This document shows positions 1-64,000 of a DNA stretch of 64,000 bases, one piece after another. Below the pieces are notes generated by a model. The model saw only the letters and a list, made by a program, of their open reading frames with translations. It was not told the DNA's origin and searched no databases. Position numbers and translations under genes: made by a program. This DNA comes from Cupriavidus nantongensis (GTDB lineage: Bacteria; Pseudomonadota; Gammaproteobacteria; Burkholderiales; Burkholderiaceae), in assembly GCF_001598055.1 (NCBI RefSeq), contig NZ_CP014845.1, positions 1-64,000 on the forward strand, given 5' to 3'. Each line of letters begins with the position of its first letter. Within the stretch, counting starts at the first letter, position 1.

Positions 1-80
1 GTCTTTGGCGCGGCCAAAACGCTGCGCTCGCCATTGCCGTAGCGCCGTAATACCATTCCCGCAGTTCACCATATCCGCCC

Positions 81-368
81 ATGTCAGCTGACTGCGCCTG
101 GTATCTCTACCTGCTCGAATGCAACGGCGATTCCATTTATACCGGCATCACCACGGACGTGGCCCGCCGTTTTGCCGAACACCAGTCCGGAAAAGGGGCC
201 AAATATACGCGTTCGCGCAAGCCGATTCGCGTGCTCGGCCAGATGCGCTTCGCCACCAAGTCGGAAGCATTGAAGGCGGAAATCGAAATCAAGCGTATGA
301 GTTCAGCGCAGAAGCGATCATTTTGCGCCCAGCTGACGCTGCACGACTCGGAGCAGCCGGCGAAGTGA
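81..368 (+). CDS. GIY-YIG nuclease-superfamily protein (YhbQ/UPF0213-like)
   Basis: This is a 95-residue single-domain protein. The GIY-YIG core is visible as YLYLLEC followed by IYTGITTDVARRFAEH near residues 8-33, with KYTRSRKP after it. That is the arrangement of the small stand-alone UPF0213/YhbQ family, whose members are about 90-100 residues long. The superfamily cleaves nucleic acid, but the physiological substrate of the small forms is poorly known. The gene is convergent with ohr and shares a terminator hairpin with it. No operon partner is visible in the window. Confidence 0.88.
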   Translation: MSADCAWYLYLLECNGDSIYTGITTDVARRFAEHQSGKGAKYTRSRKPIRVLGQMRFATKSEALKAEIEIKRMSSAQKRSFCAQLTLHDSEQPAK

Positions 369-375
369 TATCAAG

Positions 376-419
376 AAAAACGGCCCGCATCGCAAGCGCG
401 ATGCGGGCCGTTTCTTTTT
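376..419. terminator. Bidirectional rho-independent terminator
   Basis: A perfect 16-bp stem (378-393 with 398-413) has a 4-nt loop. It is flanked by an A-run on the left and a T-run on the right, so it can end transcription of both the GIY-YIG gene (+) and ohr (-). Confidence 0.9.
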
Positions 420-430
420 GGCTTGCCGCT

Positions 431-853
431 TCAGACCAGGGTCAGCGTAACGTCAATATTGCCGCGGGTCGCATTCGAATACGGGCACACCTGATGCGCC
501 TGCTCGATTAGCTTCTCGGCCGCTTCACGTTCGAAGCCCGGCAAGGAAATCTTCAGTTCGACCTGGATGCCGAAGCCCTGCGGAATCGGGCCGATGCCGA
601 CCGCGCCCTGGATCGATGCATCGGCGGGCACGTTGATCTTTTGCTGGCTGGCGACATAGCGCATCGCACCCAGGAAGCAGGCCGAGTAGCCGGCAGCAAA
701 CAGCTGCTCCGGATTCAGGCCGTTGCCGCCACCACCCATTTCCTTGGGTACCGCCAGCTTGGCGTCGAGCTGGCCGTCGGACGTGGTGGCACGGCCATCG
801 CGGCCGCCGGTGGCGGTGGCATGGGCGGTATATACGACTTTCTCGAGTTTCAT
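431..853 (-). CDS. ohr: Organic hydroperoxide resistance protein Ohr
   Basis: The gene encodes a 140-residue OsmC/Ohr-family thiol peroxidase. It reduces organic (lipid and alkyl) hydroperoxides in the cytoplasm using lipoyl/dihydrolipoamide electrons. The two catalytic cysteines are visible: C59 in GYSACFLGA and C123 in [10 protein letters not shown]. The N-terminal [16 protein letters not shown] is the Ohr rather than the OsmC signature, and the length is normal for Ohr. It lies 51 bp downstream of ohrR on the same strand, so co-transcription and peroxide induction through OhrR are expected. Confidence 0.96.
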
Positions 854-904
854 CTAAGGCTCCGGTTTGGTTGCCCTCAGGGGCGCCATCATCAATACCT
901 GCCG

Positions 905-1381
905 TCAGTCCGGCAAGCTGGAATCGGTCCGCGCTTGTTCTAGCGTCGACCGCAGTGCATGCAAGCGCCGCGTCAGCGCCTGGATCTCTTCGACCGGGCA
1001 TTGCGTGGCACATAACATCTGTTCAGGAATCCTCTCGGCGCGCCGACGCAGCGCACGGCCGGCGTCGGTCAGGCTGACCAGGACCCTGCGCTCGTCAGCC
1101 GCGTCCCGGGTGCGGGTCACCAGACCTGACGCCGCGAGCCGCTTCAGCAATGGTGTCAGCGTGCCCGAATCCAGCGCCAGGCGGTTGCCGAGTTCCGAGA
1201 CCGACATCGTTTCCGTCTCCCACAAGACCAGCATGACCAGATATTGTGGATAAGTAAGCCCAAGCTCACTTAGCAGCGGCTTGTACAGCTTGGTCATCGC
1301 CAACGAGCTCGAATACAGCGCAAAGCATAGTTGGTGGTCCAGCAAAAGCCAGTCGGTGGCGGGTTCGTTGTCGCGTTCCAT
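905..1381 (-). CDS. ohrR: MarR-family organic-peroxide sensor OhrR
   Basis: This 158-residue MarR-type winged-helix repressor has the N-terminal motif LDHQLCFALYSSS, whose C19 corresponds to the peroxide-sensing cysteine of OhrR. The wing region is TRTRDAADERRVLVSLTDAG. OhrR represses ohr and itself and releases DNA when the sensing cysteine is oxidised. Placement immediately upstream of ohr on the same strand supports the assignment. The start is the ATG at 1381, with AT-rich repeated half-sites just upstream that could be its operator. Confidence 0.93.
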   Translation of the reverse strand: MERDNEPATDWLLLDHQLCFALYSSSLAMTKLYKPLLSELGLTYPQYLVMLVLWETETMSVSELGNRLALDSGTLTPLLKRLAASGLVTRTRDAADERRVLVSLTDAGRALRRRAERIPEQMLCATQCPVEEIQALTRRLHALRSTLEQARTDSSLPD

Positions 1382-1395
1382 GTCGATATATTAGA

Positions 1396-1431
1396 CGCAA
1401 TTAGATTGTGCGCAAGATAAATTTTGTGCGC
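1396..1431 (-). promoter_or_regulatory. Candidate OhrR operator/promoter region
   Basis: This AT-rich patch begins 15 bp upstream of ohrR. It holds an imperfect dyad (GCAAT-TAG-ATTGTGC, 1397-1411) and two direct copies of TTGTGCGC at 1407-1414 and 1424-1431. The ohrR-ohr spacer has no such motif, which fits one autoregulated promoter ahead of both genes. The motif assignment is inferred from position and symmetry. Confidence 0.45.
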
Positions 1432-1558
1432 CCGATCGGATGGCACGTAGCGGGACGTTGGACCCCAAGCCTTAAGTCTGTTTTAAGTCTTGGTCGCTAG
1501 CATGACGGTGTTGCGTCGCATCGTGCCGACGCCAGATGCCAAAAGGAAAGGAACACCT

Positions 1559-3025
1559 ATGATGCGCCAGACCATTGCTCGCACCGCCGTTGGTATCGCA
1601 GCGCTGGCCGCGCTCGGCGGCGGCTATGCCTATCTGCAGCGAGACGTCATCACCGCGGGCTACGCGGCTCCTCCGCCGGTGGCAGCGGCCGCCCAGCCAG
1701 TGGCTGCCGCCGCCAGGCCAATGGACTTCTCCGGCATCGTCGCGCAGTACGGACCCGCCGTGGTCAATATCAGCGTGACTGCGCGCGCCCAGCGCACGTC
1801 GGTGCAGATGCCGCCCGGCATCGATCCGGAAGACCCGCTGTTCCAGTTCTTCAAGCGCTTCGGCCCGCAGTTCCAGGGGCCGCAGGGCGGCCCGCAACAA
1901 CTGGTGCGCGGGCAGGGCTCGGGCTTTATCGTCAGCCCCGACGGCCTGATCCTGACCAATGCGCACGTCGTCGACGGCGCGCAGGAAGTGACCGTCAAAC
2001 TGACCGACCGCCGCGAGTTCAAGGCCAAGGTGCTCGGCACCGATCCGCAGACCGACGTGGCGGTGATCCGCATCGATGCGAAGGACCTGCCGACCGTGCG
2101 CCTGGGCGATCCGTCGCAGGTGCGCGTGGGCGAGCCGGTGCTGGCGATCGGCTCGCCTTACGGCTTCGAGAACACCGTGACTGCGGGCATCGTCAGCGCG
2201 AAGTCGCGCTCGTTGCCCGACGACACCTATGTGCCGTTCATCCAGACCGACGTGGCAGTCAATCCCGGCAACTCGGGCGGTCCGCTGTTCAACCAGCGCG
2301 GCGAGGTGGTCGGCATCAACTCGCAGATCTACAGCCAGACGGGCGGCTACCAGGGCCTGTCGTTCGCGATCCCGATCGACGTGGCGACCAAGGTGCAACA
2401 GCAGCTGGTGGCGCATGGCAAGGTCACGCGCGGGCGCCTTGGCATCAGCGTGCAGGAGGTCAACCAGGCGCTGGCGCAGTCGTTCGGCCTGCCCAAGCCG
2501 ACCGGCGCGCTGGTCAACTCGGTCGAGCCTGACAGTCCGGCCGCGCGCGCGGGCCTGAAGCCGGGCGACGTCATCGTGCAGCTGGACAACGACGTGATCG
2601 ACCATTCGGGCGACCTGCCGGAACACGTGGCCGATATCAAGCCGGGCACGCAGAGCTCGCTGAAGATCATCCGCAAGGGCCAGCCGATGACGTTGTCGGT
2701 GACGATCGGCACCGCGCGGGACCAGGCGGTGGCGCAAAAAGCGGGCGGCAAGGAGGCCAATGGCCGGCTCGGGCTGGCGGTGCGCCCGCTGTCGCCGGCG
2801 GAGAAGCGCGAAAGCGGCATCGAAGGCGGCCTGGTGGTCGAGGACGTGACCGGTCCCGCCGCGCGCGTGGGCATCCAGCCCGGCGACGTGATCCTGTCGC
2901 TCAACGGCACGCCGATCGCATCGGTCGATCAGCTTCGCACGCTGGTGGGCAAGTCGGGCAAGCAGGTGGCGCTGCTGGTGCAGCGCGACGATGCGCGCAT
3001 CTTCATTCCGCTCGATCTGGGTTGA
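1559..3025 (+). CDS. Do/HtrA-family periplasmic serine endoprotease
   Basis: The predicted 488-residue protein has an N-terminal hydrophobic signal or anchor (residues 5-22) and a trypsin-like protease domain. The catalytic triad is visible: H136 (LTNAHVVDG), D166 (DPQTDVAVI) and S239 (NPGNSGGPL). Two PDZ domains follow (about 285-375 and 395-485; GLKPGDVIVQLDND and GIQPGDVILSLNG). It degrades or refolds damaged envelope proteins in the periplasm. The start at 1559 is chosen because AAGGAAAGGAA precedes it; a longer frame from 1490 lacks a ribosome site. A Gln/Pro/Gly-rich loop (residues 100-115) precedes the protease core, as in DegP/MucD relatives. Confidence 0.92.
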   Translation: MMRQTIARTAVGIAALAALGGGYAYLQRDVITAGYAAPPPVAAAAQPVAAAARPMDFSGIVAQYGPAVVNISVTARAQRTSVQMPPGIDPEDPLFQFFKRFGPQFQGPQGGPQQLVRGQGSGFIVSPDGLILTNAHVVDGAQEVTVKLTDRREFKAKVLGTDPQTDVAVIRIDAKDLPTVRLGDPSQVRVGEPVLAIGSPYGFENTVTAGIVSAKSRSLPDDTYVPFIQTDVAVNPGNSGGPLFNQRGEVVGINSQIYSQTGGYQGLSFAIPIDVATKVQQQLVAHGKVTRGRLGISVQEVNQALAQSFGLPKPTGALVNSVEPDSPAARAGLKPGDVIVQLDNDVIDHSGDLPEHVADIKPGTQSSLKIIRKGQPMTLSVTIGTARDQAVAQKAGGKEANGRLGLAVRPLSPAEKRESGIEGGLVVEDVTGPAARVGIQPGDVILSLNGTPIASVDQLRTLVGKSGKQVALLVQRDDARIFIPLDLG

Positions 3026-3065
3026 TGCTCGCGGGCACCGCTGCGTGCCCGCAAGTCGTTAACCA

Positions 3066-3162
3066 GCAAGGCTTTGACGTCCTCGCGGGCCGTATACCCG
3101 CACGTATACCGACACGTTTACGAGTGGGTATACGTGCGGGTATACGGCCCGCTAAGCCTTGC
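3066..3162. repeat. Long perfect inverted repeat with four GTATAC palindromes
   Basis: Two 26-bp arms (3085-3110 and 3127-3152) are perfect reverse complements around a 16-nt loop. After a short asymmetric bulge the pairing resumes with GCAAGGCTT (3066-3074) and AAGCCTTGC (3154-3162). Each arm carries two GTATAC palindromes. It lies in the 271-bp gap between the protease gene and the next gene. No T-run follows it, so it is not a classic terminator. Confidence 0.85.
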
Positions 3163-3296
3163 CAGAGGCGGGATTCAGCGCAACGAACTGCTTACAGAAA
3201 GCGCGCCAGCAGGTATCATCTCGACTGCGATGCACGAAGCATGCGGCGGCAGCCCCCGCCGGCCCTGGTTCTGCTGAATCGACAAAGAGGAAGTCT

Positions 3297-3629
3297 ATGC
3301 AGTTGGATTTCACCCGTGCCCCGATGCCGGGTACCGATAGAGCGCGGCGACTGACGTCCACGACGTCTGTCACCGGCTCCGCGCCGAAGCCCCGGCGGCG
3401 CAAGAAAGAGGTCGCCCCGCACTGGGAGCGCGGCTACCGTTCGCACTTCTATCGCAACGAGCGCGGCGACAAGCTTGGCGAAGTGCGCCTGTCCGAGCGC
3501 GGCGAGCTTCCGGTGGTCTACCACTGGGCCGCCGGCAACTACTCCGGCGCGGAAGGCTCGCTGGCCCACGCGCGCGCGCGCGTGGAAGAGACCATCGGTT
3601 TCGGCATGCGCCAGCTGTCGCTGTTCTGA
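3297..3629 (+). CDS. Conserved-looking hypothetical protein
   Basis: This 110-residue protein matches no family I recognise. An Arg/Lys-rich stretch (PKPRRRKKE, about residues 34-42) is followed by a compact region with many aromatic residues (WERGYRSHFYRNERGD and VVYHWAAGNYSG). There is no signal peptide or membrane segment. The ATG at 3297 follows AAAGAGGAAG at good spacing, whereas an in-frame extension upstream to 3159 has no ribosome site. The basic N-terminal half could bind nucleic acid, but this is only a guess from composition. Confidence 0.7.
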   Translation: MQLDFTRAPMPGTDRARRLTSTTSVTGSAPKPRRRKKEVAPHWERGYRSHFYRNERGDKLGEVRLSERGELPVVYHWAAGNYSGAEGSLAHARARVEETIGFGMRQLSLF

Positions 3630-3796
3630 GCAGGATCTTCGCCGGTGCCGCGTTCGCCGGCACTGCGACCCGTCCGCGCCCACCCTTCGCGCGCGGTGCC
3701 TTCGCTTCTCCCTGATCTTCCCGGTTGTACCTGCAGTCCCCAAGGCAGGCCATGGCCAGCGCAGTGCTGGCCCCGGCGTGGCGGCGCACGCAGCGC

Positions 3797-5380
3797 TCAA
3801 GCAAGCCGCCGCTGCAACAGCATGTAGGCAGCCGCGCCAAGCGCCAGCACGGCAATCAGCCGATAGATGTCCTCGCAGGCGATCAGTGTGGCCTGCTGCG
3901 CGATTTGCGCGCTCAGCTGCGCCAGCGCACCCTGGTGTGCCTGCGCCGCATCGAAGCCGCGCGCGGCCAGCGCCGCCTGCATCCCGGCGATCCATTGTTC
4001 TGCCTCGGCCGGGCGCTGGCCGAGCGCGTGCAGCAGGCTGTCGTGTACCGCGAACTGGCGGTTCTGCAACAGCACCGCACCCAGCGCAGAGGCAAAGGAG
4101 CTGGCAATCTGCCGCATCAGGTTCTTGCTGCGGTAGCCGTGCGCAAAGGCATCCGGGCTGAGCGCGCGGAACGTCAGCCCGGCGATGGGAATGATCACCA
4201 GCACGCCGAACAGGCCCTTGCCGATCAGTCCCCACGCCAATGCCGGCGGCCCGGCGTCGGGCGGCATGCGCGAAAACCACCACGCCGTGGCGGCCATCAG
4301 CACCAGGCCAGCCACCATCAGCGGCTTCTTGCGCGCGAGCCGCGGCGCAAACCGCAGGTAGACGAAGATGCCGGCCAGGCTGACCAGTGCGGCGAAGCTG
4401 TTGAGCCAGCCGGTGGTGGCCAGCGGGATCCTGAGCGCTTGCTCCGCATAGATCGGGAACAGGTAGCCGCTCAGGTTGCTGATCATGTAGTACACGAAGT
4501 ACATCGCCAGGCCGGTCAGGACCACCGGCTGGCGCAGCGCGCGCAGGTGCAGCACCGGGGTGCGGTGGTGCCACTGGTGCCACAGGAACAGCGCCAGCAG
4601 CGCCAGCCCGGCGGCGGCCACCAGCGTGAGGCGCAGCGGGTGCGAGAACACGTCGAAGCGCGCCTCGGTCAGCGCCGCCTGCAACGTCACGATGCCGGCG
4701 CCGAACAGCAGCAGCGGCCCGAGCGCGGGGCCGTCGGCACTGGCGCGCGGCTCGGCATCCGGCAGCAGCAGCCACGCGCCCAGCGTTGCCACCGCGGCGA
4801 ACGGCAGCACGCCGTAGAACACGTCCTGCCAGACCCCATGCTCGATCAGTCCGGCGGCGAAGGCCGGCGCCATCGCCGAGGCCGAGAAGATGCCGATCAT
4901 GAAGATGCGCGAGGCGCGCGGCCGCTCCGTCGGCCCGAACAGCACATTGACCAGGATGCGGCAACTGGTGAACAAGGCGCCGCCGCCTAGCCCCTGGATA
5001 AAGCGCGCCACCACCATCTGCGGCAGTGCATGGCTGGTCGCGGCCACCACCGTGCCGGCCATGAACAGCAGCAGCGCGCCGGTCAGGTAATGACGGTAGC
5101 CGAAGCGGCGCGACAGCCATTGCTGCTTCAGGATCATCAGCATGCTGCCCACCGCGTAGGCCGCCTGCACCAGCGCAAAGCTGCGCGGGTCGGCATCCAG
5201 GCCGCCGACGATATGGCTGGAGGCGAACACGAACATGATGTTCTCGAGGAACTCCACGCCCGTGGTCAGCGCCAGCAGCACCATCAGCAGGGTCTGGCGC
5301 TGCCGGCGGCTCAGCCAGCGCAGCCAGCGCATGCCTGCGCGCAGTCGCCATAGCGGCCGCCAGGGCGATCGCGGATTCAT
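3797..5380 (-). CDS. MFS drug-efflux transporter, DHA2-like
   Basis: The 527-residue inner-membrane protein has about 14 predicted hydrophobic segments, the DHA2/EmrB layout. The first helix carries TTGVEFLENIMFVFASSHIVGG, and the antiporter-type segment is MVVARFIQGLGGGALFTSCR. It probably exports organic compounds by proton antiport. The start overlaps the stop of the upstream MarR gene by 4 bp (ATGA), so the two are translationally coupled and the MarR protein is the likely repressor. It is a paralogue of the transporter at 11938-13548; both end with a conserved YRSKNLMRQIASS / YQFKNVCKQIASA segment. Confidence 0.88.
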   Translation of the reverse strand: MNPRSPWRPLWRLRAGMRWLRWLSRRQRQTLLMVLLALTTGVEFLENIMFVFASSHIVGGLDADPRSFALVQAAYAVGSMLMILKQQWLSRRFGYRHYLTGALLLFMAGTVVAATSHALPQMVVARFIQGLGGGALFTSCRILVNVLFGPTERPRASRIFMIGIFSASAMAPAFAAGLIEHGVWQDVFYGVLPFAAVATLGAWLLLPDAEPRASADGPALGPLLLFGAGIVTLQAALTEARFDVFSHPLRLTLVAAAGLALLALFLWHQWHHRTPVLHLRALRQPVVLTGLAMYFVYYMISNLSGYLFPIYAEQALRIPLATTGWLNSFAALVSLAGIFVYLRFAPRLARKKPLMVAGLVLMAATAWWFSRMPPDAGPPALAWGLIGKGLFGVLVIIPIAGLTFRALSPDAFAHGYRSKNLMRQIASSFASALGAVLLQNRQFAVHDSLLHALGQRPAEAEQWIAGMQAALAARGFDAAQAHQGALAQLSAQIAQQATLIACEDIYRLIAVLALGAAAYMLLQRRLA

Positions 5381-5865
5381 GCTTGCAGCGTCTCCACGGT
5401 CTGGTGCAGCAAGCTCAGGTTGCGGGTGGCGCTGGCCAGGCCGCTTGCGCCAAGGGGCGCCCAGGCTTCGCCGTATGCAGCATGCACGGCCGGGACGGCG
5501 CGTTCGAGCAGCCGGCGGCCGGCCGGTGTCAGGGTCAGCTCCAGGCTGCGCCGGTCGCTCGCCGAGGCGCGCCGGCGCAGCAGTCCGCGCGTTTCCAGGC
5601 CGTCCAGCAGCCGCGTCATCTGCGTACGCGTGGCATCGAGCGCGTCGCCCAGTTCGGACGGCATGCTCGGTTCGTCCTCGTCGGCGGCCAGCATGCTCAG
5701 CACCAGATACTGGTTCATATCCAGTTCAAAGGGCGCCAGGGCCTGGTCGATATGGCCGCGCAGCAGGCGCGCGGTACGCAACAGCAGTCGCGAGGCCAGG
5801 ATCAGGTCGCGCGGGGCTTCGGGATGGCTGGCGCAAAAGCGGTCGATGCGTTGCTCGAAAGACAT
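5377..5865 (-). CDS. MarR-family transcriptional regulator of the efflux gene
   Basis: This 162-residue winged-helix protein reads MSFEQRIDRF at the start, with the recognition region LGDALDATRTQMTRLLDGLETRGLL and the wing RRRASASDRRSLELTLTPAGR. These are standard MarR/EmrR features. It precedes and overlaps the DHA2 transporter gene, the usual ligand-responsive repressor-pump pairing. The start at 5865 was chosen because the upstream in-frame sequence is the antisense of the transglutaminase gene and carries no homology. The effector is unknown. Confidence 0.88.
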   Translation of the reverse strand: MSFEQRIDRFCASHPEAPRDLILASRLLLRTARLLRGHIDQALAPFELDMNQYLVLSMLAADEDEPSMPSELGDALDATRTQMTRLLDGLETRGLLRRRASASDRRSLELTLTPAGRRLLERAVPAVHAAYGEAWAPLGASGLASATRNLSLLHQTVETLQA

Positions 5866-5894
5866 GGCAGGCGGCGGATTGATTGCGTCCGATA

Positions 5895-5912
5895 TAGTTA
5901 CAAACGTAATTA
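5895..5912 (-). promoter_or_regulatory. Candidate MarR operator
   Basis: An AT-rich interrupted palindrome (TAGTTAC-N4-GTAATTA, 6 of 7 positions paired) lies 30 bp upstream of the MarR start in otherwise GC-rich DNA. Size and spacing suit a MarR dimer, which would give autoregulation of the regulator-pump operon. Confidence 0.5.
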
Positions 5913-5947
5913 TATCAGGTGTAGCTAATATCGCCGGCGCCTGCCCG

Positions 5948-7918
5948 TTACCGGCGCAATGCTGCCGCGACCGCCCGAATGCCCGCCCGCATCGACGCCA
6001 TAAGCTGCGCCCGCGTTTCGGCCGGCAAGTTGCCGTAGCGCAGCTTGACATAGGCGGCGCTGACCGCGGCGATCGCCGCGCCGGCGCGCGGCAGTTGCGT
6101 GCTGGCCCGCGCCGCAAAGTCCTGCGGGCCTTCGGCCGGCGCGCGCGTGCAGCCGTGGCGGGCAAGTACGGCGCAGAAGCGCGCATAGGCCGCGCCGACC
6201 GGATCCGCGGGCGCGCGCCGCCGCCACAGCGGTACCAGCGCCAGCAGGCACAGCAGGCCAAGCACCGCCGCCAGCAACGGTCCTGCGCCGGCACTGGTGC
6301 CGAGCGCCTGCAGCAGCCGCTGCTGGCGCGCATGGTCGTACTGCAGCACCCAGCGCTGCCAGGTGTAGACCATGCCCTCATAGGCCCAGCGCAAATCCTT
6401 GAGCCAGGCCGGCTGCCGCGACGGACGCCAGTCGGCGGCTTCGTTGCCGACCACCGCATCCAGCCCCTGCTCGATGCGGCTGGGCGCGACTGCGCTGGTC
6501 GGGTCCACGCGGATCCAGCCGCGGCCGTCGAGCCAGACTTCGGCCCAGGCATGCGCATCGGACTGGCGCACCACGTAGTGATTGGCCATGGGGTTGTACT
6601 CGCCGCCCTGGTAGCCCGTGACCACACGCGCCGGCACGCCGGCTGCGCGCATCAGGAACACGAAGCTGCTGGCGTAGTGCTCGCAGAAGCCGCGCCGGGT
6701 GTCGAACACAAAGCTGTCGATCTGTTCGGCCCCAAGCGGCGGCGGGGTGAGCGTATAGGCGAAGGGTGCTGCCGCGAACAGCCGCAGCGCGGCCTGCACG
6801 CGCGCCGCGGGATCGGCATGGCGCTGTGCCCATTGCGCGGCCAGGGCGCGGGCGCGCGGGTTGCCCGGCGGCAGGCTCAGTGCCAGCCGCAGCGTGGCCG
6901 GCGTCAGGTATTCCGCCGGCGGCGACAGCGTGGACTGCGTGCGATAGCGGATGCGCTGGTCCACCGCCCGGCGCGCCATGAATTCACCGTCGGGCGTGAC
7001 GGCGGCATCCGCGCCGGATGACAGCGCCTGGCCACGGTCGAGCACGAACAGCCAGCGCTGCCGGCTGGGCTCCAGCGTGATGCTGATGTCGATATTCGAC
7101 GCGCCGCCGGCGCCGGCTGCAGGGACCAGTTGCTGCCGCCGCAGCCGCGACGGATGCCAGGTGGTGCCGTCGTATTCCCACAGCACCAGCGCGCGCCAGT
7201 ACAGCGCGGACGCCGGCAACGGCGGGCCCGCAATGTCGGCACGCAGGGCGATTTCTGACGAACGGATCAGTTGCCCCACGCTGCCCGGGCGCATGGTATC
7301 GCTGATGCCGGTGGTGCCGCTCTGCGCCGATTGCGGCAGTTGCCACAGCGGGTGCTCCAGGCGCGGGAACAGCACGAACAGCGCCAGCGCCCACGGCAAG
7401 CCCAGCAGCGCCATGCGGCCCAGCAGCGGCCAGATCGCCAGCCGGCTGCGCGCCTCGGGGTGATGCAGCAACAGCCAGTTGCGCAGCACCCAGGCGCCGA
7501 TCGCCAGGCTGTACAGCGCCAGCCAGAACGGCTGGTCGGACAGGTACAGCGTCAGCAGCAGGTAGAACGACAGCTGCGTGACCAGCGTTGCGTCCGAAAG
7601 CGCACGGCATTCCAGCAGCTTGAGGATGACAAAGGCGCCCAGCAACGCCACCGCCAGCTCTCGCCCGATGCCGCCCCCGTCCTGCCACACCAGCGCGCAC
7701 GCCACCAGCAGCACCAGCATCGCGGTGGTGCCGAGCATCCAGCGCGACGGTAATGGCGCGCGCCGCCGCCACAGCAGCCAGCGCCACGCCAGCAACAGCA
7801 CCAGCAGCAGGCTGACCGCCACCGGCAGCGTGCGTGCCTGCGGCGCCAGCACCAGCGCCAGCTGTCCTAGCAGCAGCCCGTGGTCTTCATGCCGCAGCGG
7901 ACGAGGCGCGGGTTTCAT
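5948..7918 (-). CDS. TgpA-like transmembrane transglutaminase-domain protein
   Basis: The 656-residue protein has an N-terminal bundle of about five or six membrane helices (residues 15-185), a large periplasmic region with a transglutaminase-like cysteine-protease fold, and a C-terminal helix (about 560-590) followed by a DUF4129-like tail. The catalytic triad is visible: C412 (RRGFCEHYASSF), H456 (SDAHAWAEVW) and D472 (WIRVDPTSA). Relatives such as Pseudomonas TgpA are needed for growth, but the substrate is unclear. Its start overlaps the DUF58 stop by 4 bp, so it is the last gene of a coupled moxR-DUF58-tgpA operon. Confidence 0.9.
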   Translation of the reverse strand: MKPAPRPLRHEDHGLLLGQLALVLAPQARTLPVAVSLLLVLLLAWRWLLWRRRAPLPSRWMLGTTAMLVLLVACALVWQDGGGIGRELAVALLGAFVILKLLECRALSDATLVTQLSFYLLLTLYLSDQPFWLALYSLAIGAWVLRNWLLLHHPEARSRLAIWPLLGRMALLGLPWALALFVLFPRLEHPLWQLPQSAQSGTTGISDTMRPGSVGQLIRSSEIALRADIAGPPLPASALYWRALVLWEYDGTTWHPSRLRRQQLVPAAGAGGASNIDISITLEPSRQRWLFVLDRGQALSSGADAAVTPDGEFMARRAVDQRIRYRTQSTLSPPAEYLTPATLRLALSLPPGNPRARALAAQWAQRHADPAARVQAALRLFAAAPFAYTLTPPPLGAEQIDSFVFDTRRGFCEHYASSFVFLMRAAGVPARVVTGYQGGEYNPMANHYVVRQSDAHAWAEVWLDGRGWIRVDPTSAVAPSRIEQGLDAVVGNEAADWRPSRQPAWLKDLRWAYEGMVYTWQRWVLQYDHARQQRLLQALGTSAGAGPLLAAVLGLLCLLALVPLWRRRAPADPVGAAYARFCAVLARHGCTRAPAEGPQDFAARASTQLPRAGAAIAAVSAAYVKLRYGNLPAETRAQLMASMRAGIRAVAAALRR

Positions 7919-8946
7919 GCGGGTTCCGCAGCGCGCGCTGTGCCAGGACGCTGCGGCCACAAGGCCAGCGCCTCGAGGCACGCGCGCCGGTGACTGGCGC
8001 CGCGCGCCGGCGCCAGTTCGATGCCGGGCAGGCGCAGGCCGATCTCGGCCTCGTCGCCGGCGGCGAGCAGCCACGCGCACAGCCGCGACAGCCGGGGCTC
8101 GGACTCCATGCCAGCGGGCAGCGCGTGCCAGTCCAGCCAGCGCGCCGGCTGCCGCGGCGGATCGCCGGCGCGGCTGAGCCAGCGGCCGGTGCGCGCGCTG
8201 TGCTTCCAGGCGATACGGTGCAGCGGGTCGCCGCTGCGGTAGCGGCGCAGCTGGTCGATGCCGTCTTCGCTGTGCGTTGTGCTGGCGGCAGCGTGTGTGT
8301 CGTCGCCATGGTCGGGGCGGTGCGCGGGCGGCGGTGGCGGGGCGTCGGCTTCCGGCGCGGGGTAGACCAGCGTCGACACTTCCAGGTCCGCATGGCTCCA
8401 GACATGGAACAGGCCGAACGGAAAGCGGCTGGCGATCGTGACCCGCGGCAGCACCAGGCGGCCGCGCCGTGGCGCCGGCACGTGCAGCGCCAGCATGCCG
8501 CTGGCATTGGCATCCAGCGTCAGCGTTGCGGCGGTGACTTCCGGCATGGCGGACAGGCGCGCCTCGATGCCGATGCGCGCATCGCCGCCACGGCAGTCGA
8601 CGCGCAGGTGGAACACGGCATCCTGCCCGGCATGGACCGCCGCCACCGGGCCCGCGGCCACGGCGAGGTCGAGCAGGTTGCGGTAGGCCAGCCACATGCA
8701 TGACATGCCGATACCGGCGAGCATGAAGGTCAGCGCAAAACCCAGGCTGATGTTGTAGTTGAGCGAGGTCATCAGCATCGCGGCCAGCACCACCGCAAAG
8801 CCGACGCCGCCGCGCGTAGGCAGGATGTAGAGATGGCGGCGGTCCAGCACCACCACGCCGCCCGCACCACCGGCAGGGCGGCGGCTGGCGGCGCGGCGCC
8901 GGGCGAGGCGTGGCGTGCCGCCGAGCACGCCCTTGCGCGCCGCCAT
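7915..8946 (-). CDS. DUF58-domain membrane protein
   Basis: The 343-residue protein has two hydrophobic segments (about residues 40-85) and a cytoplasmic or periplasmic DUF58 region. The characteristic core is visible as GIDQLRRYRSGDPLHRIAWKHSARTG. DUF58 proteins are thought to work with MoxR ATPases and carry a vWA-related fold, but their biochemical role is not established. The ATG at 8946, 5 bp after the moxR stop, is preferred over an upstream in-frame start that would add an Arg-rich stretch lying inside moxR. It overlaps the next gene by 4 bp. Confidence 0.86.
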   Translation of the reverse strand: MAARKGVLGGTPRLARRRAASRRPAGGAGGVVVLDRRHLYILPTRGGVGFAVVLAAMLMTSLNYNISLGFALTFMLAGIGMSCMWLAYRNLLDLAVAAGPVAAVHAGQDAVFHLRVDCRGGDARIGIEARLSAMPEVTAATLTLDANASGMLALHVPAPRRGRLVLPRVTIASRFPFGLFHVWSHADLEVSTLVYPAPEADAPPPPPAHRPDHGDDTHAAASTTHSEDGIDQLRRYRSGDPLHRIAWKHSARTGRWLSRAGDPPRQPARWLDWHALPAGMESEPRLSRLCAWLLAAGDEAEIGLRLPGIELAPARGASHRRACLEALALWPQRPGTARAAEPA

Positions 8947-8951
8947 GGCGC

Positions 8952-9878
<927 letters not shown>

Positions 9879-10141
9879 GTGGGACCTCGGCGCAGAGCCT
9901 GAAAAAATCGCGGTGGATGCAGGAATTATCGGGCAAAGACCAGCGCATTGTAGCGGCGCGCACCGCAGGCGCGACCGTCTGTTGCCGTACGCACGTGCCC
10001 GCTAGCCGGAGCGGAGTGCAGGCTACGGATGCGGCGCCTGCGCCAGATGGCGCCGCTTCTGGCATCATGAGCCTGTCGGGCCACCGCGGCCCCTGTTTCT
10101 GTTTCCGCCTCTTCACGCGGCCGTGCGCCGCGCCTGCTGCA

Positions 10142-10963
10142 ATGACCTCGCTGGATCCCTGCGCCGACATGCCCGCTTCCACCCTGTCCGCCGATGCCGG
10201 CGCGCTGCCGCGCCTGGTGCAGGCCTTCCACGCCAATGGCTTCGTGATCCTGCGCGGCTTTGCCGACGAGCCGGTGTGTGCGGCGCTGGAGGCGGTGACG
10301 CGCCAGCATCTCGCCGCGGCGGTGCCGCCGGTGGAGTTCGAGGCCGACCTCGGCTATCCGGGCGCCCCGGCCACGCGCGATGCCGCCGGCGGCGGCACGG
10401 TCAGGCGCCTGCGCCAGGCCTACGGGCGGGATGAGGTATTCCGCCGCTGGGCCAGCGATCCGAAGCTGGTCGCCGTCGTGCAGGCCCTGCTGGGCGAGCC
10501 CGCCCGCATCACGCTGGCGCATCACAACTGCGTGATGACCAAGCATCCGCACTACGGCAGCCAGACCGGCTGGCATCGCGATACCCGCTACTGGTCGTTT
10601 GCGCGGCCGGAACTGGTGACGGTGTGGCTGGCGCTGGGCGATGAGGACGAGCGCAATGGCGTGCTGCGCGTCATCCCGGGTTCGCACCAGGCGAAGCTGG
10701 AGCCAGGCCAGCTGGACCCGGCCGAATTCCTGATCGAAGCGCACCCGGCCAGCCAGCCGCTGCTGGATGCCGCGCAGCCGCTGGCGCTGCACCGCGGCGA
10801 CGTGCTGTGCTTCGACAGCCGGCTGTTCCATGCGGCCGGCCGCAATGTGTCCAACGCGGTCAAGCTGTCGGTGGCGTTCGCGTATTTCGGCGCCAGCAAC
10901 CGGCCGCTTGACGGCACGCGCTCGGCCGAGTTCGGCAGCGTCGAGCTGCCCGCCGTGGTCTGA
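10142..10963 (+). CDS. Phytanoyl-CoA dioxygenase (PhyH) family protein
   Basis: The 273-residue protein is a non-haem Fe(II)/2-oxoglutarate oxygenase. The iron-binding facial triad is visible: H145 and D147 in GWHRDTRYW and H230 in SRLFHAAGRN. The N-terminal AFHANGFVILRGFADE is typical of bacterial PhyH proteins. The hydroxylated substrate cannot be told from sequence. The ATG at 10142 gives the usual start-to-motif distance; in-frame ATGs at 10067 and 10169 are alternatives and none has a strong ribosome site. No operon partner is visible; the IclR gene downstream is convergent. Confidence 0.82.
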   Translation: MTSLDPCADMPASTLSADAGALPRLVQAFHANGFVILRGFADEPVCAALEAVTRQHLAAAVPPVEFEADLGYPGAPATRDAAGGGTVRRLRQAYGRDEVFRRWASDPKLVAVVQALLGEPARITLAHHNCVMTKHPHYGSQTGWHRDTRYWSFARPELVTVWLALGDEDERNGVLRVIPGSHQAKLEPGQLDPAEFLIEAHPASQPLLDAAQPLALHRGDVLCFDSRLFHAAGRNVSNAVKLSVAFAYFGASNRPLDGTRSAEFGSVELPAVV

Positions 10964-10979
10964 TCCGGCGTGGCTGCGC

Positions 10980-11819
10980 TCAGGTGCGCAGCCCGACCAG
11001 CCCGGAGATCTTCTCGGAAGCCTCGAGTAGCGGCGGCAGGAAGCGCTCCAGCATCTGCTGCGCGCTGGTGCGGTTGGCCTGGCCGCTGATGTTGATGGCG
11101 GCGATGGTGTGGCCGGCGCGGTTGCGGATCGGCGCGGCCAGCGATACCAGCCCTTCCTCCAGCTCCTGGTCGTTCAGGGCCCAGCCGCGCTGGCGGACGT
11201 CGGCGACGATGGCCTTGAGCGCGTCCACGTCGGTCACGGTGCGCCCGGTGCGCGCGCGCAGCTCGGTGGCGCGCAGCACGCTGTCGAGCTCGGGCTCGCT
11301 CAAGCCCGCCAGCAGCACCCGTCCCATCGACGAGCAATACGCCGGCAGGCGGCTGCCGATCGACAGGTTGATGGTCATGATCTTGCGCGCCGGCACGCGT
11401 AGCACGTAGACGATCTCGGTGCCGTCCAGCACCGAGATCGAGCAGCTTTCATGGACCTGCTGCGACAGCGTCTCCATGATCGGCTCGGCCAGGTTCCAGA
11501 ACGGCATCGAGGTCAGGTAGGCGAAGCCCAGGTCGAGGATCTTGGGCGTGAGCCGGAACAGGCGCCCATCGGCCTGCACATAGCCCAGCCCCACCAGCGT
11601 CAGCAGGATGCGGCGCGCGCCCGCGCGCGTCAGGCCGCTGGCCTGGGCGATTTCGGTCAGGGTCTGGGCCGGGTGCTGCGCGTTGAAGGCGCGGATTACC
11701 GACAGCCCGCGTGCAAAGGACTGCACATAGCTGTCGCTCGGCTTTTCGGGCGTGGCGGCGCTGTCGGCGGTCGGCGATGCTGGCGGCGGGGTCTGGCGGG
11801 AATCGGTGGGACTGGCCAT
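10980..11819 (-). CDS. IclR-family regulator, PcaR/PobR-like subgroup
   Basis: The 279-residue protein begins with a disordered Ser/Pro/Thr-rich tail (residues 1-30). A winged-helix follows (YVQSFARGLSVIRAF, LTEIAQASGLTRAGARRILLTL), then the IclR effector domain (YCSSMGRVLLAGLSE). The opening VQSFARGLSVI and the ALNDQELEEGLVSLAAPI segment resemble PcaR/PcaU/PobR regulators of protocatechuate and beta-ketoadipate genes. A PcaR-like site lies upstream of pcaIJF in this window, so this protein is a candidate regulator of those genes, although it lies 35 kb away. It is downstream of, and co-directional with, the MFS gene. Confidence 0.85.
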   Translation of the reverse strand: MASPTDSRQTPPPASPTADSAATPEKPSDSYVQSFARGLSVIRAFNAQHPAQTLTEIAQASGLTRAGARRILLTLVGLGYVQADGRLFRLTPKILDLGFAYLTSMPFWNLAEPIMETLSQQVHESCSISVLDGTEIVYVLRVPARKIMTINLSIGSRLPAYCSSMGRVLLAGLSEPELDSVLRATELRARTGRTVTDVDALKAIVADVRQRGWALNDQELEEGLVSLAAPIRNRAGHTIAAINISGQANRTSAQQMLERFLPPLLEASEKISGLVGLRT

Positions 11820-11937
11820 CTTGCGTAGCCCGGCGTGGTTCGCCGGATTGGCACGGAAAGGCCGAAAGGGTAGAGGAAATGCCGGCATTGCGCCAGTGCC
11901 GGGGCCGGACCGGCCCGCGGCGGCCAGGGCCGGGCCC

Positions 11938-13548
11938 TTAGCGGAAGCTGCGCTGCACCAGCACGAACACCCCTGCCGCCACGCACAGCGCGGCAAAGCC
12001 ATGCAGCAGGTCCATGCCGGCGAGCAGCGTCGCCTGCCGGTCGACTTCCTGTGAGATCTTGGCCAGTCCCGCCGCGGACAGCGCGTCGGGCATCTGCAGC
12101 GCCGGGTTGAAGCGGGTGATGTGCTCGACCAGGTGGGTGCGGTGCTGCGCCAGGCCGTCCTGCATGAACACGCTCGCCAGCCCGGTGCCCATCGCCGAGG
12201 CAATCTGCTTGCACACGTTCTTGAACTGGTAGGCGTGCGAGAAATCCTCGACCGGCACTTCCAGGTAGGTCATCGACGCCACCTGTACCATCAGCAGCAC
12301 CGGCGTCAGCCCCTCCAGCAGCACCACCGGCACCAGCGCGTAGTCCGGCGCCCCCGGCATCAGCTGGGTCGACAGCAGCATCGCCGCGCAGGCGTAGACG
12401 ATAAAGCCGATCGCGATCACGCGCCGCTTGCGGAACACCAGCGCCATGCCCAGCGTGATCACGACGGCGCCGATGGCCGACACGGTGCCGCTGGTCGACA
12501 GCAGCATGCAGGTGGTGCGGAAGGTCAGCCCGAGCCCGGTCTGCGTCAGCGTCGGCAGCAGGAACGACCACCCCGACGACAGCAGGTAGTACAGCGTGTA
12601 GAAGCCCAGCCCGTACAGGTACTGGCGCCCGGCCAGGCGCGAGAAGTCGATCCACGGGTCCGGATGCCGATACAGCCGCCAGCCGCTGAAGGCAAACAGC
12701 GCCACGCCGCACAGCGCGGCCAGCGGCATCTCGAGCGAGCTGAAGAAGCGCGTGTAGCGCATTTCCTGCAGCGTATGCAGGAACACCAGCGCGCCCAGCG
12801 CGGCGGCGATGGCGGCGGGCCAGTCCAGCGTCGACACCGGCGGATGCGGATCGCGCGCCGCGCGCGTGGGGTAGGTCAGCGCGACCGACAGCAGCACCGG
12901 CAGCGCAATGCCGGCCTGGAACAGGAACACCGCGCGCCAGCCGATGTCGTCCAGGAAGATGCTGGTCAGCCACGGCGTGATCGCCAGCATGGAAAACGAG
13001 CCGCCGCCGAAGCGCAGCATCAGCGGCGCGCGCTCGGCCGGCGTCGACACCAGCTGGGCCAGGATGCGCGAGGCCGCGAACAGGCCGCCCGCGCCAAGCC
13101 CCTGCACCGCCTTGCCGGTGATCAGCCCGGCCGGGCTGGCGAACTCCGCGCAGATCACCGAGCCGGCGATAAACACCAGCAGCGACACCATGGTGAAGCG
13201 CTTGTACGTAATGCGGCGCGCGACCTGGTCGAGCACCATATTCATCAGCACCGCGGTGGCGGCGTAGGCCGAGATCGCGTACAGGTAGTCCTCCGGCGCG
13301 GCACCGACGCCGCCCTGGATATGCTGGCTGGCCACGCCCATCATCAGCGTGGACGAGAAGTCGATGCCGGTCACCAGACCCAGCGTCAGGCCGAACAATG
13401 AAAGACGCCAGTGACCCATCTCGGGGTGACTGGCGAGCTGCATGCGCTGGCGCTGGGGGGTAGCGGTGCCGGGGGCGGCGGGGGCTGGAATGGCCGGAAT
13501 GGCTGGGGCTAGCGCGTCCGATCCGGCCGGGACAGGCGTTTGTTGCAT
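11938..13548 (-). CDS. MFS transporter, DHA2-like
   Basis: This 536-residue polytopic inner-membrane protein begins with a Pro/Ala-rich N-terminal tail (residues 1-40) followed by about 14 hydrophobic segments. The helices include TLGLVTGIDFSSTLMMGVASQHI and LITGKAVQGLGAGGLFAASR. Small-molecule efflux is likely; the substrate is unknown. It is transcribed divergently from a LysR gene across a 61-bp spacer, a common regulator-target layout. It is paralogous to the transporter at 3797-5380, which is MarR-controlled instead. Confidence 0.87.
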   Translation of the reverse strand: MQQTPVPAGSDALAPAIPAIPAPAAPGTATPQRQRMQLASHPEMGHWRLSLFGLTLGLVTGIDFSSTLMMGVASQHIQGGVGAAPEDYLYAISAYAATAVLMNMVLDQVARRITYKRFTMVSLLVFIAGSVICAEFASPAGLITGKAVQGLGAGGLFAASRILAQLVSTPAERAPLMLRFGGGSFSMLAITPWLTSIFLDDIGWRAVFLFQAGIALPVLLSVALTYPTRAARDPHPPVSTLDWPAAIAAALGALVFLHTLQEMRYTRFFSSLEMPLAALCGVALFAFSGWRLYRHPDPWIDFSRLAGRQYLYGLGFYTLYYLLSSGWSFLLPTLTQTGLGLTFRTTCMLLSTSGTVSAIGAVVITLGMALVFRKRRVIAIGFIVYACAAMLLSTQLMPGAPDYALVPVVLLEGLTPVLLMVQVASMTYLEVPVEDFSHAYQFKNVCKQIASAMGTGLASVFMQDGLAQHRTHLVEHITRFNPALQMPDALSAAGLAKISQEVDRQATLLAGMDLLHGFAALCVAAGVFVLVQRSFR

Positions 13549-13609
13549 CGCTCAAGCATAATGTAGGCCCACCGTTGAGAACTACAGGTTGTCAGGGAAA
13601 CATTGTCCG

Positions 13610-14596
13610 GTGAACGAAACAATCCAATGGAATGACTGGGAGGCGTTCTGCTGCGTGGTCGAGCAGGGCACGTTCACGGCCGCGGCGGAGCAGCTCGACT
13701 GTCCCAAGTCGCGCGTGTCGGCCGCCGTGGCGCGGCTGGAAACCGCCATCGGCGCCAAGCTGCTGGAGCGCACCACGCGCCGCATGCGCCTCACCGATGC
13801 CGGCAAGGCGGTCTATCGCGACGTCGCGCCGCTGTTCGCGCGGCTGCGCGAAATCCGCCAGGAAACGCTGGCGCGCGAAGAGCGCGTGCAGGGCGTGCTG
13901 CGCATCGCCACGCCCTATGAATTCGGCGCGCAGCAGCTCGGCGGCGTGATCTGCCGCACGCTGGCGGCACACCCCGCGCTGGATGTGGCGGTGGAAATCA
14001 CCCAGGGCCTGGTCGACCCGATCCGCGACGGCTTCGACGTGGCCTTTGTCATCGTCGACGCCGACCTGCCGGATTCCGGCACGGTGGCGCGCCGGATCTA
14101 CCACGTCGAGCGCGGCCTGTTCGCCGCGCCGGCGCTGGCGGCCAGCCTGCCGGCGCAGCTGCGCCCGGAAGACCTGGCCAATATGCCGACGCTGACCACG
14201 CCCGGCGACACGGTGTGGGAATTCACCCGCGACGACCAGACCGTATCGGTGCCGATCCGCCCGCGCATGCAGACCCACAACGCCGAACTGCGCCTGCAGG
14301 GCGCGCTGGCGGGGCTGGGCATCGCGCGGCTGTCGGTGATCTATTGCGAGGCCGAGGTCGCGCAGGGGCGGCTGGTGCGCGTGCTGCCCGACTATCCGCT
14401 GCCGCCGCTGCGCGTGTTCGCGCTGCTGCCGGACCGGCGCCTGCAGCCGCGCAAGGTGCGCGCCTTCATGGAAGCGATCGAATCGATGATGGTGTCGGAG
14501 CTGCCGCCGGAAGGCGATGCCGAGACGGCGCGGGACGCCGGGCCGGATGCCGCGGCGGACGGGCTGGCACCGGGAGAGGCGCGTACGGCGGGCTGA
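13610..14596 (+). CDS. LysR-family transcriptional regulator
   Basis: The N-terminal winged helix reads WEAFCCVVEQGTFTAAAEQLDCPKSRVSAAVARLETAIGAKLLERTTRRM, followed by a LysR effector domain (about residues 85-295). A 30-residue Ala/Asp/Glu-rich C-terminal tail extends past the usual end. I use the GTG at 13610; an in-frame TTG at 13589 is possible. The divergent DHA2 transporter is its probable target. The 3' end runs into a tandem decamer repeat, so the tail may be variable among strains. Confidence 0.86.
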   Translation: MNETIQWNDWEAFCCVVEQGTFTAAAEQLDCPKSRVSAAVARLETAIGAKLLERTTRRMRLTDAGKAVYRDVAPLFARLREIRQETLAREERVQGVLRIATPYEFGAQQLGGVICRTLAAHPALDVAVEITQGLVDPIRDGFDVAFVIVDADLPDSGTVARRIYHVERGLFAAPALAASLPAQLRPEDLANMPTLTTPGDTVWEFTRDDQTVSVPIRPRMQTHNAELRLQGALAGLGIARLSVIYCEAEVAQGRLVRVLPDYPLPPLRVFALLPDRRLQPRKVRAFMEAIESMMVSELPPEGDAETARDAGPDAAADGLAPGEARTAG

Positions 14597-14634
14597 GGGG
14601 CGCTGAGGGGGCGCTGAGGGGCGCTGAGGGGCGC
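14590..14634. repeat. Short tandem repeat of a GCGCTGAGGG decamer
   Basis: About four near-identical copies of a 10-bp unit run from the stop codon of the LysR gene into the intergenic space; one copy has an extra G. The TGA stop of the LysR gene is the TGA of the first unit. Confidence 0.8.
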
Positions 14635-14676
14635 AGTCGGTGAAGGCGTTGCGCCGCTCGTGCGCCCCGGCTGCCG

Positions 14677-15237
14677 TCAGTGCAGGCCGATGATGCCGGC
14701 GCCCAGCCGGGCGAGGACCATCAGCAGGATCTGCGCAATCACGAACAGCACCAGCGGCGAGATATCGAAGCCGCCCAGGCGCGGCACCACGCGCTGGATC
14801 GGGCGCAGCACCGGCGCGGTCAGGTGGTCGATCGCCGGGGTGATCGGCGAATGCGGGTTGACCCACGACAGGATCGCCATCAGCAGCGTGACCCACATCA
14901 CCAGGCTGATGGCCCATTTCAGCACATAGAGCACGGCGGTCAGCAGCATGGCGGGAACGAAGCCGGGCAGGTCGATGCCGCTGATCAGCGCGACCAGAGC
15001 CAGAAACACCACCGCGGTCAGCCACGCGGCCAGGATCGTGGCCCAGTCGATGCCGCCCACGCCCGGGATGATCCGGCGCAGCGGCCGCACCAGCCAGTCG
15101 GTGATCTGGAACACGCCCTGCGAGACCGGGTTGCGCGTGGGCAGCCGCGTCAGCTGCATCCAGACGCGCAGCAGCAGCGCCATGCCGAACAGGGTAAAGA
15201 CGGTATCCAGCAGGAAGAGAGCGATTTCCGAGAACAT
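14677..15237 (-). CDS. YggT-family integral membrane protein
   Basis: The 186-residue protein contains two YggT repeats, each with two hydrophobic helices (FLLDTVFTLFGMALLLRVWMQ and LLTAVLYVLKWAISLVMWVTLLMAILSW). Each repeat is followed by a conserved R(R/P)IIPGVGGIDW or RVVPRLGGFDI segment. YggT proteins are linked to cell-envelope, osmotic and division functions, but the mechanism is unknown. The start at 15237 begins MFSEIALFLLDTVF. An upstream extension to 15315 is Arg-rich and non-hydrophobic, so it was rejected. Confidence 0.9.
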   Translation of the reverse strand: MFSEIALFLLDTVFTLFGMALLLRVWMQLTRLPTRNPVSQGVFQITDWLVRPLRRIIPGVGGIDWATILAAWLTAVVFLALVALISGIDLPGFVPAMLLTAVLYVLKWAISLVMWVTLLMAILSWVNPHSPITPAIDHLTAPVLRPIQRVVPRLGGFDISPLVLFVIAQILLMVLARLGAGIIGLH

Positions 15238-15424
15238 CGGTGCGTTTTCCGGTGACGGGTGAAGGTGTCTGCAACCGCACAGATTCTGCCATAGCCGAGC
15301 GCGCGCACGGCGCAAACCGGGATCGGCTGCCGGTGTGCCGCGCGGCCCCTATAATTGCGAGCGCCCCGCAGGGGGCGTGCGCGGATTGCCGCGCCTTCAT
15401 TCCCTTTCGCGTTTTTTGCCGCCC

Positions 15425-15883
15425 ATGCCCAGCAAGTCAGCCTCGTCGCCGCAACCCGCCCCGCTCAGCAAGGCCGACTTCGAGGCACTGTCCGACTTCC
15501 GCTACCAGCTGCGCCGCTTCCTGCGGTTTTCCGAAGACGCGGCGCGCGCGGAAGGGCTGACGGTGCAGCAATACCTGCTGCTGCTGCATATCCGCGGCTG
15601 CGTCGACAAGGACTGGGCCTCGATCGGTGAACTGGCCGAGCGCCTGCAGGCCAAGCAGCACGGCGTGGTGGCGCTGGTCAATCGCAGCGAGGCCGCCGGG
15701 TTGGTCAAGCGCCGGCTCAATCCCGAAGACCGCCGCGTGGTGCAGGTGCACCTGACCGCCAAGGGCGAGCGCTACCTGAACCGGCTGGCGATGCTGCACC
15801 GGACCGAGCTCGAATCGCTGCGCGGCGCGTTCCGCGTGGCCCGCATCACGCAGTTCAACGACGATGGCGCGGAGCGCGGCTGA
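15425..15883 (+). CDS. MarR-family transcriptional regulator
   Basis: The 152-residue winged-helix protein has the recognition region SIGELAERLQAKQHGVVALVNRSEAAGLVKRRLNPEDRRVVQVHLTAKG. The RRFLRFSEDAARAEGLTVQQYLLLLHI helices are typical of MarR dimerisation segments. It has no obvious adjacent target: the upstream YggT gene is divergent and a lipoprotein gene follows 138 bp later. The ATG at 15425 is chosen for the fit to family length; no clear ribosome site precedes it. Confidence 0.83.
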   Translation: MPSKSASSPQPAPLSKADFEALSDFRYQLRRFLRFSEDAARAEGLTVQQYLLLLHIRGCVDKDWASIGELAERLQAKQHGVVALVNRSEAAGLVKRRLNPEDRRVVQVHLTAKGERYLNRLAMLHRTELESLRGAFRVARITQFNDDGAERG

Positions 15884-16021
15884 ACGCCGCCGGGCGCCAC
15901 GCCTGCACTGCAGGCCGTTACAGGCGGTTACCAATCACAAGCTCCGGTGACACCCGCTGGCCGGCGGCGGCCCTAGACTCGCGCGCATTCCCCAACACGC
16001 GCAGCGCGCAGGAGTCCTGAC

Positions 16022-16708
16022 ATGTCCATCCCCTTTCGTTCGGTTGTGCTTGCGGTGCTTGGCGCCGGTGCGCTGGCCGGGTGTGCCACGCCGTATGGCT
16101 ACGACAACGGCTATGGCGCGGGGTATGGCGGGGGCTACGGCGGCGGCTATGGCAACACCGGCTATGGCAGCACGGGCTACGGCAGTGGCACCACCATCAG
16201 CGGTTACCCGCAGCAGGGCTATCCGCAACAGGGGTATCCGCAGCAAGGCTATCCGCAACAAGGCTATCCTCAGCAGGACTACCCGCAGTCTTCGTATCCG
16301 CAGCAGCCGTATCCGCAGCCGTCGTACCAGGACGGCAGCTATGGCAACGGCTACGGCAACCAGGCCTATGGCGTGCGCTACGGCTGGGTCGAGGGTATCG
16401 AGGTGGTGCCGGGCCAGCCGCCGTCGACCAGCGGCGCCGGCGCCGTGGTAGGCGGCATCGTCGGCGGGCTGCTGGGCCACCAGGTGGGTGGCGGCCGCGG
16501 CAATACCGTGGCGACCATCGGCGGCGCCGTGGCCGGAGCGGTAGCCGGCAACGAAGTCGAGAAGCGCACCGGCACCAGTGCCCCGGCCTACCGCGTGCGC
16601 GTGCGCACCAGCGACAACGCCTACCTGACGCTGACCCAGTCCAACGCCTACCAGATGCGCATCGGCGACCGCGTCCGCATCGAGAACGGCGTGGCCGTGC
16701 CGTACTGA
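16022..16708 (+). CDS. Glycine-zipper outer-membrane lipoprotein with Tyr/Gly and YPQQG repeats
   Basis: The 228-residue protein has a lipoprotein signal (LGAGALAGC, acylated C21). A Tyr-Gly-rich low-complexity stretch (residues 24-60) follows, then a run of GYPQQ pentapeptides (about 61-105). The C-terminal half carries a glycine-zipper 2TM segment ([21 protein letters not shown] and [17 protein letters not shown], about 138-182), as in SlyB/17-kDa antigen proteins. It is probably anchored in the outer membrane as a structural lipoprotein. The repeated Tyr/Gly/Gln tract is unusual for this family and may vary in length. AGGAG precedes the start. Confidence 0.87.
16202..16327 (+). repeat. 15-bp tandem repeats encoding GYPQQ units
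   Basis: Five near-identical 15-bp units (16202-16276) encode GYPQQ. They are followed by degenerate units ([15 protein letters not shown]). The repeat is in frame, so copy-number change would alter protein length without a frameshift. Confidence 0.85.
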
Positions 16709-16713
16709 GCGCG

Positions 16714-18261
16714 TCAGTCGGTGCCGAACAGCTGCGCGTAATCCTCGCGCAGCTGGCGCTTGAGCAGCTTGCCGGCGGTATTGCGCGGCAGGTCCGCGAC
16801 GAACACGATGCGCTTGGGCACCTTGAACGGCGCCAGCGCCTGGCGCGCATGCGCGATCAGCTCGTCTTCGGTGGCATGGTCGTGGCCGCGCTTGCGCACC
16901 ACGCACGCCGTCACCGCCTCGACCCACTTCGGATGCGGCAGCGCGAACACCGCTGCCTCGGCCACCGCGCCATGGGTGTACAGGCACTCTTCCACTTCGC
17001 GGCTCGACACCAGCACGCCGCCCGAGTTGATCACGTCCTTGATCCGGTCCACCACATACAGGTAGCCCTCGGCATCCATGTAGCCGAGGTCGCCGGAATG
17101 GAACCAGCCGCCGGCGAAGGCCTCGGCGGTCTGCTCCGGCTTGTCCCAGTAGTGCGTCAGCAACTGCGGCGAGCGATGCACGATCTCGCCCAGCTCGCCC
17201 GGCGGCACGTCCTGCAGGGATTCATCGACGATGCGGGTCTCGACATTCAATACCGGCCGCCCCGCCGAGGCCGGACGCGCGGCGTGCTCGTCGGGTCCCA
17301 GCACCGTCGCCAGCGGCCCGATCTCGCTTTGCCCGTAGCAGTTGTAGAAGCGCAGCGCCGGCAGCTTCTGCTGCAGCTCCAGCAGCACCGGCACCGGCAT
17401 GATCGAGGCGCCATAGTAGGCCTTGGTCAGCGTACCCAGCCGGGCCGGATCGAACTCCGCATGGCGCAGCAGCGCAATCCAGACCGTCGGCGGTGCAAAG
17501 AAGCTGGTGATGCGCTCGGTGTGGATGGTGCGCAGGCAGTAGCCGGCTTCCGGGCTGTCGGCGATCAGCGTGGTGCCGCCGCACAGCAGCAGCGGCATCA
17601 GGAACACATGCATCTGCGCCGAGTGGTACAGCGGCAGCGCGGCCAGTGAATAGTCGGACGCGCGGATATCGCAGGCGGCAATGGTGCTGACGTATTCGGC
17701 CAGCAGCGCGCGATGCGTCAGCACCGCACCCTTGGGCGCCGAGGTGGTGCCGGAGGTGTACAGGATCTGCGCGGGCGTGGATTCGGCGAGGGCGTCGGAC
17801 ACCGGCACGGCGGGGCCGTCGGCGGCCGCGGCAAGAATATCGGTGCGACCATCGCCGCCGTGCAGCGTGCCGCGGATCTTGCACGGCAGGCCGTCGACGC
17901 GCTCGGCCAGCGCCGGGTCGGCAAAGATCGCGCTGGCGCCCGATTGCGTGACGATGTACTCCGCCTCGGCCCGCGTCATCGAGAAATTCACCGGCACATG
18001 GATCAGGCCGCTGCGCAGGCAGGCCAGCCACAGCAGCACATAGGCGTCGGAGTTCTTGCCGAAGGCGGCGACGCGGTCGCCGGGACGCAGGCCCCACTGC
18101 GCCAGCGCGCCGGCCACGCGCGCGCTGGCGTCATCGAGCTGGCGGTAGCTCCAGCACCGCTCGCCGAAACGGATCGCGGTCTTGTCCGGACTGCGCCGCA
18201 CCGCGCGGGCAATGGCGTCGGGGATGGTGTTGCGCAGGGCGCGCTGCTGCTCTGACTGCAT
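16714..18261 (-). CDS. Class I adenylate-forming acyl-CoA synthetase
   Basis: The 515-residue protein activates a carboxylic acid with ATP and CoA. Visible motifs are the phosphate-binding loop YTSGTTSAPKGA, the adenine motif YNCYGQSEIGP, the hinge region GDLGYMDAEGYLYVVDRIKDV and the catalytic lysine segment RNTAGKLLKRQL near the C-terminus. The specific acid is not evident. The start at 18261 is preferred because GGAG lies 6 nt upstream; an in-frame ATG 12 bp further up (18273) is the alternative. The dienelactone hydrolase gene upstream on the same strand is separated by a strong hairpin, so a shared transcript is doubtful. Confidence 0.88.
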   Translation of the reverse strand: MQSEQQRALRNTIPDAIARAVRRSPDKTAIRFGERCWSYRQLDDASARVAGALAQWGLRPGDRVAAFGKNSDAYVLLWLACLRSGLIHVPVNFSMTRAEAEYIVTQSGASAIFADPALAERVDGLPCKIRGTLHGGDGRTDILAAAADGPAVPVSDALAESTPAQILYTSGTTSAPKGAVLTHRALLAEYVSTIAACDIRASDYSLAALPLYHSAQMHVFLMPLLLCGGTTLIADSPEAGYCLRTIHTERITSFFAPPTVWIALLRHAEFDPARLGTLTKAYYGASIMPVPVLLELQQKLPALRFYNCYGQSEIGPLATVLGPDEHAARPASAGRPVLNVETRIVDESLQDVPPGELGEIVHRSPQLLTHYWDKPEQTAEAFAGGWFHSGDLGYMDAEGYLYVVDRIKDVINSGGVLVSSREVEECLYTHGAVAEAAVFALPHPKWVEAVTACVVRKRGHDHATEDELIAHARQALAPFKVPKRIVFVADLPRNTAGKLLKRQLREDYAQLFGTD

Positions 18262-18323
18262 GGTGGTCTCCATTGTTATGGTTGGGGTCCAGCAAGTCTT
18301 GAAGCCAAGCGCCGAGGATAAGG

Positions 18324-18353
18324 CGTGCCGGCTTGCCGTGGCAAGCCGGCACG
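18324..18353 (-). terminator. Strong hairpin, probable terminator of the dienelactone hydrolase gene
   Basis: A perfect 14-bp GC-rich stem (18324-18337 with 18340-18353) has a 2-nt loop. It lies 15 bp after the stop of the upstream minus-strand gene. There is no strong T-run, so termination may be incomplete or the hairpin may protect the mRNA end. Confidence 0.55.
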
Positions 18354-18368
18354 GGACGGACAGGCGGA

Positions 18369-19079
18369 CTACAGCGCTGCCGACAGGAACACCAGCGCGC
18401 GCCCGTGCGCCAGCGCGGCGCTGGGCTGGTGGTAGGAGCCGCGTGCCCAGCAGTTGAAGCCGTGGTCGGCCTGCGGGTAGACGTGGATTTCGGTGGCGGG
18501 TTTGCCAGCCATCGCGTCGCGCACGGCCTGCACGGCGTCGGATGGGATATGCGCGTCGAGCGCGCCGTAGTGGAACTGCACCGGCACGCGGATGTTGGCG
18601 GCTTCCTGCAGCTGGTTCTGGATGCCGCCGCCGTAGTAGGGCACGGCGGCATCGACCAGGCCGCGCGCCGCGCTCAGGTACGACAGCAGGCCGCCGAAGC
18701 AGTAGCCCACCGCGGCCACCTTGCCGGCGCCGGTATGCTGGCGCAGCACCTGCACCGTGGCCGCGATATCGTCGAGCGCGGCGGACACGTCCACGGCCTT
18801 GCGCAGGGCCATGGCGCGCGCCATGTCGTCGCCCTCGTAGCCCAGCTGCACGCGCGGGGCCTGGCGCCAGAACACGTCCGGCGCGAGCACGGCATAGCCG
18901 TCGGCGGCGTACTGGTCGGCCACCGCGCGGATATGCTCGTTCACGCCGAAGATCTCCTGCAGCAGCACGATGCCCGGCGCGCCGGGCTGCACGCCCGCCG
19001 GCGGCAGGCTCAGGTAGGCATCGAAGCTGCCCGCGGCGGTGTCGACGCGGATCCACTGGCTGTCGGGAATGTCTGTCAT
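18369..19079 (-). CDS. Dienelactone hydrolase family protein
   Basis: The 236-residue alpha/beta-hydrolase has the cysteine-type triad of dienelactone hydrolases: C127 (GYCFGG), D175 (ALDAHIP) and H206 (QADHGFNCW). The E of LLQEIFGVNEH is the conserved residue that interacts with the cysteine. It hydrolyses a lactone or an ester-like bond; classical members act in chlorocatechol degradation, while many paralogues have unknown substrates. No aromatic-ring genes are adjacent, so the substrate is unassigned. Confidence 0.9.
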   Translation of the reverse strand: MTDIPDSQWIRVDTAAGSFDAYLSLPPAGVQPGAPGIVLLQEIFGVNEHIRAVADQYAADGYAVLAPDVFWRQAPRVQLGYEGDDMARAMALRKAVDVSAALDDIAATVQVLRQHTGAGKVAAVGYCFGGLLSYLSAARGLVDAAVPYYGGGIQNQLQEAANIRVPVQFHYGALDAHIPSDAVQAVRDAMAGKPATEIHVYPQADHGFNCWARGSYHQPSAALAHGRALVFLSAAL

Positions 19080-19176
19080 GGCGAAGGGTTCTCCGGAAGA
19101 GGCTGGGCAAGGATTGCCGCATTGTCAGCCCGCCAGTGTGCCACTGCGCGCCGCATCGTGCAGGCCGGCGCTCGCT

Positions 19177-19893
19177 TCAGTACGCGCGCGATTGCCGGTA
19201 GCGCTTGTGCCAGTTGTCGGTATAGGCCTTGACCACCGCCGCGTCGCCGCGGATCAGCATGCCGTTCTCGGCGTTGCGCTCCTGCGCCGACTTGGTGAAG
19301 TTGAACGAGCCGGTGAACACCGCCTGGTCGTCGAACACCATCACCTTGTTATGGGCGATCGCGGGCTTGTTGTCGATCACCACCGGCACGCCGGCGTGCT
19401 TGAGGAAGGTGGCGCTGGTATAGCGCTCGCTCTGCTGGCTCTTGTCGAGGATCACGCGCACGTCGACGCCGCGCCGGTGCGCCTGCGCCACGGCCTCGGC
19501 AATCGGCGCGCTGGTGAACGAATAGGCCTGGATCAGCAGGCGCTGCCGCGTGCTGCGGATGGCATTGATCAGCAGCGCCTGGCAACTCGCGCCATCCGGC
19601 ACGAAGCACAGCGTGTAGCCGCTGCCATCGGCAAAGGGTTTGGCCGGCAGCGGCCTGGCGTCGGGCGGCTGGGCCGGTTGCGCGGACTTGCCGGTGCGCG
19701 ACGGGAAGTGGTTGGCGACGGCCTCGTTGAAGGTCTCGCTAATGCTGTTGGCGATGGTCTCGGAGACCTGGTCGAAGGTCGAGGTCGAACGCGCGTGCGC
19801 CAGCAGCGCGAAGGGACTGAACGAAGTGAAGGCCGACACGGCGGCGGCCAGGCCCAGGCCCAGCACGGCCCGGCGAATGAAGCGATAAGTCAC
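19177..19893 (-). CDS. Phospholipase D-like nuclease (Nuc/PLD family), secreted
   Basis: The 238-residue protein has one HKD motif (AIAHNKVMVFDDQAVFTGSFNFT), as in the small dimeric endonuclease Nuc rather than two-motif phospholipases. The N-terminus (VTYRFIRRAVLGLGLAAAVSA) is a signal peptide, so the protein acts in the periplasm or outside the cell. The start is taken as the GTG at 19893, where the signal peptide begins; upstream in-frame sequence is Arg-rich and unlike a leader. No strong ribosome site precedes it. The likely activity is non-specific phosphodiester cleavage. Confidence 0.84.
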   Translation of the reverse strand: MTYRFIRRAVLGLGLAAAVSAFTSFSPFALLAHARSTSTFDQVSETIANSISETFNEAVANHFPSRTGKSAQPAQPPDARPLPAKPFADGSGYTLCFVPDGASCQALLINAIRSTRQRLLIQAYSFTSAPIAEAVAQAHRRGVDVRVILDKSQQSERYTSATFLKHAGVPVVIDNKPAIAHNKVMVFDDQAVFTGSFNFTKSAQERNAENGMLIRGDAAVVKAYTDNWHKRYRQSRAY

Positions 19894-20123
19894 GGCGGAT
19901 CTTGGCGTCGGTAAAGGACACGTGCGGGACAGCGTGCGCGCGCCGCGCGCCGCACCTGTCCGGGGCGGGAACGCAGCGTAGCAGCCGCATACGCCACTGG
20001 CAAAGCGGGATTGTGTAACAGGATCTGTGGGGCGCGCGGGGTCGCGCCGCAGCCTTGGGACTATCCGCGGCCGGCGCCTATGATGGATGCAACCCATGCG
20101 GCCGCGGCCGCCAAGGAGAGGCA

Positions 20124-20330
20124 ATGACGAACCACACCTACAAGCTGGTCGAGATCGTCGGCTCTTCGCCCGACGGCTGCGACCAGGCCATCCAGAGCGC
20201 CATCGCCAAGGCCGGCGAGACCATCAAGAACATCGACTGGTTCGAAGTGGTGGAAACGCGCGGCCATATCCAGAACGGCAAGATCGCGCACTACCAGGTC
20301 ACGTTGAAGGTGGGCTTCCGCGTGACCTGA
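20124..20330 (+). CDS. Dodecin, flavin-storage protein
   Basis: The 68-residue protein has the dodecin layout: beta-alpha-beta-beta with YKLVEIVGSSPDGCDQAIQSAIAKAGETIKNIDWFEVVETRG and a GKIAHYQVTLKVGFRV ending. The tryptophan in NIDWFEV stacks with flavin in known dodecins. Twelve copies form a hollow sphere that binds FMN, FAD or CoA. An AGGAGAGG ribosome site precedes the ATG. It stands alone, and the following gene is on the other strand. Confidence 0.95.
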   Translation: MTNHTYKLVEIVGSSPDGCDQAIQSAIAKAGETIKNIDWFEVVETRGHIQNGKIAHYQVTLKVGFRVT

Positions 20331-20343
20331 ACCCTCACTGCGC

Positions 20344-21132
20344 TCAGGCCGCGGCCAGTGGTTCCGGCTGCACCGACTGCGCAGCCTCGCTGGCATGCGC
20401 GTACAGGCGCTGCAGCGCCGGCCGCGGCGCGTCGCGCAGGAACGCGAGCATCTTGTCGATAAAGGCCTCGGTGGCGGTCTGCGGCACCAGCCGGATCCAC
20501 TGCTGCGCTTCGGTTTCGCGGCCCGCCAGCGCGAGCATGCGCGCATAGTTGAACTGGCCGCGGAAGTCGCCGCCTTCAGCCGCCTGGCGGTAGTACGCGA
20601 CCGCGCGCGCCGGATCCTGCGCCACCTCCCAGCCGTCTTCGTGGAAGCCGCCGAGGATATTGAGCGACTTGGCATGGCCCAGCGCCGCCGCGCGCTGGTA
20701 CCAGCCGAGCGCGGCGCGCCGGTCGGCGGCGATGCCGCGGCCCAGCACCAGCGCCGTGGCCAGGTTGTACATGCCCCAGTCCGAGCCGCGCTCCGCCGCC
20801 AGCGTGTACCAGTGCGCGGCGGCACGCGCATCCGGCGCGGTGCCCCAGCCGTTCTCGTAGCAGCGGCCGGCCAGGTTGGCCGCGCCCGCATGGCCGGCGT
20901 GCGCCGCGTGCTTGAACCACGCGAACGCCTGCACCGGGTCGCGCGCGACGCCATGGCCGGCCAGGAACCACTGGCCCAGCACCATCTGCGCATCGAGCTG
21001 GCCTGCCACCGCGGCGCCGCCCAGCCACGGCAGCGCCTGCTGCGGCGGGCCGGCCAGCTTGTCGCGCAGTCCCGCGGGACCGAGCTGTTCGAGTTCGACC
21101 GGCGTGGCGACGCGGAAGGGCAGGGTATCCAT
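20344..21132 (-). CDS. Sel1-repeat (TPR-like) protein next to the siderophore receptor
   Basis: The 262-residue protein consists mainly of Sel1-like repeats; at least four are readable (AQMVLGQWFLAGHGVARDPVQAFAWFKHAA, AANLAGRCYENGWGTAPDARAAAHWYTLAA, GMYNLATALVLGRGIAADRRAALGWYQRAA and SLNILGGFHEDGWEVAQDPARAVAYYRQAA). There is no signal peptide, so it is probably a cytoplasmic protein-interaction scaffold. It lies 90 bp downstream of the TonB-dependent receptor on the same strand and may share its iron-responsive promoter. The start at 21132 begins MDTLPF. Confidence 0.85.
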   Translation of the reverse strand: MDTLPFRVATPVELEQLGPAGLRDKLAGPPQQALPWLGGAAVAGQLDAQMVLGQWFLAGHGVARDPVQAFAWFKHAAHAGHAGAANLAGRCYENGWGTAPDARAAAHWYTLAAERGSDWGMYNLATALVLGRGIAADRRAALGWYQRAAALGHAKSLNILGGFHEDGWEVAQDPARAVAYYRQAAEGGDFRGQFNYARMLALAGRETEAQQWIRLVPQTATEAFIDKMLAFLRDAPRPALQRLYAHASEAAQSVQPEPLAAA

Positions 21133-21222
21133 ACAAGGAGCTTCGGTTGAAAGGCAAAGCGGCACGCAACCGGAGCTGGCCGCGTGCCGCGGTGCGCAGT
21201 GCGGCCTGGGCGGCCGCCGCGC

Positions 21223-23499
21223 TCAGTAGCGCAGGTTCAGATTCAGCACCGCGGTGCGGCCCGGAGCCACGGTCGCATAGTGCGAGGTATAGGCCTGGCT
21301 GTAGTAGGTCTTGTCGGTCAGGTTCTGCACGTTCAGCTGCAGCGCCACGTTCTTGTTGATGCGGTATGCGGCCATCGCATCGAAGCGCCAGTACGACGGC
21401 ACCCACTTGTTGGTGCCCTCGTTGCCCCAGATCTTCGACACGTAGTACGCACCGCCGCCGATGGTCAGGTTGGGCAGCAGCTGGTACGTGGTCCACAGGC
21501 TGAAGCTGTCGTCCGGCGTATTCGGGAACGACTGGCCGTCGCTCAGGCCGAAGGCAGCGCCGGCGCCGCCGTTGTTGCGCAGTTCGCTCTTCAGGTGGGT
21601 GTAGCCGCCGAACATGGCCCACTTGTCGGTCACGTTGCCGGAGAAGCCCAGCTCGAAGCCGTCCACGCGCTTGTTGCCGGCCATGGCGGCGGTGCCGTCC
21701 TGCTGCACGATGCGGGCGTTGGTGGTCTCGATGCGGAAGATCGCCGCGGTCAGCGCCAGGCGGTTCTTCAGTACGTCCCACTTGGTGCCCAGTTCGAACG
21801 AGCGGTTCTTTTCCGGCGCGAGCTGGTCGCCCCGGTTGCCGCTGCGGTCCGGGGCCAGGCCGTTGGGGTCCGAGCCCTGCGCCAGGAACGCGCCGGCGGG
21901 AGTCGACGAGGTGCCGTACGACACGTAGAAGCTGGCGTTCTCCACCGGCTTGTACACCACGCCCAGCTGGTAGTTGAACAGGTTGTCGTCGCGCGAGTAT
22001 TCCGCACGCGAGCCATTGGCCGCGCGCGCCGCGGTGAAGCTGGTGCGGTAGCTGTCGAAGCGCACGCCGCCGTTGACGATCCACTGCTTGCTCAGCTCGA
22101 CCGAGTCGAACAGGTACACCGACGCCGTGTTGGTCTTGGCGTTGGTCGGGTTGTTGGCGCGCGCGATGCTGCCGCGCCACGGGTCGTTGGGGTTGGGGTT
22201 GAGCAGCGTGGTGCAGTTGTAGCCGCCGGCCGCGCCCGCGCCGTTGGGACAGCTGCTGTTGCCGGTGTCGACGTTGTAGGTGTCGTTCTCGCTTTTTTCC
22301 TGCGAGAACTCGACGCCGAAGACGTACTTGTGCTTGATCGCACCGGTCAGGAACTCGCCCGACAGGTCGGTCTGGTTGGCCACCGTGCGCGCGGTGGAAT
22401 AGCGGGTGTTCACGCGGCGCCAGAGCAGGTCGTAGTAGATGTTGCCCTTGCTGTCGTCAGGCTGCGTGTAGATGTAGTCCTGGTTGGTGCGCGAGAAGCG
22501 GGTCTGGTTGCGGAACTTCAGCGCCGGCGAAAAATCGTGCTCGAAGCGGATCGTGCCCATGTCGGCCTGGTCCTTGCGGAAGTCGCGGTCGAGCAGGCCG
22601 TAGTAGGTGCTGCGCGGCACGTTGACCGGCGAGCCGTCGCCGGCCTGGCGCGTGCGCGGGCGGCCGTCGCGGCGCGCAGTGAAGGCCGGGTTGTTGTACG
22701 GGATGCCGACGTCGGGGATGTCGTCGGTCTGCATGTGGTAGTACGACAGCGTCAGGCGTGTGTCGGTGCCCAGGCCGAACGCCACCGACGGCGCCACGCC
22801 CCAGCGCTTCTGGTGCACGGCATCGCGCCCGGCGACGTCCTGGTCGTGGAACATCGCGTTGAGGCGGAACGCCGCGTGGTCGGCGAACTGCCAGTTGCCG
22901 TCGGCGGTGCCGCGCACGTACTGCGCGTTGCCGACGCCGATGTTGCCTTCGGCAAAATTGCCCAGCCGGGGCGCCTTGCTGGTGATATTGATGCTGCCGC
23001 CGGCGGAGCCGCGCCCGTCGTAGGCGCCGGCCGGGCCCTTGGTCACTTCGACATTCTCGACGTTGAACAGCTCGCGCGACTGCGCGCCGATATCGCGGAA
23101 GCCGTCGAGGAAAGTGCTGGCCTGCGCGTCATAGCCGCGGATAAACGGCCGGTCGCCGACCGGGTTGCCGCCCTCGCCCGCGCCGAACGCAATGCCCGGC
23201 ACCGTGCGCAGCACGTCGGTCAGCGTGGTCGAGCCGGTGCTCTGGATGACTTCCTGCGGAATTACCGTGATCGAGCGCGGCGTATCGCGCAGCGGCTCGG
23301 GATTCTTGATCGACGACGAGCTTTCCGCCTTGAAACCGCTGTCGCCGGTGACCGTCACCTGCGGCAGGTTGACCGGCTTGGGCGCCTCTTGCGCGGCGAC
23401 CGGCGCCGCGGCGACTGCGGCGCCGACCATGCCGGTCAATCGAGGAATGGTACCCAGCTTCCCGTGGCTCTTTCTTGTTATGACTGCCGAATACTGCAC
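21223..23499 (-). CDS. TonB-dependent siderophore receptor, Fiu/catecholate-like
   Basis: The 758-residue outer-membrane receptor has a signal peptide (to about residue 37, APVAAQ), a plug domain (RDTPRSITVIPQEVI, RGYDAQASTFLDGFRD, ENVEVTKGPAGAYDGRGSAGGSINI) and a 22-strand barrel ending in a C-terminal aromatic residue (NLNLRY). Plug motifs resemble the catecholate receptors Fiu/CirA-like. It imports a ferric siderophore using TonB energy. The start is a GTG at 23499 with AGAGGG at proper spacing. A Fur-like box lies upstream, so iron repression is expected. No siderophore synthesis genes are in the window. Confidence 0.92.
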   Translation of the reverse strand: MQYSAVITRKSHGKLGTIPRLTGMVGAAVAAAPVAAQEAPKPVNLPQVTVTGDSGFKAESSSSIKNPEPLRDTPRSITVIPQEVIQSTGSTTLTDVLRTVPGIAFGAGEGGNPVGDRPFIRGYDAQASTFLDGFRDIGAQSRELFNVENVEVTKGPAGAYDGRGSAGGSINITSKAPRLGNFAEGNIGVGNAQYVRGTADGNWQFADHAAFRLNAMFHDQDVAGRDAVHQKRWGVAPSVAFGLGTDTRLTLSYYHMQTDDIPDVGIPYNNPAFTARRDGRPRTRQAGDGSPVNVPRSTYYGLLDRDFRKDQADMGTIRFEHDFSPALKFRNQTRFSRTNQDYIYTQPDDSKGNIYYDLLWRRVNTRYSTARTVANQTDLSGEFLTGAIKHKYVFGVEFSQEKSENDTYNVDTGNSSCPNGAGAAGGYNCTTLLNPNPNDPWRGSIARANNPTNAKTNTASVYLFDSVELSKQWIVNGGVRFDSYRTSFTAARAANGSRAEYSRDDNLFNYQLGVVYKPVENASFYVSYGTSSTPAGAFLAQGSDPNGLAPDRSGNRGDQLAPEKNRSFELGTKWDVLKNRLALTAAIFRIETTNARIVQQDGTAAMAGNKRVDGFELGFSGNVTDKWAMFGGYTHLKSELRNNGGAGAAFGLSDGQSFPNTPDDSFSLWTTYQLLPNLTIGGGAYYVSKIWGNEGTNKWVPSYWRFDAMAAYRINKNVALQLNVQNLTDKTYYSQAYTSHYATVAPGRTAVLNLNLRY

Positions 23500-23529
23500 T
23501 TTATGCCCTCTTTTATAGCAAATCTAAAC

Positions 23530-23551
23530 AATAATGAGAAGAATTATCATT
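23530..23551 (-). promoter_or_regulatory. Fur-box-like operator
   Basis: An AT-rich interrupted palindrome lies 31-52 bp upstream of the receptor start. On the minus strand it reads AATGATAAT then TTCTCATTATT, close to the GATAATGATAATCATTATC Fur consensus, in otherwise GC-rich DNA. Confidence 0.75.
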
Positions 23552-23641
23552 TGGTTACTATTGACTGGTCAAGATTGACATTTGCGTACATGAGCAAAAA
23601 TGTTGCGGAATTGCGGCAGCCAGCGCGCGGCGCGGTCCAGC

Positions 23642-23677
23642 AAAAAAATCGGCCGGCGCAGAACTTGCCGCCGGCCG
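23642..23677 (-). terminator. Rho-independent terminator of the TpsB-like gene
   Basis: A 9-bp GC stem (23650-23658 with 23669-23677) is followed on the minus strand by a run of seven T (A-run 23642-23648). It begins 28 bp after the stop of the outer-membrane transporter gene. Confidence 0.85.
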
Positions 23678-23704
23678 TGCAGGGAACCTTAGAAATGCCA
23701 GGCC

Positions 23705-25372
23705 TCAGTCGAACTGGTACGAATAGATCATGTTGATGCGCGGCGAGCGGCGGCTGGCATTGGTCGGCTTGTCGCCGACCGGCTGCGCCAGCGACAGGTC
23801 CAGCGTGTAATAGCGCCGGTCCGAGAAGCGCGCGCCCAGCGCCACCGACGACAGGCTGCGGTGCGACAGCGACACGCTGTTCGAATACACGCGCGCCACG
23901 TCGGCCGACACATAGGGCTGGATCGTGCGCAGGTAGGTCAGGTCCGGCAGGAACAGCCGGCTGATTTCCGCCGATGCGCCCCAGCCCTTGTCGCCCGCGA
24001 CTTCGCCGGCGGGGTAGCCCAGGCCGAAGAAGCGTCCGCCAAAGCTGATCTGCTCGCCCGACGCCAGCCGGTCGCCGCTGTACTGGCCGGCGGCGGCCAG
24101 GGTCAGGCCAAAGCCCGCCGGCAGGTCCTTGGACTGCGACAGCAGCAGCCGCGTACGGAAGAAGCTCAGGTCATTGTTGTTGTTCTGGCGGCTCGCGCCC
24201 AGCGCATCGAAGCCCTTGTACAGGCCCAGCGTGGCGTTGCGGCTGACGCCTTCGCCGCGCTGCAGGTAGGTCAGCTCCGCGGTGGCCACGCGCACGTTGG
24301 TGCCGAGCGTCACGCGCGTACCGGTAGCGGTATGGGTATAGCGCTCGAACTGGTCGGCGCCGTAGACGCCGCCGGTCAGTGTCAGCGTATGCGCGTTCGA
24401 CAGCAGCAGCGGATAGCTCAGGGTGCCGCCGATGCGCTTGGTGTCGTTGACATAGCGCGGGTTGAAGCCGATCGGCGCCAGCGTCGCGTTCTGCGGCACG
24501 CCACGGTAGTGCGAGGCATTGAGCCGCGCCACCATGCCCTCGGTGCCGAGCGGCTGTGCATAGCTGGCGGCGTAGTATTCCTCGTTGTCGCGGCCCTTGG
24601 GAAACAGTGCCGACACCGAGACCTGCTCGCCCAGCGGCGTCAGGCTGTTGGTGGTGGCCGTGGCGATGGCGCGCAGGCCCGGCGACATGTATTCGATGCC
24701 GGTGCCGAAGGTGAAGGGTTTGCGCTTGACCTCGAGCACCATCTCGCAGGCGCCGTCGGTGGTGGTCGGCGGCTGCACCGTCGCCGCCACCTGCAGCCCG
24801 GGCTGCAGCGCCAGCGCGTTGACATAGTGCTCGAAGCGGTCCTGGCGCAGCGGGCGGTCCTGCTGCAGCTTCTCGGCGATGGCGCGCAGGCGGCGCTCGG
24901 CCGGGCCCGCCTTGCCGGTCACGGTGACCTTGGCGACGTAGCCTTCCACCACCGTGACCAGCACGTCGCCGTTGGCAAAGTCCTGCGCCGGCACGAACGC
25001 GAACGACAGCGGGTAGCCGCGCTCCTTGTACATCTGCGTCACCGCATTGGCGGCTTCCAGCAGCTGCGCCACCGTGATCTCGCGGTTGGCCAGCGGCTGG
25101 AACTGCGCGGCGACTTCTTCGAACGGCAGCGTCTTCGCGCCCTCGATGCGAAAGCGCCGCGGCGTCAGGCGCGCGTTGAGCAGGTCCTGCATGGCGGGCT
25201 GCGGCCGCTCGACCTGCACGGTCACGCGGCTGTCGGGCCGGGCCGGCGCAATCTTGGGAAGCGTCTGGGTTGGATCGCCCTGGACCGGGCTGCGCGGATC
25301 GGCCTGGACCAGGCCGTGATGGAACGCGCCGACGCCGACCAGCAGCGCGGCAACGCGATGACGTGCACGCAT
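23705..25372 (-). CDS. TpsB/FhaC-ShlB-like two-partner secretion transporter, variant
   Basis: The 555-residue outer-membrane protein has a signal peptide (residues 1-25). A ShlB-type POTRA region follows (RRFRIEGAKTLPFEEVAAQF and EITVAQLLEAANAVTQMYKERGYPLSFAFVP, about 75-165), then a 16-strand barrel ending in YSYQFD. Family members export one partner protein across the outer membrane. The barrel motif that normally reads VRGF/Y reads GLGYPAGEVAGDKG here (about residues 450-463), so the conserved Arg is absent. It lies 182 bp downstream of a repetitive lipoprotein gene on the same strand; no TpsA with a filamentous-haemagglutinin signal domain is nearby. The ATG at 25372 has AGGGG upstream. 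Confidence 0.86.
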   Translation of the reverse strand: MRARHRVAALLVGVGAFHHGLVQADPRSPVQGDPTQTLPKIAPARPDSRVTVQVERPQPAMQDLLNARLTPRRFRIEGAKTLPFEEVAAQFQPLANREITVAQLLEAANAVTQMYKERGYPLSFAFVPAQDFANGDVLVTVVEGYVAKVTVTGKAGPAERRLRAIAEKLQQDRPLRQDRFEHYVNALALQPGLQVAATVQPPTTTDGACEMVLEVKRKPFTFGTGIEYMSPGLRAIATATTNSLTPLGEQVSVSALFPKGRDNEEYYAASYAQPLGTEGMVARLNASHYRGVPQNATLAPIGFNPRYVNDTKRIGGTLSYPLLLSNAHTLTLTGGVYGADQFERYTHTATGTRVTLGTNVRVATAELTYLQRGEGVSRNATLGLYKGFDALGASRQNNNNDLSFFRTRLLLSQSKDLPAGFGLTLAAAGQYSGDRLASGEQISFGGRFFGLGYPAGEVAGDKGWGASAEISRLFLPDLTYLRTIQPYVSADVARVYSNSVSLSHRSLSSVALGARFSDRRYYTLDLSLAQPVGDKPTNASRRSPRINMIYSYQFD

Positions 25373-25507
25373 GGCAAAACCCCTGTAAGAAACACTGCGG
25401 CTATTGACGTCGCGTGCCACTGGCGTGGGGATTGCCGCTACCCCCGGACGCCTGCTGGCCGATACTGCCGGTCCAGCGCGTGGCCGCTACGTTGAATCAG
25501 GTGAGCA

Positions 25508-25543
25508 CCGCTGCCCGCGATCAAACGATCGGCGGGGCAGCGG
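25508..25543 (-). other. Intercistronic hairpin between lipoprotein and TpsB-like genes
   Basis: A 9-bp outer stem (25508-25516 with 25535-25543) encloses an inner CGATC/GATCG stem. It lies just after the lipoprotein stop on the minus strand. No T-run follows, so it may tune mRNA stability or partial readthrough into the transporter gene rather than fully terminate. Confidence 0.5.
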
Positions 25544-25554
25544 CCAAGGCAGGA

Positions 25555-27153
25555 TTACTTCTGGCCGAGCGCGCCAGTCAGGCCGCCGAGCAGGCCGCCG
25601 ACCAGGCCACCGACGGGGCCGGTGGTGGAGCCCTTGGTCGTGGTGCTGCCCGCGGTGGTGGTGGCGCCGCCGGTCACGGCGGAGACGACATTGGTGACCG
25701 GTGCCAGCGGGCTGGTGGTGCCACTGCCGCTGGTTGCGCCGCCAACGCTGCCGACCACACCACCGACCACGCCATTCACCACGCCGCTCACCGCGCCGGT
25801 GACCGGAGCCAGCGGCGTGCTGGCCGTGGCGGAAGCCAGGCCGCCGGTGACGGTGCTGACCAGGCTGGTGACGGGCGCCAGCGGCGAACCACCGGCACCG
25901 CCAGTGGCGCTGCCAAGGCCGCCCACCGCGCCACTGACCAGCGACGTGACCGGAGCCAGCGGCGTGTTGGCGGTGGCGCCGGTCAGCCCTCCGGTGACGC
26001 TGCCGACCAGGCCGGTGACCGGCGCCAGCGGCGAACCCGTGCCGCCGGCGCCTGCCCCGCCCGTCAGCCCCCCGGCCAGCGTGGTAACAGGTGCCAATAC
26101 CGAACCCAGCGCGCCCAGGCCGCCACCGCTGGCGGGGCCGTTCACTGCGCCGCCCAGCGAGGCCACCGTGGTGCCGGTGGCGTTGACCACGCTGCCGACG
26201 CCCGCGACCACCGGCGTGTTGGTCTGTTGCAGCTTGGTGCCGGCGGTGGCCAGCGCACCGCCTACGGTCGCCAGCAGGCTGCTGGTCGGGGCGCCCAGGC
26301 CAGTGGCCGCGCCCAGTGACTGTGTGGTGCTGGTCAGTTGCGAAGTGATCGGCACGATCAGCTTGCTGGTGGTGATGGTCACCTGCTCGACCGCGCCGCT
26401 CGACAACACCGAGGTCAACGTCCCGCCGGTGTTGCTGACGGTATTGCCCAGCGTGCCGACCACCGCGCCCAGCGGCGAAGTCAGCGGCGCCAGCGGTGCC
26501 AGCTGGCCGGTGCCCAGGCCGCTCACCGCTGTGCCGGCGCTGGTCACCGCCTTGCCCAGTTCGGTCACCACGTTGCCGGTGCTGGCGACGGTGGTGCCGA
26601 CCGGGTTGGTCGAATTGGGCATGCTGCCCAGACCGGATTGCAGGCCCGTGGCCAGCGCGCCGACGGCATCGCCGGTCGAGGCCACCACGCCGCCCAGCCC
26701 GCTTTGGGTCTGGCCCGGCACCAGCGGCAGGTTGGCGTTGCCAATCTGGTTGCCGAGGTCGCTGACGGTGCTGCCCGTATTGCCCAGCACCGTGCCGGCG
26801 TTGTTGATCACGGTCGCGGTCGGGGTCCGCGCGGTGGGCGTCTCGCCACCGCCAGTATTGCCACCGGTGTTGCCGCCGTTGTTGCCGCCGGTGCCACCAC
26901 CCGTGCCGCCGCTGCCGCCACCGGTGCCACCCGTGCCCCCGGTACCGCCGCCGGCGAGGTCGGTGCCGCCGCCGGTCCCGCCGGTGCCGCCACCTGTGCC
27001 GCCGGTGCCTCCGTTGTTGCCGCCATTCGTGCCGCCATTCGTGCCAGCGGTATCGCTGGTGCCCATCGACGTCGATCCGCTGCCGCTGGCGCAGCCGCCC
27101 AGGGCCAGCAGGGTTGCAAGGAGTGCCGTTACGGCGAGTTGTTGTTTGCGCAT
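25555..27153 (-). CDS. Repetitive Gly-rich lipoprotein (collagen-like annotation type)
   Basis: The 532-residue protein has a lipobox (LLALGGC, acylated C21), a Gly/Thr/Asn stalk (residues 38-103) and a long Ala/Gly/Val/Thr-rich body. The last third carries five (S/T)PLAPVT motifs spaced about 20-35 residues apart, each followed by a valine/glycine stretch such as SLVSTVTGGL. Charged residues are almost absent. The ATG at 27153 has AAGGA at good spacing; one 15 bp upstream is less likely. The body (about 110-360) is homologous to the divergent gene at 27852-29051. I infer a surface or periplasmic fibre-like lipoprotein; the function is unknown. Confidence 0.82.
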   Translation of the reverse strand: MRKQQLAVTALLATLLALGGCASGSGSTSMGTSDTAGTNGGTNGGNNGGTGGTGGGTGGTGGGTDLAGGGTGGTGGTGGGSGGTGGGTGGNNGGNTGGNTGGGETPTARTPTATVINNAGTVLGNTGSTVSDLGNQIGNANLPLVPGQTQSGLGGVVASTGDAVGALATGLQSGLGSMPNSTNPVGTTVASTGNVVTELGKAVTSAGTAVSGLGTGQLAPLAPLTSPLGAVVGTLGNTVSNTGGTLTSVLSSGAVEQVTITTSKLIVPITSQLTSTTQSLGAATGLGAPTSSLLATVGGALATAGTKLQQTNTPVVAGVGSVVNATGTTVASLGGAVNGPASGGGLGALGSVLAPVTTLAGGLTGGAGAGGTGSPLAPVTGLVGSVTGGLTGATANTPLAPVTSLVSGAVGGLGSATGGAGGSPLAPVTSLVSTVTGGLASATASTPLAPVTGAVSGVVNGVVGGVVGSVGGATSGSGTTSPLAPVTNVVSAVTGGATTTAGSTTTKGSTTGPVGGLVGGLLGGLTGALGQK

Positions 27154-27386
27154 GGTCTGTTCCTTCATTCCCGTCGTTTCAATCGCTCGGCCGCGCAACG
27201 CGTTTGGTCTGCTGCGTGCGGCGGTGACGGTGATGGCGCAATCGGTATGCCAGCCTTTTGGCGTGCTACCGCACAGACCCCGCCGAAGTCGGGTGTGGTG
27301 CCCGCCAGGCCTTGCGGCACGCGGCCTGCGCGGTGTTCGCGGCAAGCGCCGCGAGACCTGGCGGCGCGTGGGAGTAAAGGGCGTGG

Positions 27387-27410
27387 CGCGTTACGCGTTA
27401 CGTAACGTGT
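27387..27410 (-). promoter_or_regulatory. 24-bp dyad operator, copy 1
   Basis: The core CGTTACGTAACG (27396-27407) is a perfect palindrome. Read on the minus strand, the 24-bp element matches copy 2 at 21 of 24 positions. It lies about 235 bp upstream of the leftward lipoprotein gene. Confidence 0.65.
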
Positions 27411-27515
27411 GTCGTGCGCGGGGAACAAAACAGCGCGGGCAAGGCCGCGCGCATCCGGCGCAACTGGCCGTCGCCTGCCCTCCGCGCTGCCGTTGCGTGT
27501 TCCCGCTTGTCCGGA

Positions 27516-27539
27516 ACACGTTACGTAGCACGTAACACG
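27516..27539 (+). promoter_or_regulatory. 24-bp dyad operator, copy 2
   Basis: GTTACGT-AGC-ACGTAAC forms a perfect 7-bp dyad inside the element, with TCCGG and TCCGGA outside it. It lies about 313 bp upstream of the rightward lipoprotein gene and is inverted relative to copy 1. Confidence 0.65.
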
Positions 27540-27709
27540 TCCGGACCCTGCCGCGATGCTGCGCGTGGGTGCTTCGCCGCCACCTTGATTCGCCCCGCAA
27601 GCCGCGCTGCGCAAGGCCTGCGAGCGGCCCGCCGGTCTGTGCGCCGGTCCACCTTGCCGCGCTGGCATGCGCCTTGCCATTTGCTCTGCCGACGCGCTGA
27701 TGATTTCGC

Positions 27710-27756
27710 GTGCCACTGTGCTGCCATGACTGATGGGGATGGCAGGCAGGTGGCAC
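27710..27756 (+). other. Leader hairpin ahead of the rightward lipoprotein gene
   Basis: GTGCCAC (27710-27716) pairs with GTGGCAC (27750-27756) and CTGCCAT (27721-27727) pairs with ATGGCAG (27739-27745). Symmetric 4-nt internal loops lie between the two stems, and the terminal loop has 11 nt. It ends 95 bp before the start codon and would fold in the mRNA leader. Confidence 0.5.
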
Positions 27757-27851
27757 AAAGCGGGACACCGGGGGGGCTCGTCGGCATTCCATGCGGTTCA
27801 CAAGAAAAGACGGCCCGGCAGCGCCGTGGCCAACCAGACAGGAGAAGGACA

Positions 27852-29051
27852 ATGAAGACCAAGCATCCCGCACCGCTTTCCATGACCTCGCTGGCTGCGG
27901 CCGGCATGGCCGCCCTTGCCTTGCTGATGTCGGGCTGCTCGTCGAGCGGCGGCGGCAGCGGCGCCAATCCGCAGCCCAGCGGCGGCGGCACCGATACGCC
28001 GGTCACGCCGCCGCCGCCGGCCGCCGCGCAGACCACGCCGACCGCCAAGGTCACCGAAGGCGCGGGCAATACCGTGGTGGCAACCGGCAACGCCGTCAGC
28101 GAGATCGGCAAGTCGATCCAGGACGCACCGCTGCCGCTGCTGCCCACCGACGCTCGCAAGGGCGCGGGCGGCGTGGTGGTCAATGCCGGCGAAGCGGTCG
28201 GCGCGCTCGGCGCCGGCGTGCGCGACGGGCTCGGGCAAATGGGCTCGGTCGACAACCCGGTCGGCTTGACCGTGTCCAGCACCGGCAATGTCGTGCGTGA
28301 AGTCGGCGACGCCGTGGTCAGCGGCGGCGAGCTGGTGAAGGGCCTGGGCACCGAGAAGCTGGCGCCGCTGGCACCGCTGACCACGCCGGTGGGCGGCCTG
28401 GTCAAGAAGGTCGGCACGGTGGTGCAGGGCGGCGGCGACAAGCTGCAGACGGTGCTGTCCGATGGCGCTGTCGCACAGGTCACCAACTCGCTCAGCAAGG
28501 TGATCGTGCCGCTGACCAGCAAGGTTACCGACGGCACCCAGACGCTGGGCGCCGCCACGCGCCTTGGCGCTCCCGTCGACGGTCTGCTCTACAAGGTCGG
28601 CAATACGGTGGCCACGGGCGGCAGCATGCTCAGCAATACGCAGGCGCCGGTGGTCTCACCGCTTGGCGGCGTGGTGACCGAGGCCGGCAAGACCGTTGCC
28701 GCGGTCGGCGTGCTGGTCAACGGCAACGGCCAGACCGGCGGCAACGCGCTGGGCGGCTTGCTGAACAACCTGCCGCTGGTGGGTGCCGGCAACGGCCAGG
28801 GCGGCGATGGCGGCCACGGCGGCAATGCGCTTGGCGGCCTGCTCGGCAGCCTGCCGCTGGTCAAGCCCGGCAGCGGCGATGGCGGTGCCGGGGGCGGCGG
28901 TGCGCTGGGCCCGGTCGGTGCGCTGCTGGCGCCGGTCACCGGCCTGGTCGGCGGCATCAAGAGCGGTGTCGGCGGCCATGCTGGCGGCGGCTCGGGCGGT
29001 GGCGACGGCAAGCCGCAACTGCCGATCCTGGGCGGACTGCTGCACCACTGA
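27852..29051 (+). CDS. Repetitive Gly-rich lipoprotein, divergent paralogue
   Basis: The 399-residue protein has a lipobox (LLMSGC, C29), a short Gly/Ser/Pro linker (30-62) and a body clearly homologous to the leftward lipoprotein. Shared segments include PTAKVTEGAGNTV, GAGGVVVNAGEAVGALGAGV, DNPVGLTVSSTGNVV, EKLAPLAPLTTPVGGLV and SLSKVIVPLTSKVTDGTQTL. It has a single LLAPVTGLVGG motif near the end where the paralogue has a run of them, and Gly/Asn-rich loops instead. GGAGAAGG precedes the ATG. It runs divergently and lacks a transporter gene of its own; the leftward TpsB-like protein may serve both. Confidence 0.83.
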   Translation: MKTKHPAPLSMTSLAAAGMAALALLMSGCSSSGGGSGANPQPSGGGTDTPVTPPPPAAAQTTPTAKVTEGAGNTVVATGNAVSEIGKSIQDAPLPLLPTDARKGAGGVVVNAGEAVGALGAGVRDGLGQMGSVDNPVGLTVSSTGNVVREVGDAVVSGGELVKGLGTEKLAPLAPLTTPVGGLVKKVGTVVQGGGDKLQTVLSDGAVAQVTNSLSKVIVPLTSKVTDGTQTLGAATRLGAPVDGLLYKVGNTVATGGSMLSNTQAPVVSPLGGVVTEAGKTVAAVGVLVNGNGQTGGNALGGLLNNLPLVGAGNGQGGDGGHGGNALGGLLGSLPLVKPGSGDGGAGGGGALGPVGALLAPVTGLVGGIKSGVGGHAGGGSGGGDGKPQLPILGGLLHH

Positions 29052-29164
29052 AATGTCTCAACCCGCATAGGTGTTTTCACGGTGCGCTGTCGCTCATCAC
29101 CCCGTCGCAGCGCATCTTTTTATTCCACCTGGCCGCGCGGCTGAAATGCCGGCATGGCCAGGCT

Positions 29165-29188
29165 GCGGGCCGGTTTGCGCCGGCCCGC
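29165..29188 (+). terminator. Probable terminator hairpin after the rightward lipoprotein gene
   Basis: A perfect 9-bp stem (29165-29173 with 29180-29188) with a 6-nt loop lies 113 bp after the stop and is followed by CTGCTCTTT. The T-run is weak. Confidence 0.5.
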
Positions 29189-29284
29189 CTGCTCTTTAAC
29201 AAGCTGGGACCCGGTGCGTGCCGGGTCGTTTAAAACGGGTGCATTAACCCCTTCGGGTCATTACTATCACCCGAGGGAGGGGTA

Positions 29285-29299
29285 TGGTTGAGACATTGC
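29285..29299 (+). promoter_or_regulatory. Candidate sigma-54 (-24/-12) promoter of the Tad locus
   Basis: TGG (29285-29287) and TTGC (29296-29299) place GG and GC exactly 10 nt apart, the strict sigma-54 spacing. It lies about 120 bp upstream of flp. A gene for a sigma-54 activator closes the same gene cluster, which makes this assignment more likely. Confidence 0.55.
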
Positions 29300-29421
29300 G
29301 TGTCTTATAAAAAAAGCGCAGCAAGCGTGAACAGTCGATAAAAGAGCGGGCCACAGAGCACCGTGATAATCGAACGGGGGAAGCGTGATCGCGGCATCAG
29401 ATCACTCGGGAGTGTCAAATC

Positions 29422-29619
29422 ATGAAACGACTCATTGCACGCTTTATTAAAGATGAGCGCGGGGCGACGGCTATTGAATATGGGTTGATTGCGGGCCTTA
29501 TCGCGCTTGGTGTTGCTGTGGCAGCCAGTAGCCTTGGCACCAGTATCTCTACTGGCTTCACCAATCTTGCCAGCCGCGTAGTGTTGTGGCTCCCTGCTAG
29601 TGGGACTTCCAAGCCTTGA
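29422..29619 (+). CDS. flp: Flp-family type IVb pilin
   Basis: The 65-residue prepilin has a basic leader ending in DERG, cleaved after G14, then the mature ATAIEYGLIAGLIALGVAVAAS helix with the conserved Glu-Tyr at mature positions 5-6. It forms the Flp pilus fibre involved in adhesion and biofilm formation. GGGAG lies upstream of the ATG. Codon use is visibly more AT-rich (TAT, TTG, ATT) than in the rest of the cluster. It is the first gene of the Tad locus. Confidence 0.95.
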   Translation: MKRLIARFIKDERGATAIEYGLIAGLIALGVAVAASSLGTSISTGFTNLASRVVLWLPASGTSKP

Positions 29620-29634
29620 TCCAATAGCGCTGGC

Positions 29635-30102
29635 GTGATTACCGCGCTCCTCTGCGCGGCGACCCTCTACACAGATTTCGCTTACCGGCGGGTTCCTAAC
29701 CTCCTGCTGGCGATCGCCGTGCTGGCCCTCGGGCTGGCACTGGTCGCCGGACAGGCCACGGAGCCGCCGCTGGCCGCGCGCCTGATCGGTGCGGGGCTGG
29801 GTCTTGCCGTCACCTTGCCGGTCTACGCCCTCGGGCGCATGGCCGCGGGTGATGTCAAGTTCCTGACGGTGGCGGGGTTGTTCACCGGTCCGCAAGGGCT
29901 GGTGGTGGCATGGGTCGTCGGCAGCCTGCTCGGGCTGGTGCACGCGCTGCTGGCACTGGCGCGCCGCACGCCGGCCGCGGATCACGCTTTGCATTCCCAG
30001 GACCAGTCCCTTCCAACGGCGCAGTTTTCGCCGGCGCGCGGCATCCCGTATGCGGCGTACCTGGCCGTGGGGGTGCTGTTCTGGATGGCTGCGGGCCGAT
30101 AG
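29635..30102 (+). CDS. tadV: A24-family prepilin peptidase (TadV/CpaA)
   Basis: The 155-residue polytopic membrane protein processes Flp prepilin and TadE-type pseudopilins. The two catalytic aspartates are D14 (YTDFAYRRVPN) and D73 (RMAAGDVKFL). The short form without the N-terminal methylase domain is typical of Tad loci. It starts with GTG at 29635, 15 bp after the flp stop. Confidence 0.92.
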   Translation: MITALLCAATLYTDFAYRRVPNLLLAIAVLALGLALVAGQATEPPLAARLIGAGLGLAVTLPVYALGRMAAGDVKFLTVAGLFTGPQGLVVAWVVGSLLGLVHALLALARRTPAADHALHSQDQSLPTAQFSPARGIPYAAYLAVGVLFWMAAGR

Positions 30103-30174
30103 CCGGATCGGCTCGAGGCCAGCAGGCCGCGCCGCCGGTCGGCGCGGCAGAACACCAAAAGACCGGGATTTCAG

Positions 30175-30651
30175 ATGTTGCTGCACGCAAGGGTCAACAG
30201 GAAAATCAGCCGGCGCCGCCACGGTGCCGGCAGCGCCGCGATCGAATTTGCGATCGTGGCGCCGGTGCTGATCACCATCGTGATCGGCATCGTCTATTAC
30301 GGCGTGATGCTGGCGCTGCAGCAGGTGCTGACGCTGGCCGCCGAGGAAGGCGCACGCGCCGCGCTGCGCTATCCCGCAGGGGTCGCCGGCACCAGCCTGG
30401 CCGCCACGCAGCAGGCACGTGTCGATGCCGCCGCCGCAATGGCGCGCGGCACCTTGCCCGCATCCATCCGCGACCTGATTCCCGCCGCCGGCGTCGCCAC
30501 GGCCGTGCCATGCGCGGCCGGCTCGGCCGACGTGTGCGTGCAGGTCACGCTGACCCTGACCACCACCAGCATCATGCCCGCGGTGCCGATGGTGCCGCTG
30601 CCGGCCGCGCTGTCGGGCTCGGCCATGGTCCAGCTCTCTCCCGATATCTGA
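30175..30651 (+). CDS. tadE: TadE-like pseudopilin
   Basis: The 158-residue protein has a class-III prepilin-like leader ending HGAG, with E24 at mature position 5 in SAAIEFAIVAPVLITIVIG, followed by one transmembrane helix and a periplasmic domain containing two cysteines (VPCAAG, DVCVQV). TadE is a minor pseudopilin processed by the prepilin peptidase. No TadF gene is present; this single gene may cover both roles. Confidence 0.88.
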   Translation: MLLHARVNRKISRRRHGAGSAAIEFAIVAPVLITIVIGIVYYGVMLALQQVLTLAAEEGARAALRYPAGVAGTSLAATQQARVDAAAAMARGTLPASIRDLIPAAGVATAVPCAAGSADVCVQVTLTLTTTSIMPAVPMVPLPAALSGSAMVQLSPDI

Positions 30652-30694
30652 TGCGCATGACGAATCGCCCCACGGCCGAACCAAGGATTTCCGC

Positions 30695-31645
30695 ATGACC
30701 AGCAAGCAGATCCGATTACTGGCCATTGTGCTGCTCGGCCTGGCCTTGCTTCTCGCGCTGCTGGCGTGGCAGGTGGGACGCCAGCCGGCCCAGCCCGCGG
30801 CATCGGCCGGCGCCAGGCCGCTGCACCCGGTGGTGGTCACCACGCGGCCGGCGGAAGCCGGCAAGCCGCTCGATGCCGAGGCGCTCAAGGTGGAGCTGCT
30901 GCCGATCGATCCCGCCGGCGCCTACCGCGACGTGGCACGCGTCACCGGGCAGGTGCCGCTGGTGGCGCTGGGCGCCAACGTGCCGGTGCTGGAAAGCCAG
31001 CTGCTGTCCGGCCTGGCCGCGCAGGTGCCGGAAGGCGAGCGCGCGGTGGCGGTGTCGGTCGATGAAGTCATCGGCGTCGGCAACCAGGTGCAGCCGGGCG
31101 ACTATGTCGATGTATTCCTGGTGCTGCGGCGCGACCAGCAGGAAATCCCCGACAGCCAGGCGCGCATGCTGCTGTCGCGCCTGCGCGTGCTGGCCTACGG
31201 CGTGGCCTCGGTCAACCGGCCGCAGGCGGCCAAGCCGGAACAGATGATGGCACGCCAGGAAGGCGCCAAGACCGCGGTGCTGTCGGTGCCGCTGGAACAG
31301 GTCAGCCGGCTGGCGATGGCGCAGCAGTCCGGGCGCCTGATGCTGGCGCTGCGCAATCCGCAGGACGAAGCCATGCCGAGCGACGGCATGTTTGCCGAGC
31401 CGCCGCCGGCGCTCGCCGCACGCGCCGGGGTGCCCGCCGACGCAGCGCGCGCCGCCCCCGACAAGGCTACCGCGGGCGTGCTGTTGTCCGGGCTGGCCGC
31501 CAGCAACGGCGCGCCGGCCGCGCGCGCACCGGCGGCAGCGCCGGCGCCGCGGCCGCTGCAGGTTGCCGCGCCGCCGGCGCCGGCACAAGCCAGGGAACGC
31601 GCCGGCGTGGAAGTGATCCGCGCCGGCAAGCGCGATATCGAATAA
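30695..31645 (+). CDS. cpaB: Flp pilus assembly protein CpaB/RcpC
   Basis: The 316-residue protein has one N-terminal membrane anchor (LLAIVLLGLALLLALLAWQ), a SAF domain (PLHPVVVTTRPAEAGKPLDAEAL) and a CpaB core (VPEGERAVAVSVDEVIGVGNQVQPGDYVDVFLVL). The C-terminal 80 residues are Ala/Pro-rich. It is a periplasmic component thought to link the secretin with the inner-membrane platform and peptidoglycan. It is followed closely by the secretin gene. Confidence 0.92.
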   Translation: MTSKQIRLLAIVLLGLALLLALLAWQVGRQPAQPAASAGARPLHPVVVTTRPAEAGKPLDAEALKVELLPIDPAGAYRDVARVTGQVPLVALGANVPVLESQLLSGLAAQVPEGERAVAVSVDEVIGVGNQVQPGDYVDVFLVLRRDQQEIPDSQARMLLSRLRVLAYGVASVNRPQAAKPEQMMARQEGAKTAVLSVPLEQVSRLAMAQQSGRLMLALRNPQDEAMPSDGMFAEPPPALAARAGVPADAARAAPDKATAGVLLSGLAASNGAPAARAPAAAPAPRPLQVAAPPAPAQARERAGVEVIRAGKRDIE

Positions 31646-31664
31646 GAACGTGGGCGCCCATCGC

Positions 31665-33077
31665 ATGCCAATCCAGAACACTCCCGCCCACGCCGCAACG
31701 CTGCGCCGCCGGCTGATGCAGCTAACCCTTGCCGCCATGCTCGCCACCACCGCATGGTGCGCGCTGGCGCCGCGCGCGCAGGCGCAGGACGCCGCCACCG
31801 CGCGGCAATTGCGCCTGATGGCCGGCGCGCAGAAGGAACTGCGCAGCGCGCAGCCGGTCGAGCGCGTCGCCGTGGGCAACCCCGTGGTCGCCGATGCGCT
31901 GATCCTGCGTACCCGCGGCGCGCCCAGCGTGCTGCTGGTGGCCAAGCAGCCCGGCGTGACCGACGTGATGGTGTGGACGCGCGGCAGCGCCGAGCCGCAG
32001 AACTACAGCGTGCAGGTCGATGCCATCGCGCCCGATGCCAACGGCGCGCAGTTGGGCTACTCGGCAGCCGGCGCCACCATCACCGGCCAGTCGCCCGATG
32101 CCTATGGCGCCGCGCGCGCGCAGGCGGCGGCGCGTGCGGCCACTGCGGGCAAGACCGACGGCAAGCCCGGCCTGGTGGTGGACCGCTCCACGGTGCCGCT
32201 GAGCGGCACCGTGCAGGTCGACGTCAAGGTGGTGGAGATCAGCAAGACCGTGCTCAAGGAAGTCGGCATCAACTTCTTCCGCAACAACTCGGGCTTTGCC
32301 TTCGGCACGTTCTCGCCGTCGACGCTGAACAAGTTCACCTTCACGCCGGGCAGCGGCGGCGCGCCCGGCAGCTTCAGCGCCGATATCGCATCGCCGATGA
32401 GCAATGCCTTCAACCTGGTGGCGGCGTCGCTTACGCACGGCATCTTCGCCAACATCAGCCTGCTGGAAGCCAACGGCCTGGCGCGCGTGCTGGCCGAGCC
32501 CAGCCTGGTGGCGCTGTCGGGGCAGAGCGCCAGCTTCCTCGCCGGCGGCGAGATCCCGATCCCGGTGCCGCAGGCGCTGGGCACCACCACGATCCAGTTC
32601 AAGCCGTTCGGCATCGGGCTGACGGTGTCGCCCACGGTGCTGTCGGCCGACCGCATTGCGCTGAAGGTGGCGCCCGAGGCCAGCGACCTGGACCCGTCGC
32701 GCGGCATCTCGATCAACGGCGCGGTGGTGCCGGCCATCGTCACGCGCCGCGCCGACACCACGGTCGAGCTGGGCGACGGCGAGAGCTTCGTGATCGGCGG
32801 GCTGGTCAGCCGCAACACCGTCAGCAACGTCAACAAGGTGCCGGTGCTGGGCGACCTGCCGGTGATCGGCGTGTTCTTCAAGAACCTGAACTTCCACCAG
32901 GAAGACCGCGAGCTGATGATCGTCGTCACGCCGCGCCTGGTGAAGCCGATGGCGAAGAACGCGCCGGCGGCGCAGGCGGTCGGCGCCGACGGACGGACCA
33001 GTGCCAGCCCCAATGTGTGGGGCTGGTATGTGATGGGTGAGTACGCGGACCCGACCTTGCCGGGTTTCTCGAAATAG
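31665..33077 (+). CDS. rcpA: Tad-system outer-membrane secretin RcpA/CpaC
   Basis: The predicted 470-residue protein has a signal peptide ending near APRAQAQ, a BON-like pilus-assembly N-domain (LRSAQPVERVAVGNPVVADALIL) and a secretin domain (about 180-430) with VPVLGDLPVIGVFFKNLNFHQEDRELMIVVTPRLV. The multimer forms the outer-membrane pore for the pilus. The ATG at 31665 is used; a GTG 15 bp upstream (31650) is equally possible because neither has a strong ribosome site. Confidence 0.91.
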   Translation: MPIQNTPAHAATLRRRLMQLTLAAMLATTAWCALAPRAQAQDAATARQLRLMAGAQKELRSAQPVERVAVGNPVVADALILRTRGAPSVLLVAKQPGVTDVMVWTRGSAEPQNYSVQVDAIAPDANGAQLGYSAAGATITGQSPDAYGAARAQAAARAATAGKTDGKPGLVVDRSTVPLSGTVQVDVKVVEISKTVLKEVGINFFRNNSGFAFGTFSPSTLNKFTFTPGSGGAPGSFSADIASPMSNAFNLVAASLTHGIFANISLLEANGLARVLAEPSLVALSGQSASFLAGGEIPIPVPQALGTTTIQFKPFGIGLTVSPTVLSADRIALKVAPEASDLDPSRGISINGAVVPAIVTRRADTTVELGDGESFVIGGLVSRNTVSNVNKVPVLGDLPVIGVFFKNLNFHQEDRELMIVVTPRLVKPMAKNAPAAQAVGADGRTSASPNVWGWYVMGEYADPTLPGFSK

Positions 33078-33124
33078 CCGCCGGCCATGCCGGCTGGCAT
33101 GGCCAACAGCTTTGAGGCGGAGAG

Positions 33125-34384
33125 ATGGACTATTTTCTGTTGCACGCAACGCAGGGCGAAGTCAGGGACTGGCTGGGCCGGGTCATCGGCGCGCACGGCA
33201 CGCTGGTGGCCGATGGCGGCGCGCAGGAAGGCTTTATCGAGCGCGTCTCGGAGCTGCGCCCGGGCCTGGTGTTCCTGCATTTCTCGGCGGAACTGGCGGC
33301 GCCGTCGGCGCGGCTGGCCGAGCAGCTGCAGCGGCTGTTCCCCGGCCTGCCGCTGGTGGCGGTGGGCCAGGCCGGCGAGCCCGGCGTGATGCTGGCCGCG
33401 CTGCGCGCGGGGGTAAAGGACTTCATCGACCTGCGCGACGCGCCGGCCGAAGCCGAGGCCGTGGTCAAGCGCCTGGCCGTGCCGAGCGAGCACGTGCGCC
33501 CGGCCGAGGCCGCGCGCCAGGGCAGGATCATCGCGCTGCTGGGTGCGCGCGCCGGCGTGGGCGTGACCAGCCTGGCGGTCAACCTGGCCGCGGCGGCGCG
33601 CCGCCACCTGCCGCGCCATGCCAAGACCGATGCCCGCGCCGAAGTGCTGCTGACCGACCTGGGCCTGCCGGCGCGCGACGGCGCGCTCTACCTGAACCTG
33701 AGCCCCGGCTTTCATTTCGTCGAGGCGGTGCGCAACCTGCGCCGCTTCGACCAGGTCTTCGTGCAGACCGCGCTGACGCGCCACGCCAACGGCGTGTGCG
33801 TACTGCCGCTGCCGGCCGCGCTGAGCGAGCTGCGCGACATCTCGTACGCCGATGCGATCGGCCTGCTCGAGCGCCTGCGTGCGTTCTTCGACTTGCAGAT
33901 CGTCGACCTGGGCGGCTTCGGCAATGCCGAGTTCACCGCGCAGATCGTCAAGGCTGCCGACAGCGTGGTGCTGGTGGCGGACCAGAGCGTGGGCGCGATC
34001 GTGTCGGCGGCGGAGCTGGTGCATGAACTGCGCGCGCGAGAAGTCGAGCGCGACGACCTGCATTTGCTGGTGTCGCGCTTCGATGCGCGGCTGGGCGTCG
34101 ATGCCGCGCAGATCGCGCGGCGCGTGGGCGTGGAGTCGGTGGCGACGCTGCCGGACAGCCGCGAGGCGCTGGTGCTGGCGATGAACCGTGGCGCGGTGCT
34201 GGCCGACGACGACCCGCACTGCCCCTATGTGCGCGCGCTGGCCGAGCTGCTGGCACGGCTGGGCTATCGCACCGCCGCGGCCAAAGAAACCACGCTGCTG
34301 GCGCGGATCAAGGACAAACTGCCCGGGGCGCTGCGCGCAGCGCTGGTAGCGCGCGGCGCGCGCACGGCTCGCACTGGAAGCTGA
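33125..34384 (+). CDS. tadZ: TadZ/CpaE pilus-localisation ATPase-like protein
   Basis: The 419-residue protein has an N-terminal receiver-like domain (residues 1-115) and a MinD/ParA-type domain. The Walker A segment reads GARAGVGVTSLAVNLA (140-155), with Val at the position of the invariant P-loop lysine (V147) and Arg in place of the signature lysine. Such degenerate loops occur in several TadZ proteins, which are thought to act as polar landmarks. GGCGGAGAG precedes the ATG. Its stop is 1 bp before tadA. Confidence 0.9.
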   Translation: MDYFLLHATQGEVRDWLGRVIGAHGTLVADGGAQEGFIERVSELRPGLVFLHFSAELAAPSARLAEQLQRLFPGLPLVAVGQAGEPGVMLAALRAGVKDFIDLRDAPAEAEAVVKRLAVPSEHVRPAEAARQGRIIALLGARAGVGVTSLAVNLAAAARRHLPRHAKTDARAEVLLTDLGLPARDGALYLNLSPGFHFVEAVRNLRRFDQVFVQTALTRHANGVCVLPLPAALSELRDISYADAIGLLERLRAFFDLQIVDLGGFGNAEFTAQIVKAADSVVLVADQSVGAIVSAAELVHELRAREVERDDLHLLVSRFDARLGVDAAQIARRVGVESVATLPDSREALVLAMNRGAVLADDDPHCPYVRALAELLARLGYRTAAAKETTLLARIKDKLPGALRAALVARGARTARTGS

Positions 34385-34385
34385 C

Positions 34386-35702
34386 ATGACCCAAGCGATC
34401 GAATTCTCCGACAACGCCCCGGCACCGTTCCCGGTGTCGCAGGAGTTCCACAACATCAAGGAAGCCGCGCACGAGCACCTGCTGACGCGCATCGAAGAGC
34501 TGGGGGCCGAGTTCGGCCGCTGGTCGCGCACCGCGATCCAGCGCTTTGTCGACCTGGAGCTGGAGAGCTTTACGCGGCTGCGGCGCATTCCCATCAACGA
34601 GGCCGAGCTGCGCCAGATCGCCGAGGCGCTGACCAAGGAGCTGGCCGGATTCGGCCCGATCGAGGACCTGCTCAACGATCCCGCCGTCGAAGACATCCTG
34701 GTCAACGGCCACCTGGACGTGTACGTGTCGCGCCATGGCGTGCTCGAGCGCATCCCGGTGCGCTTTGCCGACAGCGGCCACCTGCTGCGCATCGTGCGCC
34801 GCATCCTGGCGCCGATCGGCCGGCGCCTGGACGAATCCAACCCGATGGTCGACGCGCGCCTGCCCGACGGCGGCCGCATCAACGTGGTGATCCCGCCGCT
34901 GGCGCTGGAAGGCCCGGTGGTGTCGATCCGCAAGTTCCGCAAGGACCCGATGACGCCCGCCGACCTGCAGGCGCTCGGCACCATGAGCCCCGAGATCTGC
35001 GACCTGCTGCAGGCCGCGGTGCAGGCGCGCTGCAATATCCTGGTGAGTGGCGGCACCAGCTCCGGCAAGACCTCGCTGCTCAATGCGCTGGCCACCTTCG
35101 TGCCGCCGACCGAGCGCGTCATCACCATCGAGGATACCGCCGAGCTGGCGCTGAACCATCCGCATGTGGTGCGGCTGGAAAGCCGGCCCGGCGGCTTCGA
35201 GGGCACCGGCGTGGTGTCGATCCGCGACCTGCTGCGCAACAGCCTGCGCATGCGCCCGGACCGCATCATCGTCGGCGAAGTGCGCGGCGGCGAAGTGCTG
35301 GAAATGCTGCAGGCGATGAGCACCGGCCACGACGGCTCGATGGGCACCATCCACGCCAGCAGCCCGCGCGAATGCCTGTACCGGCTGGAGATGCTGGCCG
35401 GTTTCGCCGGCTTCCAGGGCAGCGAGATGAGCCTGCGGCGCCAGATCGCCAACGCCATCGACTTCATCGTGCAGATTGCGCGGCTGTCCAACGGCAAGCG
35501 CCGCATCGTCTCGATCACCGAGGTCACCGGCCTGGGCGACAACATCATCTCGACCCAGGAGCTGTACCGGCACGAGCCGTTCGTCAACCCCGACGGCACC
35601 GAGACCGACCGCTGGCTGTCGCTGGGCCTGCTGCCGCACTCGCCCAAGCTGGCGCGCATGCGCGGCCCGGGCTTCATGCTGGACGACCGCTTCGATGTCT
35701 AG
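34386..35702 (+). CDS. tadA: TadA/CpaF secretion ATPase
   Basis: The 438-residue hexameric GSPII_E-type ATPase drives pilus assembly. The Walker A is GGTSSGKTSLLN with K228, the Asp box reads TIEDTAELAL, Walker B is RMRPDRIIVGEVRGGE and the His box is STGHDGSMGTIHA. The N-terminal CpaF region (LAGFGPIEDLLNDPAVEDILVNG) is intact. It directly follows tadZ and overlaps tadB by 8 bp, so expression is coupled. Confidence 0.95.
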   Translation: MTQAIEFSDNAPAPFPVSQEFHNIKEAAHEHLLTRIEELGAEFGRWSRTAIQRFVDLELESFTRLRRIPINEAELRQIAEALTKELAGFGPIEDLLNDPAVEDILVNGHLDVYVSRHGVLERIPVRFADSGHLLRIVRRILAPIGRRLDESNPMVDARLPDGGRINVVIPPLALEGPVVSIRKFRKDPMTPADLQALGTMSPEICDLLQAAVQARCNILVSGGTSSGKTSLLNALATFVPPTERVITIEDTAELALNHPHVVRLESRPGGFEGTGVVSIRDLLRNSLRMRPDRIIVGEVRGGEVLEMLQAMSTGHDGSMGTIHASSPRECLYRLEMLAGFAGFQGSEMSLRRQIANAIDFIVQIARLSNGKRRIVSITEVTGLGDNIISTQELYRHEPFVNPDGTETDRWLSLGLLPHSPKLARMRGPGFMLDDRFDV

Positions 35703-36621
35703 CGCCACGCTGCTGCTCGCCGCGCTCGCCCTGGTCATCACCGGCCTGGGGCTGCTGCTGCTCGCCGGCGCGCAGTCGCGCGCGCGCCGCGAACAGCAGC
35801 AGGCGTTCCTGCAGGCGCAGACCGAGCAGGTGCGGATGCGCTACACACAGGCGCCCGACCCGTCGCTGCAGCTGCCGGCGCGCGACCTGCGCCGGCGCTG
35901 GGACGACTTCCTGCGCCGCGCCGACCTGGCGCCGACGCGCCGCACCGCGCTGCTGTGGCTGTCTCCGCTGGTGCTGTGCACGCTGGCCGGTGCCGTGGCG
36001 GGGCAATGGCTGGGCGCGGTGTCGGCGCTGGTGGTGGCGCTGGCGGTGACGGCGTGCGCGGCCTGGCACCGCGTGCGCCGGCTGCACAAGAAGCTGCTGT
36101 CGCAGCTGCCCGGCTTCCTGGATGGCGTGGTGCGGCTGATGACCATCGGCAGCAGCGTGCCGGCGGCGTTCCAGAATTCCATCGCCAATACCGAGGCCCC
36201 GCTGCGCCAGTGCCTGGTTCAGGCGGTGCACCTGCAGCGCGCCGGCAAGGAACTGGACCAGGCGGTGCTGCAGGTGGGGCGCGCCTACAAGGTCGAGGAA
36301 CTGGTGCTGGTGGCTTCGGTGCTGCGGCTGTCGGTGCGCTACGGCGGCCGCGCCGACGTGGTGATGGAGCGCACCGCCACCTTCATGCGCGACCGCGAGC
36401 AGGCGCAGCGCGAGCTGATGGCGCTGTCGGCCGAAACCCGGTTGTCGGCCTGGGTGCTTGGCCTGCTGCCGCTGGTGGTGGCCGGCGGCCTGTTCACGCT
36501 CAACGCGGGCTACATCCTGATGATGTGGAAGGACCCCACCGGCAAGACCATGCTGCTGTCGGCCGCGGCGCTGGAAGTCGCCGGCGCGCTGATGCTGTAC
36601 CGGCTGGCCAAGTCGATCTGA
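35695..36621 (+). CDS. tadB: Inner-membrane platform protein TadB
   Basis: The 308-residue polytopic protein has a type II secretion F domain (QLPGFLDGVVRLMTIGSSVPAAF ... LVLVASVLRLSVRYGG) and several hydrophobic helices: one at the N-terminus (residues 5-25), a pair (80-120) and two at the C-terminus. With TadC it forms the platform on which TadA acts. The ATG at 35695 lies inside the tadA reading frame. Confidence 0.92.
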   Translation: MSSATLLLAALALVITGLGLLLLAGAQSRARREQQQAFLQAQTEQVRMRYTQAPDPSLQLPARDLRRRWDDFLRRADLAPTRRTALLWLSPLVLCTLAGAVAGQWLGAVSALVVALAVTACAAWHRVRRLHKKLLSQLPGFLDGVVRLMTIGSSVPAAFQNSIANTEAPLRQCLVQAVHLQRAGKELDQAVLQVGRAYKVEELVLVASVLRLSVRYGGRADVVMERTATFMRDREQAQRELMALSAETRLSAWVLGLLPLVVAGGLFTLNAGYILMMWKDPTGKTMLLSAAALEVAGALMLYRLAKSI

Positions 36622-36643
36622 AGGCAACGATGACATCGCCCCC

Positions 36644-37714
36644 ATGGACCGCCTGACGCTGATCTCGCTGAGCCTGCTGGTCGCCGCATGCGGCGTCGGC
36701 GTACTGGCGCTGCCGCTGCTGCGCGACTGGCGCCAGCGCCGGCTGTCGGCCCGCACCATCGACGCCGCGCTGGCGCGCCAGCAGCGCGCGACGGAAGTCG
36801 CCCAGGCTGCCCAGGCCGCGCCGGCTGCCGCGCCGCGTGCGCAGGGCATGCCCGGCGTCCCGGGTACCGCGGCTGCGCGCCCCGCGGCCAATGCCGCGGC
36901 CACCGCGGCAACGTCCGGTGTCGCCACCGCGCTCGGCGCTCAGCTGGGTGCGCGCGTCGGCGAGCGCTTCGACGTCCACTGGCTGGAGTCGCGCCTCGGT
37001 CGCGCGGTGGTGACGCCGGAAGACCAGCAGCTGCTCGAGCAATGCGGCTGGTATGGCCTGCAGGCGCGCGTGGTGTTCGGCGTGCTGCGCCTCGGCCTGC
37101 CGCTGGCCTTGTCGGTGCTGGCGATGCTGTGGCATCTCGGCGCCAGTGCCTTCATGGTGGTGGCATGGGGCTTCGGCACCTTCGCCGTGGCCTACCTGGC
37201 GCCCAAGTGGTATCTGCGCCGCCGCGCCGCTGAGCGCCTGCGCCTGGTCGACGACGAGCTGCCGGTGCTGATCGACATGCTGCGGCTGCTGCAGGGCGTT
37301 GGCTTGTCGATCGACCAGAGCCTGCAGGTGATCGTGGCCGAGTTCGGCAGCATGCTGCGCGTGCTGGGACCGGAGCTGGCGCGCGCCAACCAGCAGTTCG
37401 CGTCGGGCCGCTCGCGAGAGCAGACCCTGCTGCGCATCGGCCGGCTGTTCGACAGCGAAGACCTGAAAAGCCTGATCACGCTGCTGACGCAGGTCGACAA
37501 GCATGGCGGCGCGGTGCAGGAGCCGCTGCGCCAGTTCGGGCTGCGCATGCAGGAGGCGCGCAAGTCGCGCATGAAGGACGAGATCGGCCGCCTCACGGTC
37601 AAGATGACCGCGGTGATGGTGGTCAGCCTGTTGCCGGTGCTGCTGATCCTGACCGCGGGCCCCGGCTTTCTCGGGGTGATCCGCATGCTGGCAAACATGG
37701 GAGGAACGCGATGA
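36644..37714 (+). CDS. tadC: Inner-membrane platform protein TadC
   Basis: The 356-residue protein has a type II secretion F domain (LVDDELPVLIDMLRLLQGVGLSIDQSLQVI and LITLLTQVDKHGGAVQEPLRQFG), an N-terminal anchor and a C-terminal helix pair (MVVSLLPVLLILTAGPGFLG). An Ala/Pro-rich linker (residues 50-95) between the anchor and the core is longer than usual. It is the partner of TadB. The stop overlaps the tadD start. Confidence 0.92.
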   Translation: MDRLTLISLSLLVAACGVGVLALPLLRDWRQRRLSARTIDAALARQQRATEVAQAAQAAPAAAPRAQGMPGVPGTAAARPAANAAATAATSGVATALGAQLGARVGERFDVHWLESRLGRAVVTPEDQQLLEQCGWYGLQARVVFGVLRLGLPLALSVLAMLWHLGASAFMVVAWGFGTFAVAYLAPKWYLRRRAAERLRLVDDELPVLIDMLRLLQGVGLSIDQSLQVIVAEFGSMLRVLGPELARANQQFASGRSREQTLLRIGRLFDSEDLKSLITLLTQVDKHGGAVQEPLRQFGLRMQEARKSRMKDEIGRLTVKMTAVMVVSLLPVLLILTAGPGFLGVIRMLANMGGTR

Positions 37715-38556
37715 GGGGTTTCATGGCGCGCCCGGCCGCGGCGGCGTGTGTACTGATGGCCGTGCTGTCCGGCTGCGCCGCGGGCAACAACGCCGCCACG
37801 GCCATGCACGATCAGGCCGAGGCCCAGGTGGAACTGGCCAGGCTGCGCGACAAGACCGCGCGCGCGGAATACAGCGAGCAGGCGGTCTACCTGGGCCTGA
37901 TCCGCAAGATGCAGCAGGACGGGCTGTACTTCGCCTCGCTCGCGCATATCGAGGTCTATGTGCAGCGCTTCGGCACCGGCCCGGAGATCCAGGTAATGCG
38001 CGCCGATGCGCTGCGCGAAACCGGACAGGACCAGGCCGCGATCGAGGCCTACCAGGCGCTGGCCGCGACCGCCAAGGGCGCGGAAGCCGCGCATGCGCAC
38101 CACGGCCTTGGCCTGCTGGCCGGGCGCCAGGACGACTTTGCGCGCGCGGTCACGGAATTGCGCGCGGCCGCCGCGCTGGACCCGGTCAACGCGCGCATCG
38201 CCAGCGACCTGGGCTACGCGCTGATGCGCGCCGGCGCGCTGCAGGACGCGCGCGTGCCGGTGATGCAGGCGCTCGAGCTGGACGCGCGCAACCCGCGCGT
38301 GATCAGCAATGCCGTGGTGTGGCTGATGGCCGATGGCAAGCGCGCCCAGGCCAACGCCATGATGCAGAAGGCCGCATTGCCCGAACCCACGCGCAGCGCG
38401 ATCCGCAAGGAAGCCGACCGCATCGCCCGCGCCGCCGCCGCGCGCGACCGCGGTGCGACGCGCCAGGGCCAGCCCAAGCCAGTCTCCGCGCCCGCCGCCG
38501 TGGCGGTCGTGGCCAAGCCAATCGCCATCGCCGCGCAAGCCGGCGCCACACCATGA
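37711..38556 (+). CDS. tadD: TPR lipoprotein TadD
   Basis: The 281-residue lipoprotein (lipobox AVLSGC, C22) has several TPR units (AIEAYQALAATAKGAEAAHAHHGLGLLAGRQ, AVTELRAAAALDPVNARIASDLGYALMRAG, PVMQALELDARNPRVISNAVVWLMADG). It acts as the pilotin-like factor for the secretin in Tad systems. The last 40 residues are basic and Ala/Pro-rich. Its start overlaps tadC by 4 bp and its stop overlaps the next gene by 4 bp. Confidence 0.91.
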   Translation: MRGFMARPAAAACVLMAVLSGCAAGNNAATAMHDQAEAQVELARLRDKTARAEYSEQAVYLGLIRKMQQDGLYFASLAHIEVYVQRFGTGPEIQVMRADALRETGQDQAAIEAYQALAATAKGAEAAHAHHGLGLLAGRQDDFARAVTELRAAAALDPVNARIASDLGYALMRAGALQDARVPVMQALELDARNPRVISNAVVWLMADGKRAQANAMMQKAALPEPTRSAIRKEADRIARAAAARDRGATRQGQPKPVSAPAAVAVVAKPIAIAAQAGATP

Positions 38557-38912
38557 CAGCCAATCTTCTTGTTCCGATCCGAAAGCGCGCCGCATGCGTG
38601 GCGCTGTGCCTGTGGACACTGGCCCCGCTGGCCTACGCGCAGGACGACGCCGCGCCGACCGAAGCCGCCGGCATGCCCACCGCGCGGCCCGCGCAGCGCG
38701 AGATCGGCGCCGACACCCGCACGATCCTGGCGATCCAGCGCGAGGGCACGCAGGCCGGGCCGATGCTGCCGATGCACGGCGAACAGGCCGCGCTGGGCTA
38801 CGAGCGTTACCTGAACAGCTTCCGCTTCGCGCTGCCCGAGTTCTACACCGGCCAGGCCAACGCCAGCACCACGCGCGCCGGCTCGGCCGGGCAGATGCTG
38901 GGCGGAAAATGA
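38553..38912 (+). CDS. DUF3613-domain small secreted protein of the Tad locus
   Basis: The 119-residue protein has a signal peptide (ALCLWTLAPLAYAQ) and the DUF3613 pattern: IGADTRTILAIQREGTQAGP, MLPMHGEQAALGYERYLNSF. DUF3613 proteins occur in Tad/Flp loci of beta-proteobacteria; the role is unknown and may concern assembly in the periplasm. It overlaps tadD and tadG by 4 bp each, which argues that it is an integral part of the operon. Confidence 0.85.
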   Translation: MTANLLVPIRKRAACVALCLWTLAPLAYAQDDAAPTEAAGMPTARPAQREIGADTRTILAIQREGTQAGPMLPMHGEQAALGYERYLNSFRFALPEFYTGQANASTTRAGSAGQMLGGK

Positions 38913-40597
38913 GCCTGCGCCAGCCGCCGGTGCCCCGCACCCGTCGCTCCGCACGCGGCGCCGTCAGCGTGATGGCGGCGGTGCTGATCGCCACCGTCGC
39001 GATCGCCGCGCTGGTGTCGATCGACGTCGGCCATGTGTTCATGCGTCAGCGGCAGCTGCAGAACACGGTGGACCTGGCGGCGATGTCGGCGGCGCAGCAG
39101 CTCAAGCGGGCGGATAGTCCAGCCAACCTCAATGCCGCGGTGCTGGGAACGGTCAGCAATATCGGCGCGAAGAACGGCTATCCGTCGGGCATTGCCTTGG
39201 GCTGTGCGCAGGCTGCCGGGGGTGGCGCGGATGCGATGACGGCCTGCGTCGGCGTGTGGGATCCGGCGACCGCCGGACCCAGGCATTTCAATGCCGTGTA
39301 CAACGCGGCCACGGTTTCGCCCAATGCCGTGCGCGTGCAGGCCACGCAGACCGTGCCGATCCTGTTCGTATTCAAGGGCGGCAGCGGCAGGCAGTTGTTT
39401 GCGGAGTCGATTGCCAGCGGCAGCCCGCCGGTGGCCGCGTTTTCGCTGGGCACCGGTTTGCTGGACGTCTCGACCGCCAACAGCATGCTGAGCGTGCTGC
39501 TGGGCAATGCGGTGAACCTGTCGTTGGCGGACTGGCAAGGGCTGGTCAATGCCACGGTGACGCTGGACCAGCTGCGGCTCGAGGCGGACGTCGGCACCGT
39601 GGAACAACTGCTGAATGCGTCGCTGAACCTGCGCGATTTCTATGCGCTGGTGCTCGGCGCGGCCGGGCGCGACACGCTGCTCAACACCATGCTGGGCAGC
39701 CCGCCCACCACACTGGGCGCGAGCGGGGCGGCCGCGACGGTGTCGCTGGCAAGGCTGCTCGACCTCGGCCTGATGGCGCCCGCGGCATCGTCGGCGGTCG
39801 AAGTGGGCCTGAATGTCGCGCAGTTGCTGCTCGCGGGCGCGCAGGTCGCGCGCGGCGACACCGCGGTCGCGTTGCCGCTGAACATACCGAAGCTACCGTT
39901 TGGCCTGGGCGGCATTAGCGCCAACCTGCGCGTGATCGAGCCGCCGGTCACGGCAGCTGGTCCGGCACGGCAGCTTTCCAGCAAGCCCGATACCTGGCAG
40001 ACCAGCGCCACCTCCGCGCAAGTCAGGCTGACGCTGGCGCTCCAGATCAAGGCCGACATCCTGAAGCCGGTTATCGACGCCAATCTGAACGTGCCGCTGT
40101 TTCTTGATGTGGCCAACGCCACGGCCGACCTTACCCGGCTGCAATGCGCGGCCAATCCCGCGGACCGCCGGGCCACGATGCAGGTGAAGAGCGGCCTGGC
40201 CACGGCGTGTCTGACCGAGGGCTGCACGGGCGGCGACGTGGTGCTCGGGAAGGCTGAGGTAATCGGGATCGGCCTCGCTGACGTGGTCGCCACCGACGTA
40301 CCGCGCTACGGCAATACGGCTGGCCAGGAAATTACCCTCGCCCCCGGCGAGCATGCGCAGGTGGGTATGGCGGATCCGTTCGGCGGATTGTTTTCGCAGG
40401 CGCTGTCGCTGAAGGTACGGACGAAATTGCTGGGGGTTCTCAGCTTGCCCCTGGATCTGGGCCCGGTGCTGGCGCCGTTGGGGGCTACGCTCGATGGGCT
40501 GGTTCCGCCGCTGCTCAACAGCCTGGGCATCCAGCTGGGCAACAGCGACCTCTGGCTCCACAGCATCGATTGCAACAACGCTGAACTGGTGTACTGA
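38909..40597 (+). CDS. tadG: TadG-like pilus assembly protein
   Basis: The 562-residue protein has an N-terminal membrane segment ([25 protein letters not shown]) and the TadG motif [25 protein letters not shown] large periplasmic region follows, containing an even number of cysteines. TadG proteins are minor pilus-associated components that are anchored by the N-terminal helix. No von Willebrand MIDAS motif is obvious, unlike in some longer TadG proteins. It overlaps the DUF3613 gene by 4 bp and ends the structural operon. Confidence 0.87.
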
Positions 40598-40635
40598 GCC
40601 ATGATCGCGCCAAACCGCCTGATGGCAGAAACAGA

Positions 40636-42000
40636 ATGAAGACAGACCGCTGGGCCTACGAAAACCTTGAAGTCTACGTGTGGGAAGGCAAGTACGAGAT
40701 TGCCGACCGCGTCACGCGTTTCCTGGCGCCGCTGGGCGTGGACGTGATCCGCGCCGGCGCGCTCGAGGCCTTGCCGGCCGAGCCGCGCCTGAAGCCGTGC
40801 ATCGCGGTGATCAGCGTGTCGGTGATCGGCGCCGCGCGTTTCTCGCTCGACTGGGAGGCCGCGCATGGCATGCCGGTGATCTGGGTGGCGGGGCCGGGGC
40901 GCGAGACCGATCCTGGGCGCTTTCCGCCCGAGTACGCGCATATCCTGGCCGACGACTTTACCGGCGCCGACCTGCGCAGCCAGATCGGCAAGCTGCTGCC
41001 GCAGCTGCTTGCGACCGAGGCAACCGGCGAGCGCGAGGCCGACCTGGTGGCCGGCTCGCCGGCGATGCGCCAGCTGCTGCAGCATGTGGAAACTTTTGCC
41101 GACTTCGGCAGCAATGTGATGCTGTACGGCGAAACCGGCGCGGGCAAGGAGCGCATCGCGCGCCTGTTCCATGAGCGCAACAGCACCTACGGCAAGGGCC
41201 CGTTCGTCGCGGTCAACTGCGGCGCGATTCCCGACGGGCTGTTCGAGTCGCAGTTCTTCGGCCATGCCAAGGGCGCGTTTACCGGGGCATCGTTCGCGCA
41301 TCGCGGCTACTTCGAGCAGGCCAACGGCGGCACGCTGTTTCTCGACGAGATCGGCGACCTGCCGCTGTTCCAGCAGGTCAAGCTGCTGCGCGTGCTGGAA
41401 GAGAACGTGATCACCCGGCTGGGCTCGACGCTGGCGGTCAAGCTGGATTTCCGGCTGGTCGCGGCGACCAACAAGGACCTGCGCGATGCGGTGCGGCAGG
41501 GCCGCTTTCGCGCCGACCTGTTCTTCCGCCTGGCGGTGATCGAGATGCGCATCCCCAGCCTGGAAGAGCGTGGCCCGGCCGACAAGGTGGCGCTGCTGCA
41601 GTCGTTCCTGCGCCATATGCTGGGCGCCTCCGGCTATGACGCCTTGCCGCCGATGCCGGACTGGCTCAAGGGCGCGGTCGGCACCGCCTACTTCACCGGC
41701 AACGTGCGCGAGCTGCGCAACCTGGCCGAGCGCGTCGGCATCACCGTGCAACAGACCGGGCATTGGGACGAGGAGCGTATCCGGCCGCTGTTCCGCGCGC
41801 TGCATCCCGGTGCCTTCGATGGCGGCGAGCGCACCGACCTGCGCGGGGACATGGAAGAACGCCGCCGCATCCTGGCCGCGCTCGACGCCAACGGCTGGCG
41901 GCGGCAGGACACGGCGGCCAGCCTGGGCATCAGCCGCAAGGTGCTGTGGGAAAAAATGCGCAAGTACCAGATCGCCGACAGCGAGGCCGAGCCGGTCTGA
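40636..42000 (+). CDS. Sigma-54-dependent activator closing the Tad locus
   Basis: The 454-residue enhancer-binding protein has an N-terminal receiver-like domain (1-130), a sigma-54 AAA+ domain (about 138-370) and a Fis-type helix-turn-helix ([36 protein letters not shown]). Walker A is GETGAGKE (165-172) and the sigma-54 contact loop GAFTGA is intact (213-218). At the place of the phospho-acceptor Asp the sequence reads [11 protein letters not shown], so phosphorylation is doubtful. It lies 38 bp after tadG, and a sigma-54-type promoter lies before flp, so it is the likely activator of the pilus genes. Confidence 0.9.
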
Positions 42001-42117
42001 GCGCCGGCAGCGCCACCGTGGTCTGCGCATCGCCCGCTTTTACGCGCGCCGCGCCATGGCTGGCCTGCCGCGACGCATTATGATGCGGGTTTCGCCGATA
42101 TTTCAACGGACCCCGGA

Positions 42118-43266
42118 TTGCGTTTCCTTCACACCGCCGACTGGCATCTCGGCCGCCTCTTCCATGCGCGCAGCCTGCTGGAAGACCAGGCCCACCTTCT
42201 CGACCAGTTTGTCGAACTGGTCCGCGCCGAGCGCCCGGATGCGGTGCTGATCGCCGGCGACGTCTATGACCGCGCCGTGCCGCCGCCCGAGGCGGTGGCC
42301 TTGCTCGACGACGTGCTCGGCCGCATCGTGGTCGATGCCGGCGTGCCGGTGGTGATGATCGCGGGCAACCACGACAGCGCGCAGCGGCTGGAATTCGGCG
42401 CGCGCCTGATGCGCGCGCAGGGCCTGCACGTGGCTGGTCGCACATTGCCCGAGGCCAGTTGCGTGAGCCTGCACGATGCGCACGGTGAAGTCCGCGTCTA
42501 TGCGCTGCCGTATGCCGAACCCGCCGTGGTGCGCGATGCGATCGGTACGGACATGCCGTCGCACGAAGCCGCGTTGCGCGCTCAGCTCGATGCCATCCGC
42601 GCGGTCCATCCGCCGGGCGTGCGCGCGGTGGTGGTGGGCCATGCCTTCGTGGTGGGCGGCGCGGCCAGCGAATCGGAGCGGCCGCTGTCGGTGGGCGGCA
42701 GTGGCGCCGTGGCCGCGGAGCTGTTCGCCGGCTTCGACCTGGTCGCGCTGGGCCACCTGCACCGGCCGCAGACGCTGGGCGGCGGACGCATCCACTATGC
42801 GGGCTCGCTGCTGACATACTCGCTGTCGGAATGCGCGCACCAGAAGTCGGTATCGCGCATCGAGCTGGACGCGGACGGCGCCGTCGCCATCACGCCGCTG
42901 ACGCTGCAACCGCTGCGCGACGTACGCGTGCTCGAGGGCGAGCTGGCACAGTTGCTGGCCGCCGGTGCCGAGGATCCGCAGCGCGACGACTATATCCACG
43001 CGCGCCTGACCGATACCGGCGCGCTGCTGGACCCGATGGCGCGGCTGCGCCAGGTCTATCCCAACGCGCTTGCGATCGAACGCACCGTGCTGGCGCGCAG
43101 CGGCATGGCATCGGAGGCGGGGCGCAGGCTGCGGCAGCTGGGCACCGGCGAGCTGTTCGCCAGTTTCTTCCGCGAAGTCGCCGATGCCGAGCTGGACCCG
43201 GACCAGCGTGCCGCGCTCGACCAGGTGCTGGCCGGCATTGCCGCGGCGGAACGGGAGTCGGCATGA
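42118..43266 (+). CDS. sbcD: Exonuclease SbcD, Mre11-family nuclease subunit
   Basis: The 382-residue metallophosphoesterase has the phosphodiesterase motifs LHTADWHLGR, LIAGDVYDRAVPP, MIAGNHDS and ALGHLHRPQ. With SbcC it cleaves hairpins and processes DNA ends. The start is a TTG at 42118: family members begin with RFLHTADWHLGR right after Met, and no ATG or GTG fits. It overlaps sbcC by 4 bp. Confidence 0.94.
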   Translation: MRFLHTADWHLGRLFHARSLLEDQAHLLDQFVELVRAERPDAVLIAGDVYDRAVPPPEAVALLDDVLGRIVVDAGVPVVMIAGNHDSAQRLEFGARLMRAQGLHVAGRTLPEASCVSLHDAHGEVRVYALPYAEPAVVRDAIGTDMPSHEAALRAQLDAIRAVHPPGVRAVVVGHAFVVGGAASESERPLSVGGSGAVAAELFAGFDLVALGHLHRPQTLGGGRIHYAGSLLTYSLSECAHQKSVSRIELDADGAVAITPLTLQPLRDVRVLEGELAQLLAAGAEDPQRDDYIHARLTDTGALLDPMARLRQVYPNALAIERTVLARSGMASEAGRRLRQLGTGELFASFFREVADAELDPDQRAALDQVLAGIAAAERESA

Positions 43267-46200
43267 GACCGCTGCATCTGACGCTGCAGGCGTTCGGCCC
43301 CTTTGCCGCGACCGAGGAGATCGATTTCACGCGGCTGGGCGAGCAGGCCTTCGTGCTGATCCATGGCCCCACCGGCGCGGGCAAGACCACGCTGCTCGAT
43401 GCCATCTGCTTCGCGCTGTACGGCGACACCTCCGGCGGCGAGCGCAGCGCGCAGGCGATGCGCAGCGCCAATGCGGCCGCGGGCTTGCGCACCGAGGTCA
43501 CGCTGACCTTCAGCCTGGGCGCGCAGCGCTGGCGCGTGGTGCGCTCTCCGGTGCAAGAGCGCCCGAAGCAGCGCGGCGAGGGTTGGGTCACCGAGCCGGC
43601 CCGGGCGCAGCTGGACCTGCACGACGGCAACGGCTGGGTCAGCAAGGCCAGCCAGCCGGGCAAGGTCAGCGATGCCGTGCGCGTGCTGCTGGGTTTCGAC
43701 AGCGCGCAGTTCCGCCAGGTCATCGTGCTGCCGCAGGGGCGCTTTCGCGAACTGCTGACCGCCAGCTCGCAGGCGCGGCAGGCGATCCTGGAACGGCTGT
43801 TCCGCACCGAGCTGTACCGGCGCGTGGAAGAGCTGCTGAAGACCGAGGCCGCCGGCATCCGGCGCGACGCCGAGCGCATCACGATCCAGCGCGACGAAGC
43901 GTTGCGGCAGGCCGGCGTCGAATCGGCACAAGCGCTGGCGGACGGCATCGCGGCCATGCAGGCCGAGTTGCAGGCGCTGCAAGGCCAGGAACAAGGCGCA
44001 CGCGCCGCGCAAGCCGCCGCGCAGGCCGCGCTTGCGGCCGGCGATCAGGTGGCGGCGCGCTTGCTGGAGCGCCAGCAGGCGCAGGCCGCCCATGCCGCGC
44101 TGCTGGCGCGGCAGCCCGCCATCGATGACCAGCGCGGCCGCCTTCAGGCGGCGCAGCGCGCCGCGCGCGTGATGCCGGCGGTGCAGGCCGCGCAGGCGGC
44201 ACAGCGCGATCACGCCGCCGGCGCCGCGGCATTGGGGCAGGCGACCGAACACGCCGCGCGCGCTGGCCAACGGGCCACGCAGGCCGCCGCGGCCTTGCAG
44301 GCGCAGGTGCAGCAGGCGGACGTACGTCAAGCCGCGCAGCGCCGCGTGACGCAACTGGAAGCGATGCTGCCGCGCGCGCAGCGGCTGGGGGCGTTGCAGC
44401 GTGCCTTGCAAGAGGCCGAAGCCAGGCAGTCCACTGCCGCCACCGCACGCGAGCGCGCCTTGGCGCAGGTCGAGACATGCCGCGCCGCCGCCGTGACCGC
44501 GGAATCGGCACTGGGACAGGCACAGCTTGCCGCAGCGCAGGCACAGGCCACTGCCTTGCAGCTGGCCGCGCTGCAGGACCGCGCGCGGCAATTCGAAAGA
44601 TACCGGCAGGCGGCGCGCGCGCTGGATGCCGCGAACACGCAGGCCGCGGGCCACGCGCAAGCCGAACAGCGGGCGCTGCATCAGCGCGACCGCTGCCGCA
44701 CCGCGCTGGCCGAAGCCGAAGCCGCATGGCGCGCCGGGCAGGCCGCGCGCCTGGCGCAGACGCTGGCGTCAGGCGATGCCTGCCCGGTCTGCGGCAGCAC
44801 CGCGCATCCCGAGCCGGCCCGGCACGTAGCGCAGCCGCTGTCGGACCTGGCGCTGGAGGCCGCGCGCCAGGCGCTGCTGGAAGCGGAGGCCGATGCCGTG
44901 CGCTGTGCCGGCCAGCACCAAGCCGCGCAGCTGGCGATCGCACAGGCGCGCGAGCGGCTGGAAGAACTGGCCGCGGCACTGGGCGATGCGAGCGAGGCAG
45001 CGGCCGCCGGCGTCGCCGCTGACATCGAAGCGCAGCAAGCGGCGCTGGCGCAGCAGCGGCAGGCATCGGCAAGCCTGGCGCAGCGCGAAGCCGCGATCGC
45101 AGCCTCGCGCACGGCGCGCGACAGCGCCGAAGCCGCGCACCGCGCTGCCGTCGCCGCCGCCGATGCCGCCGCGCAGGCACTGGCGCATTGCCGCGGCGAA
45201 TGGCAGGCCGAGAGCGCGCAGGTCCCCGAGGACTCGCGCGATCCGGTGGCGCTGGGCGAGGCACTGCGCCAGGCGCAGGCTGCGTTGGTCGAACTGGAGC
45301 AGGCGCTGGCCGCGGCGCAGGTGGCAGAGCGCCAGGCCGCAGCGGAAGATGCCGGTGCGCAGGCGGTGGTGGTGTCGGCACGGCAGTCTCACGCGCGGAT
45401 CACTGAACGCTTAGGCGACGCCGAAGCGGCATTGGCTCAGGCCCTCGCGCAGCACGGCTTTGCCGATGCCCGAGCGCACGCCGACGCTCGTCTGGACGAT
45501 GGCGCGATGCAAGCGCTCGACGCCACGCTGCGTACGTTCGATAGCCAACTGGCCGCTGCCGCCGACCGCCGCGAACGCGCGGAAGCCGCCGCGCAAGCGC
45601 TCGAAGCGCCCGACCTGGACGCGCTGCGCGCGGCGCTGGCGGCTTCGGCGGCGATGGTGGAAGCGCTGGTGCGGCAGCAGGCCGAACGCGGCCGTTCCCG
45701 CGATGCGCTGCTGCAATGCCAGCAGCGGCTGCAGCAGCTGGACCAGGCAGGCCGCGACATCGAAGCGCGCTTTGCCGTGCTGGGCCGGCTGTCTGAAGTG
45801 GCCAATGGCAACAACCCGCGCCGCATGACGTTCCAGCGCTTCGTGCTAGCCACGCTGCTCGACGAGGTGCTGGAAGCCGCGTCCATACGCCTGCTGGCGA
45901 TGAGCCGCGGCCGCTATGTGCTGCAGCGCGTGCGCGAGCAGGCCGACCAGCGCAGCGCCGGCGGGCTCGATATCGAAGTGTTCGACCACGACACTGGCGC
46001 GGCGCGCCCGGCCAATACGCTGTCGGGCGGTGAAGGTTTCCTGGCGTCGTTGTCGCTGGCGCTGGGCCTGGCCGATGTGGTGCAGTCGCGCGCGGGCGGG
46101 ATGCAGCTCGACACGCTGTTCGTCGACGAAGGCTTCGGTACGCTCGATCCTGAAAGCCTGGACTTCGCGCTGCGCACGTTGCTGGACCTGCAGCAGGCCG

Positions 46201-46325
46201 GACGACTGGTCGGGATCATCTCGCACGTGACTGAGCTGCGCGAGCGCATCGACGTGCGGCTCGAAGTACGTCCTGGTACGGGTGGCAGCCGCGTGCTGCT
46301 GACCGGTGTGCCGGTGGCAGCCTAG
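43263..46325 (+). CDS. sbcC: Exonuclease SbcC, Rad50-family ATPase subunit
   Basis: The 1020-residue SMC-like protein has Walker A (GPTGAGKTTLLDA, 35-47), long Ala/Gln-rich coiled coils, a zinc hook CPVC (C507 and C510), the ABC signature TLSGGEGFLASLSLALGLA and Walker B TLFVDEGFG. It forms the DNA-end-processing complex with SbcD. The coiled coils are exceptionally Ala-rich, which suits the high GC content. The start ATG overlaps the sbcD stop. Confidence 0.95.
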   Translation: MRPLHLTLQAFGPFAATEEIDFTRLGEQAFVLIHGPTGAGKTTLLDAICFALYGDTSGGERSAQAMRSANAAAGLRTEVTLTFSLGAQRWRVVRSPVQERPKQRGEGWVTEPARAQLDLHDGNGWVSKASQPGKVSDAVRVLLGFDSAQFRQVIVLPQGRFRELLTASSQARQAILERLFRTELYRRVEELLKTEAAGIRRDAERITIQRDEALRQAGVESAQALADGIAAMQAELQALQGQEQGARAAQAAAQAALAAGDQVAARLLERQQAQAAHAALLARQPAIDDQRGRLQAAQRAARVMPAVQAAQAAQRDHAAGAAALGQATEHAARAGQRATQAAAALQAQVQQADVRQAAQRRVTQLEAMLPRAQRLGALQRALQEAEARQSTAATARERALAQVETCRAAAVTAESALGQAQLAAAQAQATALQLAALQDRARQFERYRQAARALDAANTQAAGHAQAEQRALHQRDRCRTALAEAEAAWRAGQAARLAQTLASGDACPVCGSTAHPEPARHVAQPLSDLALEAARQALLEAEADAVRCAGQHQAAQLAIAQARERLEELAAALGDASEAAAAGVAADIEAQQAALAQQRQASASLAQREAAIAASRTARDSAEAAHRAAVAAADAAAQALAHCRGEWQAESAQVPEDSRDPVALGEALRQAQAALVELEQALAAAQVAERQAAAEDAGAQAVVVSARQSHARITERLGDAEAALAQALAQHGFADARAHADARLDDGAMQALDATLRTFDSQLAAAADRRERAEAAAQALEAPDLDALRAALAASAAMVEALVRQQAERGRSRDALLQCQQRLQQLDQAGRDIEARFAVLGRLSEVANGNNPRRMTFQRFVLATLLDEVLEAASIRLLAMSRGRYVLQRVREQADQRSAGGLDIEVFDHDTGAARPANTLSGGEGFLASLSLALGLADVVQSRAGGMQLDTLFVDEGFGTLDPESLDFALRTLLDLQQAGRLVGIISHVTELRERIDVRLEVRPGTGGSRVLLTGVPVAA

Positions 46326-46336
46326 GCGGGGTAGGG

Positions 46337-46552
46337 TCAGGCGACGACGGCCTGGCGGCAGCGGATCGCCATCACCTGCGCCTCGAACGCGCGGGCGGCC
46401 GACCGGGCCAGGCGAGCGCGGCGCGACAGCGCCGGCGTGGAAGTCTGGGGGGTCTGAAGGTCCAATGCCCAGGCACAGCGGGTGACATGCAGGATGCGCG
46501 CGAGCGCTGCTGCATGGGGCGTGGAAGAAAACGGGACGTTGGCGGTGGCCAT
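46337..46552 (-). CDS. Small hypothetical protein
   Basis: This 71-residue frame begins MATANVPFSSTPHAAALARILHVTRCAWA and ends with an Arg/Ala-rich helix (ALSRRARLARSAARAFEAQVMAIRCRQ). I recognise no family. It is supported by GAGGAG about 10 nt upstream of the ATG and by an otherwise empty gap after sbcC. There is no signal peptide. It could be spurious. Confidence 0.5.
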   Translation of the reverse strand: MATANVPFSSTPHAAALARILHVTRCAWALDLQTPQTSTPALSRRARLARSAARAFEAQVMAIRCRQAVVA

Positions 46553-47075
46553 GATGACGGGCTCCTCGTTCTTGTGTGTTGCCAGGCGAGGCCGGCTCAG
46601 CCGGGTGGTCCGGAGGCTGCTGTGCGGCGCTGCCTTGTTCTGATTCAACGATAGGCCCGGCCCGCGTCGCGCCATATCCCGCGCGAGCCGATTGTGATGT
46701 CGGCTCTGTCCTACACGCGGGGTGTCGGCATCACCTTGCGCGCTGATCGCACAATCTGGTTTGCCGACCGCCCGGTCGGCTTGACCGTCGGCGACGCCGG
46801 GGTGTAACCTGTTCATTCTGCGAATTCAAGTTCGTATATCGAACATTTCGGCGCGAGCCCGATTTTTCCGGTCTCTCCGAGGTTCGAGCGACGAGTGCCT
46901 GGTCCACTGCGACCAATGCAGAGCACGCGCAGACTGTTGGACTCGTTCACCGGGCAGCCCACGCCGCCCGCCGCAATGAACATCCTTCCGGCAGGACTAC
47001 CGGAGACCGTCTTTCATGCGCCGCGGCTTGCGGCCCGCTCCGGTAGCCTGGTGGATCTTCCGACCTGGAACGCAA
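46553..47075 (+). promoter_or_regulatory. 523-bp upstream region of pcaIJF
   Basis: I see no gene in this gap. It includes a PcaR-like palindrome at 46830-46844 in an AT-richer patch (46811-46850) that probably marks the pca promoter. The 230 bp between that site and pcaI contain no convincing frame with a ribosome site. Confidence 0.5.
46830..46844 (+). promoter_or_regulatory. PcaR-like operator upstream of pcaIJF
   Basis: GTTCGTATATCGAAC has 5-bp inverted arms. It matches 11 of 15 positions of the GTTCGATAATCGCAC site that I recall for Pseudomonas putida PcaR at the pcaIJ promoter. An IclR protein of this subgroup is encoded at 10980-11819. Confidence 0.55.
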
Positions 47076-47738
47076 GTGATCAACAAGCTATACGACTCGG
47101 TGGAAGCGGCGGTGGCCGGCATCCACGACGGCGCCACCATCCTGACCGGCGGCTTTGGCCTGGCAGGCATGCCCGCGGAACTGATCGACGCGCTGATCGC
47201 GCAGGGCGCGCGCGACCTTACCATCGTCAACAACAACGCCGGCAACGGCGACACCGGTCTGGCCGCGCTGCTGAAGACCAAGCGCGTGCGCAAGATCATC
47301 TGCTCGTTCCCGCGCCAGGCGGATTCCTACGTGTTCGATTCGCTCTACCACGCCGGCGAGATCGAGCTGGAGCTGGTGCCGCAGGGCAACCTGGCCGAGC
47401 GTATCCGCGCCGCCGGCGCCGGCATCGGCGGCTTCTTCACCCGCACCGCCTACGGCACGCCGCTGGCCGAGGGCAAGGAAACCCGCATCATCGACGGCCA
47501 GGGCTATGTGTTCGAAACCCCGATCCACGCCGACTTTGCGCTGATCAAGGCCGACACCGCCGACCGCTGGGGCAACCTGACCTACCGCAAGACCGCCCGC
47601 AACTTCGGCCCGATCATGGCGATGGCCGCCAAATGCGCGATCGTGCAGGTCAGCCGCGTGGTCGAGCTGGGCGAGATGGATCCCGAGCATATCGTCACGC
47701 CGGGCCTGTTCGTCAAGCGTGTCGTCAAGGTCGCCTGA
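47076..47738 (+). CDS. pcaI: 3-oxoadipate CoA-transferase subunit A
   Basis: The 220-residue alpha subunit has the family I CoA-transferase motif TGGFGLAGMPAELIDALI and the glycine-rich SFPRQADSYVFDSLYHAGEIELELVPQGNLAERIRAAGAGIGGFFTRT. It transfers CoA from succinyl-CoA to 3-oxoadipate in the beta-ketoadipate pathway. The GTG at 47076 (VINKLYDSVEAAV) matches family starts, and GGAA lies upstream. It is followed by subunit B and the thiolase, which favours PcaI over acetoacetate CoA-transferases. Confidence 0.9.
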   Translation: MINKLYDSVEAAVAGIHDGATILTGGFGLAGMPAELIDALIAQGARDLTIVNNNAGNGDTGLAALLKTKRVRKIICSFPRQADSYVFDSLYHAGEIELELVPQGNLAERIRAAGAGIGGFFTRTAYGTPLAEGKETRIIDGQGYVFETPIHADFALIKADTADRWGNLTYRKTARNFGPIMAMAAKCAIVQVSRVVELGEMDPEHIVTPGLFVKRVVKVA

Positions 47739-47760
47739 GCGCGAATACAGGAGAAACAGC

Positions 47761-48399
47761 ATGCAACGCCTGACCCGCGATCAGATGGCCGCCCGCGTGG
47801 CCAAAGACATTCCCGACGGTGCCGTGGTCAACCTCGGCATCGGCCTGCCCACCCTGGTCGGCAACCACCTGCCGGCCGACAAGGAAATCCTGCTGCACAG
47901 CGAGAACGGCCTGCTCGGCATGGGCCCCGCGCCCGCGCCGGGTGAAGAAGACGGCGACCTGATCAACGCCGGCAAGCAGCCGGTGACGATCAAGCCGGGC
48001 GGCTCGTACTTCCACCATGCCGATTCGTTCGCGATGATGCGTGGCGGCCATCTCGACTTCTGCGTGCTGGGCGCGTTCCAGGTGTCGCAGCAGGGCGACC
48101 TGGCCAACTGGCACACCGGCGCACCGGGCGCCATTCCCGCCGTGGGTGGCGCGATGGACCTGGCGATCGGCGCCAAGCAGGTGTTCGTGATGATGGAGCA
48201 CCTGACCAAGCAGGGCGAAAGCAAGATCGTGCCGAAGTGCACCTATCCGCTGACCGGCATCGGCTGCGTGACGCGCATCTACACTGACCTGGCCACGCTC
48301 GACGTCACCGCCGACGGCCTGGTCGCGCGCGACCTGGTCGAGGGCCTGAGCTTTGACGAACTGCAGCGCCTGACCGGCGTGCCCCTGAAGCAGGCCTGA
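47761..48399 (+). CDS. pcaJ: 3-oxoadipate CoA-transferase subunit B
   Basis: The 212-residue beta subunit has the catalytic glutamate E48 in LLHSENGLLGMG and the family signature VVNLGIGLPTLV. It forms the active CoA-transferase with PcaI. AGGAG precedes the ATG at 47761, 22 bp after pcaI. Confidence 0.93.
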   Translation: MQRLTRDQMAARVAKDIPDGAVVNLGIGLPTLVGNHLPADKEILLHSENGLLGMGPAPAPGEEDGDLINAGKQPVTIKPGGSYFHHADSFAMMRGGHLDFCVLGAFQVSQQGDLANWHTGAPGAIPAVGGAMDLAIGAKQVFVMMEHLTKQGESKIVPKCTYPLTGIGCVTRIYTDLATLDVTADGLVARDLVEGLSFDELQRLTGVPLKQA

Positions 48400-48441
48400 G
48401 CGCCGGCATCGATATCCATCACAAAGAGAGAGAGACGCACC

Positions 48442-49644
<1,203 letters not shown>

Positions 49645-49677
49645 GCGCGTGCGGGCGATCGCATGATCTCCCGCTTG

Positions 49678-49807
49678 TTTGCTCCCCTCTCCCGCTTGCG
49701 GGAGAGGGGCCGGGGGTGAGGGCAGGCGCGTGCCTCGCGACAAGCGGTGTAAGGCCGCGATGCTCCGGCCCTCACCCCAACCCTCTCCCGCAAGCGGGAG
49801 AGGGAGC
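49678..49807. repeat. Composite REP-like palindromic element, copy 1
   Basis: Two units in opposite orientation (49678-49722 and 49767-49807) each contain the hairpin CTCTCCCGC-TTGC or CAAG-GCGGGAGAG. They are flanked by GGGGTGAGGG or its complement. The same pair occurs at 57937-58070 with the order of units reversed. It sits between pcaF and the SDR gene. Confidence 0.85.
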
Positions 49808-49906
49808 CGGCCAGCGGTAGTTGTCAGGGCCACGCCCTGATTCACGCATCGTTTTTTCGTATTTGCATGTCCCGGCCGCGCATCGCGTGCCGGTGTGGAG
49901 TCAAAG

Positions 49907-50638
49907 ATGTCCCTCCCCGTAGCCACCCTCGTCACCGGCGGCAGTTCCGGCATCGGCCGCGCCATCTGTGAAATGCTGCTGGCCGATGGCGTGACCCAGG
50001 TGGTCAATGTCGACTATGCCGAGCCGGCGTGGTCGCACCCCAACCTGAGCTTCTTCCAGGCCGACCTGACCGATGCCGAGGCCACCCGCGCCGTGGCCGC
50101 GCAGGTGACGTCGCGCTTCGCCGTCACGCGCCTGGTCAACAACGCCGGCGCCACGCGCCCCGGCACCGCCGACACCGCCACCGTCGCCGACCTGGACTAC
50201 GTGACCGGGCTGCACCTGCAGGCCACCCTGCTGCTGACGCAGGCGTGCCTGCCGGCGATGCGCGCTGCGGGCTTCGGCCGCATCGTCAACATGGCGTCGC
50301 GCGCGGCGCTGGGCAAGGCCGAGCGCGTGGTGTACTCCGCCACCAAGGCCGGCCTGATCGGGATGACCCGCACGCTGGCGATGGAACTGGGCGGCGATGG
50401 CGTGACCGTCAACGCCGTGGCGCCGGGGCCGATCGCCACCGAGCTGTTCCGCAAGAGCAATCCGGAAGGCGCCGAACAGACCAAACGCATCCTCGCCAGC
50501 ATCACGGTCAAGCGCATGGGCACGCCCGAGGACGTGGCACGTGCCGCGCTGTTCTTCCTGTCGCCCGACAACGGCTTCGTCACCGGCCAGGTGCTGTACG
50601 TTTGCGGCGGCACCACGCTGGGCGTTGCGCCGGTGTAA
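49907..50638 (+). CDS. Short-chain dehydrogenase/reductase
   Basis: The 243-residue classical SDR has the cofactor motif TGGSSGIG (10-17), NNAGA (78-82) and the catalytic S131, Y143 and K147 (YSATK). The D36 in VVNVDYAE favours NAD. The substrate is unknown. The ATG at 49907 is chosen because GGAG lies 6 nt upstream; a GTG 12 bp earlier is an alternative. It precedes a Bug-family binding protein gene by 197 bp, which may share its pathway. Confidence 0.88.
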   Translation: MSLPVATLVTGGSSGIGRAICEMLLADGVTQVVNVDYAEPAWSHPNLSFFQADLTDAEATRAVAAQVTSRFAVTRLVNNAGATRPGTADTATVADLDYVTGLHLQATLLLTQACLPAMRAAGFGRIVNMASRAALGKAERVVYSATKAGLIGMTRTLAMELGGDGVTVNAVAPGPIATELFRKSNPEGAEQTKRILASITVKRMGTPEDVARAALFFLSPDNGFVTGQVLYVCGGTTLGVAPV

Positions 50639-50702
50639 AGACCGGCCGGCCTGCGCGACTCAAGCATTCAACAAGAAGAGACGTTAACCAAGCGTCACGC
50701 AT

Positions 50703-50751
50703 GGCGGCCCGTGAGCGGGCCGCCAAACCGGAGCGCGCGTGTGCGCGCTCC
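50703..50751 (+). other. Two tandem hairpins upstream of a Bug-family gene
   Basis: Two perfect 9-bp stems with 4-nt loops stand 5 nt apart (50703-50724 and 50730-50751). No T-run follows. They lie between the SDR stop and the Bug-family start and could be an attenuator-like or mRNA-stability element. Confidence 0.5.
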
Positions 50752-50835
50752 GTTGGGGAACGGCAATCACGCCATTCAGCACAACCTCCCGCGGTCCGAT
50801 CACCGCCGGAACGACATAGCACCGGAGCATTACCG

Positions 50836-51843
50836 ATGAGACAAGATTCCCAGACCTCCACCACGCGCCGCCGCCTGCTTGCGGCCGGCGTGGCGCTGGC
50901 CACCACCCTCGCCGGCTTTGCCGGCGCTGCCCATGCACAGGGCGGCTATCCGACCAAGCCGATCACGCTGATCGTGCCGTTCTCGGCCGGCGGCACCACC
51001 GACATCCTGGCCCGCATCGTCGGCCTGCAGCTGGGCAAGGCGCTCGGCCAGCCGGTGGTGATCGACAACCGTCCGGGCGCGGGCGGCAACATCGGCGCCT
51101 CGCTGGCCGCCAAGGCCCCGGGCGACGGCTACACGCTGTTCATGGGCACCATCGGCACGCATGCCATCAACCAGTCGCTGTACTCCAAGCTGCCGTACGA
51201 CCCGGTCAAGGACTTCGCGCCGATCACGCGCGTGGCGATGGTGCCGAACCTGGTGGTGGCCAACCCCAAGGTGCCGGTCAACAACATCAAGGAGCTGATC
51301 GCCTACGTCAAGGCCAACCCGGACAAGCTGTCGTACGGCTCGTCGGGCAGCGGCTCGTCGATGCACCTGTCGGGCGAGCTGTTCAACTCGATGACCGGCC
51401 TGCATATCCAGCACATCCCGTACAAGGGCAGCGCCCCGGCCGTCAACGACCTGCTGGGCAACCAGATCGGCCTGATGTTCGACAACATGCCGTCGTCGTA
51501 CCCGCACGTGAAGGCAGGCAAGCTGCGCGCGCTGGCGGTGACCTCGGCCAAGCGCTCGCCGGCGCTGCCCAACGTGCCGACCGTGGCCGAATCGGGCGTG
51601 CCCGGCTATGAAGCCACCTCGTGGTTCGCGCTGTACGCCACCGGCGGCACGCCGCAGGCCATCGTCGACCGCCTCAACGCCGAAGTGGTCAAGATCCTGG
51701 CCATGCCGGACGTGAAGAAGCAGATGGCCGACCAGGGCGCCGAACCCAACCCCGAAAAGCCGGCCCAGCTGGCCGCGTTCATGAAGTCGGAAACGGCCAA
51801 GTGGGCGAAGGTGGTGAAGGCTTCGGGGGCGACGGTGGACTAA
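50836..51843 (+). CDS. Bug-family (TctC-like) periplasmic solute-binding protein
   Basis: The 335-residue protein begins with a twin-arginine-like leader (TTRRRLLAAGVALATTLAGFAGAAHAQ). The Bug core is YPTKPITLIVPFSAGGTTDILARIVG, DNRPGAGGNIGASLAAKAPGDGYT and YGSSGSGSSMHLSGELF. Bug proteins bind carboxylates or other organic solutes, often without dedicated permease genes nearby, as here. The ligand cannot be told from sequence. A strong terminator follows. Confidence 0.92.
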   Translation: MRQDSQTSTTRRRLLAAGVALATTLAGFAGAAHAQGGYPTKPITLIVPFSAGGTTDILARIVGLQLGKALGQPVVIDNRPGAGGNIGASLAAKAPGDGYTLFMGTIGTHAINQSLYSKLPYDPVKDFAPITRVAMVPNLVVANPKVPVNNIKELIAYVKANPDKLSYGSSGSGSSMHLSGELFNSMTGLHIQHIPYKGSAPAVNDLLGNQIGLMFDNMPSSYPHVKAGKLRALAVTSAKRSPALPNVPTVAESGVPGYEATSWFALYATGGTPQAIVDRLNAEVVKILAMPDVKKQMADQGAEPNPEKPAQLAAFMKSETAKWAKVVKASGATVD

Positions 51844-51876
51844 GCTTCCGCCACGCTCTTGCTGTCCGCAGTATCG

Positions 51877-51904
51877 AACCGGCCCGTTGGGCCGGTTTTT
51901 TTTA
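51877..51904 (+). terminator. Rho-independent terminator
   Basis: A perfect 9-bp stem (51877-51885 with 51889-51897) with a 3-nt loop is followed by a long T-run. It ends the Bug-family transcript. Confidence 0.92.
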
Positions 51905-52096
51905 TCTTCGCCAGGCGCGGCTAAGGATCCGCCAGGATCTGCCGTAAGACAGGACTGCGGTCCGTGTACCCGCCGCGCCAGCCGGTTGATCCAGATTGAC
52001 TTTCCCTCGCAGGACACGGTGTAGCATGGCGCGCCCCGGGCCGCCGTGCCGTGCCTGGAACATGGCACCAGTCCAATCACAACAGGGAGAAATCAA

Positions 52097-52774
52097 GTGA
52101 AGATCGTGAAATCGTGCTGCCTGATCGGCGCGGCCGCCGCGCTGCTGCTGGCAGGCTGCGCCACCGAGACCTCGACCGCCTTGCCGGTGCAGAAGGTCGA
52201 AAGCGCCAGCCGCCCATACCAAGGCGTGCGCACGCCGATCGCCGTCGGCAAGTTCGACAACCGCTCCAACTACATGCGCGGCGTGTTCTCGGACGGCATC
52301 GACCGCCTGAGCGGGCAGGCCAAGACCAGCCTGGTGACCCATCTGCAGCAGACCAACCGCTTCAATGTGCTGGAGCGCGAGAACCTGGAAGAAATCAAGC
52401 GCGAGGCGGCGATCAAGAACCAGGCGCAGCGCCTCAAGGGCGCCGACTATGTGGTGACCGGCGATATCACCGAGTTCGGCCGCAAGGAAGTCGGCGACGT
52501 GCAGCTGTTCGGCATCCTCGGCCGCGGCCGCGAGCAGGTGGCCTATGCCAAGGTCAATCTCAACATCGTCAATATCAGCACCTCGGAAGTCGTGTATGCC
52601 ACGCAAGGCGCGGGCGAATACAAGTTGTCGAACCGCGAGGTGATCGGGTTTGGCGGCACGGCCAGCTACGACTCGACACTCAACGGCAAGGTCATGGACC
52701 TGGCCATGCGCGAGGCCGTGAACAACCTGGTCAGCGCCATCGAAACGGGCGCCTGGAAGCCGGCCCAGCAATAA
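52097..52774 (+). CDS. CsgG/HfaB-family lipoprotein
   Basis: The 225-residue lipoprotein (LLLAGC, C21) has a CsgG-like domain: TPIAVGKFDNRSNYMRGVFSDG, LVTHLQQTNRFNVLERENLEEI, GADYVVTGDITEFGR and VNLNIVNISTSEVVYATQGAGEYKLSNREV. In curli systems CsgG forms an outer-membrane secretion pore. Here no curli genes are present; the gene is first of a three-lipoprotein operon. The GTG at 52097 follows GGGAG at 7 nt. Confidence 0.87.
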   Translation: MKIVKSCCLIGAAAALLLAGCATETSTALPVQKVESASRPYQGVRTPIAVGKFDNRSNYMRGVFSDGIDRLSGQAKTSLVTHLQQTNRFNVLERENLEEIKREAAIKNQAQRLKGADYVVTGDITEFGRKEVGDVQLFGILGRGREQVAYAKVNLNIVNISTSEVVYATQGAGEYKLSNREVIGFGGTASYDSTLNGKVMDLAMREAVNNLVSAIETGAWKPAQQ

Positions 52775-52816
52775 GCGTCCGGTCCAGACGCTACGTCCAA
52801 CGCAACGAGAACAACA

Positions 52817-53260
52817 ATGATGAAACCGGTCATGCTGCAACGCGCAGCATTATTGTCGGCCGCCGGCAGCCTGCTGCTCGCCGGATGCGCCGCGCCAAAA
52901 TCCATGTACCAGTGGGAGGGCTACCAGGCCCAGGTTTACGAATATTTCAAAGGCGAATCCAAGGAGGCGCAGATCACCGCGCTGGAAAGCGGGCTGCAGA
53001 AGATCCAGGCGCAGAGCGGGTCGGTGCCGCCGGGCTATCACGCGCAGCTTGGCTTGCTGTACCTGAACATCGGCAAGGGCGACCAGATGATCAAGGAATT
53101 CCAGACCGAGAAGACGCTGTTTCCGGAATCGGCGCCTTATATGGATTTCCTGCTCAGGAACATGAAGAGCGATACCCGCACCGAGATCAAGACCGGCGCC
53201 GTCGCGGGCAAGGACGCCGCCACCGCCAGTACCGCCAGCACCGCAGGGAGCCCCCAATGA
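52817..53260 (+). CDS. DUF4810-domain lipoprotein
   Basis: The 147-residue lipoprotein (LLLAGC, C24) has the DUF4810 pattern SMYQWEGYQAQVYEYFKGESKEAQITALESGL and PPGYHAQLGLLYLNIGKGDQMIKEFQTEKTLFPES, which looks like one TPR-type unit. The C-terminal 20 residues are Ala/Thr/Ser-rich. It is the middle gene of the CsgG-like / DUF4810 / DUF799 operon and overlaps the next gene by 4 bp. The function is unknown. Confidence 0.87.
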   Translation: MMKPVMLQRAALLSAAGSLLLAGCAAPKSMYQWEGYQAQVYEYFKGESKEAQITALESGLQKIQAQSGSVPPGYHAQLGLLYLNIGKGDQMIKEFQTEKTLFPESAPYMDFLLRNMKSDTRTEIKTGAVAGKDAATASTASTAGSPQ

Positions 53261-53913
53261 TGCGCCGACTTCTTACCTATCTGGCAGGCGTGGCCATCGT
53301 CATGCTGTTCGCTGGCTGTGCCGTGCCGACCAAGCAGGTGGATTACGCCGCCTTCAAGGCCAGCCGGCCGCGTTCGATCGTGGTATTGCCGCCGCAGAAT
53401 ACGTCGCCTGACATCAAGGCCACTTACGCGATGCTGTCGCAAGCCACCTTCCCGCTGGCGGAATCGGGCTACTACGTGCTGCCCGTGGCCGTGGTCGATG
53501 AAACCTTCCGCCAGAACGGGCTGACGATTCCGGACGAGATCCATGCCGTGCCGGTGGCCAAGCTGCATGAGATCTTTGGCGCGGACGCGGCGCTGTACGT
53601 CACCGTGACCGATTATGGCTCGCGCTACCAGATCCTCAGCAGCGTGACCCGGGTCGCGGCCAACGCCAAGCTGGTCGACCTGAAGAACGGCGACGTACTG
53701 TGGTCCGGTACCGCGGTGGCTGCCACCGACAGCTCCAGCAGTGGCGGGGGGCTGATCGGCATGCTGATCAGTGCCGCCATCACGCAGGCGATGAACCATT
53801 CGATGGACGCCAGCTACGCCGTGGCGGGCAGCACCAGCTACCGGCTGCTGGCAGCGGGCCAACCCGGCGGCATCCTGTACGGGCCGCGCTCGCCGAAATA
53901 CCAGTCGGACTGA
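53257..53913 (+). CDS. DUF799 (GNA1162-like) lipoprotein
   Basis: The 218-residue lipoprotein (VMLFAGC, C21) resembles Neisseria GNA1162: RPRSIVVLPPQNTSPDIKATYAMLSQATFPLAESGYYVLPVAVVDETFRQNGL and LYVTVTDYGSRYQILSS. The fold of that family is related to the TolB N-terminal and CsgG-type domains. It is the last gene of the trio, with a start overlapping the DUF4810 stop. It is probably an outer-membrane lipoprotein in a complex with its neighbours. Confidence 0.87.
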   Translation: MMRRLLTYLAGVAIVMLFAGCAVPTKQVDYAAFKASRPRSIVVLPPQNTSPDIKATYAMLSQATFPLAESGYYVLPVAVVDETFRQNGLTIPDEIHAVPVAKLHEIFGADAALYVTVTDYGSRYQILSSVTRVAANAKLVDLKNGDVLWSGTAVAATDSSSSGGGLIGMLISAAITQAMNHSMDASYAVAGSTSYRLLAAGQPGGILYGPRSPKYQSD

Positions 53914-53925
53914 GTTGTCTGATCC

Positions 53926-53948
53926 AGGCGGCACAACACGTGCCGCCT
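53926..53948. terminator. Hairpin between convergent genes
   Basis: A perfect 9-bp stem (53926-53934 with 53940-53948) with a 5-nt loop lies between the DUF799 stop and the convergent synthase stop. The T-run is weak, but the position suits a shared terminator. Confidence 0.6.
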
Positions 53949-54994
53949 TAGCCGATGATGGCGGCGATATCGCGCTTCTGGCGAGCAAACCAGAGGCGCA
54001 ACAGCCGGTTCGACAGCACCGCCGGCAGCGAGCCCGCCAGGATCCGGTAGACCCCGCTGCGGGGCAGCCGCGACGCCGTGGCGGGATCGAGCCAGTGGTC
54101 ATTGCGCACCAGGCGCTTCAGCGTCTCCATGCCGATCAGCACCGGCCACAGGCAGGCCAGCCGCAGCCTGACGAAGCGCGCCGGGATCGCCAGCGTATAG
54201 GCCAGGGCCTGTTCGAAATGTTCGAGCGTGAAGCGCACCAGCTCGAACATCAGCGGGCGCGCTCGCCCAGAGGCGTCCGGGCGCAGCAGCTCTTGTGGGC
54301 GCAAACCTTCGCGCTCCAGCATCGCCGCCGGCAAGTAGCAGCGCCCGATGCGCAAATCCTTGCCGCAATCGCGCAGCACATTGGTCATCTGCAGCGCCTT
54401 GCCGAAGCGGACGCCTCGGCCCAGCATGGTTTCGACGTCGCCAATCGTGCCGGGCATGTGGGCCGCCGCCATGCGCGTCCAGAACTCGCCCACGCAGCCG
54501 GCAACCAGGTAGGTGTAATGGTCGAGCGCCTGCGCATCGCGCAGCGCGCCAATGCGGCCGGCATGCTCGTCGGGGAAGGTGCGCAGGTCGAACTCCATGC
54601 CTTCGGTCAGCGTCGAGACAATCTGCCGCACGGCTTGCTGGTCGGATGCATCCAGTTGCGACAGCACCGCCAGCGCGGGCCCCAGCGATTCCAGCAGTAC
54701 GCGCTCATCCGACTGTTCCTGCCGGGCCGCCACCTCCATGGCGATGCTGTCGACCAGCGTGGCGTCCGCCGACGCACCGTTGACCCGGTCGCGCAACGAC
54801 AGCAGCAATTCCAGCCGCCTTGGCGGCGGAATCAGCGAGGTATCGGCAATCGTATCGGCGGCACGCGCCAGCAGATAAGCCAGCCCGACCGGATCGCGCA
54901 TGCCGGCGGGCAGCACGCGCAGCGTCAGATAGAACGAACGCGAGACGCCTTTGAGCAGCGGACCGAGGAGGTAAGCCCGGCTGGGATTGCCCAT
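53948..54994 (-). CDS. Squalene/phytoene synthase family protein
   Basis: The 348-residue trans-isoprenyl diphosphate synthase has both Asp-rich motifs: DTIAD (D47 to D51) and DCGKD (D209 to D213), in the contexts YLLARAADTIADT and FGKALQMTNVLRDCGKDL. It joins two prenyl diphosphates head to head to give squalene or phytoene. No hopanoid (shc, hpn) or carotenoid (crt) genes are in the window, so the product is undecided. The start is the ATG at 54994 (MGNPSRAYLLG). Confidence 0.88.
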   Translation of the reverse strand: MGNPSRAYLLGPLLKGVSRSFYLTLRVLPAGMRDPVGLAYLLARAADTIADTSLIPPPRRLELLLSLRDRVNGASADATLVDSIAMEVAARQEQSDERVLLESLGPALAVLSQLDASDQQAVRQIVSTLTEGMEFDLRTFPDEHAGRIGALRDAQALDHYTYLVAGCVGEFWTRMAAAHMPGTIGDVETMLGRGVRFGKALQMTNVLRDCGKDLRIGRCYLPAAMLEREGLRPQELLRPDASGRARPLMFELVRFTLEHFEQALAYTLAIPARFVRLRLACLWPVLIGMETLKRLVRNDHWLDPATASRLPRSGVYRILAGSLPAVLSNRLLRLWFARQKRDIAAIIG

Positions 54995-55341
54995 GGCTGG
55001 TGTCCTGTTCGTGGAAGGGGTTTGCGGAATGACGGCGGCCTGGCGGGCCAGGGTGCGGGGTACGCGGCATTGTACCTTTGTCGGGCAGTTCAAATCGGGC
55101 GCGATATTGCTGGTCGCCAGTAGCGCCAGGGCGCTGGGGTACGAGGAAAATTGAACCCTGTGGGGACTCCCTGTGGGAACGGATTTGTGCAGCGGGCTGC
55201 TGCACAATTGGCGCGGCTTCAGGCACACGAATGTCAGGCCTGGGAGCACCGGAACAGCCAGCTTGACCAACCCGCCTCAAGCGAGAAGAATTCGTCATCG
55301 CGGCGCACCCATTGCGCCCATGTCGTTCCCTGTCCCCTCCC
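54995..55341. other. 347-bp intergenic region between divergent genes
   Basis: I see no gene. There is a perfect 9-bp hairpin at 55185-55207 (TTGTGCAGC with GCTGCACAA) and a short tandem CCTGTGGG repeat at 55158-55176. It must hold the promoters of the synthase and of the LysR gene, but no clear -35/-10 pair stands out. Confidence 0.4.
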
Positions 55342-56268
55342 ATGATCCCACCCGTCAGCACCCTCCACGGCCGCCTCAAGATGCAGCACCTGCGCCTGCT
55401 GCTCGCCGTGGAAGAGCGCGGCTCGCTGCGCCAGGCCGCGGAAGCGCTGACGCTGACGCAGCCCGCGGTCAGCAAGATGCTGCAGGACATGGAAGACCTG
55501 CTCGGCGTGCCGCTGTTCGAGCGCCATGCGCGCGGGCTGCGGCCGACGCGCTTCGGGCTGGCGGCGACGCGCTACGCGCGGCTGGTGTTTGCCGATATGG
55601 GCGGCCTGCGCGACGAACTGGTGGCGCTGGAATCGGGCAAGATCGGGCGCGTGCGTGTCGGCGCGGTGATGGCGCCGACGCCGGGGCTGCTTGCCGACGT
55701 GATCCGGCAACTGAACCGCGATCATCCGCGGCTGGAGGTGGCGGTGCATGTCGAGACCAGCGACGTGCTGATGCCGCAGCTCGAGCGCGACCAGCTCGAC
55801 CTGGTGCTGGGCCGGGTGCCGGATGGCTGGGACAGCAGCGGGCTGGAGTTCGAGCAGCTGGGCGACGAGGGTCTGGCGATCGTGGTCGGGCCGCAGCATC
55901 CGCTGGCGCGGCGGCGCAAGCTGTCGTTCGCCGAGCTGACCCGCTACCCGTGGATCATGCAGCCGCGCCCGAGCCCGATGCGCGCGCTGATCGACCGCTC
56001 GTTCGAGGATGCCGGTGTGCCGGCGCCGCCGTCGACCATCGAGACCGCGGCGGTGCTGATGACCACCTCGTTGCTGGCGGACAGCGAGCTGATCGCGGTG
56101 TTGCCGGAGTCGGTGGCGGCCTACTATGGCCGGCTGGGCGCGCTGGCGGTGTTGCCCTTGCCGCTGCCGCGCAAGCTCGGGCCGTATGGCATCGTCACGC
56201 GGCGCGGCCGCCCGCCGACCGCATCGATGAGCCTGCTGATCGATGCGTTGCGGGCGCGGTCGCGCTAA
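55342..56268 (+). CDS. LysR-family regulator (GbpR/galactose-binding type)
   Basis: The 308-residue regulator has a winged helix (QHLRLLLAVEERGSLRQAAEALTLTQPAVSKMLQDMEDLLGVPLFERHARGL) and a LysR substrate-binding domain (about 90-300). The initial MIPPVSTLHGRLKMQHL layout and the late PLPRKLGPYGIVTRRGRPP segment resemble GbpR-like sugar-responsive regulators. It is convergent with the aldehyde dehydrogenase gene. It is close in sequence style to the LysR at 59157-60113. Confidence 0.88.
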   Translation: MIPPVSTLHGRLKMQHLRLLLAVEERGSLRQAAEALTLTQPAVSKMLQDMEDLLGVPLFERHARGLRPTRFGLAATRYARLVFADMGGLRDELVALESGKIGRVRVGAVMAPTPGLLADVIRQLNRDHPRLEVAVHVETSDVLMPQLERDQLDLVLGRVPDGWDSSGLEFEQLGDEGLAIVVGPQHPLARRRKLSFAELTRYPWIMQPRPSPMRALIDRSFEDAGVPAPPSTIETAAVLMTTSLLADSELIAVLPESVAAYYGRLGALAVLPLPLPRKLGPYGIVTRRGRPPTASMSLLIDALRARSR

Positions 56269-56271
56269 GGC

Positions 56272-57855
56272 TCAAGCGGCGGTGCCGGGCAGCTTGCCGT
56301 CGACGCGCCAGTGGTGCCGCTGCGGGCTGTCCGGGCGCAGCGAAGCGGGCAGCAGCCCGGCCGGCATGTCCTGGTAGCTGACGGGGCGCATGAAGCGTGC
56401 AATCGCCAGGCTGCCGACCGAAGTGCTGCGGCCGTCGGAGGTGGCCGGCCACGGCCCGCCATGCACCATCGCATGGCCGACTTCCACGCCGGTGCCGAAG
56501 CCGTTGACCAGGATGCGTCCCGCCAGCCGTTCCAGCGCGGGCAGCAACGGGCGGGCGGCATCGTGGTCGGCGTCGTCGAGATGTAGCGCGGCGGTCAGCT
56601 GGCCCTCCAGCGTATCGATGATGCCGCGTACTTCGGCGAGGTCGCGGCAGCGCACTACCAGCGCGGCGGCGCCGAAGACTTCATGGCGCAGCGCGGGGTC
56701 GGCAAGGAAGGCTGCGCCGTCGGTGGCGAACAGCGCGGCTTGTCCCTGCGTGGCCGATCCTGCCGGGCCGCGCGCGACGGTCTGTACACGGGCGTGCCCG
56801 GCGAGCGACTCGACGCCGGTGCAATAGGCGCGATGGATTCCGGGAGTCAGCATCGTCGCCGCGGGCAGCGTGGCCAGCCGTGCCGAGGCCGCCTGCAGGA
56901 AGCGGTCGAGGTCGTCCCCTGCAACCGCCAGCACCAGCCCGGGGTTGGTGCAGAACTGCCCCGCGCCCAGCGTCAGCGAATCGGCGAAGGCGGTGCCGAT
57001 CGCTTCGGCGCGGCTGGCCAGCGCATGCGGGAACAGCAGCACAGGGTTGACGCTGCTCATCTCGGCAAACACGGGGATGGGCTCCGGCCGCGCCGCGGCC
57101 AGCGCCATCAGCGCCATGCCGCCCGCGCGCGAGCCGGTGAAGCCCACCGCCTTGATGCGCGGATCGCGCACCAGTCCCTGGCCGATTTCCAGGCCGGCGT
57201 CGAACAGCAGCGAGAACGTGCCTTCGGGCAGGTCCATGCCGGCCACGGCCTGCTGGATGGCGCGGCCGACCAGCTCCGACGTGCCGGGATGCGCCGGATG
57301 CGCCTTGACGATGACGGGGCAGCCGGCGGCCAGCGCCGACGCGGTGTCGCCGCCGGCGACCGAGAATGCCAGCGGGAAATTGCTGGCGCCGAACACCGCC
57401 ACCGGGCCCAGCGGGATATGGCGCAGGCGCAGGTCCGGGCGCGGCAGCGGCTTGCGTTCGGGCTGGGCCGGATCCACGCGCAGCTCAAGGAAATCGCCCT
57501 GGCGCAGCAGGTTCGCGAACAGCCGCAGCTGGCCCACGGTGCGGCCGCGCTCGCCTTCGATGCGCGCGCGCGGCAGGCCGGATTCGACCACGCAGCGGTC
57601 GACCAGCGCATCGCCTAGCGCGAGGATGTTGGTGGCGATGGCTTCAAGGAAATCGGCGCGGCGCTCGGGGGCGGTCTCGCGGTAGGTGTCGAACGCCTGC
57701 CAGGCAAGGGCGCAGGCGTGGTCGAGCTGCTGGGGCGTGGCGCCGCCGAAGGCGGGTTCCAGTTGGATGCCGGTGGCGGCGTCGGTGGCGTGGAGGGAGC
57801 CGTGGGTGCCGCGTAGTGATTGGCGGCCGATCAGGAGGTTGCCGGTGAGGGTCAT
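56272..57855 (-). CDS. NADP-type aldehyde dehydrogenase, alpha-ketoglutaric semialdehyde dehydrogenase-like
   Basis: The 527-residue enzyme has catalytic C302 ([10 protein letters not shown]), E265 ([10 protein letters not shown]) and the asparagine of [38 protein letters not shown]. That last stretch is characteristic of 2,5-dioxovalerate (KGSA) dehydrogenases of non-phosphorylative sugar-acid pathways. It oxidises alpha-ketoglutaric semialdehyde to 2-oxoglutarate. It lies downstream of a DapA-family lyase gene on the same strand, separated by a REP-like element. Confidence 0.88.
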
Positions 57856-57936
57856 GGTGGGTTTGGGAAGAAGTTGGCAGGCGTGCGTTCAGAACGGGAA
57901 GGGGGCTGGCGTGCGCCGTGACTTCGTGGAGGCTCC

Positions 57937-58070
57937 GGCCCTCTCCCCAACCCTCTCCCGCAAGCGGGAGAGGGAGCACGCAATCGAGCGTTTTAGGGAC
58001 AGTGGTGGTTTCGTGTGCTGGCGGTTTGCTCCCCTCTCCCGCTTGCGGGAGAGGGGCGGGGGAGAGGGCC
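57937..58070. repeat. Composite REP-like palindromic element, copy 2
   Basis: Two inverted units (57937-57977 and 58026-58070) share the CTCTCCCGC / GCGGGAGAG hairpins of copy 1 at 49678-49807. The flanks read GGCCCTCTCCCCAACC and GGGGAGAGGGCC. It lies between the aldehyde dehydrogenase and the DapA-family gene. Confidence 0.85.
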
Positions 58071-58109
58071 AGCGCCTCTCGATGCGAGGCCCCGGCATGA
58101 CCGAACCCC

Positions 58110-59042
58110 TCACCGCCCCCACCGCAACACCATCGGATCCAGCCGCCGCGCGATCCGCAGCAGCCCTTCGCGCGTGGCCGGGTGCATCGGCTGCAGCGGG
58201 TGGCGTACCGCGTCCGACGCGATCACGCCGCCTTCCTGCATCAGCACCTTGCTGGTGGCCAGCCAGCCCTGGCGGTTCTCGTAGTTGATCAGCGGCAGCC
58301 ATTGCTGGTAGCGCTGCGCGGCCAGCTCCGCGTCGCCGGCCTGCCAGGCGTCGAGGATCTGGCGGATGCCGTCGGGAAAGCCCGCGCCGGTCATGGCGCC
58401 GGTGGCGCCCGCTTCCAGGTCGGCCATCAGCGTGATCGCCTCTTCGCCGTCCCACGGGCCGACGATGGCGTCGCCACCCAGCTCGATCAGCTCGCGCAGC
58501 TTGGCCGCGGCCTGCGGCACCTCGATCTTGAAGTACGACACATTGCCGATCTCGCGCGCCATGCGCGCCAGGAACGGCGCGCTCAGCGTGGTGCCGCTGA
58601 CCGGTGCGTCCTGGATCATGATGGGGATGTCGATCGCGTCCGAGACCGTGGCGAAGAATTCATAGATGCTGCGCTCGGGCATGCGGATGGTGGCACCGTG
58701 GTAGGGCGGCATCACCATCACCATGGCCGCGCCCGCGTCCTGCGCCGCGCGGCTGCGCTCGGCGCACAGGCGTGAGCTGAAATGCGTGGTGGTGACGATC
58801 ACCGGCACGCGGCCGTCGACGTGTTCCAGCACGGTCTTCATCAGCACGTTGCGCTCGTCGTCGCTCAGCACGAACTGTTCGGAGAAATTGGCCAGGATGC
58901 ACAGGCCGTGCGAGCCGGCATCGATCATGAAGTCGATGCAGCGGAGCTGGCCGTCCAGGTCGAGACCGCCGTGCGCGTCGAAGATGGTCGGTGCCACCGG
59001 GAATACGCCGCGGTAGACGGTGGGGGTTGGGCTGCGGGTCAT
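58110..59042 (-). CDS. Dihydrodipicolinate synthase (DapA)-family lyase/dehydratase
   Basis: The 310-residue class I aldolase-type enzyme has Schiff-base K172 (VSYFKIEVP) in a TIM barrel beginning YRGVFPVAPTIFDAHGGLDLDG. At the place where DapA reads YNVP with its catalytic tyrosine this protein reads QDAP (IMIQDAPVSGT). With the KGSADH-like gene downstream it probably dehydrates or cleaves a 2-keto-3-deoxy sugar acid, not the lysine-pathway substrate. It is transcribed divergently from a LysR gene with a dyad between them. Confidence 0.85.
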   Translation of the reverse strand: MTRSPTPTVYRGVFPVAPTIFDAHGGLDLDGQLRCIDFMIDAGSHGLCILANFSEQFVLSDDERNVLMKTVLEHVDGRVPVIVTTTHFSSRLCAERSRAAQDAGAAMVMVMPPYHGATIRMPERSIYEFFATVSDAIDIPIMIQDAPVSGTTLSAPFLARMAREIGNVSYFKIEVPQAAAKLRELIELGGDAIVGPWDGEEAITLMADLEAGATGAMTGAGFPDGIRQILDAWQAGDAELAAQRYQQWLPLINYENRQGWLATSKVLMQEGGVIASDAVRHPLQPMHPATREGLLRIARRLDPMVLRWGR

Positions 59043-59079
59043 GGTCTGTCTCCGAGGCTGTCGATCAAAGGGTCGGGCC

Positions 59080-59110
59080 AATATACGAGCCGCCCGGCGG
59101 GCTGTATATT
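59080..59110. promoter_or_regulatory. Dyad operator between DapA-family and LysR genes
   Basis: AATATAC and GTATATT form perfect 7-bp arms 17 bp apart, extended by partly paired GC sequence. The dyad is centred in the 114-bp gap between the divergent genes, where a LysR tetramer would bind. Confidence 0.6.
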
Positions 59111-59156
59111 GAAACCTTTCCATCTGGTGATCGCTTTTGCGACTCGCTGACCTGTC

Positions 59157-60113
59157 ATGAAATCCACCCTCGAGACCGTCATGGGCCGCTTGCGCGTCAA
59201 GCAGCTGCAACTGCTGATCGCGCTGGACGAACACGCCTCGCTGCACCAGGCGGCCGGGGCCATGGCGATGACCCAGTCCGCGGCCAGCAAGTCGCTGCAG
59301 GAGCTGGAAAGCATGCTGGAGGCCCCGTTGTTCGAGCGCTCGCGGCGCGGGATGCGGCCCAACGCCTTCGGCCACTGCGTGATCCGGCATGCGCGCCAGC
59401 TGGTGGCGGACCTGGGCGCGATGTGCGACGAGGTCGCCGGCATCCGTGCCGGCAGCGGCGGACGCGTCGCGGTCGGCACCATCATGGGCGCGGTGCCTGA
59501 TGTGCTGGTACCGGCGCTGGCGCAGTTGCGCCAGGCACACCCGGAGCTGGCGCTGGAAGTGATCGAGGACACCAGCCGCCGCCTGCTGGAACTGCTCGAT
59601 GACGGCCACCTCGACCTGGTGATCGGCCGCTCGCTGGTCAGCGACGAGCCGGCCCGCTACCACTACCACGCGCTTGGCGACGAGCAGGTGGCGGTGGTGG
59701 TGGGGCGTTCGCATCCTGCGCCGCGCGCGGCTGCGATGGGCTTTGCCGAACTCGCGGGCTATCGCTGGATCACGTATGCCGGCCATATGCCGATGCATGC
59801 GCTGCTGCAACGCGAACTGGACCTGGCGGGCATGAGCTTTCCGGCCAATGCGGTGTCGACCTCGTCGGCGTTCGTCACGGTGGCGATGCTGCAGGGCGAT
59901 CCCGGGCTGGTGTCGCTGCTGCCGGCGGGCGTGGCCGCCATGTTCGTGCGCCAGAAGATGCTGCGCATCCTGCCGGTGCGGCTGCAGTCGCGCCAGCAGA
60001 CCTTCGGCATCGTCACGCGGCGCGGCGGCGGCCTGTCGGCGGCGGCGCGGCAACTGGTCGCTATCCTGAAAGCGGGTCCGCGCGACTCCGCTACGGCGGG
60101 CGCCAAGGTATAA
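59157..60113 (+). CDS. LysR-family regulator of the adjacent catabolic genes
   Basis: The 318-residue regulator has a winged helix (KQLQLLIALDEHASLHQAAGAMAMTQSAASKSLQELESMLEAPLFERSRRGM) and a LysR effector domain. It is divergent from the DapA-family gene and directly upstream of the Bug / PdxA-like / enolase operon, so it may control both sides. The start is the ATG at 59157. It resembles the LysR at 55342-56268 in length and motifs. Confidence 0.88.
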   Translation: MKSTLETVMGRLRVKQLQLLIALDEHASLHQAAGAMAMTQSAASKSLQELESMLEAPLFERSRRGMRPNAFGHCVIRHARQLVADLGAMCDEVAGIRAGSGGRVAVGTIMGAVPDVLVPALAQLRQAHPELALEVIEDTSRRLLELLDDGHLDLVIGRSLVSDEPARYHYHALGDEQVAVVVGRSHPAPRAAAMGFAELAGYRWITYAGHMPMHALLQRELDLAGMSFPANAVSTSSAFVTVAMLQGDPGLVSLLPAGVAAMFVRQKMLRILPVRLQSRQQTFGIVTRRGGGLSAAARQLVAILKAGPRDSATAGAKV

Positions 60114-60139
60114 CCCCAGGTGATCGCCAGTTCAAAAAA

Positions 60140-60164
60140 CATCAGTAGTAGCGAATCACTGATG
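60140..60164 (+). promoter_or_regulatory. LysR-type operator and promoter of the Bug/PdxA-like operon
   Basis: CATCAGT and ACTGATG are perfect 7-bp inverted arms 11 bp apart, the T-N11-A form bound by LysR proteins. TATAGT at 60169-60174 is a plausible -10 box just downstream. Confidence 0.6.
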
Positions 60165-60221
60165 CTCCTATAGTCTGGCCATCCGCGCCGCAGAGCCGGA
60201 CAGCAAACGACGGAGACAGCA

Positions 60222-61202
60222 ATGAAGACATGGATCGCCGGCGCACTTGCCGGCCTTGCCACGATGGCCGCCGTGACCGGAGCAACGACGGGCACGGCCA
60301 TGGCCCAGGACACGCGGCCGGTGCGGCTGATGGTGGGCGCCGCGCCGGGCGGCGGTACCGACGTGATGGCGCGTATCGTCTCCGACAAGCTCGCCGCGCA
60401 GCTGAAGCAGCCGGTGGTGGTGGACAACCGCCCCGGCGCGTCCAACACCATTGCCGCGGACATCACCGCCAAGGCGCCGGCGGACGGCAATACGCTGCTG
60501 ATGGGCGTGGTCACCTCGCAGGCGATCGCGCCGCACCTGCTCAAGCTGCAGTTCGACCCGCTCAAGGACCTGGCGCCGGTGGCGCTGGTATCGACCGTGC
60601 CCAACGTGCTGGTGGTCAACAGCCAGGTCACGGCGCGCGACGTCAAGGCGCTGGTGGCGCAGATCCAGGCCAGTCCGGACAAGTTCCGCTACAGCTCGTC
60701 GGGGGTCGGCAGCACCCAGCACCTGGCCGGCGCGGCGTTTGCGCGCCAGATCAAGGGCAAGCTGCTGCATGTGCCGTACAAGAGCAGCAGCAGCGCGCTG
60801 GTGGACCTGATGGGCGGGCAGGTCGACCTTAGCTTCGAGACCATGCCGTCGGTCATCGGCCATATCAAGGCCGGCAAGCTGCGCGCTCTGGCCGTGACCG
60901 CCGACCAGCGCTCGGCGCTGCTGCCCAACGTGCCCACGCTGGCCGAAGCCGGCGTGCCCGGCATCCAGATGAGCGCGTGGTACGGTGTCTATGCCCCGGC
61001 CGGCACGCCGCCGGCGACGCTGCAGAAACTGGGCGGCGCGCTCGCCACGGTGATCAAGGACCCCGACACCGTGCGCCGGCTGGCCGACGTGGGCGCGGTG
61101 CCCGGCGCGATGACTGCGGCGCAGTTCGATGCGTTCTCGCGCGCCGAATACGTGCGCTACGGCAAGCTGATCGCCGAACTGGGCGTCAAGCTCGACCAAT
61201 AA
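60222..61202 (+). CDS. Bug-family periplasmic solute-binding protein
   Basis: The 326-residue protein has a signal peptide (ALAGLATMAAVTGATTGTAMAQ) and the Bug core (RPVRLMVGAAPGGGTDVMARIVSDKLA, VDNRPGASNTIAADITAKAPADGNT, YSSSGVGSTQHLAGAAFAR). It probably captures the organic acid degraded by the enzymes encoded next to it. GACGGAGAC precedes the ATG. It is the first gene of a three-gene operon; no membrane transport subunits are encoded nearby. Confidence 0.92.
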   Translation: MKTWIAGALAGLATMAAVTGATTGTAMAQDTRPVRLMVGAAPGGGTDVMARIVSDKLAAQLKQPVVVDNRPGASNTIAADITAKAPADGNTLLMGVVTSQAIAPHLLKLQFDPLKDLAPVALVSTVPNVLVVNSQVTARDVKALVAQIQASPDKFRYSSSGVGSTQHLAGAAFARQIKGKLLHVPYKSSSSALVDLMGGQVDLSFETMPSVIGHIKAGKLRALAVTADQRSALLPNVPTLAEAGVPGIQMSAWYGVYAPAGTPPATLQKLGGALATVIKDPDTVRRLADVGAVPGAMTAAQFDAFSRAEYVRYGKLIAELGVKLDQ

Positions 61203-61218
61203 CCTCTACGGAAGCCTC

Positions 61219-62241
61219 ATGCATTCCCGTCCAAGAATCGCCATGGTGCTGGGCGACCCCGCCGGCATCGGTCCCGAACTGATCGCCCGTCTGCTGGCCG
61301 ACGCCGGCACCGCCGCGCAGGCCGAGATCCTGCTGATCGCCGACCGCGCCGAATGGCGCCACGGCATGCAGGTCGCCGGGGTCGAGCTGGCACTGGCCGA
61401 GACCGATGTGCCCGTCTTCGCCGCCGATGGCCAGCCGCGCCTGTACCACTGGCAGCTGCCCGAGAGCCCGGCTTATGCGCGCGGCGTGGCCAGCGCCGAA
61501 GGCGGGCGCTACAGCCTGGGCACGCTGAAGCTGGCGCTGGAACTGGCGCAGGCCGGACAGGCCGATGCGATCCTGTTCGGGCCGCTCAACAAGAGCTCGC
61601 TGCACGCCGCCGGCATGGCGCATAGCGACGAGCTGCACTGGTTCGCCGAGCAGCTTGGCTATCACGGCAATTTCTGCGAGTTCAACGTGCTGGACGGGCT
61701 ATGGACCTCTCGAGTGACCTCGCACGTCGCGCTAAAGGACGTGCCGGCGATGATTACGCCCGACAGCGTCGGTGGTGCCATCGACCTGATCGACCAGGCC
61801 CTGCGGCGTGCCGGCATGGCCCGCCCGCGCATCGCAGTGTGCGGCCTGAATCCGCACAACGGCGACAACGGCGCCTTTGGCCGCGAAGAGATCGACGTGA
61901 TCGCGCCCGCCGTGGCTTCGGCGCGTGAACGTGGCGTCGATGCGCAGGGCCCGTTCCCGGCCGACACCATCTTCCTGAAGGTGCAGGGCGGGCCGTCGCT
62001 GCGGCAGTTCGACGCCATCGTCACCATGTACCACGACCAGGGCCAGATCGGCATCAAGCTGATGGGCTTCTCGCGCGGCGTGACGGTGCAGGGCGGACTG
62101 CCGGTGCCGATTACCACGCCCGCGCACGGCACCGCGTTCGACATCACGCAGCAGGGCCGCGCCGATCCCGGCGCCACGCTGCAGGCGTTCCAGATCGCCT
62201 GCCGCATGGGCGCGCAACGGCGCGCCGCCGCGCAAGCCTAG
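61219..62241 (+). CDS. PdxA-family dehydrogenase (catabolic PdxA2 type)
   Basis: The 340-residue protein has the PdxA signatures [40 protein letters not shown], metal-binding histidines (VALKDV region, [20 protein letters not shown]) and the [16 protein letters not shown] loop. Housekeeping PdxA makes vitamin B6, but the position between a Bug gene and a sugar-acid dehydratase suggests a catabolic paralogue. Known relatives oxidise four-carbon acid phosphates (PdxA2) or aromatic dihydrodiols (TphB). The substrate is unresolved. Confidence 0.85.
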
Positions 62242-62332
62242 CCACCCGTCCCTCTCTAACCGAATCCGGCAGGACCGCCCCCGGCGCGGCCGGGGCGCGT
62301 TCGCGCCAACGCATTGCCATCAGGAGCTGAAT

Positions 62333-63508
62333 ATGAAGATCACCAACGTCCGCGCCCGCGTCTTCGAATGGAAGGGCAAGACCGTGCCGCCGCAGGCGCA
62401 CTTCTGCACCAACGCCACCGACATCCTGTACGAGCGCGGCGACGCCATGGGCTCGTTCCGCTTCCACGGCTGGATGGTGGTCGAGATCGAGACCGATACC
62501 GGCCTGGTCGGCATCGGCAACTGCGCGCTGGCGCCGCGCGTGGCCAAGCAGATCGTCGACCAGTACCTGGCCCCGGTGGTGCTCGGCCAGGACCCGTTCG
62601 ACAACGAATACCTGTGGCAGAAGATGTATCGCCGCACCCACGCCTGGGGCCGCAAGGGCATCGGCATGGCGGCGATCTCGGCGGTGGATATCGCGCTGTG
62701 GGACCTGATGGGCAAGGCGGTCGGCAAGCCGGTGTTCAAGCTGCTGGGCGGGCGCACCAAGGAAAAGATCTGGTGCTACGCCTCCAAGCTCTACAACAAC
62801 GACGACCGCGACGCCTTCCTGGCCGAAGCGCAGCGCTATCTCGACCAGGGCTTCACCGCGATGAAGATGCGCTTCGGCTACGGCCCCAAGGACGGTCCCG
62901 CCGGCATGCAGAAGAACCTCGAGCAGGTGCGGCTGCTGCGCGAGCTGGTCGGCGACGGCGTCGACATCATGCTGGAGTGCTACATGGGCTGGACCCTCGA
63001 ATACGCGCGCCGCATGCTGCCGCGCCTGGCCGAGTTCAATCCGCGCTGGCTGGAAGAACCGGTGATTGCCGACGATATCGAAGGCTATGTCGAGCTGAAG
63101 AAGGCCAGCCCGTTCCCGATTTCCGGGGGCGAGCACGAGTTCACCTCGTACGGCTTCAAGGACCTGCTGGAGCGGCGCGCCGTCGACGTGATCCAGTACG
63201 ACACCAACCGCGTCGGCGGCATTACCGCGGCGCAGAAGATCAACGCCATGGCCGAGGCCTGGTCGGTGCCGGTGATCCCGCACGCCGGCCAGATGCACAA
63301 CTACCACCTGACCATGGCATCGACCGCGTCGCCGATGGCCGAGTACTTCCCGGTGCATGACGTCGAGGTCGGCAACGAGCTGTTCTACTACATCTTCAAG
63401 GGCGACCCGGCGCCGGACAATGGTTACCTGCAGCTTGACGACAACCTGCCGGGGCTGGGGCTGGAACTGAACCAAGCGTATTTCGACCAGTTCGACATCC
63501 TCGGCTGA
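62333..63508 (+). CDS. Enolase-superfamily acid-sugar dehydratase, L-rhamnonate dehydratase-like
   Basis: The 391-residue protein has an N-terminal capping domain and the mandelate racemase/muconate lactonising barrel. Likely metal ligands are E215 (IMLECYMGW), E241 (WLEEPV) and E267 (SGGEHEF). The catalytic His segment is [11 protein letters not shown]. The segments [35 protein letters not shown] and [16 protein letters not shown] resemble RhmD-type dehydratases. The first ligand is Glu, where RhmD has Asp. It probably converts an acid sugar to a 2-keto-3-deoxy acid. AGGAG precedes the ATG. Confidence 0.87.
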
Positions 63509-63519
63509 CGCCGGCACCA

Positions 63520-63549
63520 GGCACGCGCCGTTTCACGCCGGCGCGTGCC
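63520..63549. terminator. Hairpin between convergent enolase and LysR genes
   Basis: Perfect 10-bp arms (63520-63529 with 63540-63549) enclose a 10-nt loop. The right arm overlaps the last codons of the minus-strand LysR gene. It may serve as a weak shared terminator. Confidence 0.4.
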
Positions 63550-64000
63550 CGTCATAGATGGCCTGCGCGGCCTCGCGCAGCGCGTCGGCGACCAGCAGCG
63601 CGCCGGGCGACATCAGCCGGTCGGTCGGCGTGATCAGGCCGAAGTCGTCCATATGGCAGGGCATCGCCATCGGCAGGATCTCCACCATGCCGAATGCGGC
63701 GTAGTATTGCGCCACGTCGGCGGTCAGTACCGCGATCATGTCCGACTGCGTCACCATGCGCGTCAGGAACAGCAGCGCGGCGGTCTCGACCACATTGACC
63801 GGCGGCGCCAGGCTGGCGCGCTGGAACATCAGCTCGAAGCGGTGACGCAGCACGGTGCCGGCCGGCGGGATCAGCCACGCGGCATCGGCGGCATCGGCCA
63901 GTGACAGGCCGCGCGCCGCCAGCATCGGATGGCCTGGCCGCACCACCGCGCAGACCGGCTCCTGCGCCATCGGCTCGTAGCGCAGCCGGCCCTTGTCGTG
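63533..64000 (-). CDS. LysR-family regulator, C-terminal part (cut by the window end)
   Basis: Only the last 155 residues are inside the window, and the frame stays open to the edge. They match a LysR effector domain: PVCAVVRPGHPMLAARGLSLADAADAAWLIPPAG, LMFQRASLAPPVNVVETAALLFLTRMVTQSDMIAVLTADVAQYYAAFGMV and DDFGLITPTDRLMSPGALLVADALREA. The DNA-binding half lies beyond position 64000. It is convergent with the dehydratase gene, and its layout is like that of the two other LysR proteins of this region. Confidence 0.85.
   Translation of the reverse strand, partial: HDKGRLRYEPMAQEPVCAVVRPGHPMLAARGLSLADAADAAWLIPPAGTVLRHRFELMFQRASLAPPVNVVETAALLFLTRMVTQSDMIAVLTADVAQYYAAFGMVEILPMAMPCHMDDFGLITPTDRLMSPGALLVADALREAAQAIYDGHAPA

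Follow-up and report, generated by a model that had tools for sequence, protein, structure and literature searches.

A TpsB-like transporter group encoded with repetitive lipoproteins in Cupriavidus nantongensis and its relatives: a candidate non-classical two-partner system

Few machines are known that take lipoproteins across the outer membrane, and the manner of this crossing is still debated. Their ordinary itinerary, the Lol route, delivers them to the inner leaflet of that membrane. Type Vb secretion, whose transporters ordinarily send out giant adhesins, pairs a TpsB transporter (FhaC, ShlB, CdiB) with a TpsA protein, and the C. nantongensis locus shares with it a transporter of two POTRA domains and a 16-strand barrel, and a pair of genes on one strand in which the putative cargo gene usually comes first. 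In contrast to type Vb, the partner here is a lipoprotein without a detected TPS domain, predicted to be alpha-helical or disordered; there are often several partners per transporter, and the Burkholderiaceae transporters lack the Arg of loop L6. The second relevant system is Slam, described in PMC5449769 as an outer-membrane barrel that is often encoded beside lipobox proteins, some Slam having been shown to place lipoproteins on the surface. Slam, however, consists of TPR repeats and a DUF560 barrel with 14 predicted strands, whereas a Pfam search of our transporter finds POTRA_2 and ShlB instead of PF04575 (DUF560). Slam cargo also shares an eight-stranded TbpB-like barrel domain that the lipoproteins of this locus do not have. 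(Searching the genome for a Slam barrel gave no match, a result of little weight since control genomes were unmatched too.)

The lipoproteins have themselves been described. The Bcc collagen-like proteins of Estevens et al. 2023 (PMC10224339), treated there as putative adhesins, belong to the same PF15984 family, and bcal1522-1525 is the same locus by gene order and size. BCAL1522 is presumably the B. cenocepacia counterpart of the transporter; in that paper it carries the label "putative exported heme utilization-related protein", and the words FhaC, ShlB and two-partner do not occur in the available text. Among the open-licence PMC papers searched, no other names bcal1522. BCAL1524 is present in outer-membrane vesicles and is needed for auto-aggregation, according to PMC10303873. 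What is new is accordingly the transporter's partner and not the transporter family, since databases already file the protein under ShlB/FhaC/HecB.

The window (the whole 64,000-nucleotide stretch of DNA that was analysed) carries the transporter gene at 23705..25372 on the minus strand, encoding 555 aa from its ATG, with a GTG at 25420 as a possible alternative start. Upstream of it on the same strand, 182 bp from the transporter ATG, lies the gene for lipoprotein 1 (CLP1, a putative cargo; 25555..27153, 532 aa, PF15984 at 3.4e-69), whose start may instead be at 27168. A divergent intergenic region (27169..27851) separates it from the gene for the paralogous lipoprotein 2 (CLP2; 27852..29051, plus strand, 399 aa, PF15984 at 3.5e-72), the putative second cargo. 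This region contains two paired palindromes (27387-27410 and 27516-27539), and the same pair is present in both of two other Cupriavidus loci looked at. The earlier note had this arrangement right: coordinates and Pfam matches agree on a TpsB/FhaC-type gene 3' of, and co-directional with, one lipoprotein gene, and on a divergent second paralogue. Absent from it was the Tad/Flp pilus operon that adjoins the CLP2 gene on the plus strand, beginning with a Flp pilin (29422..29619, PF04964 at 6.3e-16) and continuing (29635..38556) with genes identified by Pfam matches for a prepilin peptidase, TadE, RcpC, secretin, TadZ, an ATPase, a T2SSF-type protein and a TPR protein that is TadD-like by position.

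CLP1 and CLP2 are matched by Pfam Collagen_mid (PF15984) at 233 and 243 bits against a curated cut-off of 31.1, and they are the only such matches in the genome. Both have a lipobox (LLALGG|CAS in CLP1, LLMSG|CSS in CLP2), as the description of two repetitive, lipobox-bearing paralogues had implied; across full lipoprotein frames a lipobox is found in 69 of 72. In CLP1 the lipobox is followed by a Gly/Thr-rich linker, the Collagen_mid domain and C-terminal LAPVT repeats, six of them by motif position (residues 353-490, 25684..26097, minus strand), with a seventh, LAPLT, inside the domain. Of the 316 frames in the window that reach 100 aa, CLP1 and CLP2 are the only ones with more than one LAPVT-type repeat. 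The motif is found in 70 of the 72 lipoprotein frames from betaproteobacteria and in none of the seven gammaproteobacterial lipoproteins counted, and for that reason LAPVT repeats cannot be a universal signal; in both window proteins, moreover, one LAPVT-type copy lies within Collagen_mid. Burkholderia Bucl8 and other GXY bacterial collagens are similar in their collagen-like name and Gly-richness, but true collagen is rejected for CLP1 and CLP2, whose longest in-register GXX runs are 6 and 5 triplets against maxima of 9 and 8 in shuffled sequences. The AF2 model of CLP2, made from a 38-row alignment, has long helices over residues 63-290 and disordered flanks, with pLDDT of 81-91 only to about residue 200 and a pTM of 0.46; fold comparison of the domain brought up nothing in the PDB at E below 0.001.

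The transporter starts with an apparent signal peptide (by eye) and a short conserved SPVQGDPTQTLPKI segment, and continues with two POTRA domains (POTRA_2, 6.2e-19) and a ShlB barrel (2.2e-16). Its AF2 model (mean pLDDT 83.7) has 16 barrel strands, as read from the strand list, and its best Foldseek matches are CdiB (6wim) and FhaC (4ql0). The tip of L6 is unlike that of sampled ordinary TpsB. Alignment with other TpsB proteins places GLGY there (residues 450-453, 24014..24025, minus strand), where sampled ordinary TpsB have Arg in the second place: 23 of 23 have VR[AG][YF], and three further rows read GRGY, GRGY and VRAY, making Arg common to 26 of 26. The Arg is missing in all 53 distinct Burkholderiaceae members of the group, as it is in L174 and L178-L181, and is retained in nine of nine gammaproteobacterial members and in L171-L173. 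Its loss is consequently not a marker of the whole group; nor is V-to-G in L6, GRGY being found also in the ordinary-side rows L175 and L176. The Asp of the F/GxDxG barrel motif, the usual salt-bridge partner of that Arg (motif role: PMC5422565), is kept in the window transporter (Asp491, 23900..23902, minus strand), where the motif reads SADVA with Ala for the Gly after Asp, and in 51 of the 53 Burkholderiaceae members. Because the L6 Arg is lost in the Burkholderiaceae members, their mechanism may differ.

Both families occur together in 108 of the 200 Burkholderiaceae genomes surveyed; one has PF15984 only, one has the transporter only and 90 have neither. Two genomes of C. necator (loci L008 and L009) are among the carriers of the locus. 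The two exceptions may represent decay, since the PF15984 match of the first (G177) is shortened (a 242-aa frame covering profile positions 27-194) and the transporter of the second (G117) has an internal stop. In 87 of the 108 (74 by script and 13 read by eye), a lipoprotein gene lies close upstream of the transporter gene on the same strand. In one genus, probably Pandoraea, the families are on separate contigs or some 2 Mb or more apart, and both are kept in 20 of the 22 genomes tabulated despite this distance. A distant gammaproteobacterial family has PF15984 in eight of 57 genomes and the transporter in all eight, adjacent in seven, with the transporter of the eighth (G609) on another contig. 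(Matches below the PF15984 cut-off, in G241, G338 and G676, were left out.) The conserved adjacency that the earlier note had asked of a survey is thus found in both families of bacteria, and a conserved pairing on this scale excludes chance neighbours. The earlier note's premise that a TpsB serves one dedicated partner fails, since a genome has 1 to 5 PF15984 matches and usually a single transporter of this kind.

A branch with 100/100 support splits the group from the sampled ordinary TpsB, in trees whose branches are long and for which the program warns of possible false grouping. Three candidates of 149-184 bits were left out because the tree places them with ordinary TpsB; one (G832) has a PF05860 neighbour, and the scanned pieces of the others (G636, G682) gave no Pfam match to a TPS domain. 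A third protein search, with alignment, added one new relative. Four relatives have no PF15984 neighbours; what lies near them instead is lipobox proteins of other kinds with many PVT-type repeats. At L174, in G780, the repeat lipoprotein is convergent and some 2.4 kb off rather than upstream; in L173 and L181 a second repeat protein, without a lipobox, lies between lipoprotein and transporter. Relatives also show GXY repeats, recognised as PF01391 in L173 and by eye as GDP repeats in L179. At the level of sequence, then, these transporters are a distinct group. They co-occur with repetitive lipobox proteins that show no TPS domain, and the genes of the two are usually neighbours.

That the transporters move these lipoproteins is what we infer from the pairing, and we think it reasonably likely that the whole is a non-classical two-partner (type Vb-like) system in which a TpsB subfamily displays repetitive lipoproteins on the surface. 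The lipoproteins would be made, lipidated and brought by Lol to the inner leaflet of the outer membrane, where the POTRA domains would take hold of the unstructured part, Gly-rich or made of LAPVT repeats; the chain would then thread through or along the barrel, leaving a surface protein that its lipid continues to tether. A single transporter might handle one to several of them, and in Burkholderiaceae the displayed lipoproteins and the neighbouring Tad/Flp pili might act in adhesion and aggregation. The vesicle and auto-aggregation findings for BCAL1524 speak for this reading, and so does the induction of BCAL1523 and 1524 along with Flp genes. Some points weigh against it, among them the lost L6 Arg of Burkholderiaceae, the gammaproteobacterial lipoproteins that lack LAPVT, the convergent gene in G780 and the long branches of the trees. 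In canonical TPS, export is bound up with a beta-helical TPS domain, and the lipoprotein domain is predicted to be all-alpha; the presence of BCAL1524 in vesicles does not prove that it faces outward. In E. coli, Asp after the lipobox Cys keeps a lipoprotein in the inner membrane, and by that rule the lipoproteins of L171 and L172, which have Asp at this place, would favour the inner membrane. A more elaborate version, to which we give somewhat less than an even chance, has an Omp85/TpsB clade leaving TPS-domain beta-helices behind and now exporting low-complexity LAPVT- or Gly-repeat lipoproteins by their disordered repeats instead of a folded secretion domain, with the L6 Arg needless for gating in Burkholderiaceae and some relatives.

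Co-occurrence by itself would fit equally well if the lipoproteins were permanent subunits or anchors of the barrel, in a complex that inserts or exports something else. Lipoprotein subunits, BamB-E, serve BamA in just this way, so an Omp85 barrel with lipoprotein helpers has precedent in BAM (for BamB as a partner of BamA, see PMC4104836). The variable number of PF15984 proteins per transporter argues against such an assignment, as do repeats and domains that vary widely, to the point of losing PF15984, in the manner of cargo; we regard it as unlikely. Still less probable is a Tad/Flp pilus accessory, barrel and lipoproteins assembling, piloting or anchoring the pilus secretin. Tad matches do accompany 32 of 36 loci taken as betaproteobacterial (L005-L020 and L080-L099, the misses being L007, L084, L085 and L090) as well as L134, L135 and L178-L181. 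In B. cenocepacia, BCAL1523 and 1524 are induced together with Flp genes (PMC7970998, where the induced genes named are BCAL1520, 1523 and 1524, with BCAL1522 unmentioned in the part available), and the two putative operons adjoin (PMC2753556). The window's Tad operon nevertheless has its own TadD-like TPR gene, TadD being described as the secretin pilotin (PMC10499894), and the window's Tad proteins are unmatched at the gammaproteobacterial loci L136-L140, L142 and L143 and at L171-L174, within loci of 14-19.5 kb, beyond which a more distant Tad operon may lie.

A slightly smaller likelihood attaches to cooperation in which the barrel releases the lipoproteins or displays them in soluble form, for instance once they are cleaved. 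The second repeat proteins of L173 and L181 point that way and suggest that recognition may do without the lipid; the prevalence of the lipobox does not, and BCAL1524, being reported in vesicles (PMC10303873), is membrane-associated. Lastly, the transporter, TpsB in its overall domain architecture, might export an ordinary TpsA whose gene lies elsewhere, its tie to the lipoprotein gene being one of linkage only, and a PF05860 protein is indeed encoded at some location in 96 of the 108 genomes with the pair. The other 12 have no PF05860 match, a few of them being incomplete assemblies (G053 83%, G151 90%), and transporter presence over the 200 genomes tracks PF15984 almost one to one (108/1/1/90) and PF05860 far less (97/60/12/31). 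The sole PF05860 match of the C. nantongensis genome (C2:460548, open frame of 2853 aa) is outside the window. It lies about 11 kb upstream of C2:472268, the one further ShlB-family match, and shares its strand; both window lipoproteins match PF15984 only. These counts, the position of the one TpsA and the separation of the group from sampled ordinary TpsB make this account very improbable and largely refute it. They also bear out the earlier note in seeing no TpsA with a haemagglutinin-type secretion domain here, and, with the conserved pairing, lend support to its non-classical pair.

The association suggests an unrecognised surface route for repetitive lipid-anchored proteins. If the more elaborate, clade-wide version is true, it would be a second solution to the surface display of lipoproteins besides Slam, evolutionarily independent of it. 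The window transporter is one example of a candidate machine that is widespread in Burkholderiaceae and occurs in other families too. The prediction is clear: loss of one gene should abolish the display of several lipoproteins. TpsB proteins that naturally do without the L6 Arg offer a way to probe the role of this residue in Omp85 proteins, and the PF15984 family, so far one of putative adhesins, gains a candidate function.

The three genes named in the earlier note are real. Open reading frames and Pfam matches place the TpsB-like transporter (POTRA_2 and ShlB) at 23705-25372 and the lipoprotein CLP1 at 25555-27153, both on the minus strand, and the lipoprotein CLP2 at 27852-29051 on the plus strand, each lipoprotein matching Collagen_mid (PF15984). 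A Tad/Flp pilus operon starts beside CLP2 (Flp pilin, prepilin peptidase, TadE, RcpC, secretin, TadZ, ATPase, T2SSF, TPR). The transporter is 99% identical in C. alkaliphilus and C. neocaledonicus, the nearest named database records. Whole-genome searches find two PF15984 matches, both at this locus, and two ShlB-family matches. The single match to PF05860, the TPS domain typical of TpsA, lies on the same strand as the other ShlB-family gene, ~11 kb upstream of it, and the transporter in the window is therefore without an obvious TpsA in this assembly. Just downstream of the transporter is a TonB-dependent siderophore receptor (21223-23499; best model Fiu, score below the model cut-off), found at the same place in some Cupriavidus loci too. 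The divergent lipoprotein promoter region carries, in 3/3 Cupriavidus loci examined, paired palindromic sites around CACGTTACGTA spaced ~100 bp apart (window, 27387-27410 and 27516-27539; locus L005, 5874-5897 and 5995-6018; locus L013, 6112-6147 and 6254-6289), perhaps the site of a shared regulator.

One set of 200 Burkholderiaceae genomes was searched three times, for PF15984, the transporter and PF05860. Orthologues were rows above the gap in transporter scores (164 versus 97 bits among the matches listed); below it, again among the matches listed, are other TpsB and broken-copy pieces in genomes G124 and G167. Both families occur in 108 genomes, PF15984 only in 1, the transporter only in 1 and neither in 90 (Fisher p ~2e-55, only a guide because related genomes are not independent). 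Both single-family exceptions may be cases of decay: G177 retains a shortened PF15984 match (a 242-aa frame covering 27-194 of the 198 profile positions), and a stop interrupts the transporter of G117. G124 was tallied as having neither despite its transporter piece (46% identity, containing a stop), and G167 as having both, although its transporter contains a stop and its PF15984 match is truncated. These four genomes show signs of joint lipoprotein/transporter decay. The genus to which the window belongs is represented in the tables by 20 genomes with both families and 2 (G098, G123) with neither. PF05860 is only loosely associated with PF15984 (97 genomes with both, 60 and 12 with one only, 31 with neither; n=200), and its search gave no match in 12 of the 108 genomes holding both families. 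The number of PF15984 matches is 1, 2, 3, 4 or 5 in 10, 33, 29, 13 and 24, respectively, of the 109 genomes that have any.

By script, a PF15984 gene was placed on the same strand and ≤3.5 kb upstream of the transporter in 74 of the 75 genomes with coordinates in the first listing; the locus of the remaining one, G151, is on a 3.2-kb contig. Comparison by eye of the rest of the 108 added 13 adjacent and 20 non-adjacent genomes, for a total of 87 adjacent, 20 in trans and 1 on a short contig. All 20 belong to one genus, probably Pandoraea; in both of its genomes that were read, tandem lipoprotein genes adjoin Tad genes and the transporter lies elsewhere, so that lipoprotein and Tad genes are linked even where no transporter is adjacent. 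The converse comes from a gammaproteobacterial family in which, of 57 genomes, 8 have PF15984 and 9 a strong match to the transporter. All 8 PF15984 genomes also have the transporter, 7 of them adjacent by coordinates; G609 has the two on separate contigs and stops within its transporter, the G620 transporter also contains a stop, and the ninth transporter, in G585, begins ~0.8 kb from a contig end. The lipoprotein gene is directly upstream of the transporter at loci L136-L140 and L142 of this family and L143 of another, and matching the window's Tad proteins against these seven loci found none; lipoprotein and transporter thus stay linked even where Tad is not nearby. Gene order is reversed in two order-level genomes (L178, L179), with the transporter preceding the lipoprotein genes. 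One genome, G061, has two separate lipoprotein-transporter loci (L082, L083), with Tad genes near each.

A pattern search found a lipobox in 69 of 72 full lipoprotein frames (L018 and L097 being the same gene); of the three misses, two are fragments of genes broken by frameshifts (L014) and the third is a real lipobox outside the pattern (L089). The residue after the chosen Cys is A, S, G, T or V in 69/69, the pattern having halted at an early Cys in one frame each of L015, L016 and L020. LAPVT-type motifs occur in 70/72 betaproteobacterial frames (shuffled-sequence mean 0.03 per sequence), a descriptive count, because these frames share ancestry and Collagen_mid itself includes one copy in each of CLP1 and CLP2; among the gammaproteobacterial lipoproteins the motif was found in 0/7. 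Repeat structure led us to reject CLP1 and CLP2 as collagen. The AF2 model of CLP2, from a shallow alignment, predicts helices at 63-290, confident up to ~residue 200, and disorder elsewhere; a PDB structure search with it gave no significant match. Some database entries in this lipoprotein family (P0125, P0127) are named hemagglutinin, perhaps borrowed from the TpsB neighbour.

The AF2 model of the transporter (61 sequences; mean pLDDT 83.7) has two POTRA domains and a barrel, and a structure search returned CdiB and FhaC as its nearest solved structures. In an IQ-TREE tree, 32 lipoprotein-linked rows are separated from 21 other TpsB by a branch with 100/100 support; long branches and uneven composition drew warnings from the program, and the tree was rooted solely for display. 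A thinned set with order-level rows keeps the split (22 versus 12 rows, 100/100). According to a review, L6 is placed alike by an Arg-Asp salt bridge in all available Omp85 structures (PMC5422565). The L6 tip is VR[AG][YF] in 23/23 ordinary TpsB sequences (the Arg is also kept in three further ordinary rows of the order-level alignment) and [GA]RGY in 9/9 gammaproteobacterial group members. The Arg is absent from 53/53 distinct Burkholderiaceae members (GLGY in the window), 51 of which retain the partner Asp. Order-level members are mixed (Arg kept in L171-L173, absent in L174 and L178-L181); Arg loss, which may have happened more than once, is therefore not a mark of the whole lipoprotein-linked group, and was rejected as such.

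The order-level sample (300 genomes, searched for PF15984 and the transporter) holds eight transporters above 350 bits outside Burkholderiaceae. Four have PF15984 neighbours (L178-L181); the genomes of the other four (G645, G690, G805, G780) gave no PF15984 match genome-wide, and lipobox proteins are still present in all four of these neighbourhoods (L171-L174). In L171 and L172 a lipobox gene with 21 and 20 PVT-like repeats, respectively, and Asp after the Cys, lies directly upstream of the transporter; in L173 the lipobox protein, encoded upstream on the same strand, combines a GXY collagen stretch (PF01391) with LAPVT repeats; in L174 a LAPVT-repeat lipoprotein gene is convergent to the transporter, ~2.4 kb off. 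A second repeat protein, lacking a lipobox and perhaps extra cargo, is encoded between lipoprotein and transporter in L173 (6302-7096) and L181 (7648-8505).

In Burkholderia cenocepacia the counterpart, matched by order and size, is bcal1522-1525 (PMC10224339 Table 1), in which bcal1522 would correspond to the window's transporter. From the available portions of the literature, BCAL1524 is reported in outer-membrane vesicles and is required for auto-aggregation (PMC10303873); BCAL1520, 1523, 1524 and Flp genes rise jointly upon contact with host-membrane vesicles, with BCAL1522 unmentioned there (PMC7970998); and two putative operons, BCAL1524-1520 and BCAL1525-1537, are named (PMC2753556). 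Nowhere in the passages covered is bcal1522 termed TpsB.

That a distinct TpsB group occurs with, and is mostly encoded beside, repetitive lipoproteins can be stated with high confidence. The linkage suggests that these lipoproteins are its putative cargo, and that the group quite probably exports or displays them.
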